Of a stretch of DNA of 64,000 bases, positions 1-64,000 are shown piece by piece; the first letter of the stretch is position 1; each line of letters opens with the position of its first letter. Source of the stretch: Winogradskyella sp. PC-19 (GTDB lineage: Bacteria > Bacteroidota > Bacteroidia > Flavobacteriales > Flavobacteriaceae); assembly GCF_002163855.1 (NCBI RefSeq), contig NZ_CP019332.1, positions 2,893,145-2,957,144 of the forward strand, read 5' to 3'. The notes beneath the pieces are model-generated. The model worked only from the letters and a program-made list of their open reading frames with translations. It was not told where the DNA came from and did not search any database. Both the position numbers and the translations under genes were made by a program.

Positions 1-771
1 AGTTTCTTTCATGATACCATAACGAAGGTATAATTTATTATTCTCGATAACAATTGGTCTTTTTAAAATTGACTTTACAAAGCCAATGACTTGCAATCCG
101 GTGTAGGTACTAAGAATAGTCAAAATCCATACTCCAATTATATTAGACGATTGTCTAAGTAAATAGTGTACTCCGACAGTCTCGACAGCAATTATTAGTA
201 TAAAAGCTATAAATAAGCCAATGCTTCCGCTGCTTTTGTGATACGTAAATTCGTTAGGATTAAGTTTGCGTTTTTTCCAATTAATTAATCCATAGTAGAT
301 GACTGCAATCTCAGTAGCAAATGGAATAGCTAAAAATCTTGGTAAAATGTCACGAGACGTTTGTTTTAGTATGGTATAAAAATCTGCTTGCGAGTTTGCT
401 TGTCGATTTTCTTTAAATGTCTTAACTGTGTTTCTAACCTTTAATAGAACGTAAGCCACAACAAATAATTCAACAATAGGTAAAACCCAAGTTTTAAATA
501 AGCTTAATAAGCGCTGATTTTCTTCAGGGATAATATATGAAGCTAAGATAATACCTGCTATTGTAACTGGTATTACCGTTAGTTTAGGAATGTTTGTTTT
601 ACGAATTAGTAAAAAATAAATCAACGGAATTGTTAGCAAGACATCAATGGTTATCAAAGGCGATAATCGAGATGTTTCTAAAGCAAAAACTGACGATGTT
701 CCAAATAAATAAAGTGATAAAAATGATAACGTAACAAAACCAAAAACGGATAATTTTCTTTGTAATGTCAT
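1..771 (-). CDS. Integral membrane protein of unknown function, 3' end outside window
   Basis: An open frame runs from an ATG at 771 to the window edge (257 codons) without a stop, so the C-terminus is missing. The translation begins MTLQRKLSVF and is strongly hydrophobic, with several likely membrane segments separated by short basic loops. I recognise no family motif. It follows the 204-aa membrane protein by only 10 bases on the same strand, so it is probably the last gene of the operon led by the ECF sigma factor. A membrane-associated partner or target of that sigma factor is possible but is only inferred from position. Confidence 0.7.
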   Translation of the reverse strand, partial: MTLQRKLSVFGFVTLSFLSLYLFGTSSVFALETSRLSPLITIDVLLTIPLIYFLLIRKTNIPKLTVIPVTIAGIILASYIIPEENQRLLSLFKTWVLPIVELFVVAYVLLKVRNTVKTFKENRQANSQADFYTILKQTSRDILPRFLAIPFATEIAVIYYGLINWKKRKLNPNEFTYHKSSGSIGLFIAFILIIAVETVGVHYLLRQSSNIIGVWILTILSTYTGLQVIGFVKSILKRPIVIENNKLYLRYGIMKET

Positions 772-781
772 TCGGTTAAAT

Positions 782-1396
782 TTAGACTTCTAACTTTTTT
801 AACTCTTTGTAATTTTTGTTTAAACGTTTTAAAAGTATACCATAAAGTAAGTAATAAACACCGTAGAAAAAGGCAATGATACCTGCTGTAACTAATACAA
901 TTACAATACCTAAAGTTGCATACTCTGCGAAATGTGCGTTGGCGTTAAATTGTTCTGCACCACCTTCGGTATTAACATAACCAATATAAAGTCCTACACA
1001 CGAAAATATACCAGCCACAACTAAGTTAAATAGGACATAGTACTTAACTGTACGTCTTGTTTTTAATATTGACTTTATAAGTTTTCTTACACTATCGGTA
1101 GCAGTTATATTTTTATAATTCTTATAAAAGAAATAAACAAAAACAGCTATAACAGGGAAAGTTGCATAAGACATGATTTCAATCCATTGAGGAAACTCTA
1201 TCTGACTTTCAATTTTTGGATTTAATAAAATAAGTAATAACCCAACTCCAAACTCAATAAGACTGATGTAAAAAATCCATTTTACTATGCTCGACGATTT
1301 AGCATGCGACATTTTATAAATCTCGTCGTATGACAATTCCGGATATTCCACTGGATTGCTTTGCCAATCTTTTTTTAATAATTCTAATTCATCCAT
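782..1396 (-). CDS. Four-helix membrane protein in ECF sigma operon
   Basis: This 204-aa protein has a charged N-terminus (MDELELLKKDW), then likely membrane helices near residues 37-59, 76-93, 117-139 and 160-188, and a basic C-terminal tail. It starts 4 bases after the sigma factor stop codon, so the two are almost certainly co-transcribed. In Bacteroidota, small membrane proteins that begin this way often sit directly behind an ECF sigma gene, where an anti-sigma factor would be expected. No zinc-binding HxxxCxxC anti-sigma motif is visible, so a role in holding the sigma factor at the membrane is inference only. Confidence 0.7.
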   Translation of the reverse strand: MDELELLKKDWQSNPVEYPELSYDEIYKMSHAKSSSIVKWIFYISLIEFGVGLLLILLNPKIESQIEFPQWIEIMSYATFPVIAVFVYFFYKNYKNITATDSVRKLIKSILKTRRTVKYYVLFNLVVAGIFSCVGLYIGYVNTEGGAEQFNANAHFAEYATLGIVIVLVTAGIIAFFYGVYYLLYGILLKRLNKNYKELKKLEV

Positions 1397-1400
1397 AACG

Positions 1401-1895
1401 TTACGGATTTAATATTGCTTTTAATTTTTTCTTTACACGATTCATTTTTACACGTGCATTAACCTCGGTAATACCAAGGGTTTCGCTGATTTCTCTATAA
1501 TCTTTATCTTCAAGATATAATAGTACTAGTGCTTTTTCTATATCATTTAATTGGTGTACAGCCTGGTACAACAATTTTAATTGTTCTTCTTCTGTGCTAT
1601 CGTATTCTTCAGCTTTAATCTTAAACTGATATGCATCAAAATCCGACGTTTTGATTCGACGTTTAGACTTTCGATATAAGGTAATGGCAGTGTTAAGACC
1701 AACACGATACATCCAAGTACTGAATTTTGAATCGCCTCTAAACTTAGGATATGCACGCCATAATTGTATGGTTATTTCCTGAAATAGGTCATTATGTGCA
1801 TCCTGATTATTGGTATAAAGCCTACATACTTTATGCACAATATTCTGGTGTTTTTGAAGCTGCTCTACAAAGCTATGTTCCAATTCTTTGTCCAA
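1401..1895 (-). CDS. RNA polymerase sigma factor, sigma-70 family, ECF type
   Basis: The 164-aa protein has the two-domain ECF layout. Region 2 lies at about residues 20-75 and includes DLFQEITIQLWRAYPKFRG and the STWMYRVGLN segment that contacts promoter DNA. Region 4 lies at about 115-160, with a helix-turn-helix around YREISETLGITEVNARVKMNR. Length is normal for the family. It leads a minus-strand operon with two membrane proteins that probably control it. A candidate TAnnTTTG promoter element lies about 40 bases upstream. The signal it answers cannot be told from the sequence. Confidence 0.93.
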   Translation of the reverse strand: MDKELEHSFVEQLQKHQNIVHKVCRLYTNNQDAHNDLFQEITIQLWRAYPKFRGDSKFSTWMYRVGLNTAITLYRKSKRRIKTSDFDAYQFKIKAEEYDSTEEEQLKLLYQAVHQLNDIEKALVLLYLEDKDYREISETLGITEVNARVKMNRVKKKLKAILNP

Positions 1896-1933
1896 TAGTT
1901 TCTGGTGGTTGATTTAGTTATTCTGTAAGTCAT

Positions 1934-1941
1934 CAAAGTTA
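1934..1941 (-). promoter_or_regulatory. Candidate -7 element for the ECF sigma operon
   Basis: Read on the minus strand this is TAACTTTG, matching the Bacteroidota -7 consensus TAnnTTTG. It lies 38 bases before the sigma factor ATG. No TTG is present at the ideal upstream spacing, so the call is tentative. Confidence 0.4.
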
Positions 1942-2054
1942 TAGATATGTTACAGTTTATTGCATGAATTTTGTAATTAAATGCAATTCGTCATTAGATT
2001 ACTACAGTTCGGTAATTAATAATTCTGTAAACATAAAAAAGTGAAGATGTTTGC

Positions 2055-2108
2055 TTCATCAATCAAAATGAACAGTAAATCATCAAAAAATGAATTCATC
2101 AATCAAAA
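2055..2108 (+). repeat. Short direct repeat around the receptor start codon
   Basis: The 14-mer TTCATCAATCAAAA occurs at 2055-2068 and again at 2095-2108, 40 bases apart. The second copy encodes residues 2-7 of the receptor. The surrounding bases are also similar, as if the start region had been duplicated. Confidence 0.6.
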
Positions 2109-4261
2109 AACGAACACAATTAATCACCTTTCTCTTTTTAACTTTTAGCTTTTTTGCATTAGCCCAAACAACAATCTCAGGAAAAGTTATTGACACTAAA
2201 GGAAATCCTATAGCTGGAGCTAACGTGTATCTCGATGGTACTTATGATGGAGCAACTACAATAGAAGATGGTACGTTTTCTTTTGAAACTGAAGAAAGTG
2301 GAGTCCAAGCTTTAGTCGTCTCATTTCTATCTTACGAAACAAAAACCCTAAGCTTAGATGTGTCTCTTTTAAATAAGTTAGAAATCAAACTTCGTGAAGA
2401 TGTCAATACCTTAGATACGGTAGTTTTGTCCGCAGGAACTTTTGAAGCTAATGATAATAGTAAGGTTTCAGTTTTAAAACCTTTGGACGTTGTAACTACA
2501 GCTAGTGCACTAGGAGATTTTGTTGGTGCATTACAGACGTTACCTGGTACTTCTAATAATGCCGAAGATGGACGATTGTTTGTTCGTGGAGGTGATGCAA
2601 ACGAAACTCAGATTTTTATCGATGGTATCAGAGTCTTTACGCCATACACACCAACTACAAACAATTTACCAACACGCGGTCGTTATTCGCCCTTTTTGTT
2701 TGATGGCATTACATTTTCTACAGGTGGATATTCTGCCGAATATGGACAGGCCTTATCAAGTGTACTTTTATTAAATACTATTGATGAGCCAGATCAAGAA
2801 AAAACAGAAATAGGAGTAATGACTGTAGGAGCTACTTTGGGAAATACTCAAAAATGGGAGAAGTCTTCGGTTAGTGTCAATGCGTCTTATATAAATTTAG
2901 CACCATACTTGGCAGTATATTCTGACCGAAACGATTGGGAAAAACCTTTTGAGGGCTTGTCAGGTGAAACTGTTTTTAGAAGAAAATTCACGAATGGAAA
3001 TTTAAAGTTTTATGCAGCTTTTGACACAACAAATTTTGAGCTAACTCAAGAGGATATTAATGAGGCTGATGGCTTACAATTCAAATTAAAGAACAGTAAT
3101 TTTTATACAAATGCATCTTATAAAGGCATTTTAGAAAATAATTGGAGTATAACTACAGGATTAAGTTACACGCATGCAAGAAATAAAATTGGAGTAGAAG
3201 TCAATGACATTGATGATAAAGAAAACTCTTTTCATGCCAAGTTGAAATTAAAAAAACGTTTCAATAGCCGATTTAAATTAAATTTTGGTGTAGAACAATT
3301 TTTAACAGACTTTACTGAAGATTTTTCTAACCCATCATTTAATGAATCCTACGGATTTAATAATAATATTACTGCTGGATTTGCAGAAGCAGATTTGGTG
3401 TTCTCAAAAGATTTAGCCCTTAAGGTCGGATTACGTGCAGATTATAGTTCAATCTTCGAAAGTTTAAATATAGCTCCAAGAGCAGCTGTAGCTTATAAAG
3501 TATCTGACAACTCGCAATTATCCTTAGCATATGGTAACTTTTATCAGAATCCAAATGCTGGTGCTCTAAAATTCACTCAAGATTTAGAACCACAAATGAC
3601 ATCGCATTATATTTTTAATTACCAGTATGTCAATGATGGTCGTATTTTTAGAGCAGAGCTATACCGTAAAAATTATGAGAACTTAGTCAAATTTGATACT
3701 CAACTCGAACAGTTTGATAGTAACTTTAATTCAAATGGTAGCGGTTATGCTCAAGGATTAGATGTTTTTTGGAGAGATAATACAAGCATCAAGAACTTAG
3801 ATTACTGGGTTAGTTATTCGCTTTTAGATACGCAACGTGACCATCGTAATTTTTTGAACGCAGCACAGCCAAATTTTGCAAGTAAGCATAATTTTTCAGT
3901 GGTTGGTAAGTATTGGGTAGAGGGTTTAAAGAGTCAAATAGGTTTAGATTATGTGCATGCTTCTGGTCGTCCATACACAGACCCAAATACCAATCAATTT
4001 TTAGGTGAGCGTACCAAAAGTTTTAATAGTGTTAGTTTTAATTGGGCATATTTGATAAGTCAACAGAAAATTTTATACTTTTCTGTAAACAATGTTTTTG
4101 GCTTTAAAAACATTAATGGTTATCAATATTCAAACACACAAAACCCAAGCGGAAATTTTAGTAGACGCGCGTTAACGCCAGCTGCTGACCAGTTTTTCTT
4201 TGTAGGATTCTTTTGGACAATAAGTGAGAATAAGACTGATAATCAGCTTGATAATTTGTAA
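2090..4261 (+). CDS. TonB-dependent outer membrane receptor with carboxypeptidase-like domain
   Basis: This 723-aa protein has a Sec signal peptide ending near residue 26 (FFALAQ), a carboxypeptidase-D regulatory-like domain at about 28-105 (ISGKVIDTKGNPIAGANVYL), a plug domain at about 125-235 including LFVRGGDANETQIFIDGI, and a C-terminal beta-barrel. It would import a ligand across the outer membrane using energy passed on by TonB. A TonB gene follows 90 bases downstream. The substrate is unknown: there is no SusD partner, which argues against a classical glycan pair. The start codon lies inside a 14-bp direct repeat (2055-2068 and 2095-2108). Confidence 0.92.
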   Translation: MNSSIKKRTQLITFLFLTFSFFALAQTTISGKVIDTKGNPIAGANVYLDGTYDGATTIEDGTFSFETEESGVQALVVSFLSYETKTLSLDVSLLNKLEIKLREDVNTLDTVVLSAGTFEANDNSKVSVLKPLDVVTTASALGDFVGALQTLPGTSNNAEDGRLFVRGGDANETQIFIDGIRVFTPYTPTTNNLPTRGRYSPFLFDGITFSTGGYSAEYGQALSSVLLLNTIDEPDQEKTEIGVMTVGATLGNTQKWEKSSVSVNASYINLAPYLAVYSDRNDWEKPFEGLSGETVFRRKFTNGNLKFYAAFDTTNFELTQEDINEADGLQFKLKNSNFYTNASYKGILENNWSITTGLSYTHARNKIGVEVNDIDDKENSFHAKLKLKKRFNSRFKLNFGVEQFLTDFTEDFSNPSFNESYGFNNNITAGFAEADLVFSKDLALKVGLRADYSSIFESLNIAPRAAVAYKVSDNSQLSLAYGNFYQNPNAGALKFTQDLEPQMTSHYIFNYQYVNDGRIFRAELYRKNYENLVKFDTQLEQFDSNFNSNGSGYAQGLDVFWRDNTSIKNLDYWVSYSLLDTQRDHRNFLNAAQPNFASKHNFSVVGKYWVEGLKSQIGLDYVHASGRPYTDPNTNQFLGERTKSFNSVSFNWAYLISQQKILYFSVNNVFGFKNINGYQYSNTQNPSGNFSRRALTPAADQFFFVGFFWTISENKTDNQLDNL

Positions 4262-4351
4262 TTTTCATTGAGCTCAATTTTGCCACATGACAAATATCAT
4301 ATTTTTTGAGAACTATAACTTTTAGCTTTATAGTATCAAATTATAGAAATC

Positions 4352-5077
4352 ATGGAAGTAAAAAAGAACCCAAACGCAGATGTTGGAAGAAACAGCAGCT
4401 TATTCTTTGCTGTAGGACTAAACATAATGTTGTTATTAACGTATTTTGGTTTTGAGTACAAAACCTATGATACTAACTTAACAGAGGCAGATATACTAAT
4501 GCTTAATGAGCAGTTAGAAGAGGATATTCCTATAACAAATATTGAAATAACGCCACCGCCACCGCCACCAAAATCTGTAGTGACACAAGCTATACAAGTT
4601 GTAGAGGATGTGGTTGATATCGAAGAAACTATAGTCGAAAGTACCGAGATTGGACAAGATGATATTATCGAGGCTGTTGTAGAAGTAGAAGATGTAAGCG
4701 TAGAAGAGGTTGAAGAGGATATCGAGGTGCCATTTGCTGTTATTGAACGTATACCAGTATTCCCTGGATGTAAAGGTAATAATGAACAATTGAAAGCTTG
4801 TTTTCAGCAAAAAATGAATGAGCACTTACAGAAGAATTTTAAATATCCTGAAGTTGCTGAAGAATTAGGAATTACAGGCCGTGTATTTGTGTTCTTCTTA
4901 ATTGATAAAAACGGAAATATTACGAAAATAAAAAGTCGAGGACCAGACAAATCTCTAGAAACTGAAGCTGAGCGTATCATTAGTATTTTACCAAAAATGA
5001 TACCTGGTAAACAAAGAGACAGAAATGTTGGTGTACCTTACAGTATTCCTATTAACTTTAAGTTACAAGGAAACTAA
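4352..5077 (+). CDS. tonB: Energy transducer TonB
   Basis: This 241-aa inner-membrane protein carries one transmembrane anchor near residues 15-33, a six-proline run at about 68-73, a long acidic spacer rich in Glu, Asp and Val, and a C-terminal TonB domain (about 150-241) with YPEVAEELGITGRVFVFFLIDKNG spread across it. It passes proton-motive energy from ExbB/ExbD to outer membrane receptors; the receptor just upstream is a plausible client. The spacer is acidic where classical TonB has a Pro-Lys-rich stretch, a common variation in Bacteroidota. No ExbB or ExbD gene is in the window. A hairpin terminator follows. Confidence 0.92.
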   Translation: MEVKKNPNADVGRNSSLFFAVGLNIMLLLTYFGFEYKTYDTNLTEADILMLNEQLEEDIPITNIEITPPPPPPKSVVTQAIQVVEDVVDIEETIVESTEIGQDDIIEAVVEVEDVSVEEVEEDIEVPFAVIERIPVFPGCKGNNEQLKACFQQKMNEHLQKNFKYPEVAEELGITGRVFVFFLIDKNGNITKIKSRGPDKSLETEAERIISILPKMIPGKQRDRNVGVPYSIPINFKLQGN

Positions 5078-5101
5078 AAATATTGGTTGGTTACAATAGT
5101 T

Positions 5102-5148
5102 AATCTCGTTAATATTCAATTTGATTGGTTGATATTAACGTGATTTTT
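5102..5148 (+). terminator. Hairpin terminator after tonB
   Basis: Arms at 5102-5115 and 5132-5145 match at 13 of 14 positions, with a 16-base loop and a run of T at the right edge. It separates tonB from the convergent thioredoxin-like gene. Confidence 0.65.
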
Positions 5149-5702
5149 TACTTCCATTTAATATTACAACCCATACTTGGTTTTTGATTTGTACTTATAG
5201 ATTTGTTTTCAACTAAAGCATTCATAGCATTACGTATGTCTTCTCCAGTAACTGGAATACCGTTTCCAGGTCTAGAATTATCTAATTGTCCAGTGTAAAC
5301 AAGTTCTAGATTATGATCAAACAAAAAGAAATCTGGCGTACATGCGGCGTCGTAAGCTTTAGCTACCATTTGGGTTTCATCATATAAATAGGAGAAAGGA
5401 TAGTTGTTATTTATGGCATTTTGTTTCATTAATTCTGGGCCATCTTGAGGATAATTATTTACATCATTACTAGAAATTGCAATGCAATTAATCCCTTTTT
5501 CAGAATAATCATTTGCAAGTTGCACCAATTGCAAGTTTACATGAATCACAAAAGGGCAGTGGTTACAAATAAACATGACCAACGTTCCTGCAGTACCACT
5601 TAACTCATCAAGAGATTTTGAAACATTATCTATGGTGTCAATAAGTTTAAAATCTGGAGCTTTTGTACCCAACGGTAACATGTTTGAAGGTGTTAATGCC
5701 AT
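5148..5702 (-). CDS. Thioredoxin-like protein of the AhpC/TSA superfamily
   Basis: The 184-aa product starts MALTPSNMLP and has a thioredoxin fold with a CNHC pair at residues 46-49, the expected position for a redox-active CxxC, followed by PFVIHVN. Members of this group are annotated as thioredoxin-family or redoxin proteins and are probably cytoplasmic; no signal peptide is visible. The frame stays open upstream to 5828, but that extension would overlap the divergent csaA gene, so I place the start at the ATG at 5702. It is divergent from csaA with only 21 bases between the two start codons. The electron donor and substrate are not known. Confidence 0.88.
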   Translation of the reverse strand: MALTPSNMLPLGTKAPDFKLIDTIDNVSKSLDELSGTAGTLVMFICNHCPFVIHVNLQLVQLANDYSEKGINCIAISSNDVNNYPQDGPELMKQNAINNNYPFSYLYDETQMVAKAYDAACTPDFFLFDHNLELVYTGQLDNSRPGNGIPVTGEDIRNAMNALVENKSISTNQKPSMGCNIKWK

Positions 5703-5723
5703 TTTTTTATTAATTTTAAGGAT

Positions 5724-6059
5724 ATGGAAAAGATAATAACATTTAAAGATTTTACAAAAATAGATTTGCGTGTCGGTACAATAATTGAAGTTAATGATTT
5801 CCCTGATGCCAGAAACCCAGCTTATCAATTAACAATTGACTTTGGAGACTTAGGTATCAAAAAGTCTTCTGCTCAAATAACTACACTTTACAGTAAATCA
5901 GATTTACAGAACCGTCAAATTGTAGCGGTTGTAAATTTGCCAAAAAAGCAAATCGCCAAGTTTATGAGCGAATGTTTGGTAATGGGCGCTGTAAAAGAAA
6001 ATGACGTATACCTTTTGCATCCTGAAACTAAAGTTATAAATGGGAATGCTGTAAATTAA
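5724..6059 (+). CDS. csaA: CsaA-type tRNA-binding protein
   Basis: This 111-aa protein is a single oligonucleotide-binding-fold tRNA-binding domain, the same module as the C-terminus of MetRS. Diagnostic segments are KIDLRVGTIIEVNDFPDARNP near the start, SSAQITTLYS in the middle and NLPKKQIAKFMSECLVMGA towards the end. CsaA proteins form dimers and have been linked to protein export and tRNA binding. Length and motif order fit CsaA well. It converges with the M14 peptidase gene, with 22 bases between stops. Confidence 0.92.
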   Translation: MEKIITFKDFTKIDLRVGTIIEVNDFPDARNPAYQLTIDFGDLGIKKSSAQITTLYSKSDLQNRQIVAVVNLPKKQIAKFMSECLVMGAVKENDVYLLHPETKVINGNAVN

Positions 6060-6081
6060 AGTTTACCAAACATGGAAAAAA

Positions 6082-8586
6082 CTACAAATCCTCTCTAAAA
6101 AATATAGCGTTTATTAACAGTCTATTAGTACCATACCAAAATGCTCTAAAGTTGGTGTTGTCTGTGAAAGCGACAATAGTTCCGCGACCATAATTACCTA
6201 TTTTTAAAGGCACTGTTTTCGAAATACTGTCTAAGTTCTGTTTAGAGATATATCCACTTAATAAAGGGTTTTCGGTGTACTGTATCGGATTATTATAACT
6301 ATTCTTGTCTGGTTTTACAAACAACGTTGTGTTTCTAAACATCGGTAGCGTATTGTTTTTGTAACCAAAGTTTATTGGATGAGAACGATCGAGTTTTGCT
6401 TCAAAAATAGCACCACCAATAACTTGCGCACCTCTAAAGTCACTTGCTTGCTCACGTGATATATTTTTGGCAACAATTTTTGGTATTTTAAACTCCAGCT
6501 TAAGAAGTTTTTTAGAGTTTATATAGTTTAAGGCACGACGGTAACCAATAAGTGTTCCGCCATTTCTAATCCAAGATTGTAGTTTTTTGGTATTACCTTC
6601 ATTAAGACCAGAACCATTAACCATTATTATAGTATTGTAACGACTAATATCTGCTCTCGAAAAGTTTTTAGTATCCAGTTTGGTTACATGTATATCATAG
6701 CGCGTGTCTAGTAAGTGCCATATTTCTCCTGCATCATAAGACGTCATGCCGTCACCTACAAGTAAAGCTATTTTTGGTGATTCTAATGACCTAAAGTTAT
6801 TACTACCTAAATCAATACCATCATTTAATCCTGTTGAGACTGCGTCAAGATTTAGGTGACTTTCTTTAGCTAGTTTATTCAATGTTGTATATAATTCAGC
6901 TTCAGATATTTTTTGATTTTGTACAGGTATCATTAATGTCCCGTAGTCATAAGATTTTCCGTTTGCTCTGAACTGTTTCTGACTAACTTTGGCTCTGATG
7001 CCTTTTTGTAAAAGTGCGTATAAGAATTTTGGTGTGTAATATTCATTCCATTCAGTCAGATAAGCATAGTTACTTTTTGAAGAAGTACCGCCTGTTTTGA
7101 GTTTTAAATCAGATACTACAGCGCCAGCTTTGCTAGTTGAGGTTTTTGCATAATCTAGATTAAAGGCTAGAGGAAAAGACCAAGCAGAAATATCATAAAA
7201 TAAACTGTCTTGAAATTTTATGCGCTTTTCGAACATGGCATTAATCAATCGCGTATTGTTTTGATTTTTTGGAACAACATAGCTATAACCTTTTTTGAAA
7301 CGTTTTCCATCGACTTCAAAATCCGAGTCTATATCATGAAATCTAATATTATGACGCTTTAAAATTTCAGCCATATGATAGGTGCGCGCTGCATCTTTTT
7401 CATCACCAAAAACAATAGCGTCGTTACCTTCTTTTTTAGCTTCATTTCGTGCATTTTTAAAGAAGTCTGACTGGTATTGTAAAATATCAGAGCGCATACT
7501 GTTAGCAGCATCTAAGGTTGAAAGTGCTGCTGTAAATTGATTTCTAATCGTAAAAGGAAATGTTAGTAATCCATTTACACTTTCTTGAATATGTCCACGC
7601 GAGCTCGCTTGCTCAAATAAAATTCCAATGCCTCCATTAATATCCGGAAAGGTTGAACCTTTTCCGTAATAGAAATCATCAAAACTTTCTTCTGAGTAAT
7701 ATAAAGAGCCAATCTTATCCAAAGCTTTGGCGTGATAAGTTGCAATTTCTTTTGTTAGTGCTTGATTTAATTTAGGAGTCAATGGATGTGTACGTGACGG
7801 AATTCCAGGCTGAAAGAAAAAACTAGAATTTGTTCCCATTTCATGATGGTCGGTTAAGATATTTGGCATCCAATCATGAAAAGTTTTAATGCGAGCACGA
7901 GACTCTGGAAGCTGAACAGGAAGCCAATCTCTATTCATATCAAACCAATAGTGGTTTGTGCGACCGCCAGGCCAAATCTCACTGTATTCTCTATCATTTG
8001 GGTCAGGATTTAAGTTCTGACTTCTGTTTGTATTTGCCCAATAGGCAAAACGTTGTAAGCCATCTGGATTAAAAGACGGGTCAAATAGAATTACCGTATT
8101 ATCAAGGATATTATTAATCTTTTCGCCTTGAGCAGCAGCTAAATAATAAGCAACTGCTAAAGCTGCATTAGAACCACTTGGCTCATTACCATGGATAGAA
8201 AATCCTTGGTACACAACTATTGGTCTATCTGAATTTGCATTATCAGATGTCGTGGCATTTATATGAGCTTGTTTTATGCTTTCAAGATTTGTATGATTTT
8301 TGGGAGATGTGATTTTTAATAACAAAAGCGGTCTGTCTTCAAATGTTTTACCTCTGTTTTCAATAGTTATTCTATCCGAAACTTCAGCCAATGCTTGCAT
8401 ATACTGCACAAGCTTATCGTGGGTAATGTGCCATTCGCCAACTTCGTGACCGATTATACTCTTGGGTGTTGGAATCTCAGAATTGTAAGTTACACCTTGA
8501 GGTAAATAATAAGATAAATCAACTTTTTCTTGAGCAAATAAGGTTGTAGAAACTATAGTAAATACAAGTAATAGGATGCGACGCAT
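6082..8586 (-). CDS. Secreted M14 family zinc carboxypeptidase
   Basis: The 834-aa protein starts with a signal peptide (cleavage near LFAQ, residue 19). The M14 catalytic domain covers roughly residues 45-380: HGNE gives zinc ligands His132 and Glu135, NPDG lies at about 173-176, and the DHHE stretch near 246-249 supplies the third ligand. The C-terminal half (about 560-834) resembles a glutamine-amidotransferase-like domain often fused to such peptidases, including LVGDGMTSYDAG and the closing FRAFWYGTNRLLINAIFF. It probably trims peptides in the periplasm or outside the cell. It is a single-gene unit; no sorting tail was seen. Confidence 0.9.
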   Translation of the reverse strand: MRRILLLVFTIVSTTLFAQEKVDLSYYLPQGVTYNSEIPTPKSIIGHEVGEWHITHDKLVQYMQALAEVSDRITIENRGKTFEDRPLLLLKITSPKNHTNLESIKQAHINATTSDNANSDRPIVVYQGFSIHGNEPSGSNAALAVAYYLAAAQGEKINNILDNTVILFDPSFNPDGLQRFAYWANTNRSQNLNPDPNDREYSEIWPGGRTNHYWFDMNRDWLPVQLPESRARIKTFHDWMPNILTDHHEMGTNSSFFFQPGIPSRTHPLTPKLNQALTKEIATYHAKALDKIGSLYYSEESFDDFYYGKGSTFPDINGGIGILFEQASSRGHIQESVNGLLTFPFTIRNQFTAALSTLDAANSMRSDILQYQSDFFKNARNEAKKEGNDAIVFGDEKDAARTYHMAEILKRHNIRFHDIDSDFEVDGKRFKKGYSYVVPKNQNNTRLINAMFEKRIKFQDSLFYDISAWSFPLAFNLDYAKTSTSKAGAVVSDLKLKTGGTSSKSNYAYLTEWNEYYTPKFLYALLQKGIRAKVSQKQFRANGKSYDYGTLMIPVQNQKISEAELYTTLNKLAKESHLNLDAVSTGLNDGIDLGSNNFRSLESPKIALLVGDGMTSYDAGEIWHLLDTRYDIHVTKLDTKNFSRADISRYNTIIMVNGSGLNEGNTKKLQSWIRNGGTLIGYRRALNYINSKKLLKLEFKIPKIVAKNISREQASDFRGAQVIGGAIFEAKLDRSHPINFGYKNNTLPMFRNTTLFVKPDKNSYNNPIQYTENPLLSGYISKQNLDSISKTVPLKIGNYGRGTIVAFTDNTNFRAFWYGTNRLLINAIFFREDL

Positions 8587-8625
8587 ATGTGTTAGTTTGA
8601 TTAGTTGTCTTAAAGTTATAAAAAT

Positions 8626-8656
8626 AAAAAAAACCGTTACAGAGGTAACGGTTTTT
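8626..8656 (-). terminator. Rho-independent terminator after the PUR/DUF3276 gene
   Basis: Perfect 10-bp arms AAACCGTTAC and GTAACGGTTT with a 4-base loop. Read on the minus strand it is followed by a long T run, so it ends the 8680-9069 transcript. Confidence 0.85.
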
Positions 8657-8679
8657 AATACTATTTAACAAGCTTATTT

Positions 8680-9069
8680 TTAGATATCATCAAAGCTAAT
8701 ATCTGTAAAGCTATCTGTAGAGGTGTCTTCAGGAGTTTTTGCTTCTTTAGCTACAAACTCATTATCTTCTCTTTTGTAATCTTTTTGATGGCGTTCACTG
8801 ATGACTTCAGTTCCTTTTTCGTTAACTATATAGTCTGTCATATCGCCTAAAATCTCTCTAAATTCAGTAAAGTCTTCTTTGTAAAGGTAGATTTTGTGTT
8901 TTTTATAATGAAAAGAACCATCATCATTTGTAAATTTTTTACTTTCTGTAATGGTTAAGTAATAATCGCCTGCTTTCGTCGCTCGCACATCAAAGAAGTA
9001 AGTCCTACGTCCAGCACGTAATACTTTAGAGTATATTTCTTCTTTATCCATCATTTCGTAATCGCCCAT
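8680..9069 (-). CDS. PUR family DNA/RNA-binding protein (DUF3276)
   Basis: A 129-aa cytoplasmic protein typical of the bacterial PUR-alpha-like family that is widespread in Bacteroidota. The conserved core runs through YSKVLRAGRRTYFFDVR, DYYLTITESKKF and the KKHKIYLYKEDFTEF segment, and is followed by an acidic, poorly conserved tail. Structural work on relatives shows PUR repeats that bind single-stranded nucleic acid; the cellular role is unsettled. The reading frame begins MGDYEMMDKEE, so a start at the internal Met is also possible. It is followed by a strong terminator and lies downstream of the ABC exporter gene on the same strand, 66 bases away. Confidence 0.9.
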   Translation of the reverse strand: MGDYEMMDKEEIYSKVLRAGRRTYFFDVRATKAGDYYLTITESKKFTNDDGSFHYKKHKIYLYKEDFTEFREILGDMTDYIVNEKGTEVISERHQKDYKREDNEFVAKEAKTPEDTSTDSFTDISFDDI

Positions 9070-9135
9070 AATTTAGGTTAGAGTTTTAAATTCAATCCAA
9101 AAATCTAAAAAAAAAGAATAGTAACCAACAAATAA

Positions 9136-10890
9136 TTACATTTCTTTTTCTGAGCGTTGTTTACGATATAGGTCTTGATAATAACCTTCTGTTTTCTTGA
9201 GTGTTTGGTGTGTTCCTGACTGAATTATTTTACCATCATCTAAGACAATAATTTTATCAGCATTTTTGGCTGAAGATATACGATGACTAACAATAATAGT
9301 CGTTTTGTTTTTTGAGATACGTTCTAGGTTTTTTAGAATTTTTTCTTCAGTCTCCGTATCCACTGCCGAAAGACAGTCGTCAAAAAGTAAAATCTCCGGC
9401 GATTTTATAATGGCTCTAGCTATAGAAACACGTTGTTTTTGTCCACCAGAAAGCGTAATTCCTCTCTCTCCTAAAACGGTATCATAACCATTTTTAAAGC
9501 CTACAATGTTTTTATGAACTTTGGCATTTTTTGCAGCTTCAATGACTTCGTATTCAGTAGCATCTTCCTTACCAAACTTAATATTGTTTTTTATAGAATC
9601 AGAAAATAAAAAAGCATCTTGAGGTACGTAACCTGTACTTTCTCTCAAACTGTAAAGGTTAATGTCTCTAATTTGTTTAGCATCTATTAATATTGAACCT
9701 TGTTGAGTATCGTATAATCGTCCTATTAGGTCTAATATTGTTGATTTTCCTGCACCTGTCATACCTAGAATAGCTAGCTTCTCACCAGATTTAACTTTGA
9801 AGCTAACGTCTTTTAAAGCTGTAATATTTGTGTCTGGATAAGTGAAGGTTACATTTTTAAATTCAATAGAACCTTCAATATCTGTTGGATTTTGGGTATT
9901 ATTTTTTATTTCTGGTTCAGTTTCTAGAAACTCATTTATACGTTTTTGCGATGCCTCTGCTTGTTGAACAATTGAGGTTACCCAACCAACGGTAGCAACT
10001 GGCCATGTCAGCATGTTAACATAGATAATAAACTCGGCTATTGTCCCAATATTTTCAATTTCTCCATTAATGTATTGTTTTCCGCCTATGTAAATAACTA
10101 ATAGGTTACTGACGCCAATTAACAATATCATTAAGGGAAAAAAGAAAGCTTGAACCTTAGCTAAGTCGATTTGTTTTTGCCTATTTTCTACGGAAAGTGT
10201 CTCAAATTCAGTATTTACACTTGGTTCTATCGTATAGGATTTAATAACCGAAATACCGCTAAATTGTTCTTGAGTAAATGACGACAATCCAGATAAGGAT
10301 TCTTGTACAATTTTACTACGTTGGTTAATTAAACGGCTAAGTTTATAGATTATAAATGATAATACAGGCAATGGGAGCATTGTGTATAAGGTAAGTTTTG
10401 GTGCAGTGCTAATCATTTGTGTCAAAGCCACAGTAAATAAAGTCACTGTGTTTATAGTATACATAATAGCTGGTCCAGCGTACATACGTACTTTACCTAC
10501 ATCTTCACTTATACGATTCATTAAATCACCAGTGCGATTTGATTTATAAAAACTTAATGATAATACTTGATAATGTTTGTAAACTTCATTTTTAAGGTCA
10601 AACTCTATATAACGCGAAACATTGATAATGGTTTGTCGCATTAAAAATGTAAATAGACCAGCAATAAGTGCAGCTCCAACAATATATAGTCCAGTTTCGA
10701 GTAAGTCGCTTTTTGCAGTTGCGATTTCAATTGTACCTTCTAAATATTTTTCTAAAATATTAATAGACTTACCTATAAGTCGAGGTGTAAATAATGCAAA
10801 TATCTTAGCTACTATTGTTATAAAAACACCAACAATTAATCTGTAGCGGTATTTGTAGAAGTATTTATTAAGATGTTTTAAGGCTTTCAT
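9136..10890 (-). CDS. ABC exporter half-transporter with degenerate catalytic site
   Basis: This 584-aa protein fuses a six-helix membrane domain (residues 1-310) to a nucleotide-binding domain (about 340-580). Walker A is GMTGAGKST at 376-384, the signature is LSGGQKQR at 480-487, and the switch histidine is in VSHR. Walker B reads ILLFDD, so the usual catalytic Glu is replaced by Asp505. That replacement, and the following CLSAVD, is typical of the degenerate member of heterodimeric exporters such as MdlA/BmrC types. No partner half-transporter lies nearby. The substrate is unknown; multidrug or lipid export is inferred from family only. Confidence 0.92.
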   Translation of the reverse strand: MKALKHLNKYFYKYRYRLIVGVFITIVAKIFALFTPRLIGKSINILEKYLEGTIEIATAKSDLLETGLYIVGAALIAGLFTFLMRQTIINVSRYIEFDLKNEVYKHYQVLSLSFYKSNRTGDLMNRISEDVGKVRMYAGPAIMYTINTVTLFTVALTQMISTAPKLTLYTMLPLPVLSFIIYKLSRLINQRSKIVQESLSGLSSFTQEQFSGISVIKSYTIEPSVNTEFETLSVENRQKQIDLAKVQAFFFPLMILLIGVSNLLVIYIGGKQYINGEIENIGTIAEFIIYVNMLTWPVATVGWVTSIVQQAEASQKRINEFLETEPEIKNNTQNPTDIEGSIEFKNVTFTYPDTNITALKDVSFKVKSGEKLAILGMTGAGKSTILDLIGRLYDTQQGSILIDAKQIRDINLYSLRESTGYVPQDAFLFSDSIKNNIKFGKEDATEYEVIEAAKNAKVHKNIVGFKNGYDTVLGERGITLSGGQKQRVSIARAIIKSPEILLFDDCLSAVDTETEEKILKNLERISKNKTTIIVSHRISSAKNADKIIVLDDGKIIQSGTHQTLKKTEGYYQDLYRKQRSEKEM

Positions 10891-10907
10891 TAAAAAGTAA
10901 AAGAAAA

Positions 10908-10915
10908 CAAAGCTA
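10908..10915 (-). promoter_or_regulatory. Candidate -7 element for the ABC exporter
   Basis: Minus-strand TAGCTTTG fits TAnnTTTG and lies 17 bases before the start codon. At the expected upstream distance a CTG stands in place of TTG. Confidence 0.35.
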
Positions 10916-10945
10916 TTGTTATAATCTTATTTTTCAGTTAATATT

Positions 10946-10976
10946 TTGCTAATGCTTCAATAATAATATATTTTTG
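10946..10976 (+). promoter_or_regulatory. Promoter of the leucine dehydrogenase gene
   Basis: TTG at 10946-10948 and TATTTTTG at 10969-10976 are separated by 20 bases, matching the Bacteroidota promoter TTG-N19/20-TAnnTTTG. Transcription from here would begin near 10982, downstream of the in-frame TTG at 10974, so the start must be the ATG at 11025. Confidence 0.6.
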
Positions 10977-11024
10977 CATGCTGTTTTTAAATATAATGCA
11001 ACAGCGCTAAATCAAAAAATACTC

Positions 11025-12128
11025 ATGACAACAGACGTTATTGACTCAAAAGACCTAAAAAAAGCTGATCCAGTTTTTGGGCAAATGTCATTTGATGACC
11101 ACGAGCAAATTGTTTTTTGCAACGACAAAGATACTGGTTTAAAAGCAATAATAGGAATACATAATACAGTTTTAGGACCTGCACTTGGCGGTACTAGAAT
11201 GTGGCAATATAATAGTGAATGGGATGCATTAAACGATGTTTTACGTTTGTCTAGAGGTATGACTTTTAAGTCTGCCATTACAGGTTTAAATCTTGGTGGA
11301 GGAAAAGCCGTTATTATTGGTGACGCCAAAACACAAAAAACGCCAGAATTAATGCGTCGCTTTGGTGAATTTGTTCATTCTTTAAGCGGAAGGTATATAA
11401 CTGCAGAAGATGTAGGTATGACAACTGGTGATATGGATACAGTTAGAGAAGTAACACCTTTTGTAACTGGTATTTCTGAAAGTAAAGGTGGTGCAGGTAA
11501 TCCTTCGCCAATTACAGCATATGGCGTTTTCATGGGGATGAAAGCTGCTGCCCAATTTAAGTACGGTTCAGATATTTTAGAAGATAAAAACGTATTTGTT
11601 CAAGGTATCGGAAATGTAGGTGAAGCTTTGGTAGAACATTTAGTAAATGAAGGTGCCAATGTAACGATCTCTGATATTAGTCAAGAGCGTTTAGAAGAAA
11701 TAAAAACTAAATATGGAGCTACTATTTATGGTGGTAACGATATTTATTCAGAACACATGGATATTTATGCACCATGTGCTTTAGGAGCTACCATTAATGA
11801 TGATACCATCTATAAAATTAAGGCAGATATAATTGCTGGCGCAGCTAATAACCAATTAGCAGACGAAATAAAGCACGGTAAAATGCTACAAGAAAGAGGT
11901 ATCGTCTATGCTCCAGACTTTTTAATCAATGCTGGCGGTATTATTAATGTTTATGCCGAGTTAGAAAACTATGACAGAGCAGAGATAATGCGTAAAACCG
12001 AAAATATTTACAATACAACTTTAGAAATTTTAGATAATGCCAAAGTTAATAATCTAACAACTCATAACGCTGCATTAAATATAGCAAAAGAGCGTATCGA
12101 AACTAGAAGAAGAGAAAACGCGAAATAA
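11025..12128 (+). CDS. Leucine/phenylalanine/valine dehydrogenase
   Basis: The 367-aa product belongs to the Glu/Leu/Phe/Val dehydrogenase family, which oxidatively deaminates branched-chain or aromatic amino acids to 2-oxo acids with NAD+. The N-terminal catalytic domain has GPALGGTRMW and the lysine-bearing LNLGGGKAVI; the Rossmann domain has VQGIGNVGEALVEHL. The length matches leucine dehydrogenase. The frame is open further upstream to a TTG at 10974, but the promoter position rules that out. The gene is single, followed by a hairpin terminator. Preferred substrate among Leu, Val and Phe cannot be fixed from sequence. Confidence 0.92.
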   Translation: MTTDVIDSKDLKKADPVFGQMSFDDHEQIVFCNDKDTGLKAIIGIHNTVLGPALGGTRMWQYNSEWDALNDVLRLSRGMTFKSAITGLNLGGGKAVIIGDAKTQKTPELMRRFGEFVHSLSGRYITAEDVGMTTGDMDTVREVTPFVTGISESKGGAGNPSPITAYGVFMGMKAAAQFKYGSDILEDKNVFVQGIGNVGEALVEHLVNEGANVTISDISQERLEEIKTKYGATIYGGNDIYSEHMDIYAPCALGATINDDTIYKIKADIIAGAANNQLADEIKHGKMLQERGIVYAPDFLINAGGIINVYAELENYDRAEIMRKTENIYNTTLEILDNAKVNNLTTHNAALNIAKERIETRRRENAK

Positions 12129-12161
12129 TTTTTTAGAATAGTAAGAAATACTATTTTTGCA

Positions 12162-12192
12162 GGGTGAAACTGAAACTAGTTTCACCCTTTTT
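12162..12192 (+). terminator. Terminator between leucine dehydrogenase and nusB
   Basis: Perfect 10-bp arms GGGTGAAACT and AGTTTCACCC with a 6-base loop, followed by five T. A TATTTTTG box at 12152-12159 sits directly in front of it. Confidence 0.85.
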
Positions 12193-12220
12193 AATGATTT
12201 AAAAAATAAGTTCTTTACAT

Positions 12221-13165
12221 ATGCTCAATAGACGACACATTCGTATTAAAGTTATGCAATCTTTATTTGCATTTAAAGGCACAGAAAGTGATGATTTCAA
12301 AAAAGACGAAAGATTCCTTTTTCAAAGTATAGACAAAATGTCTGACTTGTATTTCTCTATGTTAGCCTTGCTTATTGAGTTACAAAAGAAAGCCAATTCT
12401 AAACTAGAACTATCTCAAAAAAAACTTCTTGCTACTAAAGAAGATATTAATCCAAACCGAAAGTTTGCCGATAATGCAGTATTGCAGTTTGTAAGTTCTA
12501 ATACAATGTTAAAAGAAGTTATAGAAAAGCGTAAACTGAACTTTTGGGATTTAGACTTCGAGTATGTCGATGTCATTTATAAAGCCGTTTTAGAAAGTGA
12601 TTTGTATAAAAATTACATGGCAAAAGGTCCTTCTGACTTAAAAGAGGATAAAGATTTTATCATAGATATCTACACTGAGATTATTGCGCCAAACGATAAA
12701 CTTTACGATTATTTTGAAGACCAACAAATCACATGGGTAGACGATTTACCAGTAATTAATACTGCAATTGTAAAAACATTCACAAAACTAAAGTTAACAA
12801 AACCCGAAACATTTCTGATACCGGAATTATATAAAGATGAGGATGACAGGGTTTTTGCCAAAGATTTGCTTTACAAAACTTTACTAAATAGAACAAAGTT
12901 TGTCGAAGAAATAGCTGCAAAAACTACCAATTGGGATGCTGATAGATTGGCAAGCTTAGATGGTGTTTTGTTGCAAATGGCATTGTGCGAATTTCAAAAA
13001 TTTCCTTCTATACCTGTAAAAGTTACGATTAACGAGTATTTAGAAATCGCCAAAGAATATTCTACACCAAAGAGTAGTGTGTTTATTAATGGTATTTTGG
13101 ATAAGATAGTAAAAGAGTACAAAGAAAATAATGTACACAACAAAATTGGACGTGGATTAATGTAA
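12221..13165 (+). CDS. nusB: Transcription antitermination factor NusB (long flavobacterial form)
   Basis: The 314-aa product begins MLNRRHIRIKVMQSLFAF, the typical NusB RNA-binding N-terminus, and ends with the conserved segment containing ASLDGVLLQMALCEF, PVKVTINEYLEIAKEYSTPKS and FINGILD. NusB binds boxA RNA with NusE (S10) to support rRNA antitermination. E. coli NusB has 139 residues; the roughly 170-residue internal expansion here is usual for Flavobacteriia. The next genes downstream are a DUF1573 lipoprotein and yajC, an arrangement I regard as common in this group. Confidence 0.93.
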   Translation: MLNRRHIRIKVMQSLFAFKGTESDDFKKDERFLFQSIDKMSDLYFSMLALLIELQKKANSKLELSQKKLLATKEDINPNRKFADNAVLQFVSSNTMLKEVIEKRKLNFWDLDFEYVDVIYKAVLESDLYKNYMAKGPSDLKEDKDFIIDIYTEIIAPNDKLYDYFEDQQITWVDDLPVINTAIVKTFTKLKLTKPETFLIPELYKDEDDRVFAKDLLYKTLLNRTKFVEEIAAKTTNWDADRLASLDGVLLQMALCEFQKFPSIPVKVTINEYLEIAKEYSTPKSSVFINGILDKIVKEYKENNVHNKIGRGLM

Positions 13166-13237
13166 AACCCCTTTAAAAATCATAGTTTTCTATCTGTTAA
13201 CAGTGTATTAAAAGTTTTAATTGGATAAAATTATTAT

Positions 13238-13245
13238 TACATTTG
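13238..13245 (+). promoter_or_regulatory. Candidate -7 element for the DUF1573-yajC pair
   Basis: TACATTTG fits TAnnTTTG and lies 45 bases before the DUF1573 start codon. A TTG occurs upstream (13221) but at a short 14-base spacing. Confidence 0.4.
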
Positions 13246-13290
13246 GCGATAGATTTATTACTATTTAAAATTAATTTTAAAAATACAGCA

Positions 13291-13845
13291 ATGAAAAAAG
13301 TTATTTTAGGTCTTAGTGCATTGTGCATGATAGCCTTTACGTCTTGTAAAGATGACGCAACAAGTAAGGTAAATTCTGATAATGTTGCACTTGCAGCAGA
13401 GCGTGATGCTAACGCAGGAAACTTACCAATGATTAAATTCAATAAGGAAACACACGATTTCGGTACTATCGAAAACGGAACACCTGTTGAAACAGTGTTT
13501 AAGTACACAAACACTGGTAACTCTATGTTAGTTGTTAGTAATGTAAAAAGTACTTGTGGTTGTACTGTACCATCTAACTATACAAAACAAGTAGCTCCAG
13601 GAGAAACAGGAGAGTTTGCAGTAAAGTTTAATGGTAAAGGAAATGGTAACAAAGTTACTAAAGCTATTACTATGACTACTAACACTGCAAAAGGAAACGA
13701 GCAAGTAAAGATTACTGCTTTTGTAGAAAAAGACCCTAACGCAAAAATGCCAGCTACTGCTAGCACATCGCCACAGTCTTTATTACAAGCTCAGCCAAAA
13801 AAGTCTAGTACTCAGCCAGGTCACGAAGGTCATAACCACGATTAA
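13291..13845 (+). CDS. DUF1573 lipoprotein
   Basis: This 184-aa protein begins MKKVILGLSALCMIAFTSC, a lipoprotein signal with the modified cysteine at residue 19. The mature part has the DUF1573 immunoglobulin-like fold, with THDFGTIENGTPVETVFKYTN spread over the first strands and the conserved STCGCTVP motif. DUF1573 proteins are abundant in Bacteroidota; no biochemical function is established. The C-terminal tail is low-complexity and ends HEGHNHD, a possible weak metal-binding tip. The start was set at the ATG that gives the signal peptide; the open frame extends upstream to 13243 without one. yajC follows 9 bases later. Confidence 0.9.
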   Translation: MKKVILGLSALCMIAFTSCKDDATSKVNSDNVALAAERDANAGNLPMIKFNKETHDFGTIENGTPVETVFKYTNTGNSMLVVSNVKSTCGCTVPSNYTKQVAPGETGEFAVKFNGKGNGNKVTKAITMTTNTAKGNEQVKITAFVEKDPNAKMPATASTSPQSLLQAQPKKSSTQPGHEGHNHD

Positions 13846-13854
13846 TAAGATTTC

Positions 13855-14148
13855 ATGGGAGAAGGTATAGGTTCATTTTTACCATTTATAGCAATGTTTG
13901 CTGTAGTGTATTTCTTTATGATTGCACCACAAATGAAACGCGCTAAAAAAGAGAAAGCATTTGCAGCTGCATTAAAGCGTGGTGATAAAGTAATTACTAA
14001 AAGCGGCATGCATGGTAAAGTTGCAGAATTAAACGATAAAGACAACAGTTGTGTTATCGAAACATCGGCAGGGAAAATTAAGTTTGACCGTTCTGCAATC
14101 TCAATGGAAATGAGTAGCAAATTAAACGCGCCAGTAGCTAAGAAATAG
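13855..14148 (+). CDS. yajC: Preprotein translocase subunit YajC
   Basis: A 97-aa protein with a single N-terminal membrane helix (about residues 7-25, ending YFFMIAPQMKR), then a basic linker and the YajC core with GDKVITKSGMHGKVAEL. YajC associates with the SecDF complex and aids Sec-dependent export. Length and the MKRAKKEK segment are typical. It is the last gene of the nusB/DUF1573/yajC run and is closed by a strong terminator. Confidence 0.95.
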   Translation: MGEGIGSFLPFIAMFAVVYFFMIAPQMKRAKKEKAFAAALKRGDKVITKSGMHGKVAELNDKDNSCVIETSAGKIKFDRSAISMEMSSKLNAPVAKK

Positions 14149-14165
14149 TATTGGTAGTTATATAT

Positions 14166-14199
14166 AAAAAAGCGTCACTCGATAGAGTGACGCTTTTTT
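14166..14199. terminator. Bidirectional terminator between yajC and a methyltransferase gene
   Basis: Perfect 15-bp arms around a GATA loop, with A and T runs on both sides, so it can end transcription from either strand. The stop codon of the convergent methyltransferase gene begins at its edge. Confidence 0.88.
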
Positions 14200-14914
14200 A
14201 TTGTTTAATAAATACCATGCAATGTTGCCAAGGTAAATTAGATATGTTTTTTAGTAGCTTAAAACCTGATGCTTCAAATTCCTTTACGGCCTGTTTCTCT
14301 GTCATTTTATGCAGCCTTTTCATCGGTACGTTATCATCTTCGCCACGGTATTCAATAAGATATATTTTACCATCTTTTTTTAAGGCTTTTTTCATAGAAT
14401 CTAGCATTTCAACAGGAAAGTTAAACTCGTGATAGACATCAACCATTAGGATTTTATCTATTGTATTTTCTGGTAAGTTGGAGGTCTGTTCAGCACCTTC
14501 AATAAGCTTAATGTTGCTTAGCTTCTTGGTTTTATTTTCAAGCTCAATAGCCATTAGCATTTCCTTCTGAATATCAACAGCATAAACACTTCCATTCTTT
14601 GCTAAAGGTGCCATTTTAAAAACATGGTAGCCAGAGCCAGCACCAATGTCTGCAATAACATCAGACGGTTTTATGTCTAAATTATTAATAAGCTTTGTTG
14701 TGTTTTCTTCTGCTTCACGTTCTGGACGCTCTAGCCAACCGATACCTTGATAGCCCATGATATATGCAATTTCTCTACCCATGTACCATTTGCCGATGCC
14801 GCTGTAATCACCAGATTTATATGTGTAGGTTTCGGATGTAGTTTTAGTTTGACTGTAAGTTGTATGGAATCCAAAACATAATACGGCAAGTATAATAACT
14901 TTAGAAAATTGCAT
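14198..14914 (-). CDS. Exported class I SAM-dependent methyltransferase
   Basis: The 238-aa protein has a signal peptide (cleavage near TYSQ, residue 22) and then a class I methyltransferase fold. Motif I is VIADIGAGSGYHVF at about 87-99, the acidic SAM-ribose contact lies in VYAVDIQKEML, and a later KILMVDVYHEF supports the assignment. The domain is complete, but an exported location is odd because SAM is cytosolic. Similar proteins with signal peptides occur in Bacteroidota and other Gram-negatives and remain functionally unclear. It is transcribed alone, converging on yajC. Confidence 0.82.
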   Translation of the reverse strand: MQFSKVIILAVLCFGFHTTYSQTKTTSETYTYKSGDYSGIGKWYMGREIAYIMGYQGIGWLERPEREAEENTTKLINNLDIKPSDVIADIGAGSGYHVFKMAPLAKNGSVYAVDIQKEMLMAIELENKTKKLSNIKLIEGAEQTSNLPENTIDKILMVDVYHEFNFPVEMLDSMKKALKKDGKIYLIEYRGEDDNVPMKRLHKMTEKQAVKEFEASGFKLLKNISNLPWQHCMVFIKQ

Positions 14915-14977
14915 AACTCTAATTTTTAAGTAAAGTTATGGAATAGAAGAGAAGCGTTGGTTTGGCTTAACTAAGAT

Positions 14978-15577
14978 TTAGCAATTTTTATACTTATCAT
15001 TAAGTCCAACACCATTAAGAATCATAGGTATTATTTTTTCTAAACGCGATATCTTTGTTGCCTCGCGTTTTGCAGATGAAATGTATTCGCAATATTCTCT
15101 TTGTTTTCCTGGAGTTAATGCGCTAAAGGCTAATTGTAGATCTTGGTCGTCGTTTAGGACAGTTTTTAACTCTTGTGGGATGACTACTGTTTTGCCTTTA
15201 CGAACAACTTTTATTTCTTTGCCAGCACGTTGGTTTTCTATGGCTTCTTTGACGTAGGCTAAGACCAAAACTGTATTAACCTCATCAAAAGCATTAAAGC
15301 GCATTTGACGTAAACCTTTGGTCTTGTTTTCTTGAGCATTGACTAAAATATTTTGCTTGTCTTTGAGAAACACACCATTAAAAAACCAAATGCAAAAATG
15401 ATTTTTAAAAGCACCCAAACCCAATACATTTTTGCCATGTAGTTCGTAAACTGGAGCAGACCATTTTATAGCTTCATTAAGCTCAGTTTTTAAAACAAGT
15501 GATCGCAAAAATTCAAGTTCTTTTTGCCAATGATTATTGGTTTTTATGTATTCTTCGACGGAGTTGACTTTTTTCAT
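14978..15577 (-). CDS. YdeI/DUF1801-type protein
   Basis: A 199-aa cytoplasmic protein. The N-terminal two thirds carry the DUF1801 (YdhG-like) fold, including NEAIKWSAPVYELHGKNVLGLG and FCIWFFNGVFLKDKQN. The C-terminal third matches the YdeI/OmpD-associated domain with FSALTPGKQREYCEYISSAK followed by a basic, arginine-bearing stretch. B. subtilis YdeI has been linked to peptide resistance, but the biochemical role of the family is not known. Its neighbours give no clue. Confidence 0.82.
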   Translation of the reverse strand: MKKVNSVEEYIKTNNHWQKELEFLRSLVLKTELNEAIKWSAPVYELHGKNVLGLGAFKNHFCIWFFNGVFLKDKQNILVNAQENKTKGLRQMRFNAFDEVNTVLVLAYVKEAIENQRAGKEIKVVRKGKTVVIPQELKTVLNDDQDLQLAFSALTPGKQREYCEYISSAKREATKISRLEKIIPMILNGVGLNDKYKNC

Positions 15578-15638
15578 TTGATAGTTTTTGAAAAACGAAG
15601 AATTTTTTAGTTTTTATCCTCTATTTGTATTTGTGTGG

Positions 15639-15740
15639 GTTAGTACTTAACTCAGCAAGTACACACCAAGCTGAAAAATATGCGAGAGACGATTTTAGCG
15701 AACTGGAGTGAGCAATTTACAGTAGTAGTTGAGAACTAAC
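15639..15740. repeat. Imperfect inverted repeat, possible dispersed element
   Basis: The ends GTTAGTACTTAACTC (15639-15653) and its reverse complement near 15726-15740 match at about 12 of 15 positions and enclose about 72 bases. The interior looks richer in G and C than the surrounding intergenic DNA, and no ORF is present. Whether copies exist elsewhere in the genome cannot be seen from this window. Confidence 0.35.
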
Positions 15741-15768
15741 AATTACTTTTTGCCAATGTAGTAATGTA

Positions 15769-16494
15769 TTATTTTTTTATTATTTTTTTAATTTCAGTCC
15801 CATTTTGCGTTCGAATCTTCAAATAATAAATACCATTAGTCAATTTACTTAGGTCGATTAATGTTTCTTTTGTACTTAAAATGAATTGACCTAAACTATT
15901 GTAAATAGAGGATTCTTCGATATTTTCTACATTTTTTAATGTTAAATAATTATTAACTGGATTGGGATAAACCAAAATATTTTCAACTTTAAAATCATCT
16001 GTTTGTAAAGGGAAGTTTTGAACTATTAAATTGTCAAATGCTAATATAACATCGACATCTGTTTCTACTGTAAAAGAGTTCACTCCAGTCCAATTTAATT
16101 CAACAGAAACAGCATCTCCAGCAATATTTGCAACAACTACTGAATTGGTACCTCCTGAGGGTGTAAAAGTAAATGTATTTGCAGGGGTTCCAGAACTGCC
16201 ATCTAATGCCAAAATAGAAACTATATTTATTGCTTGGTCAAATGTAAAGGTGATTAATGAAACCTCATTACCTGTCCGTACTACGTTTCCACTCGAACCA
16301 CCTGTTCCGCCTATGTCTTCAAATAGAGTAAAGGTATCTCCAATGAAGGTGGTAAGAATACCATCCTTAGTTTGGGTTACAGTGTTTCCGTTATCAACCG
16401 GATTGGGGTTGTCCCAATCAAATATTGTTTGAGCATAAGAAATGTTTAATAAACAGAATAATAGAATAAAAAGAATTGTAGTTTTTTTAGTCAT
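15769..16494 (-). CDS. Type IX secretion system cargo protein with sorting tail
   Basis: The 241-aa product has a signal peptide (ending NISYAQ, about residue 22), a beta-rich central region of about 140 residues with no recognised enzyme motif, and a C-terminal sorting domain. The tail has the characteristic order VYPNPVNNYLTL, IYNSLGQFIL, LTNGIYYLKI and a final KKIIKK. Such tails direct export through the type IX secretion system found in Bacteroidota. The central region may be a carbohydrate- or cell-binding beta sandwich; that is a guess. A TAAATTTG box lies upstream at 16547-16554 on the same strand. Confidence 0.85.
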   Translation of the reverse strand: MTKKTTILFILLFCLLNISYAQTIFDWDNPNPVDNGNTVTQTKDGILTTFIGDTFTLFEDIGGTGGSSGNVVRTGNEVSLITFTFDQAINIVSILALDGSSGTPANTFTFTPSGGTNSVVVANIAGDAVSVELNWTGVNSFTVETDVDVILAFDNLIVQNFPLQTDDFKVENILVYPNPVNNYLTLKNVENIEESSIYNSLGQFILSTKETLIDLSKLTNGIYYLKIRTQNGTEIKKIIKK

Positions 16495-16662
16495 GATATT
16501 TTTTTAAAACTGAGTAGGTAAATATTTATAGAATTTTGTGATTTTGCAAATTTATAGTGGTGAAAGTTTTTTTTAATTCTTTAAAACACTAAAATTAATT
16601 GGCTTTATTGCTTTATAATGAAGTTGTTTATTTTAATTTGTAATGTTAATTTTATAAAGTAC

Positions 16663-17907
16663 TTAGCTTTTTTGTTTTACCGCTGTCAACTCCGCAATCA
16701 TACAAATCACTTCTGTCGCTTTAATCATGCTCTCAACAGGCACATATTCATAACGTCCATGGAAGTTATGACCACCAGCAAATATGTTTGGACACGGTAA
16801 ACCCATATACGATAACTGTGAGCCATCAGTTCCGCCACGAATAGGTTTTATAAGTGGTTTTATACCTAAAGCTTTCATAGCTTCTTCAGCAATATCTACA
16901 ATGTGCATTACTGGTGTTACCTTTTCTTTCATATTGTAGTATTGGTCTTTGATGTTTATTTCAAAAACTGGCTTGCCATATTTATCATTGAGGTTAGTCA
17001 CTATTTTTTGCATCAGCGTTTTACGAGCTTCAAACTTGTCTTTATTGTGGTCTCTAATAATATATTCTAGTTTGGTAGATTCTACTTTGCCATTAACCGC
17101 ATATAAATGAAAGAAACCTTCATAATCTTCAGTATGTTCTGGTGTTTCGTCTTTTGGTAAAGCATTCATAAATTCGTTAGCATAATACATGCTATTTACC
17201 ATTTTGCCTTTAGCATAGCCTGGATGTACAATCTTTCCGTTGACTTTAACAACAGCACCAGCCGCATTAAAATTTTCGTATTCTAATTCGCCAATTTGGC
17301 TGCCGTCCATCGTGTATGCCCAATCCGCACCAAACTTTTTGATATCAAATTTATGTGCGCCACGACCAATTTCTTCGTCTGGTGTAAAACCAACTTTAAT
17401 AGTACCGTGTTTAATATCTGGATTATTGATAAGGTGTTTCATCGCTTCCATAATCTCAGTAATTCCGGCTTTATCATCAGCGCCTAAAAGCGTTGTGCCA
17501 TCAGTAGTGATTAAGGTTTGTCCTTTGTAGAGTAAAAGGTCTTCAAAATAATCTGGAGACAGTACAATGTTTTCTTCAGCATTTAAAACCAAATCTTGTC
17601 CTTGGTAATTTTCTACGAGTTGCGGTTTTACATTAGCACCAGTATAATCTGGTGTGGTATCAAAGTGAGAAATAAAACCAATCACAGGTACATCATGGTC
17701 TACATTACTTGGTAAGGTTGCCATGATGTATGCGTTATCGTCTATGGATACATCACTCATGCCCATCTCTTTAAGCTCATCGGCAAGCTTGTTTGCCAAA
17801 TCCCACTGTTTTGCTGTACTTGGTGTGGTGTCTGAGTTTGGGTCAGATTCTGTATCTATGGTAACGTAACTTATAAAACGATCTATGAGGTTTTGTTTAT
17901 TTATCAT
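16663..17907 (-). CDS. pepT: Peptidase T (tripeptide aminopeptidase)
   Basis: The 414-aa protein is an M20B di-zinc aminopeptidase that releases the N-terminal residue of tripeptides in the cytoplasm. Zinc-site segments are visible: FISHFDTTPDYTGANV, LLGADDKAGITEIM, FTPDEEIGRG, YTMDGSQIGELEYENFNA and the closing RGGTDGSQLSYMGLPCPNIFAGG with GGHNFHGRYEYV. Length matches PepT. I chose the ATG at 17907 (MINKQNLIDRF); the frame stays open to 17955 but that extension has no family match. Divergent from pyrD. Confidence 0.95.
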   Translation of the reverse strand: MINKQNLIDRFISYVTIDTESDPNSDTTPSTAKQWDLANKLADELKEMGMSDVSIDDNAYIMATLPSNVDHDVPVIGFISHFDTTPDYTGANVKPQLVENYQGQDLVLNAEENIVLSPDYFEDLLLYKGQTLITTDGTTLLGADDKAGITEIMEAMKHLINNPDIKHGTIKVGFTPDEEIGRGAHKFDIKKFGADWAYTMDGSQIGELEYENFNAAGAVVKVNGKIVHPGYAKGKMVNSMYYANEFMNALPKDETPEHTEDYEGFFHLYAVNGKVESTKLEYIIRDHNKDKFEARKTLMQKIVTNLNDKYGKPVFEINIKDQYYNMKEKVTPVMHIVDIAEEAMKALGIKPLIKPIRGGTDGSQLSYMGLPCPNIFAGGHNFHGRYEYVPVESMIKATEVICMIAELTAVKQKS

Positions 17908-17994
17908 TTTGAATTGCTTTTCTTCAAAAATAGAGAACGAATAACGAAGTCGCAAGTGCAGATTTGGTTTCTTTTTATTTGCTATTAATTGATG

Positions 17995-18002
17995 TATTTT
18001 TG
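17995..18002 (+). promoter_or_regulatory. Candidate -7 element for pyrD
   Basis: TATTTTTG fits TAnnTTTG and lies 18 bases before the pyrD ATG. This placement also excludes the TTG at 17964 as the start. No TTG is found at the ideal spacing. Confidence 0.45.
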
Positions 18003-18020
18003 CACTGCAAAACTCAACGC

Positions 18021-19055
18021 ATGTACAAGTCTATAATTCGCCCAATACTTTTTAAGTTTGACCCAGAAAAGGTACATTATTTCACATTTGATTTAATTAG
18101 AAACTTATCTAGGATTCCAGGTGTAAAAAGATTGTTCAGAAGTCTGTATGTAATAGAAGACCAGCGTTTGGAGCGAGAACTCTTTGGACTTAAATTTAAA
18201 AACCCTGTTGGTTTAGCTGCTGGTTTTGACAAAAATGCAGTGCTGTATAACGAATTGGCAAACTTTGGTTTTGGATTTATAGAAATAGGAACGGTTACAC
18301 CAAAAGGTCAAGTAGGAAATCCAAAACAACGTTTATTTCGACTTAAAGAAGACAAAGGCATCATAAACCGTATGGGCTTTAATAACGAAGGTCTTGAAGC
18401 TGCAATAGAACAGTTGAAGAAGAATAAAGGTAAACTCATTATCGGCGGAAATATTGGTAAAAACACCCAAACCAATCCCGAAGATTATACCAAAGATTAT
18501 CTAGAATGTTTTAATGCATTGCATCCATACGTTGATTACTTTGTATTGAATGTAAGCTGTCCTAATGTTGGAAGTCATGCTAAGCTTAATGATAAAGATT
18601 ATTTATTAGAATTGATTGGCTCGGTACAAAAAGCAAACACCAATTTTGATACCCAAAAACCGATACTACTCAAAATTGCGCCAGACTTAAACGATGGCCA
18701 ACTAGACGAAATCGTGGATTTAGTAAATGAAACAAATCTCGATGGTGTTATAGCTAGCAATACATCAACAGACCGAAATGATTTAAAAACTTCAGATGAG
18801 CGACTAACAGAAATTGGTAATGGCGGATTAAGCGGTCAACCCATTAAAGCGAAGTCTACACGTGTCATTAAATATTTAGCAGATAAGAGTAACAAGGCTT
18901 TTCCTATAATAGGCGTAGGTGGTATTCATTCTGCAGAAGACGCTCTTGAAAAAATAGATGCTGGCGCCGACTTGGTACAAATCTATACAGGATTTATTTA
19001 CGAAGGACCAAGCTTAATTAAGTCTATAAATAAGGCTATTTTAAAACATTCGTAA
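18021..19055 (+). CDS. pyrD: Dihydroorotate dehydrogenase (quinone), class 2
   Basis: The 344-aa product carries the N-terminal membrane-associating extension of class 2 enzymes followed by a TIM barrel that binds FMN. Diagnostic segments are [40 protein letters not shown], the catalytic-serine motif NVSCPN, and IIGVGGI near the C-terminus. It oxidises dihydroorotate to orotate in pyrimidine synthesis and passes electrons to the quinone pool. The LysE exporter gene follows with 2 bases between. Confidence 0.95.
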
Positions 19056-19057
19056 TT

Positions 19058-19675
19058 TTGAATTGGGACACGCTATTTTTATTCATGTCCGCTACAGCAG
19101 CTTTGGCTATTTCGCCAGGTCCAGATAATATTTATGTTTTAGTACAAAGTCTTACGAATAGTAAATCTCATGCATTAGCAACCGTTACTGGGTTGATGAC
19201 AGGTTGTATTGTTCATACAACGTTATTAGCTTTTGGTGTCTCTGCAATAATTAAAGCGAATGAAGACTTATTTCTGGGAATCAAGATATTAGGCGCTGTA
19301 TACTTACTGTATCTTGCATACAAGGTTTATAAGTCTGATAGTAAAATCTACATAAATACTGTAAGTAATGAGAGGAAAAACCACAAGCAACTGTTTATTC
19401 AAGGTTTTTTTATGAACGTACTAAATCCTAAAGTGACAATCTTCTTCTTGGCATTTTTTCCATCTTTTTTGTTTAGTGAAACTTTAAGTACTGTAATTCA
19501 GTTTTATGTTTTAGGTGGATTATTTATTCTGGTTTCGTTTTTTATTTTTTCTTCTATAGCTCTTATGGCGAGTTTTATCAAAGAGTACACATTGAGTCAT
19601 AAAAACTCAGGTACGATTTTTAAATGGTTGCAGATTGTTGTTTTTATTGGAATAGCGATTTTTATTTTACTTTAG
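19058..19675 (+). CDS. LysE/RhtB family amino acid exporter
   Basis: A 205-aa inner-membrane protein with about six membrane helices and the family signature ALAISPGPDNIYVLVQSL near the N-terminus, then GLMTGCIVHTTLLAFG and FFMNVLNPKVTIFFLAFFPSF spread over later helices. LysE/RhtB proteins export amino acids or related small molecules. The start is probably the TTG at 19058, two bases after the pyrD stop, because the segment NWDTLFLF matches the usual N-terminus; the first ATG (19085) would remove part of helix 1. Confidence 0.9.
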   Translation: MNWDTLFLFMSATAALAISPGPDNIYVLVQSLTNSKSHALATVTGLMTGCIVHTTLLAFGVSAIIKANEDLFLGIKILGAVYLLYLAYKVYKSDSKIYINTVSNERKNHKQLFIQGFFMNVLNPKVTIFFLAFFPSFLFSETLSTVIQFYVLGGLFILVSFFIFSSIALMASFIKEYTLSHKNSGTIFKWLQIVVFIGIAIFILL

Positions 19676-19679
19676 TTTT

Positions 19680-20432
19680 ATGCTAAGGTTTAAGTTTATA
19701 CCCAAATTCTCATTTATTATTCTATTTGCATTTGTAGTATTTACAATTGTTGGTACTCAGTTACATGAATTAGGTCATATTGCTGTAGCAAAATACTATG
19801 GATACGAAACAGAACTATATCATGATAGTATGACTTATTATCATAAAGGAATAATGCAAGATGCAGATTATATCAAGCTCGAAGAGCTTTACAAAAGAAA
19901 TAAAAATTTAGAGTATGAGGAATTTTCTCAAAATGTCAAAGATGAAGTAGAAGTTTTAAATAAAAATTTAGATAAAAAATATCCTGAGCAAATTAACAAT
20001 AGTGGCTTGTATGTTACCATTGGAGGACCAGCACAAACTATACTTACATCAATAATTGGTTTTGTTATTTTATTACATAAACGCAGAAAAAGATATGACT
20101 TCAAACTACTCGATTGGATTGCTGTGTTTTTAGCACTCTTTATTCTTCGTGAGGTTTTTAATTTTTGTAATGCGATGTTTTCCTTTTTATTTTACAATCA
20201 GACAGACTTTGCAGGAGATGAGTTTGGAATTTCAAGTACATTAGGATTAAATCAATGGCTATTGCCAAGTGTTATGTTAGTTATAGGTTTAGTATTGTCG
20301 CTATATGTAATCTTTAGACTAATACCAATTAAATATCGTTTTAGCTTTATTATTTCAGGCTTTATTGGTGGACTCTTAGGCTACTTTATTTGGTTTGGGT
20401 TTTTAGGCGAATGGGTTTTTAGATTCTTCTAA
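19680..20432 (+). CDS. Membrane protein with HExxH motif (M50-like peptidase)
   Basis: The 250-aa protein has a first hydrophobic helix that continues into TQLHELGHIAVAKYYG; the HELGH at residues 29-33 is a zinc-metallopeptidase motif of the kind found in site-2-protease-like (M50) membrane proteins. A charged insert (about 55-105) is followed by about four more membrane helices. A clear NPDG or LDG second-ligand motif is not visible, so intramembrane proteolysis is only inferred. It lies 4 bases after the exporter gene and is probably co-transcribed with pyrD. Confidence 0.75.
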   Translation: MLRFKFIPKFSFIILFAFVVFTIVGTQLHELGHIAVAKYYGYETELYHDSMTYYHKGIMQDADYIKLEELYKRNKNLEYEEFSQNVKDEVEVLNKNLDKKYPEQINNSGLYVTIGGPAQTILTSIIGFVILLHKRRKRYDFKLLDWIAVFLALFILREVFNFCNAMFSFLFYNQTDFAGDEFGISSTLGLNQWLLPSVMLVIGLVLSLYVIFRLIPIKYRFSFIISGFIGGLLGYFIWFGFLGEWVFRFF

Positions 20433-20463
20433 TATCGTACTATGAAATCGTTTTCGTAAGCCT

Positions 20464-20471
20464 TATATTTG
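20464..20471 (+). promoter_or_regulatory. Candidate -7 element just before the HMG-CoA lyase start
   Basis: TATATTTG fits TAnnTTTG and ends only 5 bases before the ATG at 20477. If used, the transcript would have almost no leader. Confidence 0.4.
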
Positions 20472-20476
20472 AACTA

Positions 20477-21340
20477 ATGAAAAACCCCGTAAAACTTATC
20501 GAATGTCCAAGAGATGCTATGCAAGGCATCAAAGATTGGATTCCTACTGAGAAGAAGGTACAATACATTCAGTCGTTATTGCGCGTTGGTTTTGATACTA
20601 TTGATTTTGGGAGTTTTGTATCTCCTAAAGCCATCCCCCAAATGGTAGATACTGCCGAAGTTTTAGCACAATTAGATTTAAGTAAAACTACAAGTAAGCT
20701 CTTAGCAATTATTGCAAATACAAGAGGCGCAAATGACGCTTCTACACATGCTGAAATTGATTATTTAGGTTTTCCGTTTTCTATTTCCGAAAACTTCCAG
20801 ATGCGTAATACGCACAAAACTATAGCGCAATCTGTAGTTACGCTTTCAGAGATTTTAGAGATTGCAGATAAAAGCAATAAAGAAGTGGTGGTTTACATCT
20901 CTATGGGATTTGGTAATCCTTATGGCGATCCATGGAATGTCGATATTGTAGGCGAATGGACCGAAAAGTTAGCCAATATGGGAGTTAAGATTTTATCCTT
21001 GAGCGATACCATTGGTAGTTCTAATCCTGAAAATATCAACTATTTATTTTCTAACTTAATTCCTAAATACCCAAGTATAGAGTTTGGTGCACACTTACAT
21101 ACCACACCAACGACTTGGTTTGAGAAAGTGGATGCTGCTTATAAAGCAGGCTGTTGTCGTTTTGATGGTGCTATACAAGGTTTTGGTGGATGTCCAATGG
21201 CAAAAGATGAACTAACTGGTAATATGCCAACCGAAAAAATGTTGTCTTACTTCACACAACAAAAAGCACATGATTTAAGCGCTATGGCTTTTGAAAGTGC
21301 TTATAATGAGGCTAGTAAAATCTTCAAAACTTACCATTAA
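20477..21340 (+). CDS. Hydroxymethylglutaryl-CoA lyase
   Basis: The 287-aa protein is a DRE-TIM-type metallolyase with the HMG-CoA lyase segments ECPRDAMQG near the start, GAHLHTTP in the metal-site region and the active-site cysteine loop IQGFGGCPMAKDELTGNMPTE near residues 235-257. It splits HMG-CoA to acetoacetate and acetyl-CoA, the last step of leucine breakdown. That fits functionally with the leucine dehydrogenase gene 9 kb away, though they are not linked. The length is about right for the family. Confidence 0.92.
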   Translation: MKNPVKLIECPRDAMQGIKDWIPTEKKVQYIQSLLRVGFDTIDFGSFVSPKAIPQMVDTAEVLAQLDLSKTTSKLLAIIANTRGANDASTHAEIDYLGFPFSISENFQMRNTHKTIAQSVVTLSEILEIADKSNKEVVVYISMGFGNPYGDPWNVDIVGEWTEKLANMGVKILSLSDTIGSSNPENINYLFSNLIPKYPSIEFGAHLHTTPTTWFEKVDAAYKAGCCRFDGAIQGFGGCPMAKDELTGNMPTEKMLSYFTQQKAHDLSAMAFESAYNEASKIFKTYH

Positions 21341-21397
21341 TCGTGTAAGTACTTTCGTTATCACTTTCTTTTAAAATGCACAATTACAGTGTTTTAT

Positions 21398-21428
21398 AAA
21401 TTTATTTAAAATAAGTCTAAATAAATTT
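21398..21428. promoter_or_regulatory. Operator candidate 1 of the imelysin/TonB locus
   Basis: Perfect 11-bp arms AAATTTATTTA and TAAATAAATTT with a 9-base spacer AAATAAGTC. The right end touches the TTG of the promoter. Its right half AAGTCTAAATAAA recurs exactly at 21485-21497. Placement and symmetry suggest a repressor site; the iron connection is inferred from the genes downstream. Confidence 0.65.
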
Positions 21429-21457
21429 TGTGTAATTAGAAATACGTATTAAATTTG
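21428..21457 (+). promoter_or_regulatory. Promoter of the imelysin/TonB locus
   Basis: TTG at 21428-21430 and TAAATTTG at 21450-21457 are exactly 19 bases apart, the consensus Bacteroidota arrangement. Transcription should begin near 21464, giving a leader of about 54 bases that contains the second operator candidate. Confidence 0.75.
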
Positions 21458-21473
21458 CATTCGAAATAAATAA

Positions 21474-21496
21474 TTATTTATATCAAGTCTAAATAA
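21474..21496. promoter_or_regulatory. Operator candidate 2 of the imelysin/TonB locus
   Basis: Perfect 7-bp arms TTATTTA and TAAATAA with a 9-base spacer TATCAAGTC, the same spacing as candidate 1. It lies just downstream of the predicted transcription start, so the two dyads bracket the promoter. Confidence 0.6.
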
Positions 21497-21517
21497 ACTT
21501 TAAAATCAATTCAAAAA

Positions 21518-22705
21518 ATGAAAAAATTAATATTAAGTATTTGTGTAGTTGGTAGCCTATTCACATCATGTGATAGCGACGACGATAATGGCAGTAACGC
21601 AAACCAAGTTACAGCACCACAAACGTTCGTGTTTGAAAGAAACGGAAACACAACCGTAAGTTATAGCGGTCAAACGACCAGAATAGAAATGGGAGAAGAA
21701 TTTGTTTCTGCGTTAAAAGACCCATCAAAAACAGAAGCTCAGTTAGATGGTATGTTTACCAACACAGGCGATAATTTCTCAGATGCCGATTTAAATAGTT
21801 CTTCAAAAACAATAAGAAGTAAAACTGCAGCTTCTCAAGATTATTTTTCTTCAAATACAACCGAAGCAAATGCCATAAAAGCGCAGTTTGATGGTTGGAT
21901 AGCTAATCAAGTCAACGATGTTTACCCAAGATGGAATGATTTAGCTTCTGCTGGTGTTGCGGGTCAAATTCAAGAAGCAGGCGGAACAGTGCGTTATGTA
22001 AATGGAAAAGGACTAGAGTATAACCAAGCGATTAACAAAGGATTAATTGGTGCATTAATGGTAGACCAAATGCTCAATAACTATTTAAGTACTTCAGTTT
22101 TAGATGAAGGTCAAAATCGTGCTAATAATGATAACGAAGTTTTAGAAGAAGGAAAAAACTATACAAAAATGGAGCACAAATGGGACGAGGCTTTCGGTTA
22201 TTTATATGGGACCGACAACGCTATTGTACCATTGCTTAACCAAGATAGTTTTTTAAATAAATATTTATCTCGTGTAGAAAATGACACAGATTTTACTGGT
22301 ATTGCTCAAGAAATTTACGATGCCTTAAAATTAGGTAGAGCCGCAATTGTAGCTAAAAATTACGAAGTAAGAGACCAACAAGTAGATATTATTAGAGAAA
22401 AAGTTTCTGAAATTGTAGGAATTAGAGCAGTCTACTACTTACAGCAAGCAAAAGCGACTTTAGGAACAGACAATGCATCTGCATTTCATGATTTATCTGA
22501 AGGTTTTGGATTTATAATGAGTTTACAATTCACAAGAGAACCAGGAGCCGATGCACCATATTTTAGTAAGTCTGAGGTTGATGGATTTTTAGCACAACTT
22601 ATGGAAAATGATGGTTTCTGGGATGTGACATCTGCAACACTAGATAATATGTCTGATAGTATTGCAGCACGTTTTGATTTTACTGTGGCACAAGCCGCTA
22701 ACTAA
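21518..22705 (+). CDS. DUF4856 lipoprotein
   Basis: The 395-aa product starts MKKLILSICVVGSLFTSC, a lipoprotein signal with the modified cysteine at residue 18 and acidic residues after it. The rest matches the DUF4856 family as I know it: NTTVSYSGQTTRIEMG at the start and KMEHKWDEAFGYLYG in the middle, a segment that resembles the helical imelysin repeat. It is the first gene of the locus, followed by an imelysin lipoprotein, an HTTM protein and a TonB receptor. A metal-binding or metal-delivery role is inferred from this context; no activity is established. Confidence 0.85.
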   Translation: MKKLILSICVVGSLFTSCDSDDDNGSNANQVTAPQTFVFERNGNTTVSYSGQTTRIEMGEEFVSALKDPSKTEAQLDGMFTNTGDNFSDADLNSSSKTIRSKTAASQDYFSSNTTEANAIKAQFDGWIANQVNDVYPRWNDLASAGVAGQIQEAGGTVRYVNGKGLEYNQAINKGLIGALMVDQMLNNYLSTSVLDEGQNRANNDNEVLEEGKNYTKMEHKWDEAFGYLYGTDNAIVPLLNQDSFLNKYLSRVENDTDFTGIAQEIYDALKLGRAAIVAKNYEVRDQQVDIIREKVSEIVGIRAVYYLQQAKATLGTDNASAFHDLSEGFGFIMSLQFTREPGADAPYFSKSEVDGFLAQLMENDGFWDVTSATLDNMSDSIAARFDFTVAQAAN

Positions 22706-22767
22706 ATAAAGTTGAGTTAATCACAAATTAGTATGTGCTTCAATTAGGTTTGAAGCATTTACTAGTT

Positions 22768-22775
22768 TAAATTTG
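22768..22775 (+). promoter_or_regulatory. Weak -7 element before the imelysin gene
   Basis: TAAATTTG fits TAnnTTTG, 26 bases before the ATG at 22802. The nearest upstream TTG (22750) is only 15 bases away, so an internal promoter is possible but weak. Confidence 0.3.
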
Positions 22776-22801
22776 CAAAAAAATTGAAAAAGAATATAAT
22801 T

Positions 22802-23926
22802 ATGTTAAAAAAGATTGCCCTTTTAAGTCTTGGTTTGTTCCTTATCATTTCATGTAGTTCTTCTAGTGATGGGACTGACGAACCTATAGACAATTTTGAT
22901 AGAACTGCATTATTAACAAATTTAGCAGATAACATTATCATTCCTGCTTTATTAGATTTTCAATCTGAAATATCAGCCTTAGATGTGGCAAGGGCAAATT
23001 TTGTAAATGATATTAATCAGAATAATCTTGATGCTTTAAGTGGAGCTTGGTTAGAAGCTTACACATCTTGGCAAAATATTGAAATGTTTAATTTAGGCAT
23101 TGCTGAAACACTTTCTGCTGATGCCAATGATGGCTTCATAGTATTTTTTAATAGATTTCCTGTGACTGTTTCTGATATTGAAACAGGAGCTTCAACAGGA
23201 AATTACGATTTAACAAGCACCAATTTTTATGATGCACAAGGATTTCCAGCTCTAGACTTCTTAATTCATGGTACAGCAACTGGAGACACAAATGCAATAG
23301 ATAAATTTACAACCAATGCTAACGCAGATGGTTATGTAGACTATATGACAGATGTTTTTTCTTTAATGAATTCTACAATAAACATAGTGGTTAGCGACTG
23401 GCAAGGCACATACCGAAATACATTTGTAAGCAATACTGAATCAAGCACATCTGGTTCTTTGGATATTATTATTAATGATTTTATCCGTTATTACGAAAAA
23501 GGATTAAGAGCAAATAAAATTGGAACACCAGCAGGAAATTTCTCTGAAGGCGAAACATTTCCAGATAAAGTTGAAGGATTTTATAAAAATGATGTTTCAA
23601 AGCAATTAGCGTTAGAAGGTTTAGGTTCTGTACAACGATTTTTTAATGGAAACGCATTCAGCAATAATACAAGTGGATTTGGTCTAGCTGATTATTTAGA
23701 TGCTGTTGAGCGTACAGATTTAAAAAATGAAATTAATGCGCAGTTTCAAGTGGCTAAGGAAAGTATTGAGTCTTTAAACAATAGTTTTAGCGAGCAGATA
23801 ACTGCGGATAATACACAAATGACGCAAGCTTATGACGAGTTACAGCGCGCAGTAGTACTACTTAAAATCGATATGGCATCGGCACTAAATGTTGATATCG
23901 TATTTTTTGATAATGATGGAGATTAA
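22802..23926 (+). CDS. Imelysin family (M75) lipoprotein
   Basis: This 374-aa protein has a lipoprotein signal (LFLIISC, modified cysteine at residue 18) and then an all-helical imelysin domain: SGAWLEAYTSWQNIEMF in the first repeat, GFPALDFLIHG at the usual position of the GxHxxE-like motif, and a matching second half. Imelysins are linked to iron uptake and regulation in several bacteria; whether they are peptidases is doubtful. The open frame runs to a TTG at 22784, but the ATG at 22802 gives a better signal peptide. A strong hairpin terminator follows the gene and precedes the HTTM gene. Confidence 0.9.
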   Translation: MLKKIALLSLGLFLIISCSSSSDGTDEPIDNFDRTALLTNLADNIIIPALLDFQSEISALDVARANFVNDINQNNLDALSGAWLEAYTSWQNIEMFNLGIAETLSADANDGFIVFFNRFPVTVSDIETGASTGNYDLTSTNFYDAQGFPALDFLIHGTATGDTNAIDKFTTNANADGYVDYMTDVFSLMNSTINIVVSDWQGTYRNTFVSNTESSTSGSLDIIINDFIRYYEKGLRANKIGTPAGNFSEGETFPDKVEGFYKNDVSKQLALEGLGSVQRFFNGNAFSNNTSGFGLADYLDAVERTDLKNEINAQFQVAKESIESLNNSFSEQITADNTQMTQAYDELQRAVVLLKIDMASALNVDIVFFDNDGD

Positions 23927-23944
23927 AAAATATATAATATAAGT

Positions 23945-23980
23945 AAAAGGGATTCTTGTATATCGAGAATCCCTTTTTTT
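23945..23980 (+). terminator. Terminator or attenuator directly before the HTTM start codon
   Basis: Perfect 8-bp GC-containing arms GGGATTCT (23949-23956) and AGAATCCC (23966-23973), extended by A-T pairs, followed by a run of T ending at 23980. The HTTM ATG is at 23985, so this hairpin occupies the place where a ribosome binding region would be. Confidence 0.8.
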
Positions 23981-23984
23981 GGTA

Positions 23985-25349
23985 ATGAAGTACAAGTTTC
24001 AATCCTATATCAATAAAACAACACCTGCCGCGCCATTAGCGGTTTTCCGTATTGGTTTTGGTCTAATGATGCTTGCAAGTATCATAAGGTTTTGGGCTAA
24101 AGGTTGGATTGAAACCGTTTATATAGCACCAAAATTTCACTTTACATATTTCGGTTTCGATTGGGTAAAGCCACTTGATAATTATACGTATTTGCTATTT
24201 TTTATCTGCGGGCTTTCAGCATTTTTCGTCGCACTTGGCTTAAAGTATCGGCTTGCTATTATTACGTTTTTTATCAGTTTTACGTACATCGAGTTAATAG
24301 ACAAAACTACATATCTAAACCATTACTACTTTATCAGTATTGTTAGTTTTGTGATGTGTTTTTTGCCAGCAAATGCATACTTTTCTATAGATGCTATACG
24401 CAGAAAAGTAAGCTATACATCCATTCCAAAATGGACTATAGATTGCATAAAGCTTTTGCTAGCAATCGTTTATGTATACGCAGGTTTGGCAAAAATTAAT
24501 TCCGATTGGATGAATCGTGCAATGCCTCTAAAAATATGGTTGCCATCTAAATACGATTTACCACTAATTGGGAATAACTTGATGCAGCAAGATTGGTTTC
24601 ATCATGCCATGAGTTGGTCGGGTATGCTGTACGACTTGGCAATTCCTTTTTTATTACTTTACAAACGTACCCGATTGATAGCGTTTTTCTTTGTCGTATT
24701 TTTTCATGTATTTACCAGAGTACTATTCAATATAGGTATGTTTCCTTATGTGATGATTGTTTCAGCATTGATATTTTTTGATGCAAGTGTTCATGAAAAA
24801 ATCTTGAATATTTTCCGAGCTGTTTTTAAGTTTTTAAGATTGAAAGCCAACACGCTTCAAACCAAAGTTTATGCTTATCAAAAGCAAAAAATAGTTTTGC
24901 CAATCTTGGCTATTTTCTTTGCTATTCAACTACTTTTGCCATTTCGATATTTGTTATATCCAGGAGAGTTATTTTGGACCGAAGAAGGTTATCGTTTTTC
25001 GTGGCGTGTGATGTTAATTGAAAAGGCTGGCTTTGCAGAATTTAAGGTTGTGAATGGTAAAACAGGCGAAAAATTTTTAGTTAATAACTCAGATTTTTTA
25101 ACGCCATTTCAAGAGAAGCAAATGAGCACACAGCCAGATTTTATTTTGCAATATGCTAAGTATTTAGAAGCACATTTTTCGGCACAAGGACACCAAAACA
25201 TCGAAATTTATGTCGATAGTTATGCAGCTCTAAATGGTCGAATAAGTACACGTTTTATTGACCCAAATGTCAATTTATTAGAACAAGAAGAATCATTTCA
25301 ACACAAAAATTGGATTTTACCATTTAAGGATGAGATTAAAGGATTTTAG
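23985..25349 (+). CDS. HTTM-domain membrane protein (gamma-carboxylase-like)
   Basis: The 454-aa protein has about 8-10 membrane helices in its first two thirds and an ordered C-terminal domain. The N-terminal part matches the HTTM domain shared with vitamin K-dependent gamma-carboxylase: LAVFRIGFGLMMLAS, then LNHYYFISIVSF and YVYAGLAKINSDWM. Bacterial members have no proven reaction. Its last 20 bases overlap the start of the TonB receptor gene, so the two are translationally coupled. The C-terminal segment around LFWTEEGYRFSWRVMLIEKAG is also typical. The frame extends to a TTG at 23979, but the ATG is preferred. Confidence 0.88.
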   Translation: MKYKFQSYINKTTPAAPLAVFRIGFGLMMLASIIRFWAKGWIETVYIAPKFHFTYFGFDWVKPLDNYTYLLFFICGLSAFFVALGLKYRLAIITFFISFTYIELIDKTTYLNHYYFISIVSFVMCFLPANAYFSIDAIRRKVSYTSIPKWTIDCIKLLLAIVYVYAGLAKINSDWMNRAMPLKIWLPSKYDLPLIGNNLMQQDWFHHAMSWSGMLYDLAIPFLLLYKRTRLIAFFFVVFFHVFTRVLFNIGMFPYVMIVSALIFFDASVHEKILNIFRAVFKFLRLKANTLQTKVYAYQKQKIVLPILAIFFAIQLLLPFRYLLYPGELFWTEEGYRFSWRVMLIEKAGFAEFKVVNGKTGEKFLVNNSDFLTPFQEKQMSTQPDFILQYAKYLEAHFSAQGHQNIEIYVDSYAALNGRISTRFIDPNVNLLEQEESFQHKNWILPFKDEIKGF

Positions 25350-27756
25350 AATAGTAGTTGTACTCATTTTAGTGAGTGTTTCAGGTTTTGCCCAACAGAA
25401 AATATCTGGAATAATCACAGATGCTTCAACACAACAAAGGCTTAAAGATGTTGAAATTTATGACAAAGCTTCAGGTTTACTAACCAAAACAGATGCACAA
25501 GGTTATTATGAATTTACAACTAATAAAACGGAATTCACCCTAGTCTTTTTCTCTTTAGAATTTCAAGTTTTAGAAATTGAAGTTAATACAAATTCAGACC
25601 AGCAAATCAATAAACAACTGCAACCCATTGGCGAAACACTAACAGCAGTAGAAATCACAGCTCGGAAAGCCAAAGTTTTTGAGTTAGCACGTTTGCGAGA
25701 TGTAGAAGAAACTGCAATTTACGCAGGCAAAAAAACCGAAGTTGTTTTAGTTGACCAATCCATGGCTAATTTGGCCACCAATAATGCTAGGCAGTTGTAC
25801 AGCCAAGTCGCTGGTTTAAATATCTACCAAAATGATGATGCAGGTTTGCAATTAAATATTGGTGGACGTGGATTAGACCCAAACCGAACGGCAAATTTTA
25901 ATACACGTCAAAATGGGTACGATATTAGTGCAGATGTTTTGGGCTACCCAGAAAGTTATTATGCTCCAGCATCAGAAGGCTTAAAAGAAATTCAGGTGAT
26001 ACGTGGTGCTGCATCATTGCAATACGGTACTCAGTTTGGTGGCTTAATTAATTTTGTAATGAAAAAGCCAAATCCAAACAAACCTTTAGAAGTTATTACT
26101 AGAAATACGCTTGGGAGCTTTGGGCTTTATACAAATTTCACAAGCTTAAGTGGTACAAAAGACAAGTGGAGTTACTACACGTATTTTAACTACAAAAAAG
26201 GAGATGGGTTTCGTCCAAACTCTGAGTTTGAATCAAAAAATGTTTTTGCCCATATCGGATACCAATTTAACGACAAAACAAAGCTTACAGGCGAAATTAC
26301 TTATTTGGATTACTTAGCCCAACAAGCTGGAGGTTTAACGGATAGACAGTTTAACGAAGACCCATTTCAGAGCAATCGCGAACGTAACTGGTTTGAGGTA
26401 GATTGGCTGTTATATAACGTAAAGTTGGCGCACCAATTTTCTAAAAAGACCAATTTTACATTAAACTTCTTTGGGCTTAATGCCTCTAGAAATGCTTTAG
26501 GATTTAGAGATAGGCGAGTAGAAGCGCAAGACCCAGGAGAAGAACGCGAGTTAATCATTGGCGATTTTAATAATTACGGTTTTGAGGCACGCCTATTGAG
26601 CAAATACAAATTGTTTGAAAAAGATAATACCTTTTTAATTGGGACTAAGTTTTACAATGCCAATAACTTTCAGCAACAAGGTCCAGGTTCTGATGGCGTA
26701 AATCCCGATTTTTCTATCAGAGACGAAGAGTTTCCTAATTTTCCAAGTCAATCGCAGTTTGATTTACCTAACTTAAATGTTTCTGTTTTTGGAGAAAATA
26801 TTTTGTATGTAAATGATAAGTTCTCTATCACGCCAGGTTTTAGATTTGAATACATTAAAACACAAAGCGAAGGATTCTTTAAACGTATCAATACAGATGC
26901 TGCCGGCAACGTTATTTTTGAAGAAACTATTGTTGATAACCGCGATTTTGAACGGTCATTTGTATTGCTTGGTTTAGGATTGAGTTACAAGCCAAGCACT
27001 AATCTCGAAATCTACGGTAATATTTCACAGAATTACCGTTCGGTGACATTTTCCGATATTAATATTGTAAATCCTGCATTTTCAGTGAGTCCAGATATTA
27101 CAGATGAAGATGGATTTACGGTTGACCTAGGTTTCCGAGGTAATTTTGATAAATACGTTTCTTATGACATTGGCGCTTTTGCACTGTTTTACAACGGACG
27201 TATTGGGTTTATTCAAAAAGGATTGGACGATGGTCGTGTCGTTAGTGAACGTGGTAATGTTGGAGATGCTAGAATGTTTGGAATTGAATCTTTAGTTGAT
27301 TTCAATTTAAAAAAAGTGTTTGATTTAAATAACGATTTTAGCTTAAATGCTTTTGCAAATACGTCATTTATTACTTCAGAATATACAAGTTCTTTAGAAA
27401 ACAATGTGGAAGGAAATCGCGTAGAATTTGTGCCAGAATTAAACTTAAAAACAGGTCTTCGTTTTGGCTACAAAGATTTTATGGCAAATGTGCAGTACAC
27501 TTATTTAGGGCAGCAATTTACCGATGCGTCAAATGCTGTAAACTCCAATATAAGTGGTGTTATTGGAGAAATACCAGAGTACGATATTTTAGACTTTTCA
27601 GTAGCTTACACATACAAAAGGTTTAAACTTGAGGCTGGAGTCAATAACGTTTTAGACAATGCTTATTTTACACGCCGTGCAACAGGTTATCCAGGACCAG
27701 GAATTATTCCTTCTGCGCCACGAAATTGGTTTACGACTTTACAGATAAAGTTCTAA
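25330..27756 (+). CDS. FecA-like TonB-dependent receptor
   Basis: The 808-aa protein has a signal peptide (VSGFAQ, near residue 22), a carboxypeptidase-like domain (about 25-105: ISGIITDASTQQRLKDVEIY), a plug (about 135-245) with LQLNIGGRGLDPNRTANFNT and GLKEIQVIRGAASLQYGTQ, and a C-terminal barrel ending in Phe. The plug resembles FecA-type siderophore receptors. The gene overlaps the HTTM gene by 20 bases. Together with the imelysin and DUF4856 lipoproteins it suggests uptake of iron or an iron complex; substrate unproven. Confidence 0.92.
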   Translation: MRLKDFRIVVVLILVSVSGFAQQKISGIITDASTQQRLKDVEIYDKASGLLTKTDAQGYYEFTTNKTEFTLVFFSLEFQVLEIEVNTNSDQQINKQLQPIGETLTAVEITARKAKVFELARLRDVEETAIYAGKKTEVVLVDQSMANLATNNARQLYSQVAGLNIYQNDDAGLQLNIGGRGLDPNRTANFNTRQNGYDISADVLGYPESYYAPASEGLKEIQVIRGAASLQYGTQFGGLINFVMKKPNPNKPLEVITRNTLGSFGLYTNFTSLSGTKDKWSYYTYFNYKKGDGFRPNSEFESKNVFAHIGYQFNDKTKLTGEITYLDYLAQQAGGLTDRQFNEDPFQSNRERNWFEVDWLLYNVKLAHQFSKKTNFTLNFFGLNASRNALGFRDRRVEAQDPGEERELIIGDFNNYGFEARLLSKYKLFEKDNTFLIGTKFYNANNFQQQGPGSDGVNPDFSIRDEEFPNFPSQSQFDLPNLNVSVFGENILYVNDKFSITPGFRFEYIKTQSEGFFKRINTDAAGNVIFEETIVDNRDFERSFVLLGLGLSYKPSTNLEIYGNISQNYRSVTFSDINIVNPAFSVSPDITDEDGFTVDLGFRGNFDKYVSYDIGAFALFYNGRIGFIQKGLDDGRVVSERGNVGDARMFGIESLVDFNLKKVFDLNNDFSLNAFANTSFITSEYTSSLENNVEGNRVEFVPELNLKTGLRFGYKDFMANVQYTYLGQQFTDASNAVNSNISGVIGEIPEYDILDFSVAYTYKRFKLEAGVNNVLDNAYFTRRATGYPGPGIIPSAPRNWFTTLQIKF

Positions 27757-27775
27757 AACAGAGTTTTTTTAGAGG

Positions 27776-27802
27776 TTTGTTTTAAATCAGTCTAAATACA
27801 AA
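27776..27802. promoter_or_regulatory. Third, weaker operator-like dyad
   Basis: The sequence carries an imperfect dyad, TTTGT-TTTA then an 8-base spacer then TAAATACAAA, and shares AGTCTAAATA with the two operator candidates at 21.4 kb. It lies between the TonB receptor and the cysteine-rich gene. Confidence 0.4.
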
Positions 27803-27878
27803 AAATTGTTTTTCAATACTTTAGGTTTATTTTAAGATAATTCTTTTTTATCTTAGGAAAAATAATAAAATAAAAATT

Positions 27879-28127
27879 ATGTCTATAAGAATAGGAAACA
27901 GCTGTATTAATTGTGAAAATTTAGGTAAGAATAATCTGTGTAGTAAACACGGTGTAAAAGTTGCAAAAAACTATACATGTGATAGTTTTAATATGAAAGC
28001 AGCATTAAAAAACGACCCTAACTGCGGCAATTGCGCACGTTTTGAATCCTCAAATTGTGCAAACCCAACAAAAGCAGCACCATCTATGTTATGTTCACAC
28101 TGGGCGCCTCAGAATGCTCAAGCTTAG
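27879..28127 (+). CDS. Small protein with two cysteine-rich metal-binding modules
   Basis: The 82-aa protein contains eight cysteines arranged as two similar modules: Cys9-x2-Cys12-x8-Cys21-x12-Cys34, and Cys49-x2-Cys52-x7-Cys60-x11-Cys72. A histidine lies close to each module (His24, His74). The pattern suggests binding of zinc or an iron-sulfur centre; I do not recognise a named family. It has no signal peptide and is probably cytoplasmic. It lies 122 bases after the TonB receptor, has an operator-like dyad upstream and its own terminator, so it may be a separately transcribed member of the same regulon. Confidence 0.75.
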   Translation: MSIRIGNSCINCENLGKNNLCSKHGVKVAKNYTCDSFNMKAALKNDPNCGNCARFESSNCANPTKAAPSMLCSHWAPQNAQA

Positions 28128-28150
28128 AATGCCTAACAAAACAAATAAAG

Positions 28151-28175
28151 ACCAGCTTTTTAGGCTGGTTTTTTT
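28151..28175 (+). terminator. Terminator after the cysteine-rich gene
   Basis: Arms ACCAGC and GCTGGT with a 7-base loop and a following T run. It separates this gene from guaB. Confidence 0.85.
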
Positions 28176-28179
28176 GTGA

Positions 28180-29715
<1,536 letters not shown>

Positions 29716-29737
29716 GCTTCTATTGATATATTAGAAC

Positions 29738-29766
29738 AAAAACAGCATCCATTGGATGCTGTTTTT
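29738..29766 (+). terminator. Terminator of guaB
   Basis: Perfect 13-bp arms, core ACAGCATCC and GGATGCTGT, with a 3-base loop and a T-rich right arm. Confidence 0.88.
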
Positions 29767-29788
29767 GTTTAGCTTCGTTTAACGGTTT

Positions 29789-29892
29789 CGTATAACCGTC
29801 AGTTACGGGTTAATATACGCAGACTTTTCAGTTAAGCACTGACTTTAGCAATTCCGAGTGGATTCGGACGTAGTCGAATCCGCCGTAATTGC
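29789..29892. repeat. Hairpin-rich non-coding block
   Basis: Two dyads follow each other. Between 29789 and 29819 an imperfect pair CGTATAACC and GGGTTAATATACG faces each other. At 29848-29892 there is a longer hairpin: GCAATT outer stem, GGATTC and GAATCC inner stem, a bulged G, a GAC/GTC stem and a 3-base loop. It is richer in G and C than its surroundings and lies downstream of the 29918-30505 gene. Confidence 0.5.
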
Positions 29893-29917
29893 GGTCATAC
29901 ATTGTTGTAAACTGTGC

Positions 29918-30505
29918 TTATTCATTTATTATTGGTTCATAAGGAATTCCGAAAAGTCCATTCGATAAAGTGATTTTGAATTCTTCTTTATGTTCAATTT
30001 TTGCATAGTCATTTTTGTCCATAAATATTCCGTCAACATCATCTTCATATGATTTATCTTTGATTCTTCCACGAACTTCATATTTGTTTTCAGATTTAAT
30101 AACCCAAGGTCCAGATTCCGTTAATTCTCCATTGGTAGTTACTGTGTATGTACTCATAACGAAATTTTTATTCACAGTTTCGTTTTTAGTTATTCTGTTT
30201 GTTTTCAGAGCAATGGTCGTTAATAAGTCAGAGGTCAAACTCAAAATCAGATAGCTTGTAATTCCAATGTATCCTATGTAAATAACTTTAGACCATTTTC
30301 CACCATTAAATTCAGATTTATGAAAAGCAATTATGAAGGCTAAAACAATGGATAATAAAATTGAAATTGGTAAAATAGAACTGCGTAATTCGGATATGTC
30401 ACTCTTCAAGTATAATTCAGATTCTTTAGGTAAAAAATAAAAACTACTCAACAATGAAGTGAGAAGAAATACAATTGAAATTATTATTCTGGTTCGTCTT
30501 TTCAT
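29918..30505 (-). CDS. Hypothetical membrane protein within the repeat-bounded segment
   Basis: A 195-aa protein beginning MKRRTRIIISIVFLL, with about three membrane helices (near residues 6-25, 44-62 and 74-95) and a C-terminal soluble, charged domain. I recognise no family. The frame extends upstream to 30556 with no better start; the internal ATG at 30505 gives the natural basic-hydrophobic N-terminus. The whole gene is enclosed by the 12-bp inverted repeats and is followed by the hairpin block, so it may be a recently acquired accessory gene. Confidence 0.65.
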   Translation of the reverse strand: MKRRTRIIISIVFLLTSLLSSFYFLPKESELYLKSDISELRSSILPISILLSIVLAFIIAFHKSEFNGGKWSKVIYIGYIGITSYLILSLTSDLLTTIALKTNRITKNETVNKNFVMSTYTVTTNGELTESGPWVIKSENKYEVRGRIKDKSYEDDVDGIFMDKNDYAKIEHKEEFKITLSNGLFGIPYEPIINE

Positions 30506-30620
30506 ATTATTACCAATATTTCGTTGATAAAAAATCGTTTTAATGTTTTTTATCAATCGTTAAACGAAGTTAGTCTAAAATTTTTGGAAAGTCAACTGGC
30601 GTAATAGCGACTAAAACATA

Positions 30621-31895
30621 CTAAGAAGCTATGGTTTCTAGAGCATCCACCAAGTAGTTAATATCTTTTTTTGTGATGTAAATACCAAAAGAAATACGTA
30701 CACCGTTTAATCCATATGAGGACATCGGTCTAGTATCAATACCATAATTTTCAAACAAGCGTTTTTTGACTTCAGAAACAGGTTGCCCTATAACTTCTAA
30801 AGTTTGTATAGCACAAGATAGCTGGTCGTTTTCTGGTGTTTTTAGTTTAAATTTTGGATTGTCTTTTACTTTGTCTCTAAAGTAATGTTTAAGCGCATAA
30901 GAACGTTTTGAGATTTTATCTCCACCAATTGAATTATGAAAGGCAACAGCATCACCTAGACCTAAATATTCTGGTAAATTTCTTGTATTGTAATTTTCTA
31001 ATCGTCGTATGCTTTTGTCTTTATGACCTTTTGCAACTATCAGGGGTTTTAAATACTGCTGACTTTCTTTTTTTGCATAAAATACAGCAATTCCTTTTGG
31101 AGAAAACAACCATTTATGTGCACTAGCTGTGTAAAAGTCACACTCCAAATTTTTGAGATTAATAGTAAACATGCCAGCAGTTTGTGCACCATCAACAGCA
31201 ACCAGAATGCCTTTTTTATGTGCCATCTTACTAATTTCTTTAACAGGCATAATCATCCCATTAGTATTTACAATATGGCAGAGGTTTATCACTTTTGTTT
31301 TTGGCGTAATTGCTTTTTCATATATGGCAACAATATCATCTACTGTTTTTGGTAGTATTGGTAATTTTGGACGCACTAGCTTAATACCTTTTGTTTCTTG
31401 CCAAACTTCCCATGGGATATATGCACTGGTGTGGTCATGGTTAGATAATATAACTTCATCATCAGGTTGTAAATCCATACTTTTTGCTATGAGATTCATA
31501 CCTTCAGTAGTGTTGTGTGTAATTGCAATTTCTTCTTTATCTACTGAAAATAGATGAGCTATATTTTTACGAACGCGTTCTTTTTCGTCTTGCCATTCGC
31601 CCCACATATATCGCGAAGGAAAACCATCTAAAGTAGCTCTATAACTATTAGTAGCACCTTGAACAGACATAGGTGATGGTCCAAGAGAACCATTATTAAA
31701 ATAATAAAGGCCGTGAGCAAAATGAAACTGAGCCTTTACTGTCTCCCAAAAAGCTTCAGAATTATCATCTATATTAAAACCTTTTATTGGTTTCAGTCGC
31801 GTTTTATTATCAGCAAAAAGCTGAGGGATTACTAAGGACGCTGCTGTACCGGCAGTCAATTTTTTTATAAATGCGCGACGATTAGAAGAATTCAT
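30621..31895 (-). CDS. Class V aminotransferase-like PLP enzyme with Tat signal
   Basis: The 424-aa protein has a twin-arginine signal (NRRAFIKKL at residues 5-13, then a hydrophobic stretch), which predicts folded export. The class V fold follows: ITHNTTEGMNLIAKS, HDHTSAYIPWEVW, VDGAQTAG with the pyridine-binding Asp235, and the Schiff-base motif ASAHKWLFSPKG with Lys261. Relatives include cysteine desulfurases, selenocysteine lyases and isopenicillin N epimerase-like proteins; the substrate is not known. An exported PLP enzyme is unusual but occurs in this subfamily. Confidence 0.85.
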   Translation of the reverse strand: MNSSNRRAFIKKLTAGTAASLVIPQLFADNKTRLKPIKGFNIDDNSEAFWETVKAQFHFAHGLYYFNNGSLGPSPMSVQGATNSYRATLDGFPSRYMWGEWQDEKERVRKNIAHLFSVDKEEIAITHNTTEGMNLIAKSMDLQPDDEVILSNHDHTSAYIPWEVWQETKGIKLVRPKLPILPKTVDDIVAIYEKAITPKTKVINLCHIVNTNGMIMPVKEISKMAHKKGILVAVDGAQTAGMFTINLKNLECDFYTASAHKWLFSPKGIAVFYAKKESQQYLKPLIVAKGHKDKSIRRLENYNTRNLPEYLGLGDAVAFHNSIGGDKISKRSYALKHYFRDKVKDNPKFKLKTPENDQLSCAIQTLEVIGQPVSEVKKRLFENYGIDTRPMSSYGLNGVRISFGIYITKKDINYLVDALETIAS

Positions 31896-31984
31896 ACTTT
31901 AATTTGGTAGTAGGACTCTAATATAAGGCAAGGCTTTTAGATATTAAAACGATATGATTTTAATCTTTAAGCAATCTTGTTTAA

Positions 31985-32017
31985 ACGCAAAAAAAACCAA
32001 GGATTTCTCCTTGGTTT
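31985..32017 (-). terminator. Terminator after the lipocalin-like gene
   Basis: Perfect 10-bp arms AAACCAAGGA and TCCTTGGTTT with a TTTC loop. On the minus strand it is followed by a T run, so it ends the 32064-32480 transcript. Confidence 0.85.
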
Positions 32018-32063
32018 AAGCATCAATTATAAAGACTAATTTTTCTTTTTCATGTATTAGTAA

Positions 32064-32480
32064 TTATTCAGTGCATGATGCGTAATCGTATCCTTCTCTG
32101 AAGAGTATTATACCCACAGTACCTTCGGCGTCTACAAACTCTACGACATTACCATCGCATTTAAAGTTTAATTCTGTTCTTAGAAAATTCCCAAAATTTA
32201 AATCTATAACTAGTTCGTCTCCTTCAAAAACCCATGTGTTTGGATTTGGTATTGCTGTATCTAAAGCCCCAAATGTTCCATCTGTACTATAAATTGTATG
32301 ACGTAAGGATTGCGTAAATTCATAAAGTACTGTAGTTTCAAAACCAATAGGATTCCATCTACCAATAATTGTGTTTTCTGACATGTCTTCTTGCATAGTA
32401 TCATCATTCGATTCGCATGATGTAAAACTGATTATGCAAACTAGTAGTAACGCTTTAAAAATTTGTTTTGTGTAATTCAT
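32064..32480 (-). CDS. Lipocalin-like lipoprotein
   Basis: The 138-aa product has a lipoprotein signal (CIISFTSC, modified cysteine near residue 22) and an acidic linker, then a small beta-barrel-like domain opening with IIGRWNP, the GxW lipocalin signature, and later WVFEGDELVIDL. Lipocalin-like lipoproteins of this size are very common in Flavobacteriaceae and usually uncharacterised. It stands alone with its own terminator. Confidence 0.75.
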   Translation of the reverse strand: MNYTKQIFKALLLVCIISFTSCESNDDTMQEDMSENTIIGRWNPIGFETTVLYEFTQSLRHTIYSTDGTFGALDTAIPNPNTWVFEGDELVIDLNFGNFLRTELNFKCDGNVVEFVDAEGTVGIILFREGYDYASCTE

Positions 32481-32597
32481 AGTATCTTGATTTTAGTTCT
32501 TTGTTATAAAACATTCTAATAAGGGTTTTTCCTAGCTAATAAATAATTTATCTTTTTTTTAGGGTTTTGATATATAAGGGTTATTGTGTTTTCGTCG

Positions 32598-32605
32598 TAT
32601 CTTTG
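32598..32605 (+). promoter_or_regulatory. Candidate -7 element for carotenoid locus A
   Basis: TATCTTTG fits TAnnTTTG and lies 8 bases before the crtD-like ATG at 32614. No TTG is at the ideal distance, which suggests a weak or activated promoter. Confidence 0.35.
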
Positions 32606-32613
32606 AAAACGCT

Positions 32614-34095
32614 ATGAAACAGAAATCTGTAATTATTGTAGGTGCTGGTATTGCTGGTATATCTGCTGCAATTAGACTAAGATGTCAGGGCCACAACGTT
32701 TCGGTTTACGAAGCTAATAATTACCCAGGCGGAAAGCTTACTGCTTTTTCAGAAAATGGCTACCGTTTTGACATGGGGCCATCATTGTTTACGATGCCTC
32801 AATTTGTTGAAGACTTATTCAAAACAGCCAATACTAATATTTCAGATTATTTTCAGTACAAGAAAAAGGACGTCGTATGTAACTACTTTTATGAAGATGG
32901 GACTACGTTTTCAGCAGTATCAGACGAAGATGAGTTTGCTAAAAAAGCAGAACAGACTTTTGATATTAAAGCAGAAGACATTAAAGAATATTTTAAGCAA
33001 AGCAAAAAGAAATATGATTTAACAGCTTCGCTTTTTCTTGAAAAATCGCTTCATAAGGTGATTACTTACTTATCTAAAGGTACGCTCAAGGCCATTTTTA
33101 ATATTAATAGTTTGGATATTGATAGTACATTAGATACTTATAATTCAAAGATGTTAAAGGATAATCGTTTGGTGCAATTCTTTAACCGTTTTGCAACTTA
33201 CAATGGGTCTTCGCCTTACCAAACACCTGGTATTATGTCAATGATACCACATCTGGAACAATATTTTGGAACTTACTTTCCAAAAGGCGGAATGCACCAA
33301 ATTACTTTAAGCCTGTTTAAATTAGCAACAGATATTGGAGTAGATTTTACTTTTGATACTAAGGTTGAAGAGATTATAACTAAGAATAACAAAGTAGTTG
33401 GTGTTGGTACAAAGCTAAAAGATAAAACGATTAAAGCGGATATAGTAGTCAGCAACTCCGACGTTGTTCCAACGTATCGATACTTACTAAAAAAACATAA
33501 AGCACCCGAAAAAATATTGCAGCAACCCAGAAGTAGTTCGGCTTTAATATTTTATTGGGGAATTAAAAAAGAATTCCCACAATTAGATTTGCATAATATA
33601 TTTTTCTCCGAGGATTACAAAACAGAGTTTGATTATATTTTTAATAAAAAGAATGTTTCTGATGACCCAACAGTTTATATAAATATTACATCAAAAGAAG
33701 AAGAATCTGATGCTCCAAAAGGGCATGAAAATTGGTTTACGATGGTTAATGTACCAAGCAATATAGGGCAAGATTGGGATAAGATTATTAAAGAAACTCG
33801 AGTTAACATCATCTCTAAATTAAGCCGATTGTTGGGAGAAGATATTTCAGATTTAATTGAATTTGAGTCCATCTTAGACCCAAGGACTATTGAGTCTAGA
33901 ACACAAAGCTTTCAAGGTGCACTGTATGGCGCGTCGAGTAATAATAAATATGCTGCCTTTTTAAGACATCCAAACTTTAAATCTAGTATAAAAAATCTTT
34001 ATTTCTGTGGTGGTAGTGTTCATCCTGGTGGCGGCATTCCTTTGTGTTTGCTATCAGGGAAAATAGTTTCAGAATTAATTAAAAAAAATAATTGA
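32614..34095 (+). CDS. crtD: CrtD-type carotenoid 3,4-desaturase
   Basis: The 493-aa FAD-dependent desaturase has the dinucleotide-binding start IIVGAGIAGISAAIRL, PGGKLTAF and FDMGPSLFTMPQ, and the C-terminal FCGGSVHPGGGIPLCLLSGK. It differs clearly from the CrtI encoded at 54.2 kb and resembles the flavobacterial CrtD group, which introduces the 3',4' double bond into 1'-hydroxylated carotenoids. Its stop overlaps the start of the CruF-like gene, which performs the preceding hydration, strongly supporting this role. The ATG at 32614 is used; the frame extends to a TTG at 32584. Confidence 0.85.
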   Translation: MKQKSVIIVGAGIAGISAAIRLRCQGHNVSVYEANNYPGGKLTAFSENGYRFDMGPSLFTMPQFVEDLFKTANTNISDYFQYKKKDVVCNYFYEDGTTFSAVSDEDEFAKKAEQTFDIKAEDIKEYFKQSKKKYDLTASLFLEKSLHKVITYLSKGTLKAIFNINSLDIDSTLDTYNSKMLKDNRLVQFFNRFATYNGSSPYQTPGIMSMIPHLEQYFGTYFPKGGMHQITLSLFKLATDIGVDFTFDTKVEEIITKNNKVVGVGTKLKDKTIKADIVVSNSDVVPTYRYLLKKHKAPEKILQQPRSSSALIFYWGIKKEFPQLDLHNIFFSEDYKTEFDYIFNKKNVSDDPTVYINITSKEEESDAPKGHENWFTMVNVPSNIGQDWDKIIKETRVNIISKLSRLLGEDISDLIEFESILDPRTIESRTQSFQGALYGASSNNKYAAFLRHPNFKSSIKNLYFCGGSVHPGGGIPLCLLSGKIVSELIKKNN

Positions 34096-34730
34096 TGTTA
34101 GATAAAAAGTTTAAACGTAACTTTTCAGTATTTCTGATTTGGTTATTTATTATTTCGGGAATTTTTGGAGTGCTATCTTCAGAGTACTCAGATTGGTTTT
34201 TAGGTATGACACCTTTAAACCTATTGCTAATGTTCGTGATATTGATAGTTAATATTAAAACGTATAAAAAAGCTGTTTTTATAGCATTAAGCATTCCGTT
34301 TTTAATAGGATTTATTACTGAAGCTTTAGGTGTAAATTTTGGGTTAATCTTTGGTAGCTATGCTTATGGAGAAAATTTAGGTTATAAAGTATTTGGTGTG
34401 CCTTTAATGATATGTATCAATTGGGCTTTATTAACAGCCGTTACTGCAGATGTTGCAAAGTCTATCTCTAAAAACAAGATTTTAACTGCAGCAATAGGTG
34501 CAATTTTAATGACTGTACTAGATTTAATTTTAGAAGTATCTGCACCTCGTTTTGATTTTTGGGAATTTGATGGTGGTGTGGTACCGTTACAAAACTATTT
34601 GGGTTGGGTAGTAACTGCATTTGTTGCACATTTAGGGTATCAGTATTTTAATATAAAGACAGATAAATTTATATCTTGGCACATATTAATCTCTATCACT
34701 ATATTTTTTTCCGTGTTTTTATTCTATTAG
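34095..34730 (+). CDS. cruF: CruF-type carotenoid 1',2'-hydratase (DUF422)
   Basis: A 211-aa polytopic membrane protein with about 6-7 helices. ITEALGVNFGLIFGSYAYGENLGYK and GVPLMICINWALL are typical of the carotenoid biosynthesis (DUF422/CruF) family, as are LDLILEVSAPRFDFWEF and the loop GGVVPLQNYLGW. CruF adds water across the 1',2' bond of the acyclic end of gamma-carotene-type molecules. The ATG overlaps the crtD stop (TGATG), and the crtY ATG follows its stop with no gap, so the three genes form one tight operon. Confidence 0.88.
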   Translation: MLDKKFKRNFSVFLIWLFIISGIFGVLSSEYSDWFLGMTPLNLLLMFVILIVNIKTYKKAVFIALSIPFLIGFITEALGVNFGLIFGSYAYGENLGYKVFGVPLMICINWALLTAVTADVAKSISKNKILTAAIGAILMTVLDLILEVSAPRFDFWEFDGGVVPLQNYLGWVVTAFVAHLGYQYFNIKTDKFISWHILISITIFFSVFLFY

Positions 34731-35864
34731 ATGAAAGATTATAACTATATCATACTAGGTGCTGGTGCATCGGGATTAATGTTGGCTTACAGAATGGCTA
34801 ATGATAGTTTTTTTGATGATAAATCTATTCTTATTATAGATAAAGATTCTAATAAGGGCAACGACAGAACTTGGTCCTATTGGGAAGAAGGTCAAGGAAA
34901 ATGGGATGATGTTACAGATAAAATTTGGGACTCTGTTTTTTTTAGTAACCAAACTTTTTCTAAAACTATTGACATTTTACCCTATCGTTACAAGATGATT
35001 CGCAGTGAAGCTTTTTATAATAAAATGTGGGATAGAATTAAAACTAAATCTAATATCCAATTTTTAGAGGCTTCAGTAGATGATTTTAAAGAGAATGATA
35101 CAGTTGTAGTAAAAACATCTAGAGGAGAATTTAGCACTAGCCAGTTGTTTAATAGCATTCCTAAATCTAGTTATAAGAACCAAGAAAAGTTTCCTGTTTT
35201 ACAGCAACATTTTTTGGGTTGGTTTATAAAAACTGCTGCAGATACTTTTGATGATGCTACAGCAACATTTATGGATTTTTCGGTACCTCAAAAAGGCAAT
35301 ACTCGCTTTATGTATGTTTTGCCTGTAGATAAGCAGACAGCGTTGTTTGAATATACCTTATTCTCAAAGGATTTGCTAGAGATTTCAGAATATGAAAATG
35401 CGATTAAATCTTACCTCAATGAAAAAGGTATTAAAGACTATGAGATAATAGAAACTGAAAAAGGGTCAATACCAATGACATCTTATAATTTTTTGGAATC
35501 TAATACCTCAAAAATTTTTAATATCGGAACAGCTGGTGGATGGACAAAGGCAAGCACAGGTTATACATTTAGAGCTACCACTAAAAAAACAAAAGATATT
35601 ATTGAGCTCCTTAAAAAGCAAAAGGATATTTCTAACTACAAGGGTAAACGTAAGTTTTGGTTTTACGACTTATTGTTTTTGGATGTTTTAGCTAATCATA
35701 ACGAAAGCGGTTCAGCGTTGTTTTCTAGCTTATTTAAAAAAACTGATGTCAAAACAATTTTTCGATTTCTAGATGAAGAATCATCACTTCTAGAGGACTT
35801 AAAAATTATTATATCTGTACCACCAAAACACTTTATTTCAGCATTATTTAAGCGTTTATTTTAG
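34731..35864 (+). CDS. crtY: Lycopene cyclase
   Basis: The 377-aa flavoprotein begins YNYIILGAGASGLMLAYRM, the CrtY dinucleotide-binding start, with DRTWSYWEEG and the MFVLP-like segment FMYVLPVDKQTALFEYTLF, then GTAGGWTKASTGYTF near residues 262-280. It forms beta-ionone rings on lycopene in the membrane, giving gamma- and beta-carotene. It is the last gene of locus A. The 3' end overlaps the stop of the convergent small gene by 4 bases. Confidence 0.92.
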   Translation: MKDYNYIILGAGASGLMLAYRMANDSFFDDKSILIIDKDSNKGNDRTWSYWEEGQGKWDDVTDKIWDSVFFSNQTFSKTIDILPYRYKMIRSEAFYNKMWDRIKTKSNIQFLEASVDDFKENDTVVVKTSRGEFSTSQLFNSIPKSSYKNQEKFPVLQQHFLGWFIKTAADTFDDATATFMDFSVPQKGNTRFMYVLPVDKQTALFEYTLFSKDLLEISEYENAIKSYLNEKGIKDYEIIETEKGSIPMTSYNFLESNTSKIFNIGTAGGWTKASTGYTFRATTKKTKDIIELLKKQKDISNYKGKRKFWFYDLLFLDVLANHNESGSALFSSLFKKTDVKTIFRFLDEESSLLEDLKIIISVPPKHFISALFKRLF

Positions 35865-36097
35865 TCTTGATGAACTTGTCCTCTATGAGGTTTTAAAGCA
35901 TCTCGTAAAGGTTTCATTTTATCCTCATCAACAACAATGTATGCTAAACTATGCATGTCGTTTATGTCCTCAATACCAGTTATAGTAATATCTAATTTTT
36001 CAATTTGGATATATTCTCTTAGATGAATTAAATGGTGCTCGGCAGTTTTCTTTCCAGCTGGACCTCTAAAGTCCCATATGAGTTTTAGTTTTCGCAT
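35861..36097 (-). CDS. Small conserved protein of unknown function
   Basis: A 78-aa soluble protein beginning MRKLKLIWDFRGPAGKKTAEHH, with no signal peptide and no motif I can tie to a named family. Codon usage and length look genuine, and its stop overlaps the crtY stop, which is common for real convergent genes. Short proteins of this kind occur next to unrelated genes in Flavobacteriaceae. A ferredoxin-like fold is conceivable but not shown. Confidence 0.7.
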   Translation of the reverse strand: MRKLKLIWDFRGPAGKKTAEHHLIHLREYIQIEKLDITITGIEDINDMHSLAYIVVDEDKMKPLRDALKPHRGQVHQD

Positions 36098-36122
36098 GTT
36101 TTTAGAATAACCTTATGACTAT

Positions 36123-36164
36123 AGAAACATAAAAAGCACTTTTAAAAGTGCTTTTTATGTTTCT
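36123..36164. terminator. Perfect 42-bp palindrome acting as terminator
   Basis: The two 21-bp arms are exact inverted complements with no spacer; the core is AAAAAGCACTTTT and its complement. It lies just after the stop of the T9SS cargo gene at 36171 (minus strand) and upstream of the small gene. A and T runs on both sides allow termination in either direction. Confidence 0.8.
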
Positions 36165-36170
36165 GCTAAG

Positions 36171-36842
36171 TTAAGATATTAGTTCAGAATAATTTTTTTT
36201 GGTGATACTCTTATTATCAGAATTTATTTTAACGATATAAATCCCTGTAGCTTCAGTCTCCATATTAACTAATATATTACGTTGATTTTCGTAGTTCTTA
36301 GAAAATACAGATTGTCCAAGTAGATTATAAATTTTTACAGAGTTAACATCGATAGTTGAGTTAATATTTAACTCTCTGTTCTTTACGTAAGTGACAATAT
36401 TTATGTTGTTTAATTTTAAATTATCAGAAGATAAAGTAGTAAAAGGTATAAAGCCAGATCTATTGACTGCACTAAAAGAGTTGCCAAACCCTGCTGGATT
36501 TTGATTACCTGAATCATTGGTGTATATGTAGCGTATGTCAGTAATGCTTGTGCCTTCTGGATAAAAAGTAGATAGGTCAAAAGAGACTGTATATATGTCT
36601 CCGCCTTGGTTTACCATATTTGTACCAGGAAAGCCATTAGATAATTCAGCAAACATATTATTTCCAGCATCTGCTGCATCAACAAATGCATAAAGATTAA
36701 CGGGATTGCCATTTGCATCCCAATCTACTGCAATGTTATCGTCAAATGTAAAAGTTACAATATTTCCAGTAGTAGATGTGGACATTTGCGCAACTCCAAC
36801 TTGGGAGATAATTAATAAAATTAAGAGTAGTTTTATTTTCAT
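36171..36842 (-). CDS. Type IX secretion cargo protein with sorting tail
   Basis: The 223-aa protein has a signal peptide (cleavage near GVAQ, residue 18). Its central part, with NIVTFTFDDNIAVDWDANG and FAELSNGFPG, is a beta sandwich of the kind found in surface-exposed proteins, and the C-terminus is a Por sorting domain with VKIYNLLGQSVFSK, ATGIYIVKI and a basic end. It is likely delivered outside the cell by the type IX system. No enzyme motif was seen. Its neighbour is the crtY/small-gene pair; function is otherwise open. Confidence 0.8.
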   Translation of the reverse strand: MKIKLLLILLIISQVGVAQMSTSTTGNIVTFTFDDNIAVDWDANGNPVNLYAFVDAADAGNNMFAELSNGFPGTNMVNQGGDIYTVSFDLSTFYPEGTSITDIRYIYTNDSGNQNPAGFGNSFSAVNRSGFIPFTTLSSDNLKLNNINIVTYVKNRELNINSTIDVNSVKIYNLLGQSVFSKNYENQRNILVNMETEATGIYIVKINSDNKSITKKNYSELIS

Positions 36843-37076
36843 ATTTTAATAATTGATTTAATTCAAATTTATTAATAAATACTCTCTTTATTTAAGAATA
36901 TATTTTACGAAAACGATTTCGTGTTAATAAGATTTCAATTTTAGTATACATTTTGCAATAATAAATTATGAATACAGTTGTAATATTCCAACTTGTAAAA
37001 TAGTCGATTTATGTTATTTTTGCTAGGTTGTTCGAAACGTACAATAACCGCATAAACCTTAACCTTTGTAAATATC

Positions 37077-39017
37077 ATGCGTATTAAATTACTAAGTTTT
37101 ATAATTCTGCTTCTTTGTTTCAATTTATCCTCTGCACAAAAGGATGAAACATTATTAACTATTGAAGGTGAAGACGTATCTACTGATGAGTTCTTAAAGC
37201 TATACAATAAAAATCTTGACCTTGTAAAAGACGAATCTCAAAAACAATTAGACACCTATTTAGAATTGTTTGTTAGTTACAAATTAAAACTAAAGGAAGC
37301 TGAGCGCTTGGGCTTAAATAAAGATGCAAATTATAAGCGAGAATTCGAAAATTATAAAAAACAACTCACCAAGAATTATCTATCTGATAATAAAGTTACC
37401 GATGCATTGGTAAAAGAAGCTTATGATAGAATGAGTTATGATATTAAAGCATCACACATATTAATTTTAGAAGATCCTGAAGAAGAAGATACCCTTGTGG
37501 CATACAATAAGTTATTGGACTATAGAAAGACTTTGTCTAATAAAGGTTACCAAGGAGCTAAAGCTAAATACCACAACGGTAATTCAGTTTTGGTAGAAGA
37601 CTTAGGTTACTTCTCAGCATTTAAAATGGTTTATGATTTTGAGTCTGTTGCTTATAAAACAAAACCAGGAGAAGTATCCATGCCTTTCAAAACAGATTTT
37701 GGTTATCATGTAGTAAAAGTAGATGAGAAACGACCATCTCGAGGAACAGCAACAGCAGCTCATATAATGGTGTCTTTAAAACAGAACGATAGTACTATAA
37801 ATCCAGAAGAACGTATTAATCAGATTTATAAAAAATTGGAACAAGGAGAAGCTTTTGACGCATTAGCTAAGCAATTTTCTGATGATAAAAGCTCTGCAAG
37901 AAATGGTGGTAAATTGCGAGCTTTTAAAAGCGGCCAGTTGTCATCTACGGTTTTTGAAAATGCTGCTTTTGAATTAGATAATGAAGAAATTTCGAAGCCG
38001 ATTAAAACTAAATTTGGCTGGCACATTATAAAGCTTATCAATAAGCAACCTATACAATCATTTGAAGAATTAAAACCGAGTTTAGAATCACAGGTAAAAC
38101 GTGATGCACGTTCTAAGCTTATCAATAGTGCAATGGTAAATAAGCTTTCCAAGCGTTACGAAATTAAAAAGAATCCTGAAGCTAAAGTATATTTTGAGCC
38201 AATATTGAAGGGTGCTTATTTTTCAGGTAAATTTAATTTGCCAAAGGATTATAAATCAGATACACCAGTCGTAACTGTTAACGATTCAGTATATACTAAT
38301 AATGATTTTCTTCATCATTTAAAAGCAAAGCAACGTAAGTATATGCGTCAGCAAACTACAGTAAAAAAGGTTTTAGAAACTGAGTTTGAATTATTTTACG
38401 AACAATCAGTATTAGACTTTAGAGAAAAAAACCTAGTTAATGAAAATAAAGATTTTGCAGATGTATTGCAAGAGTATAGAGACGGTTTATTGCTATTTGC
38501 ACTCATGGAAAAAGAGATTTGGAACAAAGCCTCTAAAGATTCAATTGGTCTCAAAAAATATTACGACGCTAATAAAGTAAAATATCAATGGGAAGATAGA
38601 ATAGATGTTACTATTGCGACTACAAATAATGCAGTTGATGCAGAAAAAATTATGCCTATCATAAGACGCAATGATTCATTATCATTACTTAAAAGCGAGA
38701 TAAAAAATAATGGTTTTGATAAAAAAGTCATCCTCACTACAGGCATTTTTGAAAAATCTAGTTTAAAGCTTCCTTCAGAATTAGAATTTAAAATTGGAAC
38801 GTCAAAGATTTATAATCATAACGATGGTTTTCATGTTTTCAAAATTCATGATGTAATAGAAGCAAGAGAGAAAACTTTAAAAGAAGCTCGTGGTTCTGTT
38901 GTTAATGATTACCAAAACCAAATTGAAGAAGAGTGGCTAGCAAGCTTAAGAAAAAAGTTTAAAGTCGAAGTCAATAATAAAGTATTAAAGCGTTTAAAAA
39001 CAAAGATAAATAATTGA
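37077..39017 (+). CDS. Periplasmic parvulin-type peptidyl-prolyl isomerase with two rotamase domains
   Basis: The 646-aa protein has a signal peptide (NLSSAQ, near residue 21), a SurA-like N-terminal chaperone part, and two consecutive parvulin domains: about residues 120-225 with YDIKASHILI and FGYHVVKVDEK, and about 228-330 with TAAHIMVSL and KFGWHIIKL. The C-terminal third is a further chaperone-like region without a clear rotamase. It probably escorts outer membrane proteins through the periplasm. It forms an operon with the next two genes, the stop overlapping the next start. Confidence 0.92.
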   Translation: MRIKLLSFIILLLCFNLSSAQKDETLLTIEGEDVSTDEFLKLYNKNLDLVKDESQKQLDTYLELFVSYKLKLKEAERLGLNKDANYKREFENYKKQLTKNYLSDNKVTDALVKEAYDRMSYDIKASHILILEDPEEEDTLVAYNKLLDYRKTLSNKGYQGAKAKYHNGNSVLVEDLGYFSAFKMVYDFESVAYKTKPGEVSMPFKTDFGYHVVKVDEKRPSRGTATAAHIMVSLKQNDSTINPEERINQIYKKLEQGEAFDALAKQFSDDKSSARNGGKLRAFKSGQLSSTVFENAAFELDNEEISKPIKTKFGWHIIKLINKQPIQSFEELKPSLESQVKRDARSKLINSAMVNKLSKRYEIKKNPEAKVYFEPILKGAYFSGKFNLPKDYKSDTPVVTVNDSVYTNNDFLHHLKAKQRKYMRQQTTVKKVLETEFELFYEQSVLDFREKNLVNENKDFADVLQEYRDGLLLFALMEKEIWNKASKDSIGLKKYYDANKVKYQWEDRIDVTIATTNNAVDAEKIMPIIRRNDSLSLLKSEIKNNGFDKKVILTTGIFEKSSLKLPSELEFKIGTSKIYNHNDGFHVFKIHDVIEAREKTLKEARGSVVNDYQNQIEEEWLASLRKKFKVEVNNKVLKRLKTKINN

Positions 39018-39868
39018 AAAACAGGTTATTAAATATAATTATTGTTGTAGCTCTTTTGCAAAGTTGCGACCGTTTTAACTCTAATGAAGCTGAAAATGCA
39101 GTAGCGAGAGTTAATGATACTTATTTGTATAAGGAAGACATAAAAAAAATAATTCCTGAAGGCGCATCTAAAGCGGATAGTACTTTATTAGCTAATAGCT
39201 TCATAAATAATTGGGCAAGTAATTTATTATTAATGGATAAAGCAAAACTTAATTTATCCGAAACGCAACAAGAAAACTATGACGACTTAGTTAAGCAATA
39301 TGAAACTGATTTGTACACAAAAGCATATTTAGAAGCTTTAGTAAAACGCTCAATTGATACTACCATAACTAAGGCAGAAGCTGATAAAATATATCACAGA
39401 AACAAAGAATCTTTTAAGCTCAATGATGAGTTATTAAAACTTCGTTATTTGACACTTCCACAAAACGCTGTGAATTTAGACGCCATAAAATCTAAGTTCA
39501 AAAACTTTGAAAAAGCAGACAAAGTTTTTTTAGACTCTATTGCAGTACAGTTTAAATCTTATTCATTAAATGATTCAGTTTGGGTAAGAGCATCACAGGT
39601 TTTAGAAAAGATACCAGTAGCAAATCAAACCAATAAAAATCAACTGTTAAAAAAATCTAATTTTGTGCAACTCAAAGACTCATTAAACCTATATTTGATT
39701 CAAATTAATGATGTACTTTTGCGAGGCGATTACGCACCCTTAGATTATGTTAAACCTACGGTAAAACAGATAATAAGTAACAAGCGTAAATTAGCTTTGA
39801 TTAAGGAAATAGAAAATGAAATTACAAAAGATGCTATTAAAAATAAACAATTTGAAACCTATAAATAA
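39014..39868 (+). CDS. SurA-like chaperone lipoprotein without rotamase
   Basis: The 284-aa protein starts at a TTG (39014) overlapping the stop of the previous gene; no in-frame ATG gives a signal peptide. The translation MKNRLLNIIIVVALLQSC is a lipoprotein signal with the cysteine at residue 18. The remainder resembles the helical N-terminal part of SurA-type proteins but contains no recognisable parvulin motif. It probably acts beside its two isomerase neighbours in outer membrane protein folding. Its 3' end overlaps the next gene by 53 bases. Confidence 0.85.
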   Translation: MKNRLLNIIIVVALLQSCDRFNSNEAENAVARVNDTYLYKEDIKKIIPEGASKADSTLLANSFINNWASNLLLMDKAKLNLSETQQENYDDLVKQYETDLYTKAYLEALVKRSIDTTITKAEADKIYHRNKESFKLNDELLKLRYLTLPQNAVNLDAIKSKFKNFEKADKVFLDSIAVQFKSYSLNDSVWVRASQVLEKIPVANQTNKNQLLKKSNFVQLKDSLNLYLIQINDVLLRGDYAPLDYVKPTVKQIISNKRKLALIKEIENEITKDAIKNKQFETYK

Positions 39869-41279
39869 ATACACACTATCAGTCTTATTTGTATGTTTTA
39901 TGCTTTTCGGATTTTCTCAAGAAATCATAAAAGACGTCGCAAAAGCTACAGAGATTACAAAGAAAAAAATAACAGGGAACCGTATCAAAGCCGATGGTGT
40001 AGCTGCTGTTGTCGGAGATTTTATCATTTTAGATTCTGAAGTAAGTAGAAGAAAAGCACAAATTAAAGCTGGTGGCGGAAATTTAGGAGATATAACTGAT
40101 TGTGAATTGTTTGGTAGTGTTTTAGAAGAAAAGCTCTACGCACATCAAGCAATACAAGACAGTATAGTGGTTAATGAATTACAGATACGCTCGCAAATAG
40201 ATCAACAAATGCAAGCGATTTTAGGTGAGTTTAATGGGTCAATGACGAAGTTATTAGATTTTTATAAAAAAGACTCTGAAGATGCCTTAAGAGAAGAAAT
40301 TTACGAGATTAATAAGAATCAATCTCTAGCCTCTCAAATGAGAGACAAGGTTATTAGTGAAGTAGAAATTACACCGGAAGAAGTTCGTCAGTTTTTTAAT
40401 GAGTTAAAAAATAGCGAAAACGGACTACCGACTTTTGGAACGGAATTACAAATTGCCAACATTGTCGTTATTCCTGAAGTTACAGAGGAATCAAAAAACG
40501 CAACAATAGAAAAGCTTAAGGGTTTCAAGAGAGATGTTGAAGAAAACGGAGCTAGCTTTACCACAAAAGTTTTATTTTTCACAGAAGATACCGGGTCGAA
40601 ATCTACGGGCGGTTTATATACTTTAAACAGAAAAAGACCTCGAATGGTTAAAGAGTTTAGAGACGTAGCTTTTTCATTACAAGAAGGAGAAATTTCAGAA
40701 CCTTTTGAGTCAATCTATGGTTACCACATCATTTTATTAGAGAAGATTAGAGGTCAAGAGTATGATGTAAGACACATACTTATACGTCCAGAAATAACTC
40801 CTGATGCTATTGAAGCTGCACAAAAAACGATTAATGATGTACGCTCTAAAATTGCTGATGGTTCAGTTAGCTTTGCAGATGCGGCTAGGGAATTTAGTGA
40901 CGAAAAAGAAACTAAATTCGAAGGTGGTAAGTTAGTAAATCCAGTAACTCAAGATTTTAATTTTGAGTTAACTAAAATGGAGCCTGATGTTTATGCACAA
41001 GTTCAGGATTTAAAAGATGGTGAGGTTAGTCCAGTTATACAAGACGGTGACCGTGAAAACCCAATTAAATTTAAGCTTATGATGGTTACAGATCGTATTA
41101 ATGACCATGAAGCGGATTTTGCAAAAGATTATCTAAAAATCAAAAGATTAGCCTTACAAGACAAACACTTTGACGCTATTGAAAAATGGCAAAAAGAAAC
41201 CATTGAGTCGACTTACATAAAAATTAATGGTGAGTATAGAGATTGCGTCTTTACAGGTAATTGGTTAAAAAATAGATAA
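39816..41279 (+). CDS. surA: SurA-like peptidyl-prolyl isomerase
   Basis: The 487-aa protein has an N-terminal signal region (FVCFMLFGFSQ, near residue 35), the SurA N-terminal helical domain (DGVAAVVGDFIILDSEV), and two parvulin domains, the first with FGTELQIANIVVIP and IYGYHIILLEK, the second with YDVRHILIRPEIT. It should chaperone outer membrane proteins. Starts at 39816 or at the ATG five codons later are both possible; both overlap the upstream lipoprotein gene. MoxR follows one base after the stop. Confidence 0.92.
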   Translation: MKLQKMLLKINNLKPINKYTLSVLFVCFMLFGFSQEIIKDVAKATEITKKKITGNRIKADGVAAVVGDFIILDSEVSRRKAQIKAGGGNLGDITDCELFGSVLEEKLYAHQAIQDSIVVNELQIRSQIDQQMQAILGEFNGSMTKLLDFYKKDSEDALREEIYEINKNQSLASQMRDKVISEVEITPEEVRQFFNELKNSENGLPTFGTELQIANIVVIPEVTEESKNATIEKLKGFKRDVEENGASFTTKVLFFTEDTGSKSTGGLYTLNRKRPRMVKEFRDVAFSLQEGEISEPFESIYGYHIILLEKIRGQEYDVRHILIRPEITPDAIEAAQKTINDVRSKIADGSVSFADAAREFSDEKETKFEGGKLVNPVTQDFNFELTKMEPDVYAQVQDLKDGEVSPVIQDGDRENPIKFKLMMVTDRINDHEADFAKDYLKIKRLALQDKHFDAIEKWQKETIESTYIKINGEYRDCVFTGNWLKNR

Positions 41280-41280
41280 T

Positions 41281-42234
41281 ATGTCGGATGTAGCTGCTAT
41301 TGAAAACTTTGTAAATAAATACAAAGCGCTTAAAAATGAGATTGCAAAAGTTATTGTCGGACAAGAAGCTGTTATTGATCAGATACTGATTTCAATTTTT
41401 TCAGGAGGACATTCTCTACTTATCGGTGTCCCTGGCTTAGCTAAAACATTAATGGTTAATACCATAGCTCAGGCTTTAGGCTTAGATTTTAAGCGCATTC
41501 AATTTACACCGGATTTAATGCCGAGCGATATTTTGGGTAGTGAAATCTTAGATGAAGACAGGAGATTCAAATTTATAAAGGGTCCAATTTTCGCTAATAT
41601 CATTCTTGCAGATGAAATTAACAGAACACCACCAAAAACACAAGCAGCTTTACTTGAAGCTATGCAAGAGCGTGCTGTTACAGTAGCAGGACACAATTAT
41701 AAGTTAGAGTTACCTTATTTCGTTTTAGCAACTCAAAACCCAATTGAGCAAGAAGGAACGTATCCTTTACCAGAAGCACAGTTAGACCGTTTTATGTTTG
41801 CTATTAATCTAGAGTACCCATCTTTTCAAGAGGAAGTAGATGTGGTCAAAGCTACAACTACTGATAAAAAAGTTTCAGTTAATTCTTTATTTTCAGCACA
41901 AGAAATAATAGATTTTCAGAATGTTATGCGTCGCATCCCAGTAGCTGATAATGTCATCGAATATGCAGTGGCTATGGTTGGTAAAACAAGACCTAATACT
42001 AGTACAGCTGCAGATTTAGTAAAAGAATATGTAGATTGGGGAGCAGGTCCACGTGCGTCACAGAACTTGATTTTAGCTGCTAAAACTCATGCAGCAACAA
42101 AAGGTAAATTTTCACCAGATGCCGAAGATATACAAGCTGTAGCAACTTCGATATTACGCCACAGAATTATTAAAAATTACAAAGCCGAGGCCGAAGGCAT
42201 AACTGACGAAGCAGTAATTAAAAGCTTATTCTAG
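41281..42234 (+). CDS. MoxR family AAA+ ATPase
   Basis: The 317-aa ATPase carries Walker A GVPGLAKT at residues 49-56, Walker B with LADEINRTPPKTQAALLEAMQE split over the usual positions, and ATQNPIEQEGTYPLPEAQLDRF. MoxR proteins act as chaperones for insertion of cofactors or assembly of complexes, usually with DUF58 and von Willebrand factor A partners. Those partners are absent here: the next gene is an acyltransferase on its own promoter. It lies one base after surA and is probably co-transcribed with the SurA genes. Confidence 0.93.
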   Translation: MSDVAAIENFVNKYKALKNEIAKVIVGQEAVIDQILISIFSGGHSLLIGVPGLAKTLMVNTIAQALGLDFKRIQFTPDLMPSDILGSEILDEDRRFKFIKGPIFANIILADEINRTPPKTQAALLEAMQERAVTVAGHNYKLELPYFVLATQNPIEQEGTYPLPEAQLDRFMFAINLEYPSFQEEVDVVKATTTDKKVSVNSLFSAQEIIDFQNVMRRIPVADNVIEYAVAMVGKTRPNTSTAADLVKEYVDWGAGPRASQNLILAAKTHAATKGKFSPDAEDIQAVATSILRHRIIKNYKAEAEGITDEAVIKSLF

Positions 42235-42253
42235 ATTAATTGCAGCATAGTAT

Positions 42254-42261
42254 TACATTTG
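42254..42261 (+). promoter_or_regulatory. Candidate -7 element directly before the acyltransferase start
   Basis: TACATTTG fits TAnnTTTG and ends 4 bases before the ATG at 42266, so the transcript could begin at or next to the start codon. Confidence 0.4.
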
Positions 42262-42265
42262 TACT

Positions 42266-43360
42266 ATGTTGAATCATCCTAACAGAATTTTTGGTTTAGA
42301 TGTTATTAGAGCAACTGCAATACTTCTTGTTCTATTATCGCATTGTACTTATATTCTACCTGAATTTAATAAGAGCTTAACTGATGGTATTCGTCTACTA
42401 GGAGCAACAGGTGTAGATATTTTCTTTGTGCTTAGCGGCTATCTTATTGGTGGCATATTACTCAGAAAATTAGATGTTGGTAAAATTGCGTTGTCAGATT
42501 TAATGCATTTCTGGAAACGTAGGTGGCTTAGAACCTTGCCTAACTATTTCCTAGTATTAATATTAAATATTTTTCTAGTCTTTTTTTTAGATGATGATTT
42601 AGTTAACGATGTTTGGCTATACTTTCTGTTTCTTCAAAATTTTTTAACACTACACCCTAACTTTTTTACCGAAGCTTGGAGTTTATCTATTGAGGAGTAT
42701 GCATACTTAATTTTACCTTTTTTAATGTATGTTTCATTTGTAATATTCAAAAATTTAAAAGCCTCAAAAGTGTTTTTATACACTACAGTTTTTATAATTT
42801 TTTTTCTATTTATTTTAAAAATCCATTTTTATTATTCTGTAGAAATTGAAAGCTATAAAGACTGGAGTTCTCTATTTCGAAAAGTAGTTATATACAGACT
42901 TGATGCTATTTATTACGGTTTTGTATTGGTATATCTAGTTTCAAAATATGATTTTTTTAAAAAGCAGAGTTATCCGCTATTTATCTTTGGTTTAATACTG
43001 TTTATATGCCTTCATGTTATAATAGTTTTATTACAGATAATACCAAATAGCCATAAATTATTTTATAGTATTTTTTATTTGCCATTAATTAGTATTAGTA
43101 TAGCTATGGTGTTTCCTTATTTTTTAAAACTCAAAGCAAGTAATAATATAATGAAGTTTATTAAATATATCAGTACGCGTTCTTATGCTCTTTACTTAGT
43201 TAATTATTCTTTAGTAATGCTAACATTTCAACAATTTTTAAGGCCTTCGATTTTGACAGTTGTAATTTATTTAATAGTAACTTTTATAATTTCAGAAATA
43301 CTGTATAGGTGGTTTGAAATACCAATTTTGAAACTAAGAAAACGCTTAGTTCCAAGATAG
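42266..43360 (+). CDS. Acyltransferase family 3 membrane protein
   Basis: The 364-aa protein has about ten membrane helices. The N-terminal signature reads FGLDVIRATAILLVLLSHCTY with the conserved catalytic-type histidine, followed by GATGVDIFFVLSGYLIGGILLRK and the FTEAWSLSIEEYAY segment. Members acylate sugars of lipopolysaccharide, capsule or other surface glycans in the inner membrane. There are no glycan-synthesis genes next to it, so its substrate is open. It follows moxR by 31 bases. Confidence 0.9.
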   Translation: MLNHPNRIFGLDVIRATAILLVLLSHCTYILPEFNKSLTDGIRLLGATGVDIFFVLSGYLIGGILLRKLDVGKIALSDLMHFWKRRWLRTLPNYFLVLILNIFLVFFLDDDLVNDVWLYFLFLQNFLTLHPNFFTEAWSLSIEEYAYLILPFLMYVSFVIFKNLKASKVFLYTTVFIIFFLFILKIHFYYSVEIESYKDWSSLFRKVVIYRLDAIYYGFVLVYLVSKYDFFKKQSYPLFIFGLILFICLHVIIVLLQIIPNSHKLFYSIFYLPLISISIAMVFPYFLKLKASNNIMKFIKYISTRSYALYLVNYSLVMLTFQQFLRPSILTVVIYLIVTFIISEILYRWFEIPILKLRKRLVPR

Positions 43361-43539
43361 TTTTGTTGATTAGAAATTTTAATAATCAATTAATTAGGGT
43401 CTTAATTGTTAACTTATTAGATTATTAACCCTTAAACTGAAAAATATTCAAATTTGTTATAGATATTTTACCTTAGATTGAATTATTCCTAATGAATATT
43501 CAATTTTGTTACATATTTTTAAAAATGCTTTAAAATTTG

Positions 43540-43547
43540 TAAATTTG
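43540..43547 (+). promoter_or_regulatory. Candidate -7 element for aconitase
   Basis: TAAATTTG fits TAnnTTTG, 39 bases before the ATG. No TTG at the ideal distance. The intergenic stretch 43361-43586 is very AT-rich and holds no gene. Confidence 0.4.
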
Positions 43548-43586
43548 TGCTGCAAAAAAATAATTATCAACCTTTAAAAATACTAT

Positions 43587-45854
43587 ATGGCTTTTGACAT
43601 TGATATGATTAAGAAGGTTTATGCCAACATGACGGAGCGCGTAGATGCAGCTAGAGATGTTGTTGGTAAACCATTAACTCTTTCAGAAAAAATATTATAC
43701 TCTCATTTATGGGATGGAAAACCTACTACAGCTTTCTCTAGAGGAAAGGATTACGTAGATTTTGCTCCAGATCGTGTTGCTTGTCAAGACGCAACAGCGC
43801 AAATGGCATTATTACAGTTTATGCAAGCTGGTAAGCCAAAAGTGGCTGTTCCAACAACGGTACATTGTGATCACCTAATACAGGCAAAAGAAGGAGCTGC
43901 TACAGATTTAAAAAATGCTAATGATGTAAGTAGCGAAGTTTTTAATTTCCTTGAGTCTGTATCTAACAAGTATGGTATTGGTTTTTGGAAGCCAGGTGCA
44001 GGTATTATTCACCAAGTAGTTTTAGAAAATTATGCATTTCCTGGTGGTATGATGATAGGTACCGACTCTCATACTGTAAACGCAGGTGGTTTAGGAATGG
44101 TAGCAATTGGTGTCGGTGGTGCAGATGCAGTAGATGTAATGGCTGGTATGGCTTGGGAACTGAAGTTTCCAAAATTGATTGGTGTTAAATTAACAGGTAA
44201 ATTATCGGGTTGGACAGCACCAAAGGATGTAATACTAAAAGTTGCTGAAATATTAACTGTAAAAGGTGGAACAGGAGCTATCGTTGAATATTTTGGCCCA
44301 GGTGCTACTGCAATGTCTTGTACAGGTAAAGGCACTATTTGTAATATGGGAGCAGAAATAGGAGCGACTACATCTACATTTGGCTATGATGATTCTATGG
44401 AGCGTTATTTACGTGCTACTGATAGAGCAGATGTAGCAGATGAAGCTAACAAAATAAAAGATTATCTAACAGCAGATGCCGATGTATATGCAAATCCGGA
44501 GCAGTATTTTGATCAAGTTATAGAAATTAACTTATCAGAATTAGGGCCACTATTAAACGGACCTTTTACTCCAGATTTATCAACAACTGTAGGTAGCGCA
44601 ATGACTGAGAAAGCAACAGCTAACGAATGGCCACTTCAAGTAGAATGGGGTTTGATTGGTTCTTGTACCAATTCTTCTTATGAAGATTTATCTCGTGCAT
44701 CTTCAATTGCTCAACAAGCTATTGATAAAGGTCTAAAAATGAAATCTGAACTTGGTATCAATCCAGGTTCTGAGCAGGTGCGTTACACTGCTGAACGTGA
44801 TGGCATCTTAGGGATTTTTGAAGACCTAGATGCTAAAATATTCACTAATGCTTGTGGACCTTGTATTGGCCAATGGGCACGATATAGTGATCCTAAAAAT
44901 GCACCTAAGAATAGTATTGTACACTCTTTTAATAGAAACTTTGCTAAGCGTGCAGATGGTAATCCAAATACACATGCCTTTGTAGCATCTCCTGAGTTAA
45001 CTGCAGCAATAGCTGTTGCTGGTCGCTTGGATTTTAATCCATTAACAGATAAGTTAATTAACGAAAACGGTGAAGAAGTAATGTTTGATGAGCCAACAGG
45101 ATGGGAATTACCACCAAAAGGCTTTGAGGTTAAAGATAATGGTTATTTAGAACCAGTGGCTGATGGTAGTGGTGTTGAAGTAACAGTCAACCCTACATCA
45201 GAACGTTTGCAATTATTAACTCCATTTACACCTATAGAAGGTAACATCAAAGATGTTAAATTATTAATTAAAGCATTTGGGAAATGTACAACTGATCACA
45301 TTTCAATGGCAGGTCCATGGCTACGATTTAGAGGACATTTAGACAATATTGCAAATAATACATTGATTGGTGCCGTAAATGCATTTAATAAGAAAACAAA
45401 TTTTGTTAAGAATCAATTAACAGGCGATTATGGAGGAGTTCCTGATACACAACGTGAATACAAGAAAAATGGTGTTTGGTCTGTTGTTGTTGGAGATCAT
45501 AATTATGGTGAAGGTTCATCTCGCGAGCATGCTGCAATGCAACCACGTCATTTAGGTGTAGCTGCAGTTATTGTAAAATCTTTTGCTCGTATTCACGAAA
45601 CAAACCTTAAAAAGCAAGGTATGTTAGGACTGACATTTGCTAATGAAGCGGATTACGATTTAATACAAGAAGACGATACTTTTAACTTTACAGATTTAGA
45701 TGCTTTTGCACCTAATAAACAATTGACTTTAGAGATTGTTCATGCAGATGGAAGTTCGGATGCTATTAAATTGAATCATACATACAATGATTCTCAAATA
45801 GAATGGTATCATGAAGGTTCGGCATTAAACTTAATAAAAAAGCAGAATGCTTAA
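43587..45854 (+). CDS. acn: Aconitate hydratase
   Basis: The 755-aa enzyme interconverts citrate and isocitrate in the TCA cycle. It matches the mitochondrial-type aconitase rather than AcnB in length and domain order. The [4Fe-4S] cluster cysteines are visible in [15 protein letters not shown] and in [16 protein letters not shown]. Substrate-binding segments include VGTDSHT-like [22 protein letters not shown] and, in the swivelling C-terminal domain, [19 protein letters not shown]. Monocistronic with a terminator downstream. A full complement of motifs suggests an active enzyme. Confidence 0.95.
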
Positions 45855-45881
45855 TTAAGATATTTATTTAATATTGAAAAG

Positions 45882-45907
45882 GCTTTGATGAAAATCAAAG
45901 CTTTTTT
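45882..45907 (+). terminator. Terminator of aconitase
   Basis: Arms GCTTTGAT and ATCAAAGC with a 4-base loop, followed by six T. Confidence 0.85.
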
Positions 45908-45974
45908 ATTACTAGTAATTTACAGCACACTTATAATATTCGAAATATTTTTTATCTGTGATATTAAAAGTAAT

Positions 45975-46007
45975 AAAAAAGCCTCTCATATTATGAAAGG
46001 CTTTTTT
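45975..46007 (-). terminator. Terminator of rpsT
   Basis: Arms AAAAAAGCCT-c-TCAT and ATGA-a-AGGCTTTTTT with a small loop; the A run gives a T tract on the minus strand. It lies 20 bases after the S20 stop codon. Confidence 0.85.
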
Positions 46008-46026
46008 GTACTATAAAGTTATTAAC

Positions 46027-46278
46027 TTACAAAGCAGCAACGTGCTTAGTTAATTGAGATTTAAGGTTTCCAGCTTTATTAGCATGTATAACATTTTTCT
46101 TAGCTAACTTATCAATCATACTAACTACAGAAGGTAACATAGCTTGTGCTTCTTTAGCGCTAGTTAATTCACGTAACTTCTTGATAGCGTTACGTGTTGT
46201 TTTGTGCTGGTATCTGTTCAGCAGACGTCTCTTCTCGTTACTTCTAATTCTTTTTAATGCTGACTTATGATTTGCCAT
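46027..46278 (-). CDS. rpsT: 30S ribosomal protein S20
   Basis: The 83-aa basic protein begins [21 protein letters not shown] and ends with the helical segment [22 protein letters not shown], the usual S20 sequence. It binds 16S rRNA and aids 30S assembly. It lies 25 bases downstream of tRNA-Glu on the same strand; no promoter could be seen between them, so S20 is probably made from the tRNA-Glu transcript. Confidence 0.97.
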
Positions 46279-46303
46279 GTCTTTTACTTTTATTAAAAAA
46301 TTG

Positions 46304-46375
46304 TAGCCCGTAGGGGAATCGAACCCCTCTTACCAGGATGAAAACCTGGCGTCCTAGCCGATAGACGAACGGGCC
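46304..46375 (-). tRNA. tRNA-Glu (TTC)
   Basis: The 72-base minus-strand sequence folds into a cloverleaf: acceptor arms GGCCCGT and ACGGGCT, anticodon arm CCAGG/CCTGG around loop TTTTCAT with anticodon TTC, and T arm GGGGTTCGATTCCCC. CCA is not encoded. It is followed by rpsT and preceded by a consensus promoter. Confidence 0.95.
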
Positions 46376-46462
46376 ATTTATATTTAGTTTTTTTAAGCTT
46401 TATTAAGAGCTTTTGAAAACTATTTAAAATTTAAATGAACAACAATGTTTCCATTGCGGATG

Positions 46463-46492
46463 CAAAAATACAACTATTTTTAAATGTTGCAA
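46463..46492 (-). promoter_or_regulatory. Promoter of the tRNA-Glu-rpsT transcript
   Basis: On the minus strand TTG (46492-46490) and TATTTTTG (46470-46463) are exactly 19 bases apart, the consensus Bacteroidota form. Confidence 0.7.
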
Positions 46493-46519
46493 CACCAAAG
46501 CAATTTTTTTTAAAAAAAA

Positions 46520-47998
46520 TTAATATGCCTTTGCAAAGAGGACACGTTGTTTTGATATATTACCTGTGTAAACACATTGTCCTTCCTCCATTACGCTGTC
46601 GTAAGGAATACATCTAATGGTAGCTTTTGTAAGTTCTTTTATTTTATTTTCAGTCTCTATTGTACCATCCCAATGAGCAGAAATAAACCCAGTTTTAGTT
46701 TCTAGTATTTTTTTGAAAGTTTCGAAGTCATCTACTTCTGTTATATGTTCATCTCTGTAAGTCTGTGCTTTATTAAATAAGTCTTGTTGAATCGTATTCA
46801 ATAAATCTGAAATTTTATTCTCAATACCCTCAATTGTAACTACTTCCTTAGTTAACGTGTCACGTCTAGCTAATTCAACAGTGCCATTTTCTAAATCTTT
46901 TGGGCCAATAGCAATACGAAGTGGTACGCCTTGTAGTTCGTGCTGGGCAAATTTAGCACCAGGTCTAAAAGTATCTCTGTCGTCAAATTTTACACTTATG
47001 TTCTTTGCCTCTAAGTCAGATTTTAGTTTTGATACAACTTTTTTTATAGCTTCAAACTGTTCATCGTTTCTATATATGGGAACAATAACAACTTGGTTAG
47101 GAGCAAGGTTTGGCGGTAATACTAGGCCTTGGTCATCACTATGAGTCATTATTAATGCGCCCATCAATCGAGTAGAGACACCCCATGACGTAGCCCAAAC
47201 GTAATCTTGTTTTCCTTCTTTGTTAGTAAACTTAACATCAAATGCCTTTGCAAAATTTTGACCCAAAAAGTGAGATGTTCCGGCTTGAAGGGCTTTTCCG
47301 TCTTGCATTAGGGCTTCTATACAATGCGTATCTATTGCACCAGCAAAACGTTCGCTTTCTGTTTTTACACCTTTGATAACAGGAATAGCCATAAAGTTTT
47401 CAGCAAAATCGGCGTATACTTTATTCATCTGTTCTGTTTCAGCTATAGCTTCTGATTCAGTGGCGTGAGCAGTATGTCCTTCTTGCCATAAAAATTCTGC
47501 TGTACGTAAAAATAAGCGTGTACGCATCTCCCAACGTACAACATTTGCCCATTGGTTAATAAGTATAGGTAAGTCTCTGTAACTTTGAATCCATCCCTTG
47601 TATGTATTCCATATAATAGCTTCACTTGTTGGTCTTACTACAAGCTCTTCTTCTAATTTTGCTTCAGGATCAACTCTTAACTTACCTTCGTTATCTGGAT
47701 CATTTTGTAACCTGTAATGTGTGACTACAGCACATTCTTTAGCAAAACCTTCAGCATTCTTTTCTTCGGCTTCAAATAAACTTTTAGGAACGAAAAGCGG
47801 AAAATAAGCATTTTGATGTCCAGTAGCTTTGAACATTTTATCTAATTCTGCTTGCATATTTTCCCAAATCGCATAACCGTAGGGTTTGATAACCATGCAG
47901 CCTCTTACCGCTGAGTTTTCAGCTAAATCGGCTTTGACCACCAATTCGTTATACCATTTTGAATAATCTTCTGCTCTTTTTGTAAGATTTTTGCTCAT
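46520..47998 (-). CDS. proS: Prolyl-tRNA synthetase
   Basis: The 492-aa class II synthetase is of the short, archaeal/eukaryotic-like type without the bacterial editing insertion. Key parts are [27 protein letters not shown], the motif 2 region [26 protein letters not shown] split across the catalytic core, and [16 protein letters not shown]-terminal domain ends with a tyrosine (LFAKAY), as is common in this type. It charges tRNA-Pro. Divergent from the W/G/N-rich lipoprotein gene. Confidence 0.95.
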
Positions 47999-48052
47999 TA
48001 TCTGTTATTTGGCACAAATGTTGTGACTATGTTAAATAAAAAAATAGTAGAG

Positions 48053-48083
48053 CAAAACTAACTATTTTTGTAATGTTCAACAA
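48053..48083 (-). promoter_or_regulatory. Candidate promoter of proS
   Basis: Minus-strand TAGTTTTG at 48060-48053 with TTG at 48083-48081 (20-base spacing). It overlaps a plus-strand TATTTTTG at 48063-48070 that could serve the divergent gene. Confidence 0.45.
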
Positions 48084-48100
48084 TTTAAATCATCATAGAT

Positions 48101-49135
48101 ATGCGATTTACTTATACACTCAAAAAATTAACAGCACCATTTATAGCGTTAGGAGGAATTTTAATGCTTTCTTCATGCGGTGCTTATCAATACGTTGGAT
48201 ACGATAATGACGGAATATACAGTTCTGATGAAGTTGTTGTAGATGTTAACGAGGCAGCTACAAACCGAACTAATGACAATTACTATGCAAATTATTTTGC
48301 TGAACATGTTAACGAAGCACAATTATTGCAAGATGAAGGTGATGTCTTTACTGATATTGACTCTTACAGCAGCGGCTCTGTTGCTAGTCAAGACGTAGAG
48401 ATTATTGAAGATTATGGAGGTTGGGGTCAAGTAAACGATCAAGTAACTATTAATTATTATAATACTGGTTGGAATAACTGGGGTTGGGGTTTTAATGACC
48501 CTTGGTTATGGAATGGAGGTTTTGGATTTGGTTGGAATAACTTTGGTTGGAATAATTGGCGTTGGAATAGATGGTATGGTAATATTTGGTATAGTCCATG
48601 GGCATGGAACGGAGGCTTCGGTTGGGGTTACAACAACTGGGGTTGGAATAATGGCTATCATAGAAATCAGTTTGCATATAACTATAGTAGACGCGGTAAT
48701 GCATACAACAGGTCATCTGTTCAAAATAGTAGAAGAAATAGAACAGGTGTATCTAGACGACTAGCATCTGTTAATAGAAGAGGTACAACTGTAGGAAGAA
48801 GAAATATGACAACTCGACCAAGTCGTACAATACGAGACCCACGAATTCGTGGAGGTAACTCTACATCGACGAGACCATCGAGAGGTACTGTCACTAGACC
48901 ATCTAGAGGTACAACAACTCGTCCGTCTAGAGGTACAACTACTAGACCATCACGAGGAACTACGACTAGATCTTCAAGAGGTTCTGTGTCTAGACCATCT
49001 CGTAGTGGATCAGTTAGAAGTTCAAGAAGTTCTTCTTCTCGTTCTTCAGGAAGTGTAAGATCTTCAAGTAGCAGAAGTAGTTCTTCAGGAGGTTCTCGTT
49101 CAGGAGGTTCTCGAGGTGGAGGTAGAAGAGGATAA
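48101..49135 (+). CDS. Low-complexity lipoprotein: W/G/N-rich centre, R/S/T-rich tail
   Basis: The 344-aa product has a lipoprotein signal with the modified cysteine at residue 26 (LMLSSCGAY). An acidic segment (about 30-105) is followed by about 95 residues dominated by Trp, Gly, Asn and Tyr in repeats such as GWNNWGWG and GWNNFGWNNW. From about residue 200 the chain is rich in Arg, Ser and Thr, with repeats of TRPSRGT near 255-290 and a Gly-Arg-rich end. No enzyme domain is seen. Similar proteins in Flavobacteriaceae are only described as hypothetical. A surface or cell-wall adhesive role is a guess. Confidence 0.8.
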   Translation: MRFTYTLKKLTAPFIALGGILMLSSCGAYQYVGYDNDGIYSSDEVVVDVNEAATNRTNDNYYANYFAEHVNEAQLLQDEGDVFTDIDSYSSGSVASQDVEIIEDYGGWGQVNDQVTINYYNTGWNNWGWGFNDPWLWNGGFGFGWNNFGWNNWRWNRWYGNIWYSPWAWNGGFGWGYNNWGWNNGYHRNQFAYNYSRRGNAYNRSSVQNSRRNRTGVSRRLASVNRRGTTVGRRNMTTRPSRTIRDPRIRGGNSTSTRPSRGTVTRPSRGTTTRPSRGTTTRPSRGTTTRSSRGSVSRPSRSGSVRSSRSSSSRSSGSVRSSSSRSSSSGGSRSGGSRGGGRRG

Positions 49136-49166
49136 TTTCAAAAAAAATATTAGTTTAAATTAAATT

Positions 49167-50687
49167 ATGAAAAAAGTTATTTTACTCTTCATAACAGTAC
49201 TTTTCATGTCCTTTATTAACGGGCAAGACATAACTGATGCCGTTAGATATTCTGACGATGAAATAAATGGTACAGCTAGATTTAGAGCTATGGGAGGCGC
49301 ATTTGGCGCTCTAGGTGGAGATTTGTCAGCTGTAAGTATAAACCCAGCAAGTTCTTCTGTTTTTACACAAAGTAGAGCCTCTTTTACCATTGGTTATAAT
49401 ACTAAATCTAATAATTCTAATTATTTTGGAAGTTCTTTAAACGAGAGAGATGGAAATATTAATTTTTATCAAGGAGGAGGAGTTTTTGTTTACGAATCAA
49501 ATAATCCAAGTACTAAATGGAATAAATTTTCTTTAGGAGTAGCTTATGACCAAACTGGAAATTATGATGATAATTGGTCTGTTTCGACATTAGATGCAAC
49601 AACATCTATTTCTGAATATTTTCTTGGGTATAGTCAAGGTCTACGATTAGATGAAATTTCTGCATTTCCAGGTGAATCTTTGAGTGAAGCTTATGCCGAC
49701 ATAGGCTCGGTTTACGGTTATGCAAATCAACAAGCATTCTTAGGATATGAATCTTTAATAATTGACCCTGTAGAAAATACAGATGACAACACTGCTTATG
49801 TAAGTAGTATTTTGGGTGATAGATTTAATCAAAATTATTTTTTTAATTCTACTGGATATAATGGAAAAATGGCATTTAATTTTTCAGGTCAATACGATAA
49901 TAAACTTAATATAGGTTTAAATATCAACGCCCATTTTATTAACTACGAGCGATTAACCCTAATGAATGAAATCAACACGAACCCTAACTCTGCAGTTGAA
50001 CGTGTGAATTTTGAAAATGCTTTAAGAACAACAGGAGCAGGGTTTTCTTTTCAGATTGGGTCTATTTATAATGTAACAAAAGAATTAAGGGCAGGACTAT
50101 CTTATCAATCTCCTACTTGGTATAGAATAACTGACGAATCTAGTCAATATATTGAAACTCTTGTAAGCCAAGGTAGCGCCTTTAGAGTGATTGATCCAGG
50201 TATAATTAATATTTTTCCTGAATATAGATTACGTACTCCAGGAGAATTAACGGGTAGTTTAGCTTATGTATTTTCTGGTAAAGGTTTGTTTAGTTTTGAT
50301 TATTCCCGTAAAGATTATTCTGAATCTTTATTTAAACCAAATGACGACCCGTTTTTTGCTTTTCAAAATAACGAAATTCAAAACTTATTAGGTGTTTCTA
50401 ATACATATAGATTTGGGGCTGAATACAGATATAATCAGTTTAGTTTTAGAGGAGGTTATAGATTTGAAGAAAGTCCTTACAATGATGATTCAATATTAGG
50501 AGATTATACAGTTTATTCTCTAGGTCTAGGATATAAAATAGGAGATTTTGCTATTGATTTAGCATACATACAAGGCCAGAGAGAGCAAAATAACTTATTA
50601 TATTCTGATGCTCCAACATTCAGAGAAAGTGCTCAAGTAGACTCTAAGCTAACAGATGTAGTTATTACTCTTTCTTTCGGAATTTAA
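49167..50687 (+). CDS. FadL/OmpP1-like outer membrane protein
   Basis: The 506-aa protein has a signal peptide (FINGQ, near residue 20) followed by the family start RFRAMGGAFGALGGDLSAVSINPAS, typical of OmpP1/FadL-type barrels in Bacteroidota, and an alternating beta-strand pattern to the C-terminus, which ends LSFGI. FadL channels import hydrophobic compounds; flavobacterial members have not been tested. It follows the W/G/N-rich lipoprotein gene by 31 bases, so they may be one transcript. A terminator follows. Confidence 0.85.
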   Translation: MKKVILLFITVLFMSFINGQDITDAVRYSDDEINGTARFRAMGGAFGALGGDLSAVSINPASSSVFTQSRASFTIGYNTKSNNSNYFGSSLNERDGNINFYQGGGVFVYESNNPSTKWNKFSLGVAYDQTGNYDDNWSVSTLDATTSISEYFLGYSQGLRLDEISAFPGESLSEAYADIGSVYGYANQQAFLGYESLIIDPVENTDDNTAYVSSILGDRFNQNYFFNSTGYNGKMAFNFSGQYDNKLNIGLNINAHFINYERLTLMNEINTNPNSAVERVNFENALRTTGAGFSFQIGSIYNVTKELRAGLSYQSPTWYRITDESSQYIETLVSQGSAFRVIDPGIINIFPEYRLRTPGELTGSLAYVFSGKGLFSFDYSRKDYSESLFKPNDDPFFAFQNNEIQNLLGVSNTYRFGAEYRYNQFSFRGGYRFEESPYNDDSILGDYTVYSLGLGYKIGDFAIDLAYIQGQREQNNLLYSDAPTFRESAQVDSKLTDVVITLSFGI

Positions 50688-50704
50688 TATAATTATAGAT
50701 TTAC

Positions 50705-50739
50705 AAAAACCTCTAGCATAAATGTTAGAGGTTTTTTTT
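50705..50739 (+). terminator. Terminator of the FadL-like gene
   Basis: Arms AAAAACCTCTA and TAGAGGTTTTT with a loop of about 10 bases that can pair further, followed by a T run. Confidence 0.85.
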
Positions 50740-50793
50740 GTAAGTATATCTAAGGAATTACGACTAGAAAACACAGAATCAAATAACTTAACC

Positions 50794-51465
50794 ATGAATT
50801 CTATTTGGCTTTTTGAAGATGTAAACCTCTTTAGTTTATTATGCACACACAAGTTTAAGGCTTACAAGCATAATCACGATTTTGATGCTTATAAGAAAAG
50901 TGACTACATTTATTTTGAAGAAGATGCTGCCAATAAAGTTTATCTAATCGAAAAAGGTAAAGTCAAGATTGGCTATTATAATGAAGATGGAGCCGAAGTA
51001 GTTAAAGCTATTTTACGTAAAGGCGAATTGTTTGGAGAGAAAGCAATATTAGGCGAAAATACAAGAGATGAGTTTGCACAATCGATAGATAATAATACTT
51101 CAATTTGTCCTGTTGGCGTTAATACGATGCATGATTTAATGCGAGCTAATCAAAAATTCAGTTTTAAGATATATAAGTTTATTGGTTTTAAATTCAAAAA
51201 GCTAGAACGCAGGCTTCAGCTTTTACTTTTTAAAGATGCCAAGACGCGTTTAAGCGAATTTTTAGATGAACTTTGTAATGATTATGGATATAATTGCGAA
51301 AAGACAGGAGATTATGTTATCAAACATCCATACACACAAAAAGGTATTGCCTCTTTAATTGGTATCTCGCGACCGACTTTAAATACGCTTATGAATGATT
51401 TAAAGCTACAAAACATAATTGATTTTAATAGAAGAGAAATTAGAATCCTAAAAAAGGTAGCTTAA
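50794..51465 (+). CDS. Crp/Fnr family transcriptional regulator
   Basis: The 223-aa protein has an N-terminal cyclic-nucleotide-binding-like barrel (KVYLIEKGKVKIGYYNEDGAEVVKAI and LRKGELFGEKAILGE) and a C-terminal winged helix with QKGIASLIGISRPTLNTLMNDLK. No Fnr-type iron-sulfur cysteine cluster is seen. Start: the open frame runs back into the upstream terminator to 50722, so I use the ATG at 50794. A 20-bp perfect palindrome with Crp-like TGTCA-N6-TGACA symmetry overlaps its stop codon and precedes the next gene, a possible target or self-site. Confidence 0.9.
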   Translation: MNSIWLFEDVNLFSLLCTHKFKAYKHNHDFDAYKKSDYIYFEEDAANKVYLIEKGKVKIGYYNEDGAEVVKAILRKGELFGEKAILGENTRDEFAQSIDNNTSICPVGVNTMHDLMRANQKFSFKIYKFIGFKFKKLERRLQLLLFKDAKTRLSEFLDELCNDYGYNCEKTGDYVIKHPYTQKGIASLIGISRPTLNTLMNDLKLQNIIDFNRREIRILKKVA

Positions 51466-51483
51466 TGTCAGCTAGCTGACATT
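51464..51483. promoter_or_regulatory. Perfect 20-bp palindrome with Crp/Fnr-site geometry
   Basis: AATGTCAGCTAGCTGACATT is perfectly symmetrical and contains TGTCA-N6-TGACA, the half-site spacing of Crp/Fnr operators. It covers the last bases of the regulator gene and lies about 62 bases before the next lipoprotein start. It could instead be a weak loopless terminator, since only four T follow. Confidence 0.45.
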
Positions 51484-51545
51484 TTATCCAATTTTGGTCA
51501 TATAATTTAGCATCATCAAATTATATGAACTTAAAAAATTGGATA

Positions 51546-52280
51546 ATGATTAAAAAAATGTTTTTAGGAGTTTTAGCATTAGGATTAATGGTAACTTCTT
51601 GTAGTGACGACGACGATGTGCAAATAATTCCTGATGCAGGAGTATTAAATGGTAGTGATTTTTCATTTACTGTAGATGGTACTCCAGATTTTGTTACAGG
51701 TATATCAACAGATGCAAATGCTGTTGGTACAAACAGAACTTTTGTAATTACAGATTTAGATTTAAATATTTTGGGAACTCCTCCAAATATTGAAGCTTTA
51801 GAAGGAGTAAATTTTGAAGCTGCTGGACGCGGTGTGTGTCTAATATGGTACTTAAGATTTGAAAACGATACTAATATTGACACCGTAACCAATGCTAATG
51901 ATTTAACAGGGTCTTTTGACTTATCTAATTCTATAAGAGTAGAACGAGGGCCTAATGCAGATGCATTAACAGGTGGCCCATTCAACTTTACAGTAGATGG
52001 AACACCAGATATGGTTAGTGGTATAGCATTTGAGAACCCCAATAATAGAATTGGTACTAATGCTACATGGGTAATTACAGATGATACAGGTATGATTTTA
52101 GGCACACCACCTACACTAACTGCAGTTGAAGGTGTTGATTTCGATGGAGCAGGAGTTGGTGTTTGTTTAATATGGTATTTGCGTTATGAAAACGATACTA
52201 ATATCGCTACTGTTACTAATGCTAATGACCTGACAGGTACGTTTCATTTATCAAATTCTATTACAGTTAATAGAAATTAA
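51546..52280 (+). CDS. Lipoprotein with two tandem beta-domain repeats
   Basis: The 244-aa product has a lipoprotein signal (LGLMVTSC, modified cysteine near residue 19) and then two repeats of about 100 residues. Each has FTVDGTPD, then GTN..WVITD or FVITD, ILGTPP, an EGVNF/EGVDF segment, GVCLIWYLR, ENDTNI, VTNANDLTG and FxLSNSI. The same repeat occurs in multiple copies in very large flavobacterial surface proteins. Here it is in miniature form. The ATG at 51546 gives the better signal peptide; 51525 is possible. Function unknown; no gene partners. Confidence 0.8.
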   Translation: MIKKMFLGVLALGLMVTSCSDDDDVQIIPDAGVLNGSDFSFTVDGTPDFVTGISTDANAVGTNRTFVITDLDLNILGTPPNIEALEGVNFEAAGRGVCLIWYLRFENDTNIDTVTNANDLTGSFDLSNSIRVERGPNADALTGGPFNFTVDGTPDMVSGIAFENPNNRIGTNATWVITDDTGMILGTPPTLTAVEGVDFDGAGVGVCLIWYLRYENDTNIATVTNANDLTGTFHLSNSITVNRN

Positions 52281-52304
52281 AATAGTATAAACTTAATGTT
52301 ATTA

Positions 52305-52347
52305 ATAAAGCGTAGTTTCGTTTAAGAAGCTGCGCTTTATATTTTTA
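52305..52347 (+). terminator. Terminator of the two-repeat lipoprotein gene
   Basis: Fifteen-base arms (52305-52319 and 52326-52340) pair fully as RNA if two G-U pairs are allowed, with a 6-base loop and a T-rich tail. Confidence 0.8.
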
Positions 52348-52351
52348 TAAG

Positions 52352-52912
52352 ATGAATAAATCAAAACGGAATAATATTATTTTCTTAGTAGTAATAGCTT
52401 TATTATTAATACCTCAAACTAGAAAACCTATACAGGTATTACTGCACAAAGGTATTGCTTTGATTAATCCGGTCAGTCTTACAGAGATTAGTGATAGAGT
52501 AACAATAAGTAATTACAATTGGAAGCTTCAAAAAGAAGATGGAAAACCCTATAATTTTGAAGATGCAAGAGGAAAAGTAATTATTTTGAATTTTTGGGCA
52601 ACTTGGTGTCCGCCTTGTATTGCCGAAATGCCAAGTTTACAAAAACTCTATGATAAATACGGCAACGAGGTTGTATTTCTATTTGCTACAAGTGATTCTA
52701 TAACGACAACAAAAACTTTTAAAACTAAAAATCAATACACTATTCCTGTTTATAAAATACTTTCTAATCCACCAGCAGAGTTGGAAACATCTTCAATTCC
52801 GCGAACATTGATTATTAATCAAAAAGGTGAAATTGTTATTGATAAATCTGGTGCAGTAAATTGGTTTGGAGAAAATATTCTGAATAATATAGATGAACTC
52901 TTAGAACGTTAA
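52352..52912 (+). CDS. TlpA-like membrane-anchored thioredoxin
   Basis: The 186-aa protein has one N-terminal membrane helix (about residues 8-20) and a periplasmic thioredoxin domain with the active-site motif WATWCPPC (cysteines 86 and 89). Such proteins reduce disulfides in periplasmic partners, for instance during cytochrome c maturation, though no such genes are nearby. The cis-proline region SIPRTLIINQKG is present. It converges with crtZ, 2 bases between stops. Confidence 0.9.
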   Translation: MNKSKRNNIIFLVVIALLLIPQTRKPIQVLLHKGIALINPVSLTEISDRVTISNYNWKLQKEDGKPYNFEDARGKVIILNFWATWCPPCIAEMPSLQKLYDKYGNEVVFLFATSDSITTTKTFKTKNQYTIPVYKILSNPPAELETSSIPRTLIINQKGEIVIDKSGAVNWFGENILNNIDELLER

Positions 52913-52914
52913 TT

Positions 52915-53361
52915 CTACTTAAAATACTTTTTTGGAACAATAAGCATCCCAAAATTTTCGCCTTTATGTTTTCCTAAATGTTTGTGGTGAATTTTGTGAG
53001 CACGTCTTACACCACGAGCATACTTGTTGTCGATATTTCTTAACCATTTAAAACGCTGATGGATAAATATATCATGAACAACGAAATAAGCAATCCCGTA
53101 TGCTAAAATTCCAAAGCCAATAGGTAAGGTAAACCACATACCTTCAACACTCCACAAATAGAAGCATGTCATACTCACTACAGCATAAAAAATAAAAAAA
53201 GCATCATTACGCTCAAACCAGCTATCGTGGTCTTTATGATGATGGTCTTTGTGTAAGCTCCATAAAAAACCATGCATTACGTATTTATGAGTAAACCATG
53301 CGTTGAATTCCATTATAAAAAATGTCCCGAAGAATATAAGTATCCAAAGAAATGTTTGCAT
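52915..53361 (-). CDS. crtZ: Beta-carotene hydroxylase
   Basis: The 148-aa membrane di-iron enzyme shows all the expected histidine clusters: HKYVMH, HKDHHHKDH, HDIFIHQRF and HKIHH. It hydroxylates C3 of beta-ionone rings, turning beta-carotene into zeaxanthin and adding a 3-hydroxyl to gamma-carotene derivatives. About three to four membrane helices surround the clusters. It is the last gene of locus B, 15 bases after crtB, and ends back to back with the TlpA-like gene. Confidence 0.95.
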   Translation of the reverse strand: MQTFLWILIFFGTFFIMEFNAWFTHKYVMHGFLWSLHKDHHHKDHDSWFERNDAFFIFYAVVSMTCFYLWSVEGMWFTLPIGFGILAYGIAYFVVHDIFIHQRFKWLRNIDNKYARGVRRAHKIHHKHLGKHKGENFGMLIVPKKYFK

Positions 53362-53376
53362 TGAGGTAAGTAATTT

Positions 53377-54216
53377 TTAAAGTAAGTTTAATTGGTATTT
53401 TACATAACTTCTAGTTAATAGCTCTACTTTTTTGTAATCAGGAACTCTGATTCTGGCAGATTTTATTTCTAAGGCTGGCGTCTTTTTTAGTTTGTCTAAT
53501 AGTTTGCTATAATATCTATATGCCATAAACACACCAAAACGAGCTTCGAGAGGTAGTTTTTTGATGCCTACAAGTCCTTTTGCAAAATCTTCTTCTATAT
53601 CAGTAATTATAGCTTGTTTTGAAGCTTCATCTAAATGATTTAAATCTGTATTTGGAAAATAAGTACGACTCAAATCTTCAAAGTCAGCTTTCAAGTCTCT
53701 CAAGAAATTTACTTTCTGAAAAGCTGAGCCTAAACTCATTGCTGAGTCCTTTAGCTCATCATATTTTTTATCATCTCCTTTAACAAAAACTTTTAAGCAC
53801 ATTAAGCCTACCACGTCAGCTGAACCATAGATATAATCTTTGTATTCTTCTGGAGTTAAATAGTTGTGTTTGTAAAGGTCTTGTTTCATACTTTTCATAA
53901 AAGCATCGACCATATGCTTTTCGATATTGTATTTATGATATGTTTCTTGAAATGAATTAAGAATTGGATTTAAGCTTATTTTCATTTCTAGTGCATCTTC
54001 TAAATCATTAGAAAATTTATCAAACAATATAGCTTTATCGTAATCATGAAATGTGTCAACAATTTCATCAGCAAATCTTACAAATCCATATATATTGTAT
54101 ATGTCTTGTCTGATGCTGTCTGAAAGCATTTTCGTTGCCATAGAGAATGATGTACTGTAAGAGGTAGTTACCAGCTTACTACATTCTCTAGAAACTCTGT
54201 CGAAGATTGATTTCAT
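53377..54216 (-). CDS. crtB: Phytoene synthase
   Basis: The 279-aa protein condenses two GGPP to 15-cis-phytoene. The two aspartate-rich motifs are present: DEIVD with Asp50 and Asp54, and RDLKAD with Asp174 and Asp178, each binding magnesium-diphosphate. SYSTSFSMATKM near the start and VNFLRDLKADFEDLSRTYFP confirm the squalene/phytoene synthase fold. It follows crtI by 4 bases. The GGPP synthase gene is not in the window. Confidence 0.95.
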   Translation of the reverse strand: MKSIFDRVSRECSKLVTTSYSTSFSMATKMLSDSIRQDIYNIYGFVRFADEIVDTFHDYDKAILFDKFSNDLEDALEMKISLNPILNSFQETYHKYNIEKHMVDAFMKSMKQDLYKHNYLTPEEYKDYIYGSADVVGLMCLKVFVKGDDKKYDELKDSAMSLGSAFQKVNFLRDLKADFEDLSRTYFPNTDLNHLDEASKQAIITDIEEDFAKGLVGIKKLPLEARFGVFMAYRYYSKLLDKLKKTPALEIKSARIRVPDYKKVELLTRSYVKYQLNLL

Positions 54217-54220
54217 GTTT

Positions 54221-55681
54221 TTAATTTTTTATTTGTTTTTTTATTAAGTCTGCTGCGAGTTTACCTGATATTAAGGATGGTGGGACTCCAGGACCAGGAA
54301 CTGTTAATTGTCCAGTAAAAAAGAGATTTTTTACTTTTTTACTTTTTAAATTAGGTCTTAAGAAAGCAGTTTGTGATAGCGTATTTGCCATACCATATGC
54401 ATTTCCTTTGTAAGAATTATACTCCTTTTTAAAGTCTTTGACGCAAAAAGACTCTTTAAAGATAATATTATTTGTCACCTTTTGATTGGTTTTCTTTTCA
54501 AATCTGTCGATAATGATATCAAAATACTGTTCTCTAAGAGCTTCAGTGTCCTCAAGATTAGGTGCAATAGGAATCAGAAAGAAGCCAGTTTCGGAATCTT
54601 TAGGTGCCATAGATGCATCAGTTATTGAAGGAAAATTAACATAAAAGAGTGGTTGTTTGGGCCACTTTGGATTATCATAAATATCTTCGGCGTGTGCTTC
54701 AAAATCAGTATCAAAAAATAGGTTATGATGTTCGACATTTTTTAGTTTCTTATCAAAACCAACATAAAAGAGAAGAGAAGATGGGGCAAATGTTTTCTTA
54801 TCCCAATAAGCTTCACTATACTGTCTGTATTCTTTATCTAATAATGTTTCAGAATGACTATAATCTGCACCACTAAGAACATAATTAGATTCTATTTCTT
54901 TACCGTTTACAGTAATTCCTTTTGTCTTTCCGTTTTCAACATTTATCTTTTCTACTACTGCATCTGTATTTAGTTCAACACCAAGACTTGTTGCTAAATC
55001 TCTCATGGCTTTTATAACTTCGTACATACCACCTTTTGGATGCCAAGTCCCTAAGCCAAAGTCAGCAAAATTCATAAAACTATAAAATGAAGGTGTTTTA
55101 CTTGGTTTTGCTCCAAGAAATAACACAGGAAACTCTAACGTAGATATAAGTTTTGGATTTTTAAATTTCTTTCTGACTTCGCTACTTATAGTTCTAAAAA
55201 ATTGGTCAACACGTGTTACAGTCTCTTTAGTTACCAACTCTAGTGGCGATAATCCAGGTTTTAGAACAATTTTATTTATTGCAATATCGTAATTGTCTTG
55301 CGCCTTAGATATGAATTTTCTTAAGGGCTCAGAACTTCCTGGTTCAATACGCTCAAATTCTTCGCAAATTTTGTCCATGGTATCACCAATAGTAATTTCA
55401 TCATCTGAGAAGAAAATTTTGTAAGCAGGACTTAGTTTATCTAGTTCGTAATAATCCTTTGTTGATTTATCGAAGTCATTGAAAAATTTTTCAAAAATAT
55501 CTGGCATCCAATACCAACTTGGACCTATATCGAAAGTAAATCCTTCTTTTTTTAATTGTCTGGCTCTTCCACCAACTGTACTGTTTTTTTCAAAAACAGA
55601 AACTTTGTAGCCATCTTTAGCTAAATAGCAAGCAGCTGAAAGTGATGAGAACCCAGAACCTATAATAGATATTTTAGTCAT
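54221..55681 (-). CDS. crtI: Phytoene desaturase
   Basis: The 486-aa FAD-dependent enzyme begins ISIIGSGFSSLSAACYLAKDG, then EKNSTVGGRARQ and FDIGPSWYWMPD, and near the C-terminus carries LFFTGQLTVPGPGVPPSLISGK. It converts phytoene to lycopene. The sequence is clearly distinct from the CrtD-like paralogue at 32.6 kb, so the genome holds one desaturase for each step. Its ATG overlaps the last base of the regulator's stop codon (TAATG), making tight coupling likely. Confidence 0.94.
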   Translation of the reverse strand: MTKISIIGSGFSSLSAACYLAKDGYKVSVFEKNSTVGGRARQLKKEGFTFDIGPSWYWMPDIFEKFFNDFDKSTKDYYELDKLSPAYKIFFSDDEITIGDTMDKICEEFERIEPGSSEPLRKFISKAQDNYDIAINKIVLKPGLSPLELVTKETVTRVDQFFRTISSEVRKKFKNPKLISTLEFPVLFLGAKPSKTPSFYSFMNFADFGLGTWHPKGGMYEVIKAMRDLATSLGVELNTDAVVEKINVENGKTKGITVNGKEIESNYVLSGADYSHSETLLDKEYRQYSEAYWDKKTFAPSSLLFYVGFDKKLKNVEHHNLFFDTDFEAHAEDIYDNPKWPKQPLFYVNFPSITDASMAPKDSETGFFLIPIAPNLEDTEALREQYFDIIIDRFEKKTNQKVTNNIIFKESFCVKDFKKEYNSYKGNAYGMANTLSQTAFLRPNLKSKKVKNLFFTGQLTVPGPGVPPSLISGKLAADLIKKQIKN

Positions 55682-56583
55682 TATTTAAGATTGTCAGTAA
55701 CTTCTTGTATTGATTTAAAGCATTTAATTTTTGGAGGTAAATTGTCCATGTCTATACTGTTCAGCATTTGGCCTAAAATCCAAAACTCCGCATCAGTCTT
55801 TTCTAGCAAGGTTTCGCTGAATGATTTTAAGTAATCATCTATTTCTTCCTTTAGTGGCTTTATAGTAAAATAGGATAAGAATATAATGTCATCGTAATAA
55901 TTAAGTATATCCGCTAGGCTTTCCATAGGAACACTTTGACCTAAAAAGATACAATGATAGTTATTACTAACAATTTGATAATTCAAGAACATAATACCTA
56001 GTTCATGAATTTCGTTATCGGGTAAAAAGAGAACAAATGTTTTCTTAGAGTTTGGTTTAGTTTCTGACTGAATAAACTCAGTGTTTATAAGTATTTTTTG
56101 ACGAATAAGGGTTGTCAAAAAATGTTCGTGAGCTGGAGTTATAGTATTTGTTTGCCATAACAATCCAATTTCAGTAAGCAGAGGAATAAATATGTCATAA
56201 AATATATCATCGAAGGATTTGTCCTTTAACAAAGCTTCGTAGGTATTGTAAAAAAGAGCTTGATCAAAATTAAGCATTGACAACTTAAATGAGTTTATTG
56301 CATGGCTCTCTAAGTTTGTTTGAGATGCAATTTCCCTAACTAGCGCAGGAATTTCTTCTGGCTTTAGGGTTGCTATTTTAGATATTTTGTAGCCGTTATT
56401 GTTAAGGTAGCTTACATTAAGCATCTTCTGAAAACTAGCTAAGTCGTAATATCTTATGTTTGTGTCTGTTCTTTTTGGGGATAAGAGGTTGTAGCGTTTT
56501 TCCCAAATACGAATAGTATGCGCTTTAATACCTGTAAGATTCTCTAAATCTTTGATACTAAATTTATTTTTCATGTTATTCAT
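55681..56583 (-). CDS. CarH-like MerR regulator with B12-binding domain
   Basis: The 300-aa protein has an N-terminal MerR helix-turn-helix (about 6-75: FSIKDLENLTGIKAHTIRIWEKRY), a four-helix bundle, and a cobalamin-binding domain. The Wx9EH motif is intact (Trp143, Glu153, His154), and the ExHxxG motif reads EIHELG with the cobalt-ligand His193. In CarH these bind adenosylcobalamin: the tetramer represses carotenoid genes in the dark and falls apart in light. Leading the crtI-crtB-crtZ operon, this is probably its light-responsive repressor. A dyad covers the predicted promoter. Confidence 0.88.
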   Translation of the reverse strand: MNNMKNKFSIKDLENLTGIKAHTIRIWEKRYNLLSPKRTDTNIRYYDLASFQKMLNVSYLNNNGYKISKIATLKPEEIPALVREIASQTNLESHAINSFKLSMLNFDQALFYNTYEALLKDKSFDDIFYDIFIPLLTEIGLLWQTNTITPAHEHFLTTLIRQKILINTEFIQSETKPNSKKTFVLFLPDNEIHELGIMFLNYQIVSNNYHCIFLGQSVPMESLADILNYYDDIIFLSYFTIKPLKEEIDDYLKSFSETLLEKTDAEFWILGQMLNSIDMDNLPPKIKCFKSIQEVTDNLK

Positions 56584-56617
56584 ACAAGCTCTATTTGTTT
56601 ATCAAAATAAAATTAAT

Positions 56618-56641
56618 GTTAAACAAAAGTAAGTGTTTAAC
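56618..56641. promoter_or_regulatory. Operator and promoter of the carH-crtIBZ operon
   Basis: Arms GTTAAAC and GTTTAAC are perfect inverted complements with a 10-base spacer. The minus-strand -7 box TACTTTTG (56631-56624) lies between them, so a bound MerR-type protein would cover the promoter. The start codon is 41 bases downstream. Confidence 0.6.
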
Positions 56642-56697
56642 TTTTAAGAGTACGGTATTTAACAAAAATTAAGTAAAAAAATGGAAAATAAATAAAG

Positions 56698-56781
56698 TGC
56701 GCACGAGAAGACTCGAACTTCCACGGACTAATGTCCACCAACCCCTCAAGCTGGCGCGTCTACCAATTCCGCCACGTGCGC
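56698..56781 (-). tRNA. tRNA-Leu (GAG)
   Basis: The 84-base class II tRNA has acceptor arms GCGCACG and CGTGCGC, anticodon arm CCAGC/GTTGG around loop TTGAGGG (anticodon GAG), a long variable arm, and T arm segment AGTTCGAGTCT. CCA is not encoded. No promoter is visible between it and the upstream hairpin. Confidence 0.93.
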
Positions 56782-56802
56782 AAAAAATGAAATATAAATG
56801 TA

Positions 56803-56836
56803 AAAAAAAAGTTAAGCAATTTGCTTAACTTTTTTT
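56803..56836 (-). terminator. Terminator-like hairpin between tRNA-Lys and tRNA-Leu
   Basis: GTTAAGCAA and TTGCTTAAC face each other around a single base, flanked by long A and T runs. It lies directly after tRNA-Lys and 21 bases before tRNA-Leu on the same strand. Confidence 0.8.
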
Positions 56837-56837
56837 G

Positions 56838-56910
56838 TGACTTGGCTGGGGCTCGAACCCAGGACCCTCTCCTTAAAAGGGAGATGCTCTACCAACTGAG
56901 CTACCAAGTC
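56838..56910 (-). tRNA. tRNA-Lys (TTT)
   Basis: The 73-base cloverleaf has acceptor arms GACTTGG and CCAAGTC, D arm GCTCAGTTGGTAGAGC, anticodon arm TCTCC/GGAGA around loop CTTTTAA (anticodon TTT) and T arm CTGGGTTCGAGCCCCAG. CCA is not encoded. Confidence 0.95.
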
Positions 56911-56936
56911 ATTAATCTTTTTCTCTAACGAGGGTG

Positions 56937-56966
56937 CAAATATAAAATGTTTAATTAATAAAACAA
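56937..56966 (-). promoter_or_regulatory. Promoter of tRNA-Lys
   Basis: Minus-strand TTG (56966-56964) and TATATTTG (56944-56937) are exactly 19 bases apart. Confidence 0.7.
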
Positions 56967-57041
56967 TGCTTTTTTTATATATTTTTTTGTTTTTTTGTGG
57001 GACAGCTTTGTAGGTGTTTCACAATCAATTTATAAGCAAAT

Positions 57042-57563
57042 ATGATTATAGTTTTAATGGGGTATATGGGTTCTGGGAAATCTACAATTGGCAAGGAATT
57101 AGCTGCGATTTTAAGTTATAATTTTATTGATTTAGATGATTATATCGTAGATAGAGAGAAGATGTCAATTTCTGAAATATTTGACAAAAAGGGAGAAATT
57201 TATTTCAGAAAGAATGAGGCTGCATATTTAGAGGAGATTTTAGAAGGAGAAGACAAAACGGTTTTATCTCTAGGCGGAGGTACGCCGTGTTACGGAAATA
57301 ATCTAAATCTAATACTAAATAGTATAGAGGTTAAATCTTTTTACTTAAAAGCGTCTATTCCTGAGCTAGTAAAACGTTTGAAACCCGAAAAAAGTAACCG
57401 TCCAGTAATTAATCATCTAAAAACTGATGAAGAATTTTTTGAGTTTTTTGGAAAGCACCTTTTTGAGCGTTCTCCATTTTATTCAAAATCGAATGTTACT
57501 ATTACTACTGATAATAAAACTTCGAATACCATTGTAGAAGAAATTGTATTAAATTTAATCTAA
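57042..57563 (+). CDS. aroK: Shikimate kinase
   Basis: The 173-aa P-loop kinase has Walker A GYMGSGKST at residues 7-15, the shikimate-binding FIDLDDYI segment, a catalytic-type GGGTPC loop (LSLGGGTPCYG), and the RPEKSNRP-like lid KPEKSNRPV. It phosphorylates shikimate in aromatic amino acid synthesis. It stands alone among tRNAs and a convergent phosphoribosyltransferase gene, overlapping its 3' end by 9 bases. Confidence 0.95.
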   Translation: MIIVLMGYMGSGKSTIGKELAAILSYNFIDLDDYIVDREKMSISEIFDKKGEIYFRKNEAAYLEEILEGEDKTVLSLGGGTPCYGNNLNLILNSIEVKSFYLKASIPELVKRLKPEKSNRPVINHLKTDEEFFEFFGKHLFERSPFYSKSNVTITTDNKTSNTIVEEIVLNLI

Positions 57564-58058
57564 GTAGGCTTCGTAAGGTTGCTTACTTAAATTAACATTA
57601 ATATGTTCTTTCAGAGAAGTTGAAAGAGATATACCTTTAAAATCTGCTTTTACAGGAAATTTTTTATGATTTCTGTTTACTAAAACTGCTGTTTTAAATT
57701 GTTTTAAAGGGACTTCTAAAAAATGCCTTACACCGTATATCAGCGTACTACCAGAGTTAAGGACATCATCGACTAAAACTATTGATTTATTGGTATACTC
57801 TTTTGAAGTAAGTGAAGTTGATAATGGATTTAAAGGTGTTTTTTTATCTATTGAAACTTTGCATAATACACTATGTATTTTTGATATTTTATCTAAGTTT
57901 GCTTTGATTTTTTTTGCTAGCAGAAACCCGTTTTTATCAATACCTGCTATAATTAGCTCTTTTTCATTAACGTTTGATTCATATATTTGATAAGATATTC
58001 TTTTTATCTTATGCTGAATTTCTTGATGATTGAGTATGGTATTTTTTTCTGTTATCAT
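57555..58058 (-). CDS. PyrR-like phosphoribosyltransferase
   Basis: The 167-aa protein has the PRPP-binding motif VLVDDVLNSGSTL and the surrounding type I phosphoribosyltransferase fold; LIIAGIDKNGFLLAKKI sits at the usual N-terminal position. It resembles PyrR-type uracil phosphoribosyltransferases, but I cannot tell whether it binds RNA as PyrR does. It follows the S4 gene on the same strand with 52 bases between. Its 3' end overlaps aroK. Confidence 0.85.
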   Translation of the reverse strand: MITEKNTILNHQEIQHKIKRISYQIYESNVNEKELIIAGIDKNGFLLAKKIKANLDKISKIHSVLCKVSIDKKTPLNPLSTSLTSKEYTNKSIVLVDDVLNSGSTLIYGVRHFLEVPLKQFKTAVLVNRNHKKFPVKADFKGISLSTSLKEHINVNLSKQPYEAYLD

Positions 58059-58110
58059 GCTTTTTTTTAAATATATAAAGAGTTATTTATTCATAAGGTA
58101 ACAATAAAAA

Positions 58111-58482
58111 TCATTCTTCTTCATCAATGTAATTTTCTATAGAGCGTCTGTCTTTTTTTGTGGGTCTTCCTGTTCCTTTTTTTCTATAATAGTCTTTACT
58201 ATATTTTAATAATTCTTGAGCTTCAAATTCAGATTTAGGAGTTAAATCGGTTATGTAGATATCGACAAGTTTTGCGCCAACACGGTTAGGTGGAATGTCA
58301 TTTATTCTAATCTTATAATTAACTTGATTTTTTCTAAGTACTATTGTATCACCTATATAGACTTCTCTACTAGGTTTTACAACAGCTTCATTGACCTTTA
58401 CTTGACCTTTTTTACAGGCAATTGAGGCTTGATTTCGGGTTTTGTGATATCTCACACACCATAAATACTTATCTATTCGCAT
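58111..58482 (-). CDS. S4-domain RNA-binding protein (HslR-like)
   Basis: The 123-aa protein is an S4 domain: MRIDKYLWCVRYHKTRNQA, then KKGQVKVNEAVVKPSREVYIGDTI, with a basic C-terminal tail (RKKGTGRPTKKDRRS). It matches heat shock protein 15, which binds stalled 50S subunits carrying nascent-chain tRNA. The tail is shorter in some relatives. It precedes the phosphoribosyltransferase gene on the same strand. Confidence 0.9.
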   Translation of the reverse strand: MRIDKYLWCVRYHKTRNQASIACKKGQVKVNEAVVKPSREVYIGDTIVLRKNQVNYKIRINDIPPNRVGAKLVDIYITDLTPKSEFEAQELLKYSKDYYRKKGTGRPTKKDRRSIENYIDEEE

Positions 58483-58609
58483 ATAATTTAACTAAAAACT
58501 GCGTTAATCAATTTGTACAAAAGTATTATATTATTGTATCTTGCGGCCTAAAATTAAGCAATATTGAACCGTGTTTATGCTTTAAATAAATATGAATTTA
58601 AATGACCCT

Positions 58610-59638
58610 ATGAAATTAAGAACATTCCTATCTAGTATTTTTGTTTTTTCACTATTGATTTTTGCTTGTTCACCAGATGAGCCTGAAATATCTCTTGTAC
58701 CTGATAGAGATAGAACTGAGCAACAAGCAACAGATAAAGCCTTGTTATTATCATATTTAGGTACGCATTATTATAACAGTGCAGATTTAGCAGCAATTAT
58801 AAATCCAGAGCCTAGCGACATTATTATTACTGAATTGGCAGAAGGAGCTACAGTTCCTATGGGACATACATTATTGGCTGGTGCTGTTGAAACAAGAACT
58901 ACAGTTTTTGAGGAAGCAACTTATGAATATTATATTCTGAAAATAAACCAAGGAGGAGGAGATGAGTCACCTAATTTTACAGATAAAGTAAGAGTAGAGT
59001 ATGAAGGTAGCTTAATTGAAGATGCTTCTGTTTTTGATAGCGCTATTAATCCTGTAGATTTTAATTTGGTAGGATTTGGAGTTAATTCTGGCGGAGTTAT
59101 TACGGGGTGGCAACGTGTTTTTCCAGAATTCAACACTGCAGCTAGTTTTACAACTGGGTCTAATGTAGAATATGACGATTATGGAGTTGGTGTAATGTTT
59201 TTGCCATCTGGTTTAGCTTATTTTTCAACGCAATTAGTTGGTATTCCTTCATATTCTAATTTAATATTTAAGTTTACTTTATTTCAAACTGAAATAAATG
59301 ACCATGATAGTGACGGTGTGCCATCATACATCGAAGATTTAAATAATAATTCAAGTACTTTCGATGAAGATACTGATGATAACTCAATTGTAAATTATGT
59401 TGACCCTGATGATGATGGAGATGGTGTACTTACAATTAATGAACTATTTAGAACTGAATATATTGTTGACACAAATAATGGTGAATCAGAACCTGAATTA
59501 GATAATAATGAATTTGAATTAGGTAGAACCCAATCCATGGGTGTTATAACTATAACAACAGGTAAAATATTAGACACAGATAATAATAATATTCCTGATT
59601 ATTTGGATGAGGATATTACAATTAATTACAATGAGTAG
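58610..59638 (+). CDS. FKBP-like lipoprotein with calcium-binding-type tail
   Basis: The 342-aa protein has a lipoprotein signal (SLLIFAC, modified cysteine near residue 20). The middle (about 120-235) looks like an FKBP-type isomerase fold with DKVRVEYEGSLIEDASVFDSA, GGVITGWQRVFPEF and YGVGVMFLPSGLAYF. The C-terminal 100 residues hold Asp-rich repeats such as NDHDSDGVPSYIED and DPDDDGDGVLTINE, of the thrombospondin type 3 or EF-like calcium-binding kind. Such fusions are common in gliding flavobacteria. The ATG at 58592 is an alternative start. Its end lies inside a 67-bp palindrome. Confidence 0.82.
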   Translation: MKLRTFLSSIFVFSLLIFACSPDEPEISLVPDRDRTEQQATDKALLLSYLGTHYYNSADLAAIINPEPSDIIITELAEGATVPMGHTLLAGAVETRTTVFEEATYEYYILKINQGGGDESPNFTDKVRVEYEGSLIEDASVFDSAINPVDFNLVGFGVNSGGVITGWQRVFPEFNTAASFTTGSNVEYDDYGVGVMFLPSGLAYFSTQLVGIPSYSNLIFKFTLFQTEINDHDSDGVPSYIEDLNNNSSTFDEDTDDNSIVNYVDPDDDGDGVLTINELFRTEYIVDTNNGESEPELDNNEFELGRTQSMGVITITTGKILDTDNNNIPDYLDEDITINYNE

Positions 59639-59703
59639 TATAAATATTAGAAAAAAAAACCCGCTAATTTAATTAGCGGGTTTTTTTTTCTAATATTTAT
59701 ACT
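59637..59703. terminator. 67-bp perfect palindrome between convergent genes
   Basis: Two exact 33-bp inverted arms face each other around one T at 59670. The core is CCCGCTAATT, flanked by nine A or T, then TTAG/CTAA and AGTATAAATA. It begins inside the FKBP-like gene's stop codon and ends one base before the stop codon of the PorT-like gene, so it ends transcription from both sides. Confidence 0.88.
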
Positions 59704-60291
59704 TTATAATTTGTATGATAAACTTAAAATAAGTTGCTCAGGTCTTGTATCTAATCGGTCAAGAGAGATAACATTATTATTGTCTATAAAAGTAGCTTCA
59801 TTATCGCTAAAACCTCTTTCGTATCTTAAATCTATTCCTAACCTATTAAGATTTAATCCAATACCAAAATTTAAACCTACACTAAAGTCACTTTCAATAT
59901 TATCAATCCTAGTATTGCCAAAATCTGTATCCAAAATATATTGTAATGCTGGACCACCAAAGACGTTTATTGGCCCTAATACTTTTAGACCAACCAATAA
60001 GGGTACATCAATTTTTTGTACATCAAATTCACCTAAGTCGTAATCACTTTTCGTCTTAGTATAAACAATTTCTGGTCTGAAATATAGTTTGTTTCCTAAC
60101 TTGCCAAATACACCAATATGGTATCCTACATTTTGGTCTGGGTTTTCAAAATTTTGGGCAGCCGATTCAAAATAATCTCCGTTACCACCATAATTTAAAC
60201 CTGCTTTAATACCAAATCCACTTCCAGATTGCGCAAATAAACTTGTTGAAAATCCTGCCACTAAAAGTGCAGTAAAAAATAAATTCTTCAT
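59704..60291 (-). CDS. PorT-like outer membrane beta-barrel protein
   Basis: The 195-aa protein has a signal peptide (STSLFAQ, near residue 21) and an eight-strand barrel pattern typical of the PorT/OmpA-like porin family: GFGIKAGLNYGGNGDYF, NVGYHIGVFGKLGNKLYFRPEIVYT and a C-terminal PEQLILSLSYKL. Its function is not known. It lies 53 bases after the transketolase C subunit on the same strand and may be transcribed with it. Confidence 0.87.
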   Translation of the reverse strand: MKNLFFTALLVAGFSTSLFAQSGSGFGIKAGLNYGGNGDYFESAAQNFENPDQNVGYHIGVFGKLGNKLYFRPEIVYTKTKSDYDLGEFDVQKIDVPLLVGLKVLGPINVFGGPALQYILDTDFGNTRIDNIESDFSVGLNFGIGLNLNRLGIDLRYERGFSDNEATFIDNNNVISLDRLDTRPEQLILSLSYKL

Positions 60292-60344
60292 AATTATTCG
60301 TTTTTGATTTAGATTACTTAAACAAAAACGCTGCCAAACTCAAC

Positions 60345-61298
60345 TTATTTTCTACTGATTGCTTTTTTTGAAGCCTCAATTATCGCTTTACTGTTTAATC
60401 CGTACTTGTCCATAAGCTGGGCAGGTGTGCCAGATTCTCCGAAAGTGTCTTTGGTTGCAACAAACTCTTGAGGTGTTGGATTGTTCTCTACCAAAACTCT
60501 AGAAACACTTTCTCCTAGACCACCTAAGTAGTTGTGCTCTTCGGCTGTTACAATACAACCTGTTTTAGAAACAGATTCTAAAATAGCAGCATCATCTAAA
60601 GGCTTTATCGTATGAATATTTATGACCTCAGCAGAAATACCTTCGTCATTTAAAGCTTTAGACGCTTCCAATGCTTCCCATACGAGATGACCAGTAGCAA
60701 CAATAGTTACATCAGTTCCTTCTGTAAGTTTTATAGCTTTTCCTATCTCAAAATTTTGGACTTGAGGAGTGAAATTTGCTACTTTTGGACGTCCAAAACG
60801 TAAATAAACAGGACCATTATGTTTTGCAATCGATAATGTAGCTGCTTTTGTTTGATTATAATCACAAGTATTGATAACTGTCATTCCTGGAAGCATTTTC
60901 ATTAAACCAATATCTTCTAAGATTTGGTGCGTTGCACCATCTTCACCTAATGTTATACCTGCGTGAGAAGCACAAATTTTTACATTTTTTCCTGAGTAAG
61001 CTACACTTTGTCTTATTTGATCGTAAACACGACCAGTTGAAAAATTTGCAAATGTTCCTGTAAAAGGGATTTTCCCACCAATAGTAAGACCAGCTGCTAT
61101 ACCAATCATATTTGCTTCTGCTATGCCAACTTGGTAAAATCGCTCTGGATGATTGGCTTTGAAGTCATCCATTTTTAAAGAACCTATTAGATCTGCGCAA
61201 AGTGCAACAACATTTTCGTTGGTTTGTCCAAGTTCTGTTAAACCAGCACCAAACCCCGAACGTGTATCTTTATTTCCTGTGTTTTCGTATGTTTTCAT
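60345..61298 (-). CDS. Transketolase, C-terminal subunit
   Basis: The 317-aa product corresponds to the pyrimidine-binding and C-terminal domains of transketolase: GFGAGLTELGQTNENVVALCADL, RFYQVGIAEANMIGIAAGL with the catalytic Glu, ASHAGITLGEDGATHQ, and VTAEEHNYLGGLG. Together with the neighbouring N-terminal subunit it rebuilds one thiamine diphosphate enzyme of the pentose phosphate pathway. The split is usual in Bacteroidota. Twenty-one bases separate the two genes. Confidence 0.93.
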   Translation of the reverse strand: MKTYENTGNKDTRSGFGAGLTELGQTNENVVALCADLIGSLKMDDFKANHPERFYQVGIAEANMIGIAAGLTIGGKIPFTGTFANFSTGRVYDQIRQSVAYSGKNVKICASHAGITLGEDGATHQILEDIGLMKMLPGMTVINTCDYNQTKAATLSIAKHNGPVYLRFGRPKVANFTPQVQNFEIGKAIKLTEGTDVTIVATGHLVWEALEASKALNDEGISAEVINIHTIKPLDDAAILESVSKTGCIVTAEEHNYLGGLGESVSRVLVENNPTPQEFVATKDTFGESGTPAQLMDKYGLNSKAIIEASKKAISRK

Positions 61299-61319
61299 AA
61301 TTCTTAAATCAAAAATGGA

Positions 61320-62165
61320 TTAATAATCGCCTAAGGTCTCAGCATTTTGGGTTAACGCAATTTGTAATTGCTCATCATTAGGTGCTTTACCGTGCCAGGC
61401 ATGAGTATTCATCATAAAATCTACACCATTACCCATTTCCGTTTTTAGTAAAACACAAACTGGTTGCCTTTTTCCGGTTCTAGATTTTGCTTCAGTCATA
61501 CCTTCGAGGATAGCTTCTATATTATTCCCTTCTTCAATCTCAACAACAGTCCAACCAAAAGCTTCAAATTTCTGTTTGATATTACCCATTGGTAAAACAT
61601 CATCTGTTGCTCCATCTATTTGTTTCCCATTTAAGTCAATAGTAGAAATTAAATTATCTACTTTTTTTGCAGAAGCATACATAATTGCCTCCCAATTTTG
61701 ACCTTCTTGTAACTCTCCATCTCCATGAAGACTGTATATCAGATGAGAATCCGCGTTTAATTTCTTTGCTTGAGCAGCGCCAATTGCAACTGACATACCT
61801 TGACCAAGAGAACCAGAAGCAATTCTAATTCCTTCTAGACCTTCGTGAGTTGTAGGGTGTCCTTGAAGTCTTGAGTTGATTAATCTAAAAGTATTTAATT
61901 CATCTACAGGAAAGTATCCCGAACGTGCAAGAACACTATAATATACAGGAGAAATATGTCCGTTAGATAGAAAGAATAAATCTTCACCAAAACCATTCAT
62001 GTCAAAATGGTCTTTTCTATCCATTATCTCTTTATAGAGAGCGACAAAAAATTCGGCACAACCAAGGGAGCCTCCTGGGTGACCAGAGTTTACCTTGTGT
62101 ACCATGCGAAGTATATCTCTTCGAACTTGGGTTGTTAAATCTTGTAATTCTTGAATGTTTGGCAT
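61320..62165 (-). CDS. Transketolase, N-terminal subunit
   Basis: The 281-aa product holds the diphosphate-binding domain: MVHKVNSGHPGGSLGCAEFFVALY, DLFFLSNGHISPVYYSVLA, and GDGELQEGQNWEAIMYA with the GDG-x-N thiamine motif. It pairs with the C-terminal subunit. Monitored alone it would be inactive, because the catalytic glutamate lies in the partner. A consensus promoter lies upstream. Confidence 0.94.
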   Translation of the reverse strand: MPNIQELQDLTTQVRRDILRMVHKVNSGHPGGSLGCAEFFVALYKEIMDRKDHFDMNGFGEDLFFLSNGHISPVYYSVLARSGYFPVDELNTFRLINSRLQGHPTTHEGLEGIRIASGSLGQGMSVAIGAAQAKKLNADSHLIYSLHGDGELQEGQNWEAIMYASAKKVDNLISTIDLNGKQIDGATDDVLPMGNIKQKFEAFGWTVVEIEEGNNIEAILEGMTEAKSRTGKRQPVCVLLKTEMGNGVDFMMNTHAWHGKAPNDEQLQIALTQNAETLGDY

Positions 62166-62190
62166 CTTTTTATGACTTATTTTAGTGCTT

Positions 62191-62220
62191 CAAAAATAGT
62201 GGTTTCGTTTTCTGTAACAA
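62191..62220 (-). promoter_or_regulatory. Promoter of the transketolase operon
   Basis: Minus-strand TTG (62220-62218) and TATTTTTG (62198-62191) are exactly 19 bases apart, 26 bases before the start codon. Confidence 0.7.
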
Positions 62221-62305
62221 AGTCTCAAAGAAGCCACTTATTAACGATTTTATTGAATTGCTAACAATTTTAAATTTAATTAAGAGCTTATGCAATTGAG
62301 TTATT

Positions 62306-62313
62306 TATATTTG
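62306..62313 (+). promoter_or_regulatory. Candidate -7 element for tgt
   Basis: TATATTTG fits TAnnTTTG, 19 bases before the ATG. No TTG at the ideal distance. Confidence 0.45.
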
Positions 62314-62332
62314 CGCTTTCACAACTATTTTA

Positions 62333-63463
62333 ATGGATTTTAAAAAGATTGCCATAGATGCTGGAAGTAAAGCCAGAGCAGGAGAGATAAAAACAGATCA
62401 CGGTAAAATTGAAACACCAATTTTTATGCCAGTGGGTACAGTTGCTACTGTAAAAGGCGTACATCAGCGTGAACTAAAAAACGATATTAATCCTGATATA
62501 ATTTTAGGAAATACCTACCATTTATATCTAAGACCACAAACAAAGATTTTAGAAGAGGCAGGCGGATTACATAAATTTATGAATTGGGATAGAAATATCC
62601 TTACAGATTCTGGCGGTTATCAAGTTTATTCTTTATCTGCAAATCGCAAGATTAAAGAAGAAGGTGTTAAGTTTAAGTCTCATATAGATGGTAGTATGCA
62701 CATGTTTACTCCTGAAAATGTTATGGAGATACAACGTTCTATAGGTGCTGATATTATTATGGCTTTTGATGAGTGTACACCATATCCTTGTGATTATAAT
62801 TATGCTAAGCGCTCGATGCATATGACACATCGATGGTTAGATAGATGTATTAATCATTTAGAAAAAACACCTTTTAAATACGATTACGAACAAACTTTTT
62901 TTCCAATTGTACAAGGCAGTACTTATAAAGATTTGCGAAAACAATCTGCAGAATATATTGCTAATGCAGGTGCGCAAGGTAATGCAATTGGCGGTTTGTC
63001 AGTAGGAGAACCTGCAGAGGAAATGTACGGTATGACTGAAGTAGTTTGTGATATTTTACCAGAAGACAAACCAAGATATTTAATGGGAGTTGGTACGCCA
63101 ATAAATATTTTAGAAAATATTGCGTTAGGTGTAGATATGTTTGACTGTGTAATGCCAACAAGAAATGCAAGAAATGGCATGCTTTTTACAGCTCATGGCA
63201 CCATTAATATAAAGAACGCTAAATGGGCTAATGATTTTTCACCTATTGACGATATGGGTATTACATATGTAGATACAGATTACAGTAAAGCATATTTAAA
63301 ACATTTGTTTACAGTAAATGAATTATTAGGAAAACAAATTGCAACTATACATAATCTTGGATTCTATCTTTGGTTAGTGAGAGAAGCACGTAAACATATA
63401 ATTGCGGGTGATTTTAGAGTTTGGAAGGATAAAATGGTAAAACAAATGGATAAACGTTTGTAA
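62333..63463 (+). CDS. tgt: tRNA-guanine transglycosylase lacking the zinc cysteines
   Basis: The 376-aa enzyme exchanges G34 for preQ1 in GUN-anticodon tRNAs during queuosine synthesis. DSGGYQVYSL holds the general-base Asp92, and DMFDCVMPTRNARNG the nucleophile Asp271. In most bacterial Tgt, a CxCxxC motif and a later His bind structural zinc. Here the three cysteine positions read Gly309, Thr311 and Asp314, while His340 in ATIHNLGF remains. The rest of the fold looks normal. The LptF/LptG-like gene follows 3 bases later. Confidence 0.94.
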   Translation: MDFKKIAIDAGSKARAGEIKTDHGKIETPIFMPVGTVATVKGVHQRELKNDINPDIILGNTYHLYLRPQTKILEEAGGLHKFMNWDRNILTDSGGYQVYSLSANRKIKEEGVKFKSHIDGSMHMFTPENVMEIQRSIGADIIMAFDECTPYPCDYNYAKRSMHMTHRWLDRCINHLEKTPFKYDYEQTFFPIVQGSTYKDLRKQSAEYIANAGAQGNAIGGLSVGEPAEEMYGMTEVVCDILPEDKPRYLMGVGTPINILENIALGVDMFDCVMPTRNARNGMLFTAHGTINIKNAKWANDFSPIDDMGITYVDTDYSKAYLKHLFTVNELLGKQIATIHNLGFYLWLVREARKHIIAGDFRVWKDKMVKQMDKRL

Positions 63464-63466
63464 AAA

Positions 63467-64000
63467 ATGAAAATATTAGATTGGTACATACTAAAGCGTT
63501 ATTTGTTTACATTTTTAATGATGTTACTACTATTTATACCGATTGCTATAATGGTTCACCTTGCCGAAAAAATTGGTAAGATTATAAGTAACGATGTGCC
63601 ATTTGATGAGTTGGCTTTATATCTACTTAATTTTACTATATATTTTGCTAACCTATTATTCCCATTATTTTTATTTCTTTCAGTTATATTTTTTACTTCA
63701 AAATTAGCTAGAAATACTGAGATTGTAGCTTTTTTGAGTTCTGGTGTTTCTTTTACAAGATTTTTAAGACCATATATAATTGGAGCAACAATAGTAGCAC
63801 TAATGGCTTTAGGCTTAGGAATGTTTTTGGCACCAAAAGCAAGCCAAGGGTTTAATGAATTCAAGTATAAATACTTATCGCGAAATAAGAATATTCAAGA
63901 TACAAAGGATGTTTTTAGAAGAATTACAGACAACGATATTATATACGTAAGCTCTTATGACCCTAAAAGTAAGAGAGGTCAAAATTTCACTTTAGAACAT
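63467..64000 (+). CDS. LptF/LptG family permease, C-terminus outside window
   Basis: An ATG at 63467 opens a frame of 178 codons that reaches the window edge. The translation begins MKILDWYILKRYLFTFLMML and shows the YjgP/YjgQ pattern: three N-terminal membrane helices, with SVIFFTSKLARNTEIVAFLSSGVS in the cytoplasmic loop that contacts the ATPase LptB. This part extracts lipopolysaccharide from the inner membrane. Whether it is LptF or LptG cannot be told from the N-terminal half. The gene lies 3 bases after tgt. Confidence 0.9.
   Translation, partial: MKILDWYILKRYLFTFLMMLLLFIPIAIMVHLAEKIGKIISNDVPFDELALYLLNFTIYFANLLFPLFLFLSVIFFTSKLARNTEIVAFLSSGVSFTRFLRPYIIGATIVALMALGLGMFLAPKASQGFNEFKYKYLSRNKNIQDTKDVFRRITDNDIIYVSSYDPKSKRGQNFTLEH

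Follow-up and report, generated by a model that had tools for sequence, protein, structure and literature searches.

Homologues of the vitamin K-dependent γ-carboxylase (VKGC) exist in bacteria, for instance in Leptospira (available part of PMC4555120). The human enzyme, GGCX, which serves in blood clotting, shares with the protein studied here an HTTM and a lumenal domain, the catalytic Lys, the Glu-binding Asn-His pair, and most of the naphthoquinone pocket. The protein studied here differs in being bacterial, in being encoded in an iron operon, in having no C99-C450 disulfide, and in having nothing after GGCX position 506. The Leptospira homologue, also a bacterial VKGC, has reportedly lost the catalytic lysine and has no carboxylase activity, and a non-carboxylase role is said to have been proposed for it; this lysine is invariant in the operon HTTMs. 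We know of no bacterial VKGC homologue with a settled role.

Iron-regulated imelysin lipoproteins are found in the PA4370-4372 (imelysin-DHOR-imelysin) and EfeUOB/M systems (available part of PMC3143127). The operon has such a lipoprotein as well, but contains DUF4856, HTTM, and a TonB receptor instead of DHOR/EfeB and EfeU. The ferric citrate receptor FecA is the nearest solved structure to the operon receptor by sequence, over plug and barrel (E=1e-19). The similarity is low (73.7 bits), however, and the operon receptor has a CarbopepD_reg_2 extension and no Fec-type regulator gene in its operon. Apparent counterparts of the operon genes are RAYM_09779-09794 of Riemerella anatipestifer, with consecutive locus tags and in the expected order: a TonB receptor, a 'vitamin K-dependent gamma-carboxylase', an imelysin, and a hypothetical protein (RAYM_09794). 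In the available part of PMC5609570, these genes appear as table entries alone, all four being up-regulated under iron restriction.

Five ORFs, all on the + strand, were confirmed in the window, i.e., the whole 64-kb stretch of Winogradskyella sp. PC-19 DNA analyzed. The first (21518..22705) encodes a DUF4856 (PF16148) lipoprotein (487 bits), with a lipobox cysteine at position 18 followed by an acidic stretch. The second (22784..23926, in-frame ATG at 22802) encodes a lipoprotein that belongs to the imelysin (M75) family by its PF09375 match (87.7 bits, cut-off 23.5). The lipobox cysteine is kept in 105 of 107 DUF4856 and 120 of 121 imelysin family members. The third gene (23985..25349, alternative TTG start at 23979) encodes an integral membrane protein of the HTTM/VKGC superfamily, matching PF05090 (265 bits) and VKGC_lumenal PF22777 (208 bits; cut-offs 27.7) and aligning to GGCX. 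The fourth (25330..27756) encodes a FecA-like TonB-dependent receptor with CarbopepD_reg_2, plug, and barrel domains. Its start overlaps the HTTM stop by 20 nt (25330-25349), and the identical overlap is present in 47 of the 80 named relatives (best 80 of at least 581). The fifth (27879..28127) encodes an 82-aa eight-cysteine protein. Pfam matches, positions, and cysteine count thus agree with the identities assigned in the preliminary description. The AlphaFold2 model of DUF4856 is mostly helical with one small β hairpin (pLDDT 93.0, pTM 0.89); no mention of this family was found in the open-access literature searched.

The order imelysin-HTTM-receptor is kept in all 80 named relatives, the best 80 of at least 581 confirmed ones and, by their titles, mainly Flavobacteriaceae. 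DUF4856 is present in 78 of these 80, including one contig-end fragment. The phylum-wide comparison covered 198 Bacteroidota genomes, with 53 VKGC, 33 DUF4856, and 57 imelysin genes among the matches listed. With local HMMs, the same order was found for 40 of the 53 VKGC genes listed, one of them on a 3.7-kb contig cutting both neighbors; in the listed matches themselves, 39 of the 53 stand with an imelysin gene. DUF4856 stands with imelysin in 31 of the 33 matches listed, two of these 31 being weak (23 and 20 bits), and is nearly confined to the operon; two DUF4856 genes (L172 and L173) were found in genomes without VKGC. The four core families were therefore found together far outside close relatives, as a gene-neighborhood check was expected to show if they formed one set, and chance cannot account for their grouping. 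Many Bacteroidota thus carry these four families as a conserved core, probably under one iron-starvation switch. In at least five named genomes, an iron-type imelysin-DHOR-imelysin cluster adjoins the operon.

A Fur-box-like palindrome at 21404..21422 agrees at 17 of 19 positions with the Riemerella Fur consensus given in the available part of PMC5609570. It is the sole site scoring at least 16/19 within the window; a second Fur-box-like site (15/19) lies at 21476..21494. A scan upstream of the operon genes found the motif TTTG-N19-TAnnTTTG, which we take to be the Bacteroidota promoter consensus, at 21427..21457 (+ strand). Fur boxes of at least 15/19 precede DUF4856 in 76 of 77 close loci (all but L058), as against 52 of 1540 dinucleotide shuffles. 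These 77 of 81 loci exclude L007 and L031 (without DUF4856) and L010 and L071 (truncated). Among distant operons, such boxes stand at the start of 33 of 38 (all but L140, L143, L148, L153, and L160), the 40 operon loci having been reduced by L119 (a repeat of L001) and L162 (truncated by its contig). The scores of L143 (9/19) and L151 (17/19) are for the sequence upstream of imelysin. On these matches, the operon is a predicted member of the Fur regulon.

The promoter motif is present in 60 of 105 DUF4856 upstream regions versus 0.2 in shuffles (mononucleotide shuffles here and in the distant Fur scan). It was found in 3 of 118 regions upstream of imelysin and in none of 120 upstream of HTTM or of the receptor. 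In 40 of the 60 promoter-bearing loci, the Fur box starts 23 nt ahead of TTTG. The four main genes are thus probably transcribed from one promoter. A terminator-like hairpin with a T run occupies the imelysin-HTTM gap (23945..23977, + strand; z = -5.15 versus shuffles) and may be an attenuator; a simple script found similar hairpins in 51 of the 81 window and named loci, the shuffle control applying to the window hairpin. The Fur box and promoter (21404-21494), this hairpin, and the GGCX active site in HTTM were absent from the preliminary description.

For RAYM_09779-09794, Table 4 of PMC5609570 gives RNA-seq ratios of 2.1-3.1 without iron. In the fur mutant, these genes are still iron-responsive (2.7-3.1), and Table 5 of the same paper gives no Fur box for them. 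The apparently corresponding Riemerella genes are published, in the available part of that paper, as iron- and Fur-regulated. Given this response and the Fur boxes in close and distant loci, the tie of the operon to iron is well supported. The earlier proposal of one locus tied to iron therefore survives both the search for co-occurrence beyond close relatives and that for a metal response.

The HTTM protein aligns to GGCX 53-506 (E=4.6e-49), and its K172, N114, and H115 (numbered from the TTG start) correspond to GGCX K218, N159, and H160. In GGCX numbering and with residue roles taken from PMC12589487, all 121 operon HTTMs share K218, N159, H160, F286, F294, F299, W223, A214, G259, and M402 with GGCX; this total counts both L119 and L001, which are one and the same gene. 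The catalytic base K218 is also kept in 13 of 13 other HTTMs. Of the operon proteins, 91 have Y at position 395 and the other 30 have F, which leaves the Glu-binding N159/H160/Y395 set in place. The naphthoquinone pocket is likewise recognizable: F286, F294, F299, and W223 are kept, V210 is found in 118 of 121, and M401 is V in all. In the tunnel, A214 and G259 are invariant, G258, V254, and V255 vary, and N290 is T. None of the 121 proteins retains N158, R436, M401, or N290, and K217 is Ala in 118 and Thr in 3. The C99-C450 disulfide is absent from the 121 proteins, the two sites being F in all and mostly Y/F, respectively. The homology stops at GGCX 506, with an incomplete propeptide-binding part. 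Because of these two differences, we do not class the protein as a GGCX-type carboxylase directed by a propeptide. Homology and active-site residues would nevertheless place it with the γ-glutamyl carboxylases, more specifically than the unassigned inner-membrane enzyme of the preliminary description.

Solo and ribF-linked HTTM copies also exist. The ribF-linked paralogues, which have no iron genes adjoining, also retain K218, N159, and H160; a link to iron is therefore not intrinsic to this enzyme family. No Fur box was found before HTTM or ribF in these paralogues (0 of 8), while the solo L149 has a 16/19 box. Operon HTTMs are separated from ribF-linked ones with full support in a careful tree, in which L149 was counted with the operon group and which excluded GGCX, L166, L167, L170, L171, L119, and 71 of the 80 named loci. 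A quick tree including GGCX, L166, L167, L170, and L171 also put L149 within the operon clade, with long-branch warnings. No association of VKOR with VKGC was found (9 of 46 VKGC genomes versus 32 of 152 others).

The likeliest reading, to which we give about an even chance, is that the operon acquires iron, is repressed by Fur, and includes its own post-translational modification enzyme, which would carboxylate an envelope partner in the GGCX manner to yield Gla as metal ligands. When iron is scarce, release of Fur from the promoter would allow co-transcription of the four core genes. In this lineage, partial termination past imelysin may occur, so that the two lipoproteins would exceed enzyme and receptor. 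In the inner membrane, HTTM would use menaquinol, the vitamin K2 of bacteria, together with O2 and CO2; its invariant lysine would serve as base in turning selected Glu of a partner into γ-carboxyglutamate at the periplasmic face. DUF4856 or imelysin would be the most likely substrate, the receptor a possible one. The Gla residues could serve as hard-metal ligands by which the lipoproteins, presumably surface-exposed, bind ferric iron or ferric chelates and hand them to the FecA-like receptor. Several observations count against this reading. The partners show no Gla-like Glu cluster, operon imelysins are no richer in E than DHOR-linked ones (4.7% versus 5.8%, n=15), and the conserved Glu of DUF4856 single out no carboxylation site. 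The incomplete propeptide-binding part, the absent disulfide, the changed residues, and the missing VKOR association also weigh against it, as do the ribF-linked copies, the DUF4856 genes in genomes lacking VKGC, the loci below the Fur-box cut-off, and the iron response that persists in the Riemerella fur mutant. These data suggest that clotting-style protein modification may aid bacterial iron capture. The fuller statement, that vitamin-K-type γ-carboxylation under a Fur switch makes Gla-bearing, ferric-iron-binding surface lipoproteins or receptors in about one-fifth of the sampled Bacteroidota genomes, is tentative, and we would sooner doubt it than accept it.

Somewhat less probable still is an iron operon whose HTTM carboxylates no protein, and instead epoxidises menaquinol, consumes O2, or has a small molecule, for instance a chelator, as its carboxylation substrate. 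The end at GGCX 506 and the changes at substrate-side N158 and R436 would fit this reading, as would an operon lacking a Gla-like substrate: no Gla-like Glu-rich stretch was found in the window, where no operon protein exceeds 6 E in any 45 residues. Against it stand the invariant base and Glu-holding N159/H160 with Y or F at 395, since a pure epoxidase needs no Glu pocket. A role of HTTM in transport or coupling on a path to the cytoplasm is very improbable; the protein is polytopic and its gene overlaps that of the receptor, but it is homologous over nearly its whole length, catalytic residues included, to a membrane enzyme, and the solo and ribF-linked copies also speak against this role. 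By Pfam, the operon genes include no importer to the cytoplasm or inner-membrane permease, no EfeU, and no EfeB/DHOR peroxidase. The complete route from outer membrane to cytoplasm envisaged earlier is therefore not supported by the operon genes, HTTM being a VKGC-type enzyme and not a transporter.

It is unlikely, though less so, that the same receptor serves another cargo under Fur control, such as heme, ferric citrate, or another metal in place of free or siderophore iron. Sequence cannot reveal the cargo, and the receptor scores under the NCBIfam thresholds for siderophore receptors and for FecA (117 bits versus 1100 for the equivalog), which makes it FecA-like only. The imelysin has GFPALD at the canonical GxHxxE site (of 121 sequences, 96 have the P and 111 the D), resembling the Pro-bearing GxxxxE branch in the available part of PMC3143127, where the imelysin ligand is not settled. 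The similarity to FecA, the strong Fur box, and the adjoining iron-type clusters favor iron. Practically negligible is the chance that the genes are neighbors by accident or by inherited synteny alone. The flanks are also syntenic in the best 80 of at least 581 relatives (HMGL in 58, IMPDH in 53, PyrD in 50), but the core remains intact where flanks change and in the phylum-wide genomes, whose neighborhood counts already refute this explanation; the overlapping genes, the single promoter-like site, and the single Fur box also contradict it.

The proposed iron-acquisition operon places a bacterial VKGC homologue whose active site is intact in an iron regulon and among fixed partners, and therefore makes the Gla question directly testable: whether any Glu is modified, which one, and why under iron starvation. 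If true, it would mean that the clotting-factor reaction has a second physiological use, with iron in place of calcium, provide a first function for DUF4856, and describe an iron-uptake route of many marine flavobacteria.

The eight-cysteine protein, counted as part of the set in the preliminary description, has no Pfam match and no signal peptide visible by eye. It stands beside the operon in 7 of the 80 close relatives (best 80 of at least 581). In 100 genomes of the family, it was found at 18 loci, with the operon receptor or DUF4856 adjoining in 7. It is thus an optional neighbor outside the core, composed of two similar cysteine modules.

An ORF check bore out the coordinates of the five genes grouped in the preliminary description, which lie consecutively on the plus strand. 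By Pfam, the first four encode a DUF4856 protein, an imelysin, an HTTM protein with a VKGC_lumenal domain, and a TonB receptor whose domains are CarbopepD_reg_2, plug, and barrel. The closest solved relative of the receptor is FecA, across both plug and barrel (E=1e-19); it scores too low to pass the NCBIfam thresholds for FecA and for siderophore receptors. Among the matches listed, the nearest relatives of the window HTTM belong to Winogradskyella, at no more than 77% identity.

The order imelysin-HTTM-receptor was found in all 80 named relatives (the best 80 of at least 581), and DUF4856 was present in 78 of these, including one contig-end fragment. In 47 of the same 80 loci, the HTTM and receptor genes share exactly 20 nt. 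Profile searches of 198 Bacteroidota genomes returned 53 VKGC_lumenal matches (46 genomes), 33 DUF4856 matches (33 genomes), and 57 imelysin matches (47 genomes). Of the 53 VKGC genes, 39 are preceded on their own strand by an imelysin gene at a distance of at most 4 kb, and 31 of the 33 DUF4856 genes belong to a VKGC-imelysin cluster. With local HMMs, the imelysin-HTTM-receptor arrangement was found for 40 VKGC genes, including one on a short contig that truncates it at either end. Eight of these clusters have no Pfam DUF4856 match; in six, a lipoprotein of similar length occupies the same place, and five of the six match a DUF4856 HMM, so that about 36 of the 40 clusters have all four families. 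The four families singled out in the preliminary description recur together, both in the named relatives and across Bacteroidota.

Other arrangements were also found. In two genomes with no VKGC match, DUF4856 is present nonetheless (L172 and L173), and its neighbour in L173 is a different TonB receptor. A single Winogradskyella ouciana locus contains two DUF4856 genes (L002:5951-8671) and a distant HTTM match (3815-4117). In Winogradskyella undariae (L007:5799-7994), the operon has no DUF4856 and is preceded by a PepSY/flavodoxin/ferric-reductase-like fusion.

A match to TTTG-N19-TAnnTTTG, which we take to be the Bacteroidota-type promoter consensus, lies at positions 21427-21457. This pattern was found upstream of DUF4856 in 60 of 105 loci, versus 0.2 in shuffles, and is rare upstream of imelysin (3 of 118), HTTM (0 of 120), and receptor (0 of 120) genes. 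A Fur box is predicted at 21404-21422, agreeing with the consensus published for Riemerella (PMC5609570) at 17 of 19 positions; it is the sole site with at least 16 in the 64-kb window, and the scan placed a second predicted site (15/19) at 21476. A match of at least 15/19 precedes DUF4856 in 76 of 77 close loci; dinucleotide shuffling gave one in 52 of 1540 sequences (3.4%). For the other genes of the 77 loci, such matches lie upstream of imelysin in 17, of HTTM in 1, and of the receptor in 0. Boxes of at least 15/19 were predicted in 33 of 38 phylum-wide operons; for 36 of the 38, all except L140 and L143, at most one of 50 mononucleotide shuffles reaches the real score. The box starts 23 nt ahead of TTTG in 40 of the 60 promoter-bearing loci. 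In the window, imelysin and HTTM are separated by a strong hairpin (-19.6 kcal/mol, z -5.15) that has a T run; a similar hairpin is present in 51 of 81 window-plus-named loci and mostly absent from the distant loci. Together with the HTTM/receptor overlap, these features suggest one transcription unit, with putative attenuation downstream of the lipoprotein genes in the window's lineage.

A published table of Fur-regulated genes in Riemerella anatipestifer lists apparent counterparts of the operon genes side by side: RAYM_09779 (TonB receptor), RAYM_09784 ("vitamin K-dependent gamma-carboxylase"), RAYM_09789 (imelysin), and RAYM_09794 (hypothetical) (PMC5609570, Table 4). Their values there are 2.1-3.1 for -Fe/+Fe in the wild type and 1.4-1.9 for fur mutant/wild type with iron, the stated threshold being |log2 ratio| > 1. 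In the fur mutant these genes were still iron-responsive (2.7-3.1; PMC5609570), so Fur is not their sole input. In Bizionia argentinensis, the ten transcripts that drop most when iron homeostasis is impaired by mutation include those of an imelysin-like gene and a siderophore receptor; the same study reports one TonB receptor that increases with ferric citrate (PMC9478572). The B. argentinensis genome gave a single PF09375 match, and the imelysin-like transcript may be that of the operon.

The window HTTM matches human GGCX over HTTM residues 9-450 (E=4.6e-49). In the cryo-EM description of GGCX, K218 is the base, Glu is held by N159, H160, and Y395, and the naphthoquinone is surrounded by F286, F294, F299, H160, V210, M401, and W223 (PMC12589487). 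Invariant in 121 operon HTTMs, which count one gene twice (L001 and L119), are K218, N159, H160, F286, F294, F299, W223, A214, G259, and M402 (GGCX numbering); Y395 is Tyr in 91 and Phe in 30. Compared with GGCX, all 121 differ at M401 (Val), N158 (Leu), N290 (Thr), R436 (Gln in 110), K217 (Ala in 118), and both disulfide cysteines, and the HTTM protein ends where GGCX continues into the remaining lumenal part. With active-site residues invariant and other parts changed or absent, the chemistry looks retained and substrate recognition different. On inspection, the C-terminal domain would lie in the periplasm, as the basic stretch ahead of the last membrane helix (approximately residues 272-303) would face the cytoplasm.

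Thirteen of the 53 VKGC genes lie outside the imelysin-HTTM-receptor clusters. Eight of them, from several Bacteroidota (L146, L147, L152, L154, L155, L156, L164, and L165), adjoin ribF, and six of the eight also adjoin a serS-like gene (three ribF and two serS neighbours were checked with Pfam). These paralogues retain K218, N159, and H160, with Y395 replaced by His. One branch separates operon from ribF-linked HTTMs in a tree that left out GGCX, L166, L167, L170, L171, L119, and 71 of the 80 named loci and counted the solo HTTM L149 with the operon group. No Fur box was found upstream of ribF-linked HTTM genes (10-12/19, at positions inside ribF) or of ribF in these loci (11-13/19), whereas L149 has a predicted box (16/19); this difference links the iron switch to the operon clade rather than to the whole enzyme family. 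An HTTM/VKGC gene was also seen on plasmid p1 of the alphaproteobacterium Paracoccus albus (L174), beside genes for a DUF393 protein and an AraC regulator, with no annotated iron genes nearby.

We consider it very probable that the locus is an iron operon with a VKGC-type enzyme. Most economically, HTTM would be the modifying enzyme of this Fur operon, acting on the proteins encoded beside it, with menaquinol, the respiratory quinol of Bacteroidota, as its cofactor. That it is an active carboxylase is somewhat more likely than not; for action on an operon partner, the chances appear even. Three findings count against this mechanism: no Glu-rich region was found in the partner proteins of the window, VKOR is not associated with VKGC in the 198 Bacteroidota genomes (9 of 46 VKGC genomes vs 32 of 152 others), and the ribF-linked paralogues share the base and the Asn-His pair.

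Both candidate partners upstream, DUF4856 and imelysin, have lipobox cysteines. In 96 of 105 DUF4856 proteins and 74 of 120 imelysins, the six positions after this cysteine include at least two acidic residues, resembling surface-export signals of Bacteroidota. In the window imelysin, GFPALD replaces the canonical GxHxxE, a resemblance to the Pro-bearing GxxxxE branch of imelysins (PMC3143127). The high-confidence DUF4856 structure model is mostly helical (pLDDT 93.0, pTM 0.89), and structure comparison gave no clear relative. Across 71 aligned members, residues R55, E167, K174, D223, Y249, Y307, and E328 do not vary; K174, Y249, Y307, H324, and E328 are kept in all eight diverged upstream lipoproteins, seven of them HMM-detected as DUF4856, and these persisting residues probably form the functional site.

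In searches of open-access full texts, we found no description of the operon as a system and no mention of DUF4856, of HTTM, imelysin, and TonB together, or of HTTM domain-containing proteins with iron. The sole match there for "vitamin K-dependent gamma-carboxylase" with TonB was the Riemerella paper (PMC5609570), and that for HTTM with gamma-carboxylase in bacteria was a human GGCX review.

The eight-cysteine protein, initially counted in the set, is not part of its core. Its gene is adjacent in only 7 of the 80 named loci (the best 80 of at least 581), and two of these 7 have it on the other strand. It was found in 18 of 100 genomes of the family (18 loci), and 7 of the 18 loci have the operon receptor (6) or DUF4856 (1) no more than about 1.5 kb away. 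Eight cysteines and one histidine are invariant in 21 sequences. An imelysin-DHOR-imelysin cluster, with the di-haem oxidoreductase (DHOR) confirmed by Pfam, adjoins the operon past the receptor on the minus strand in L008, L018, L031, L050, and L061; similar imelysins lie past the receptor on that strand in L006, L007, and L009. By ORF inspection only, two carotenoid-synthesis-like gene groups occupy window positions 32584-35864 and 52915-56583, comprising desaturases, a cyclase, a phytoene synthase, and a hydroxylase, with a MerR-like regulator.
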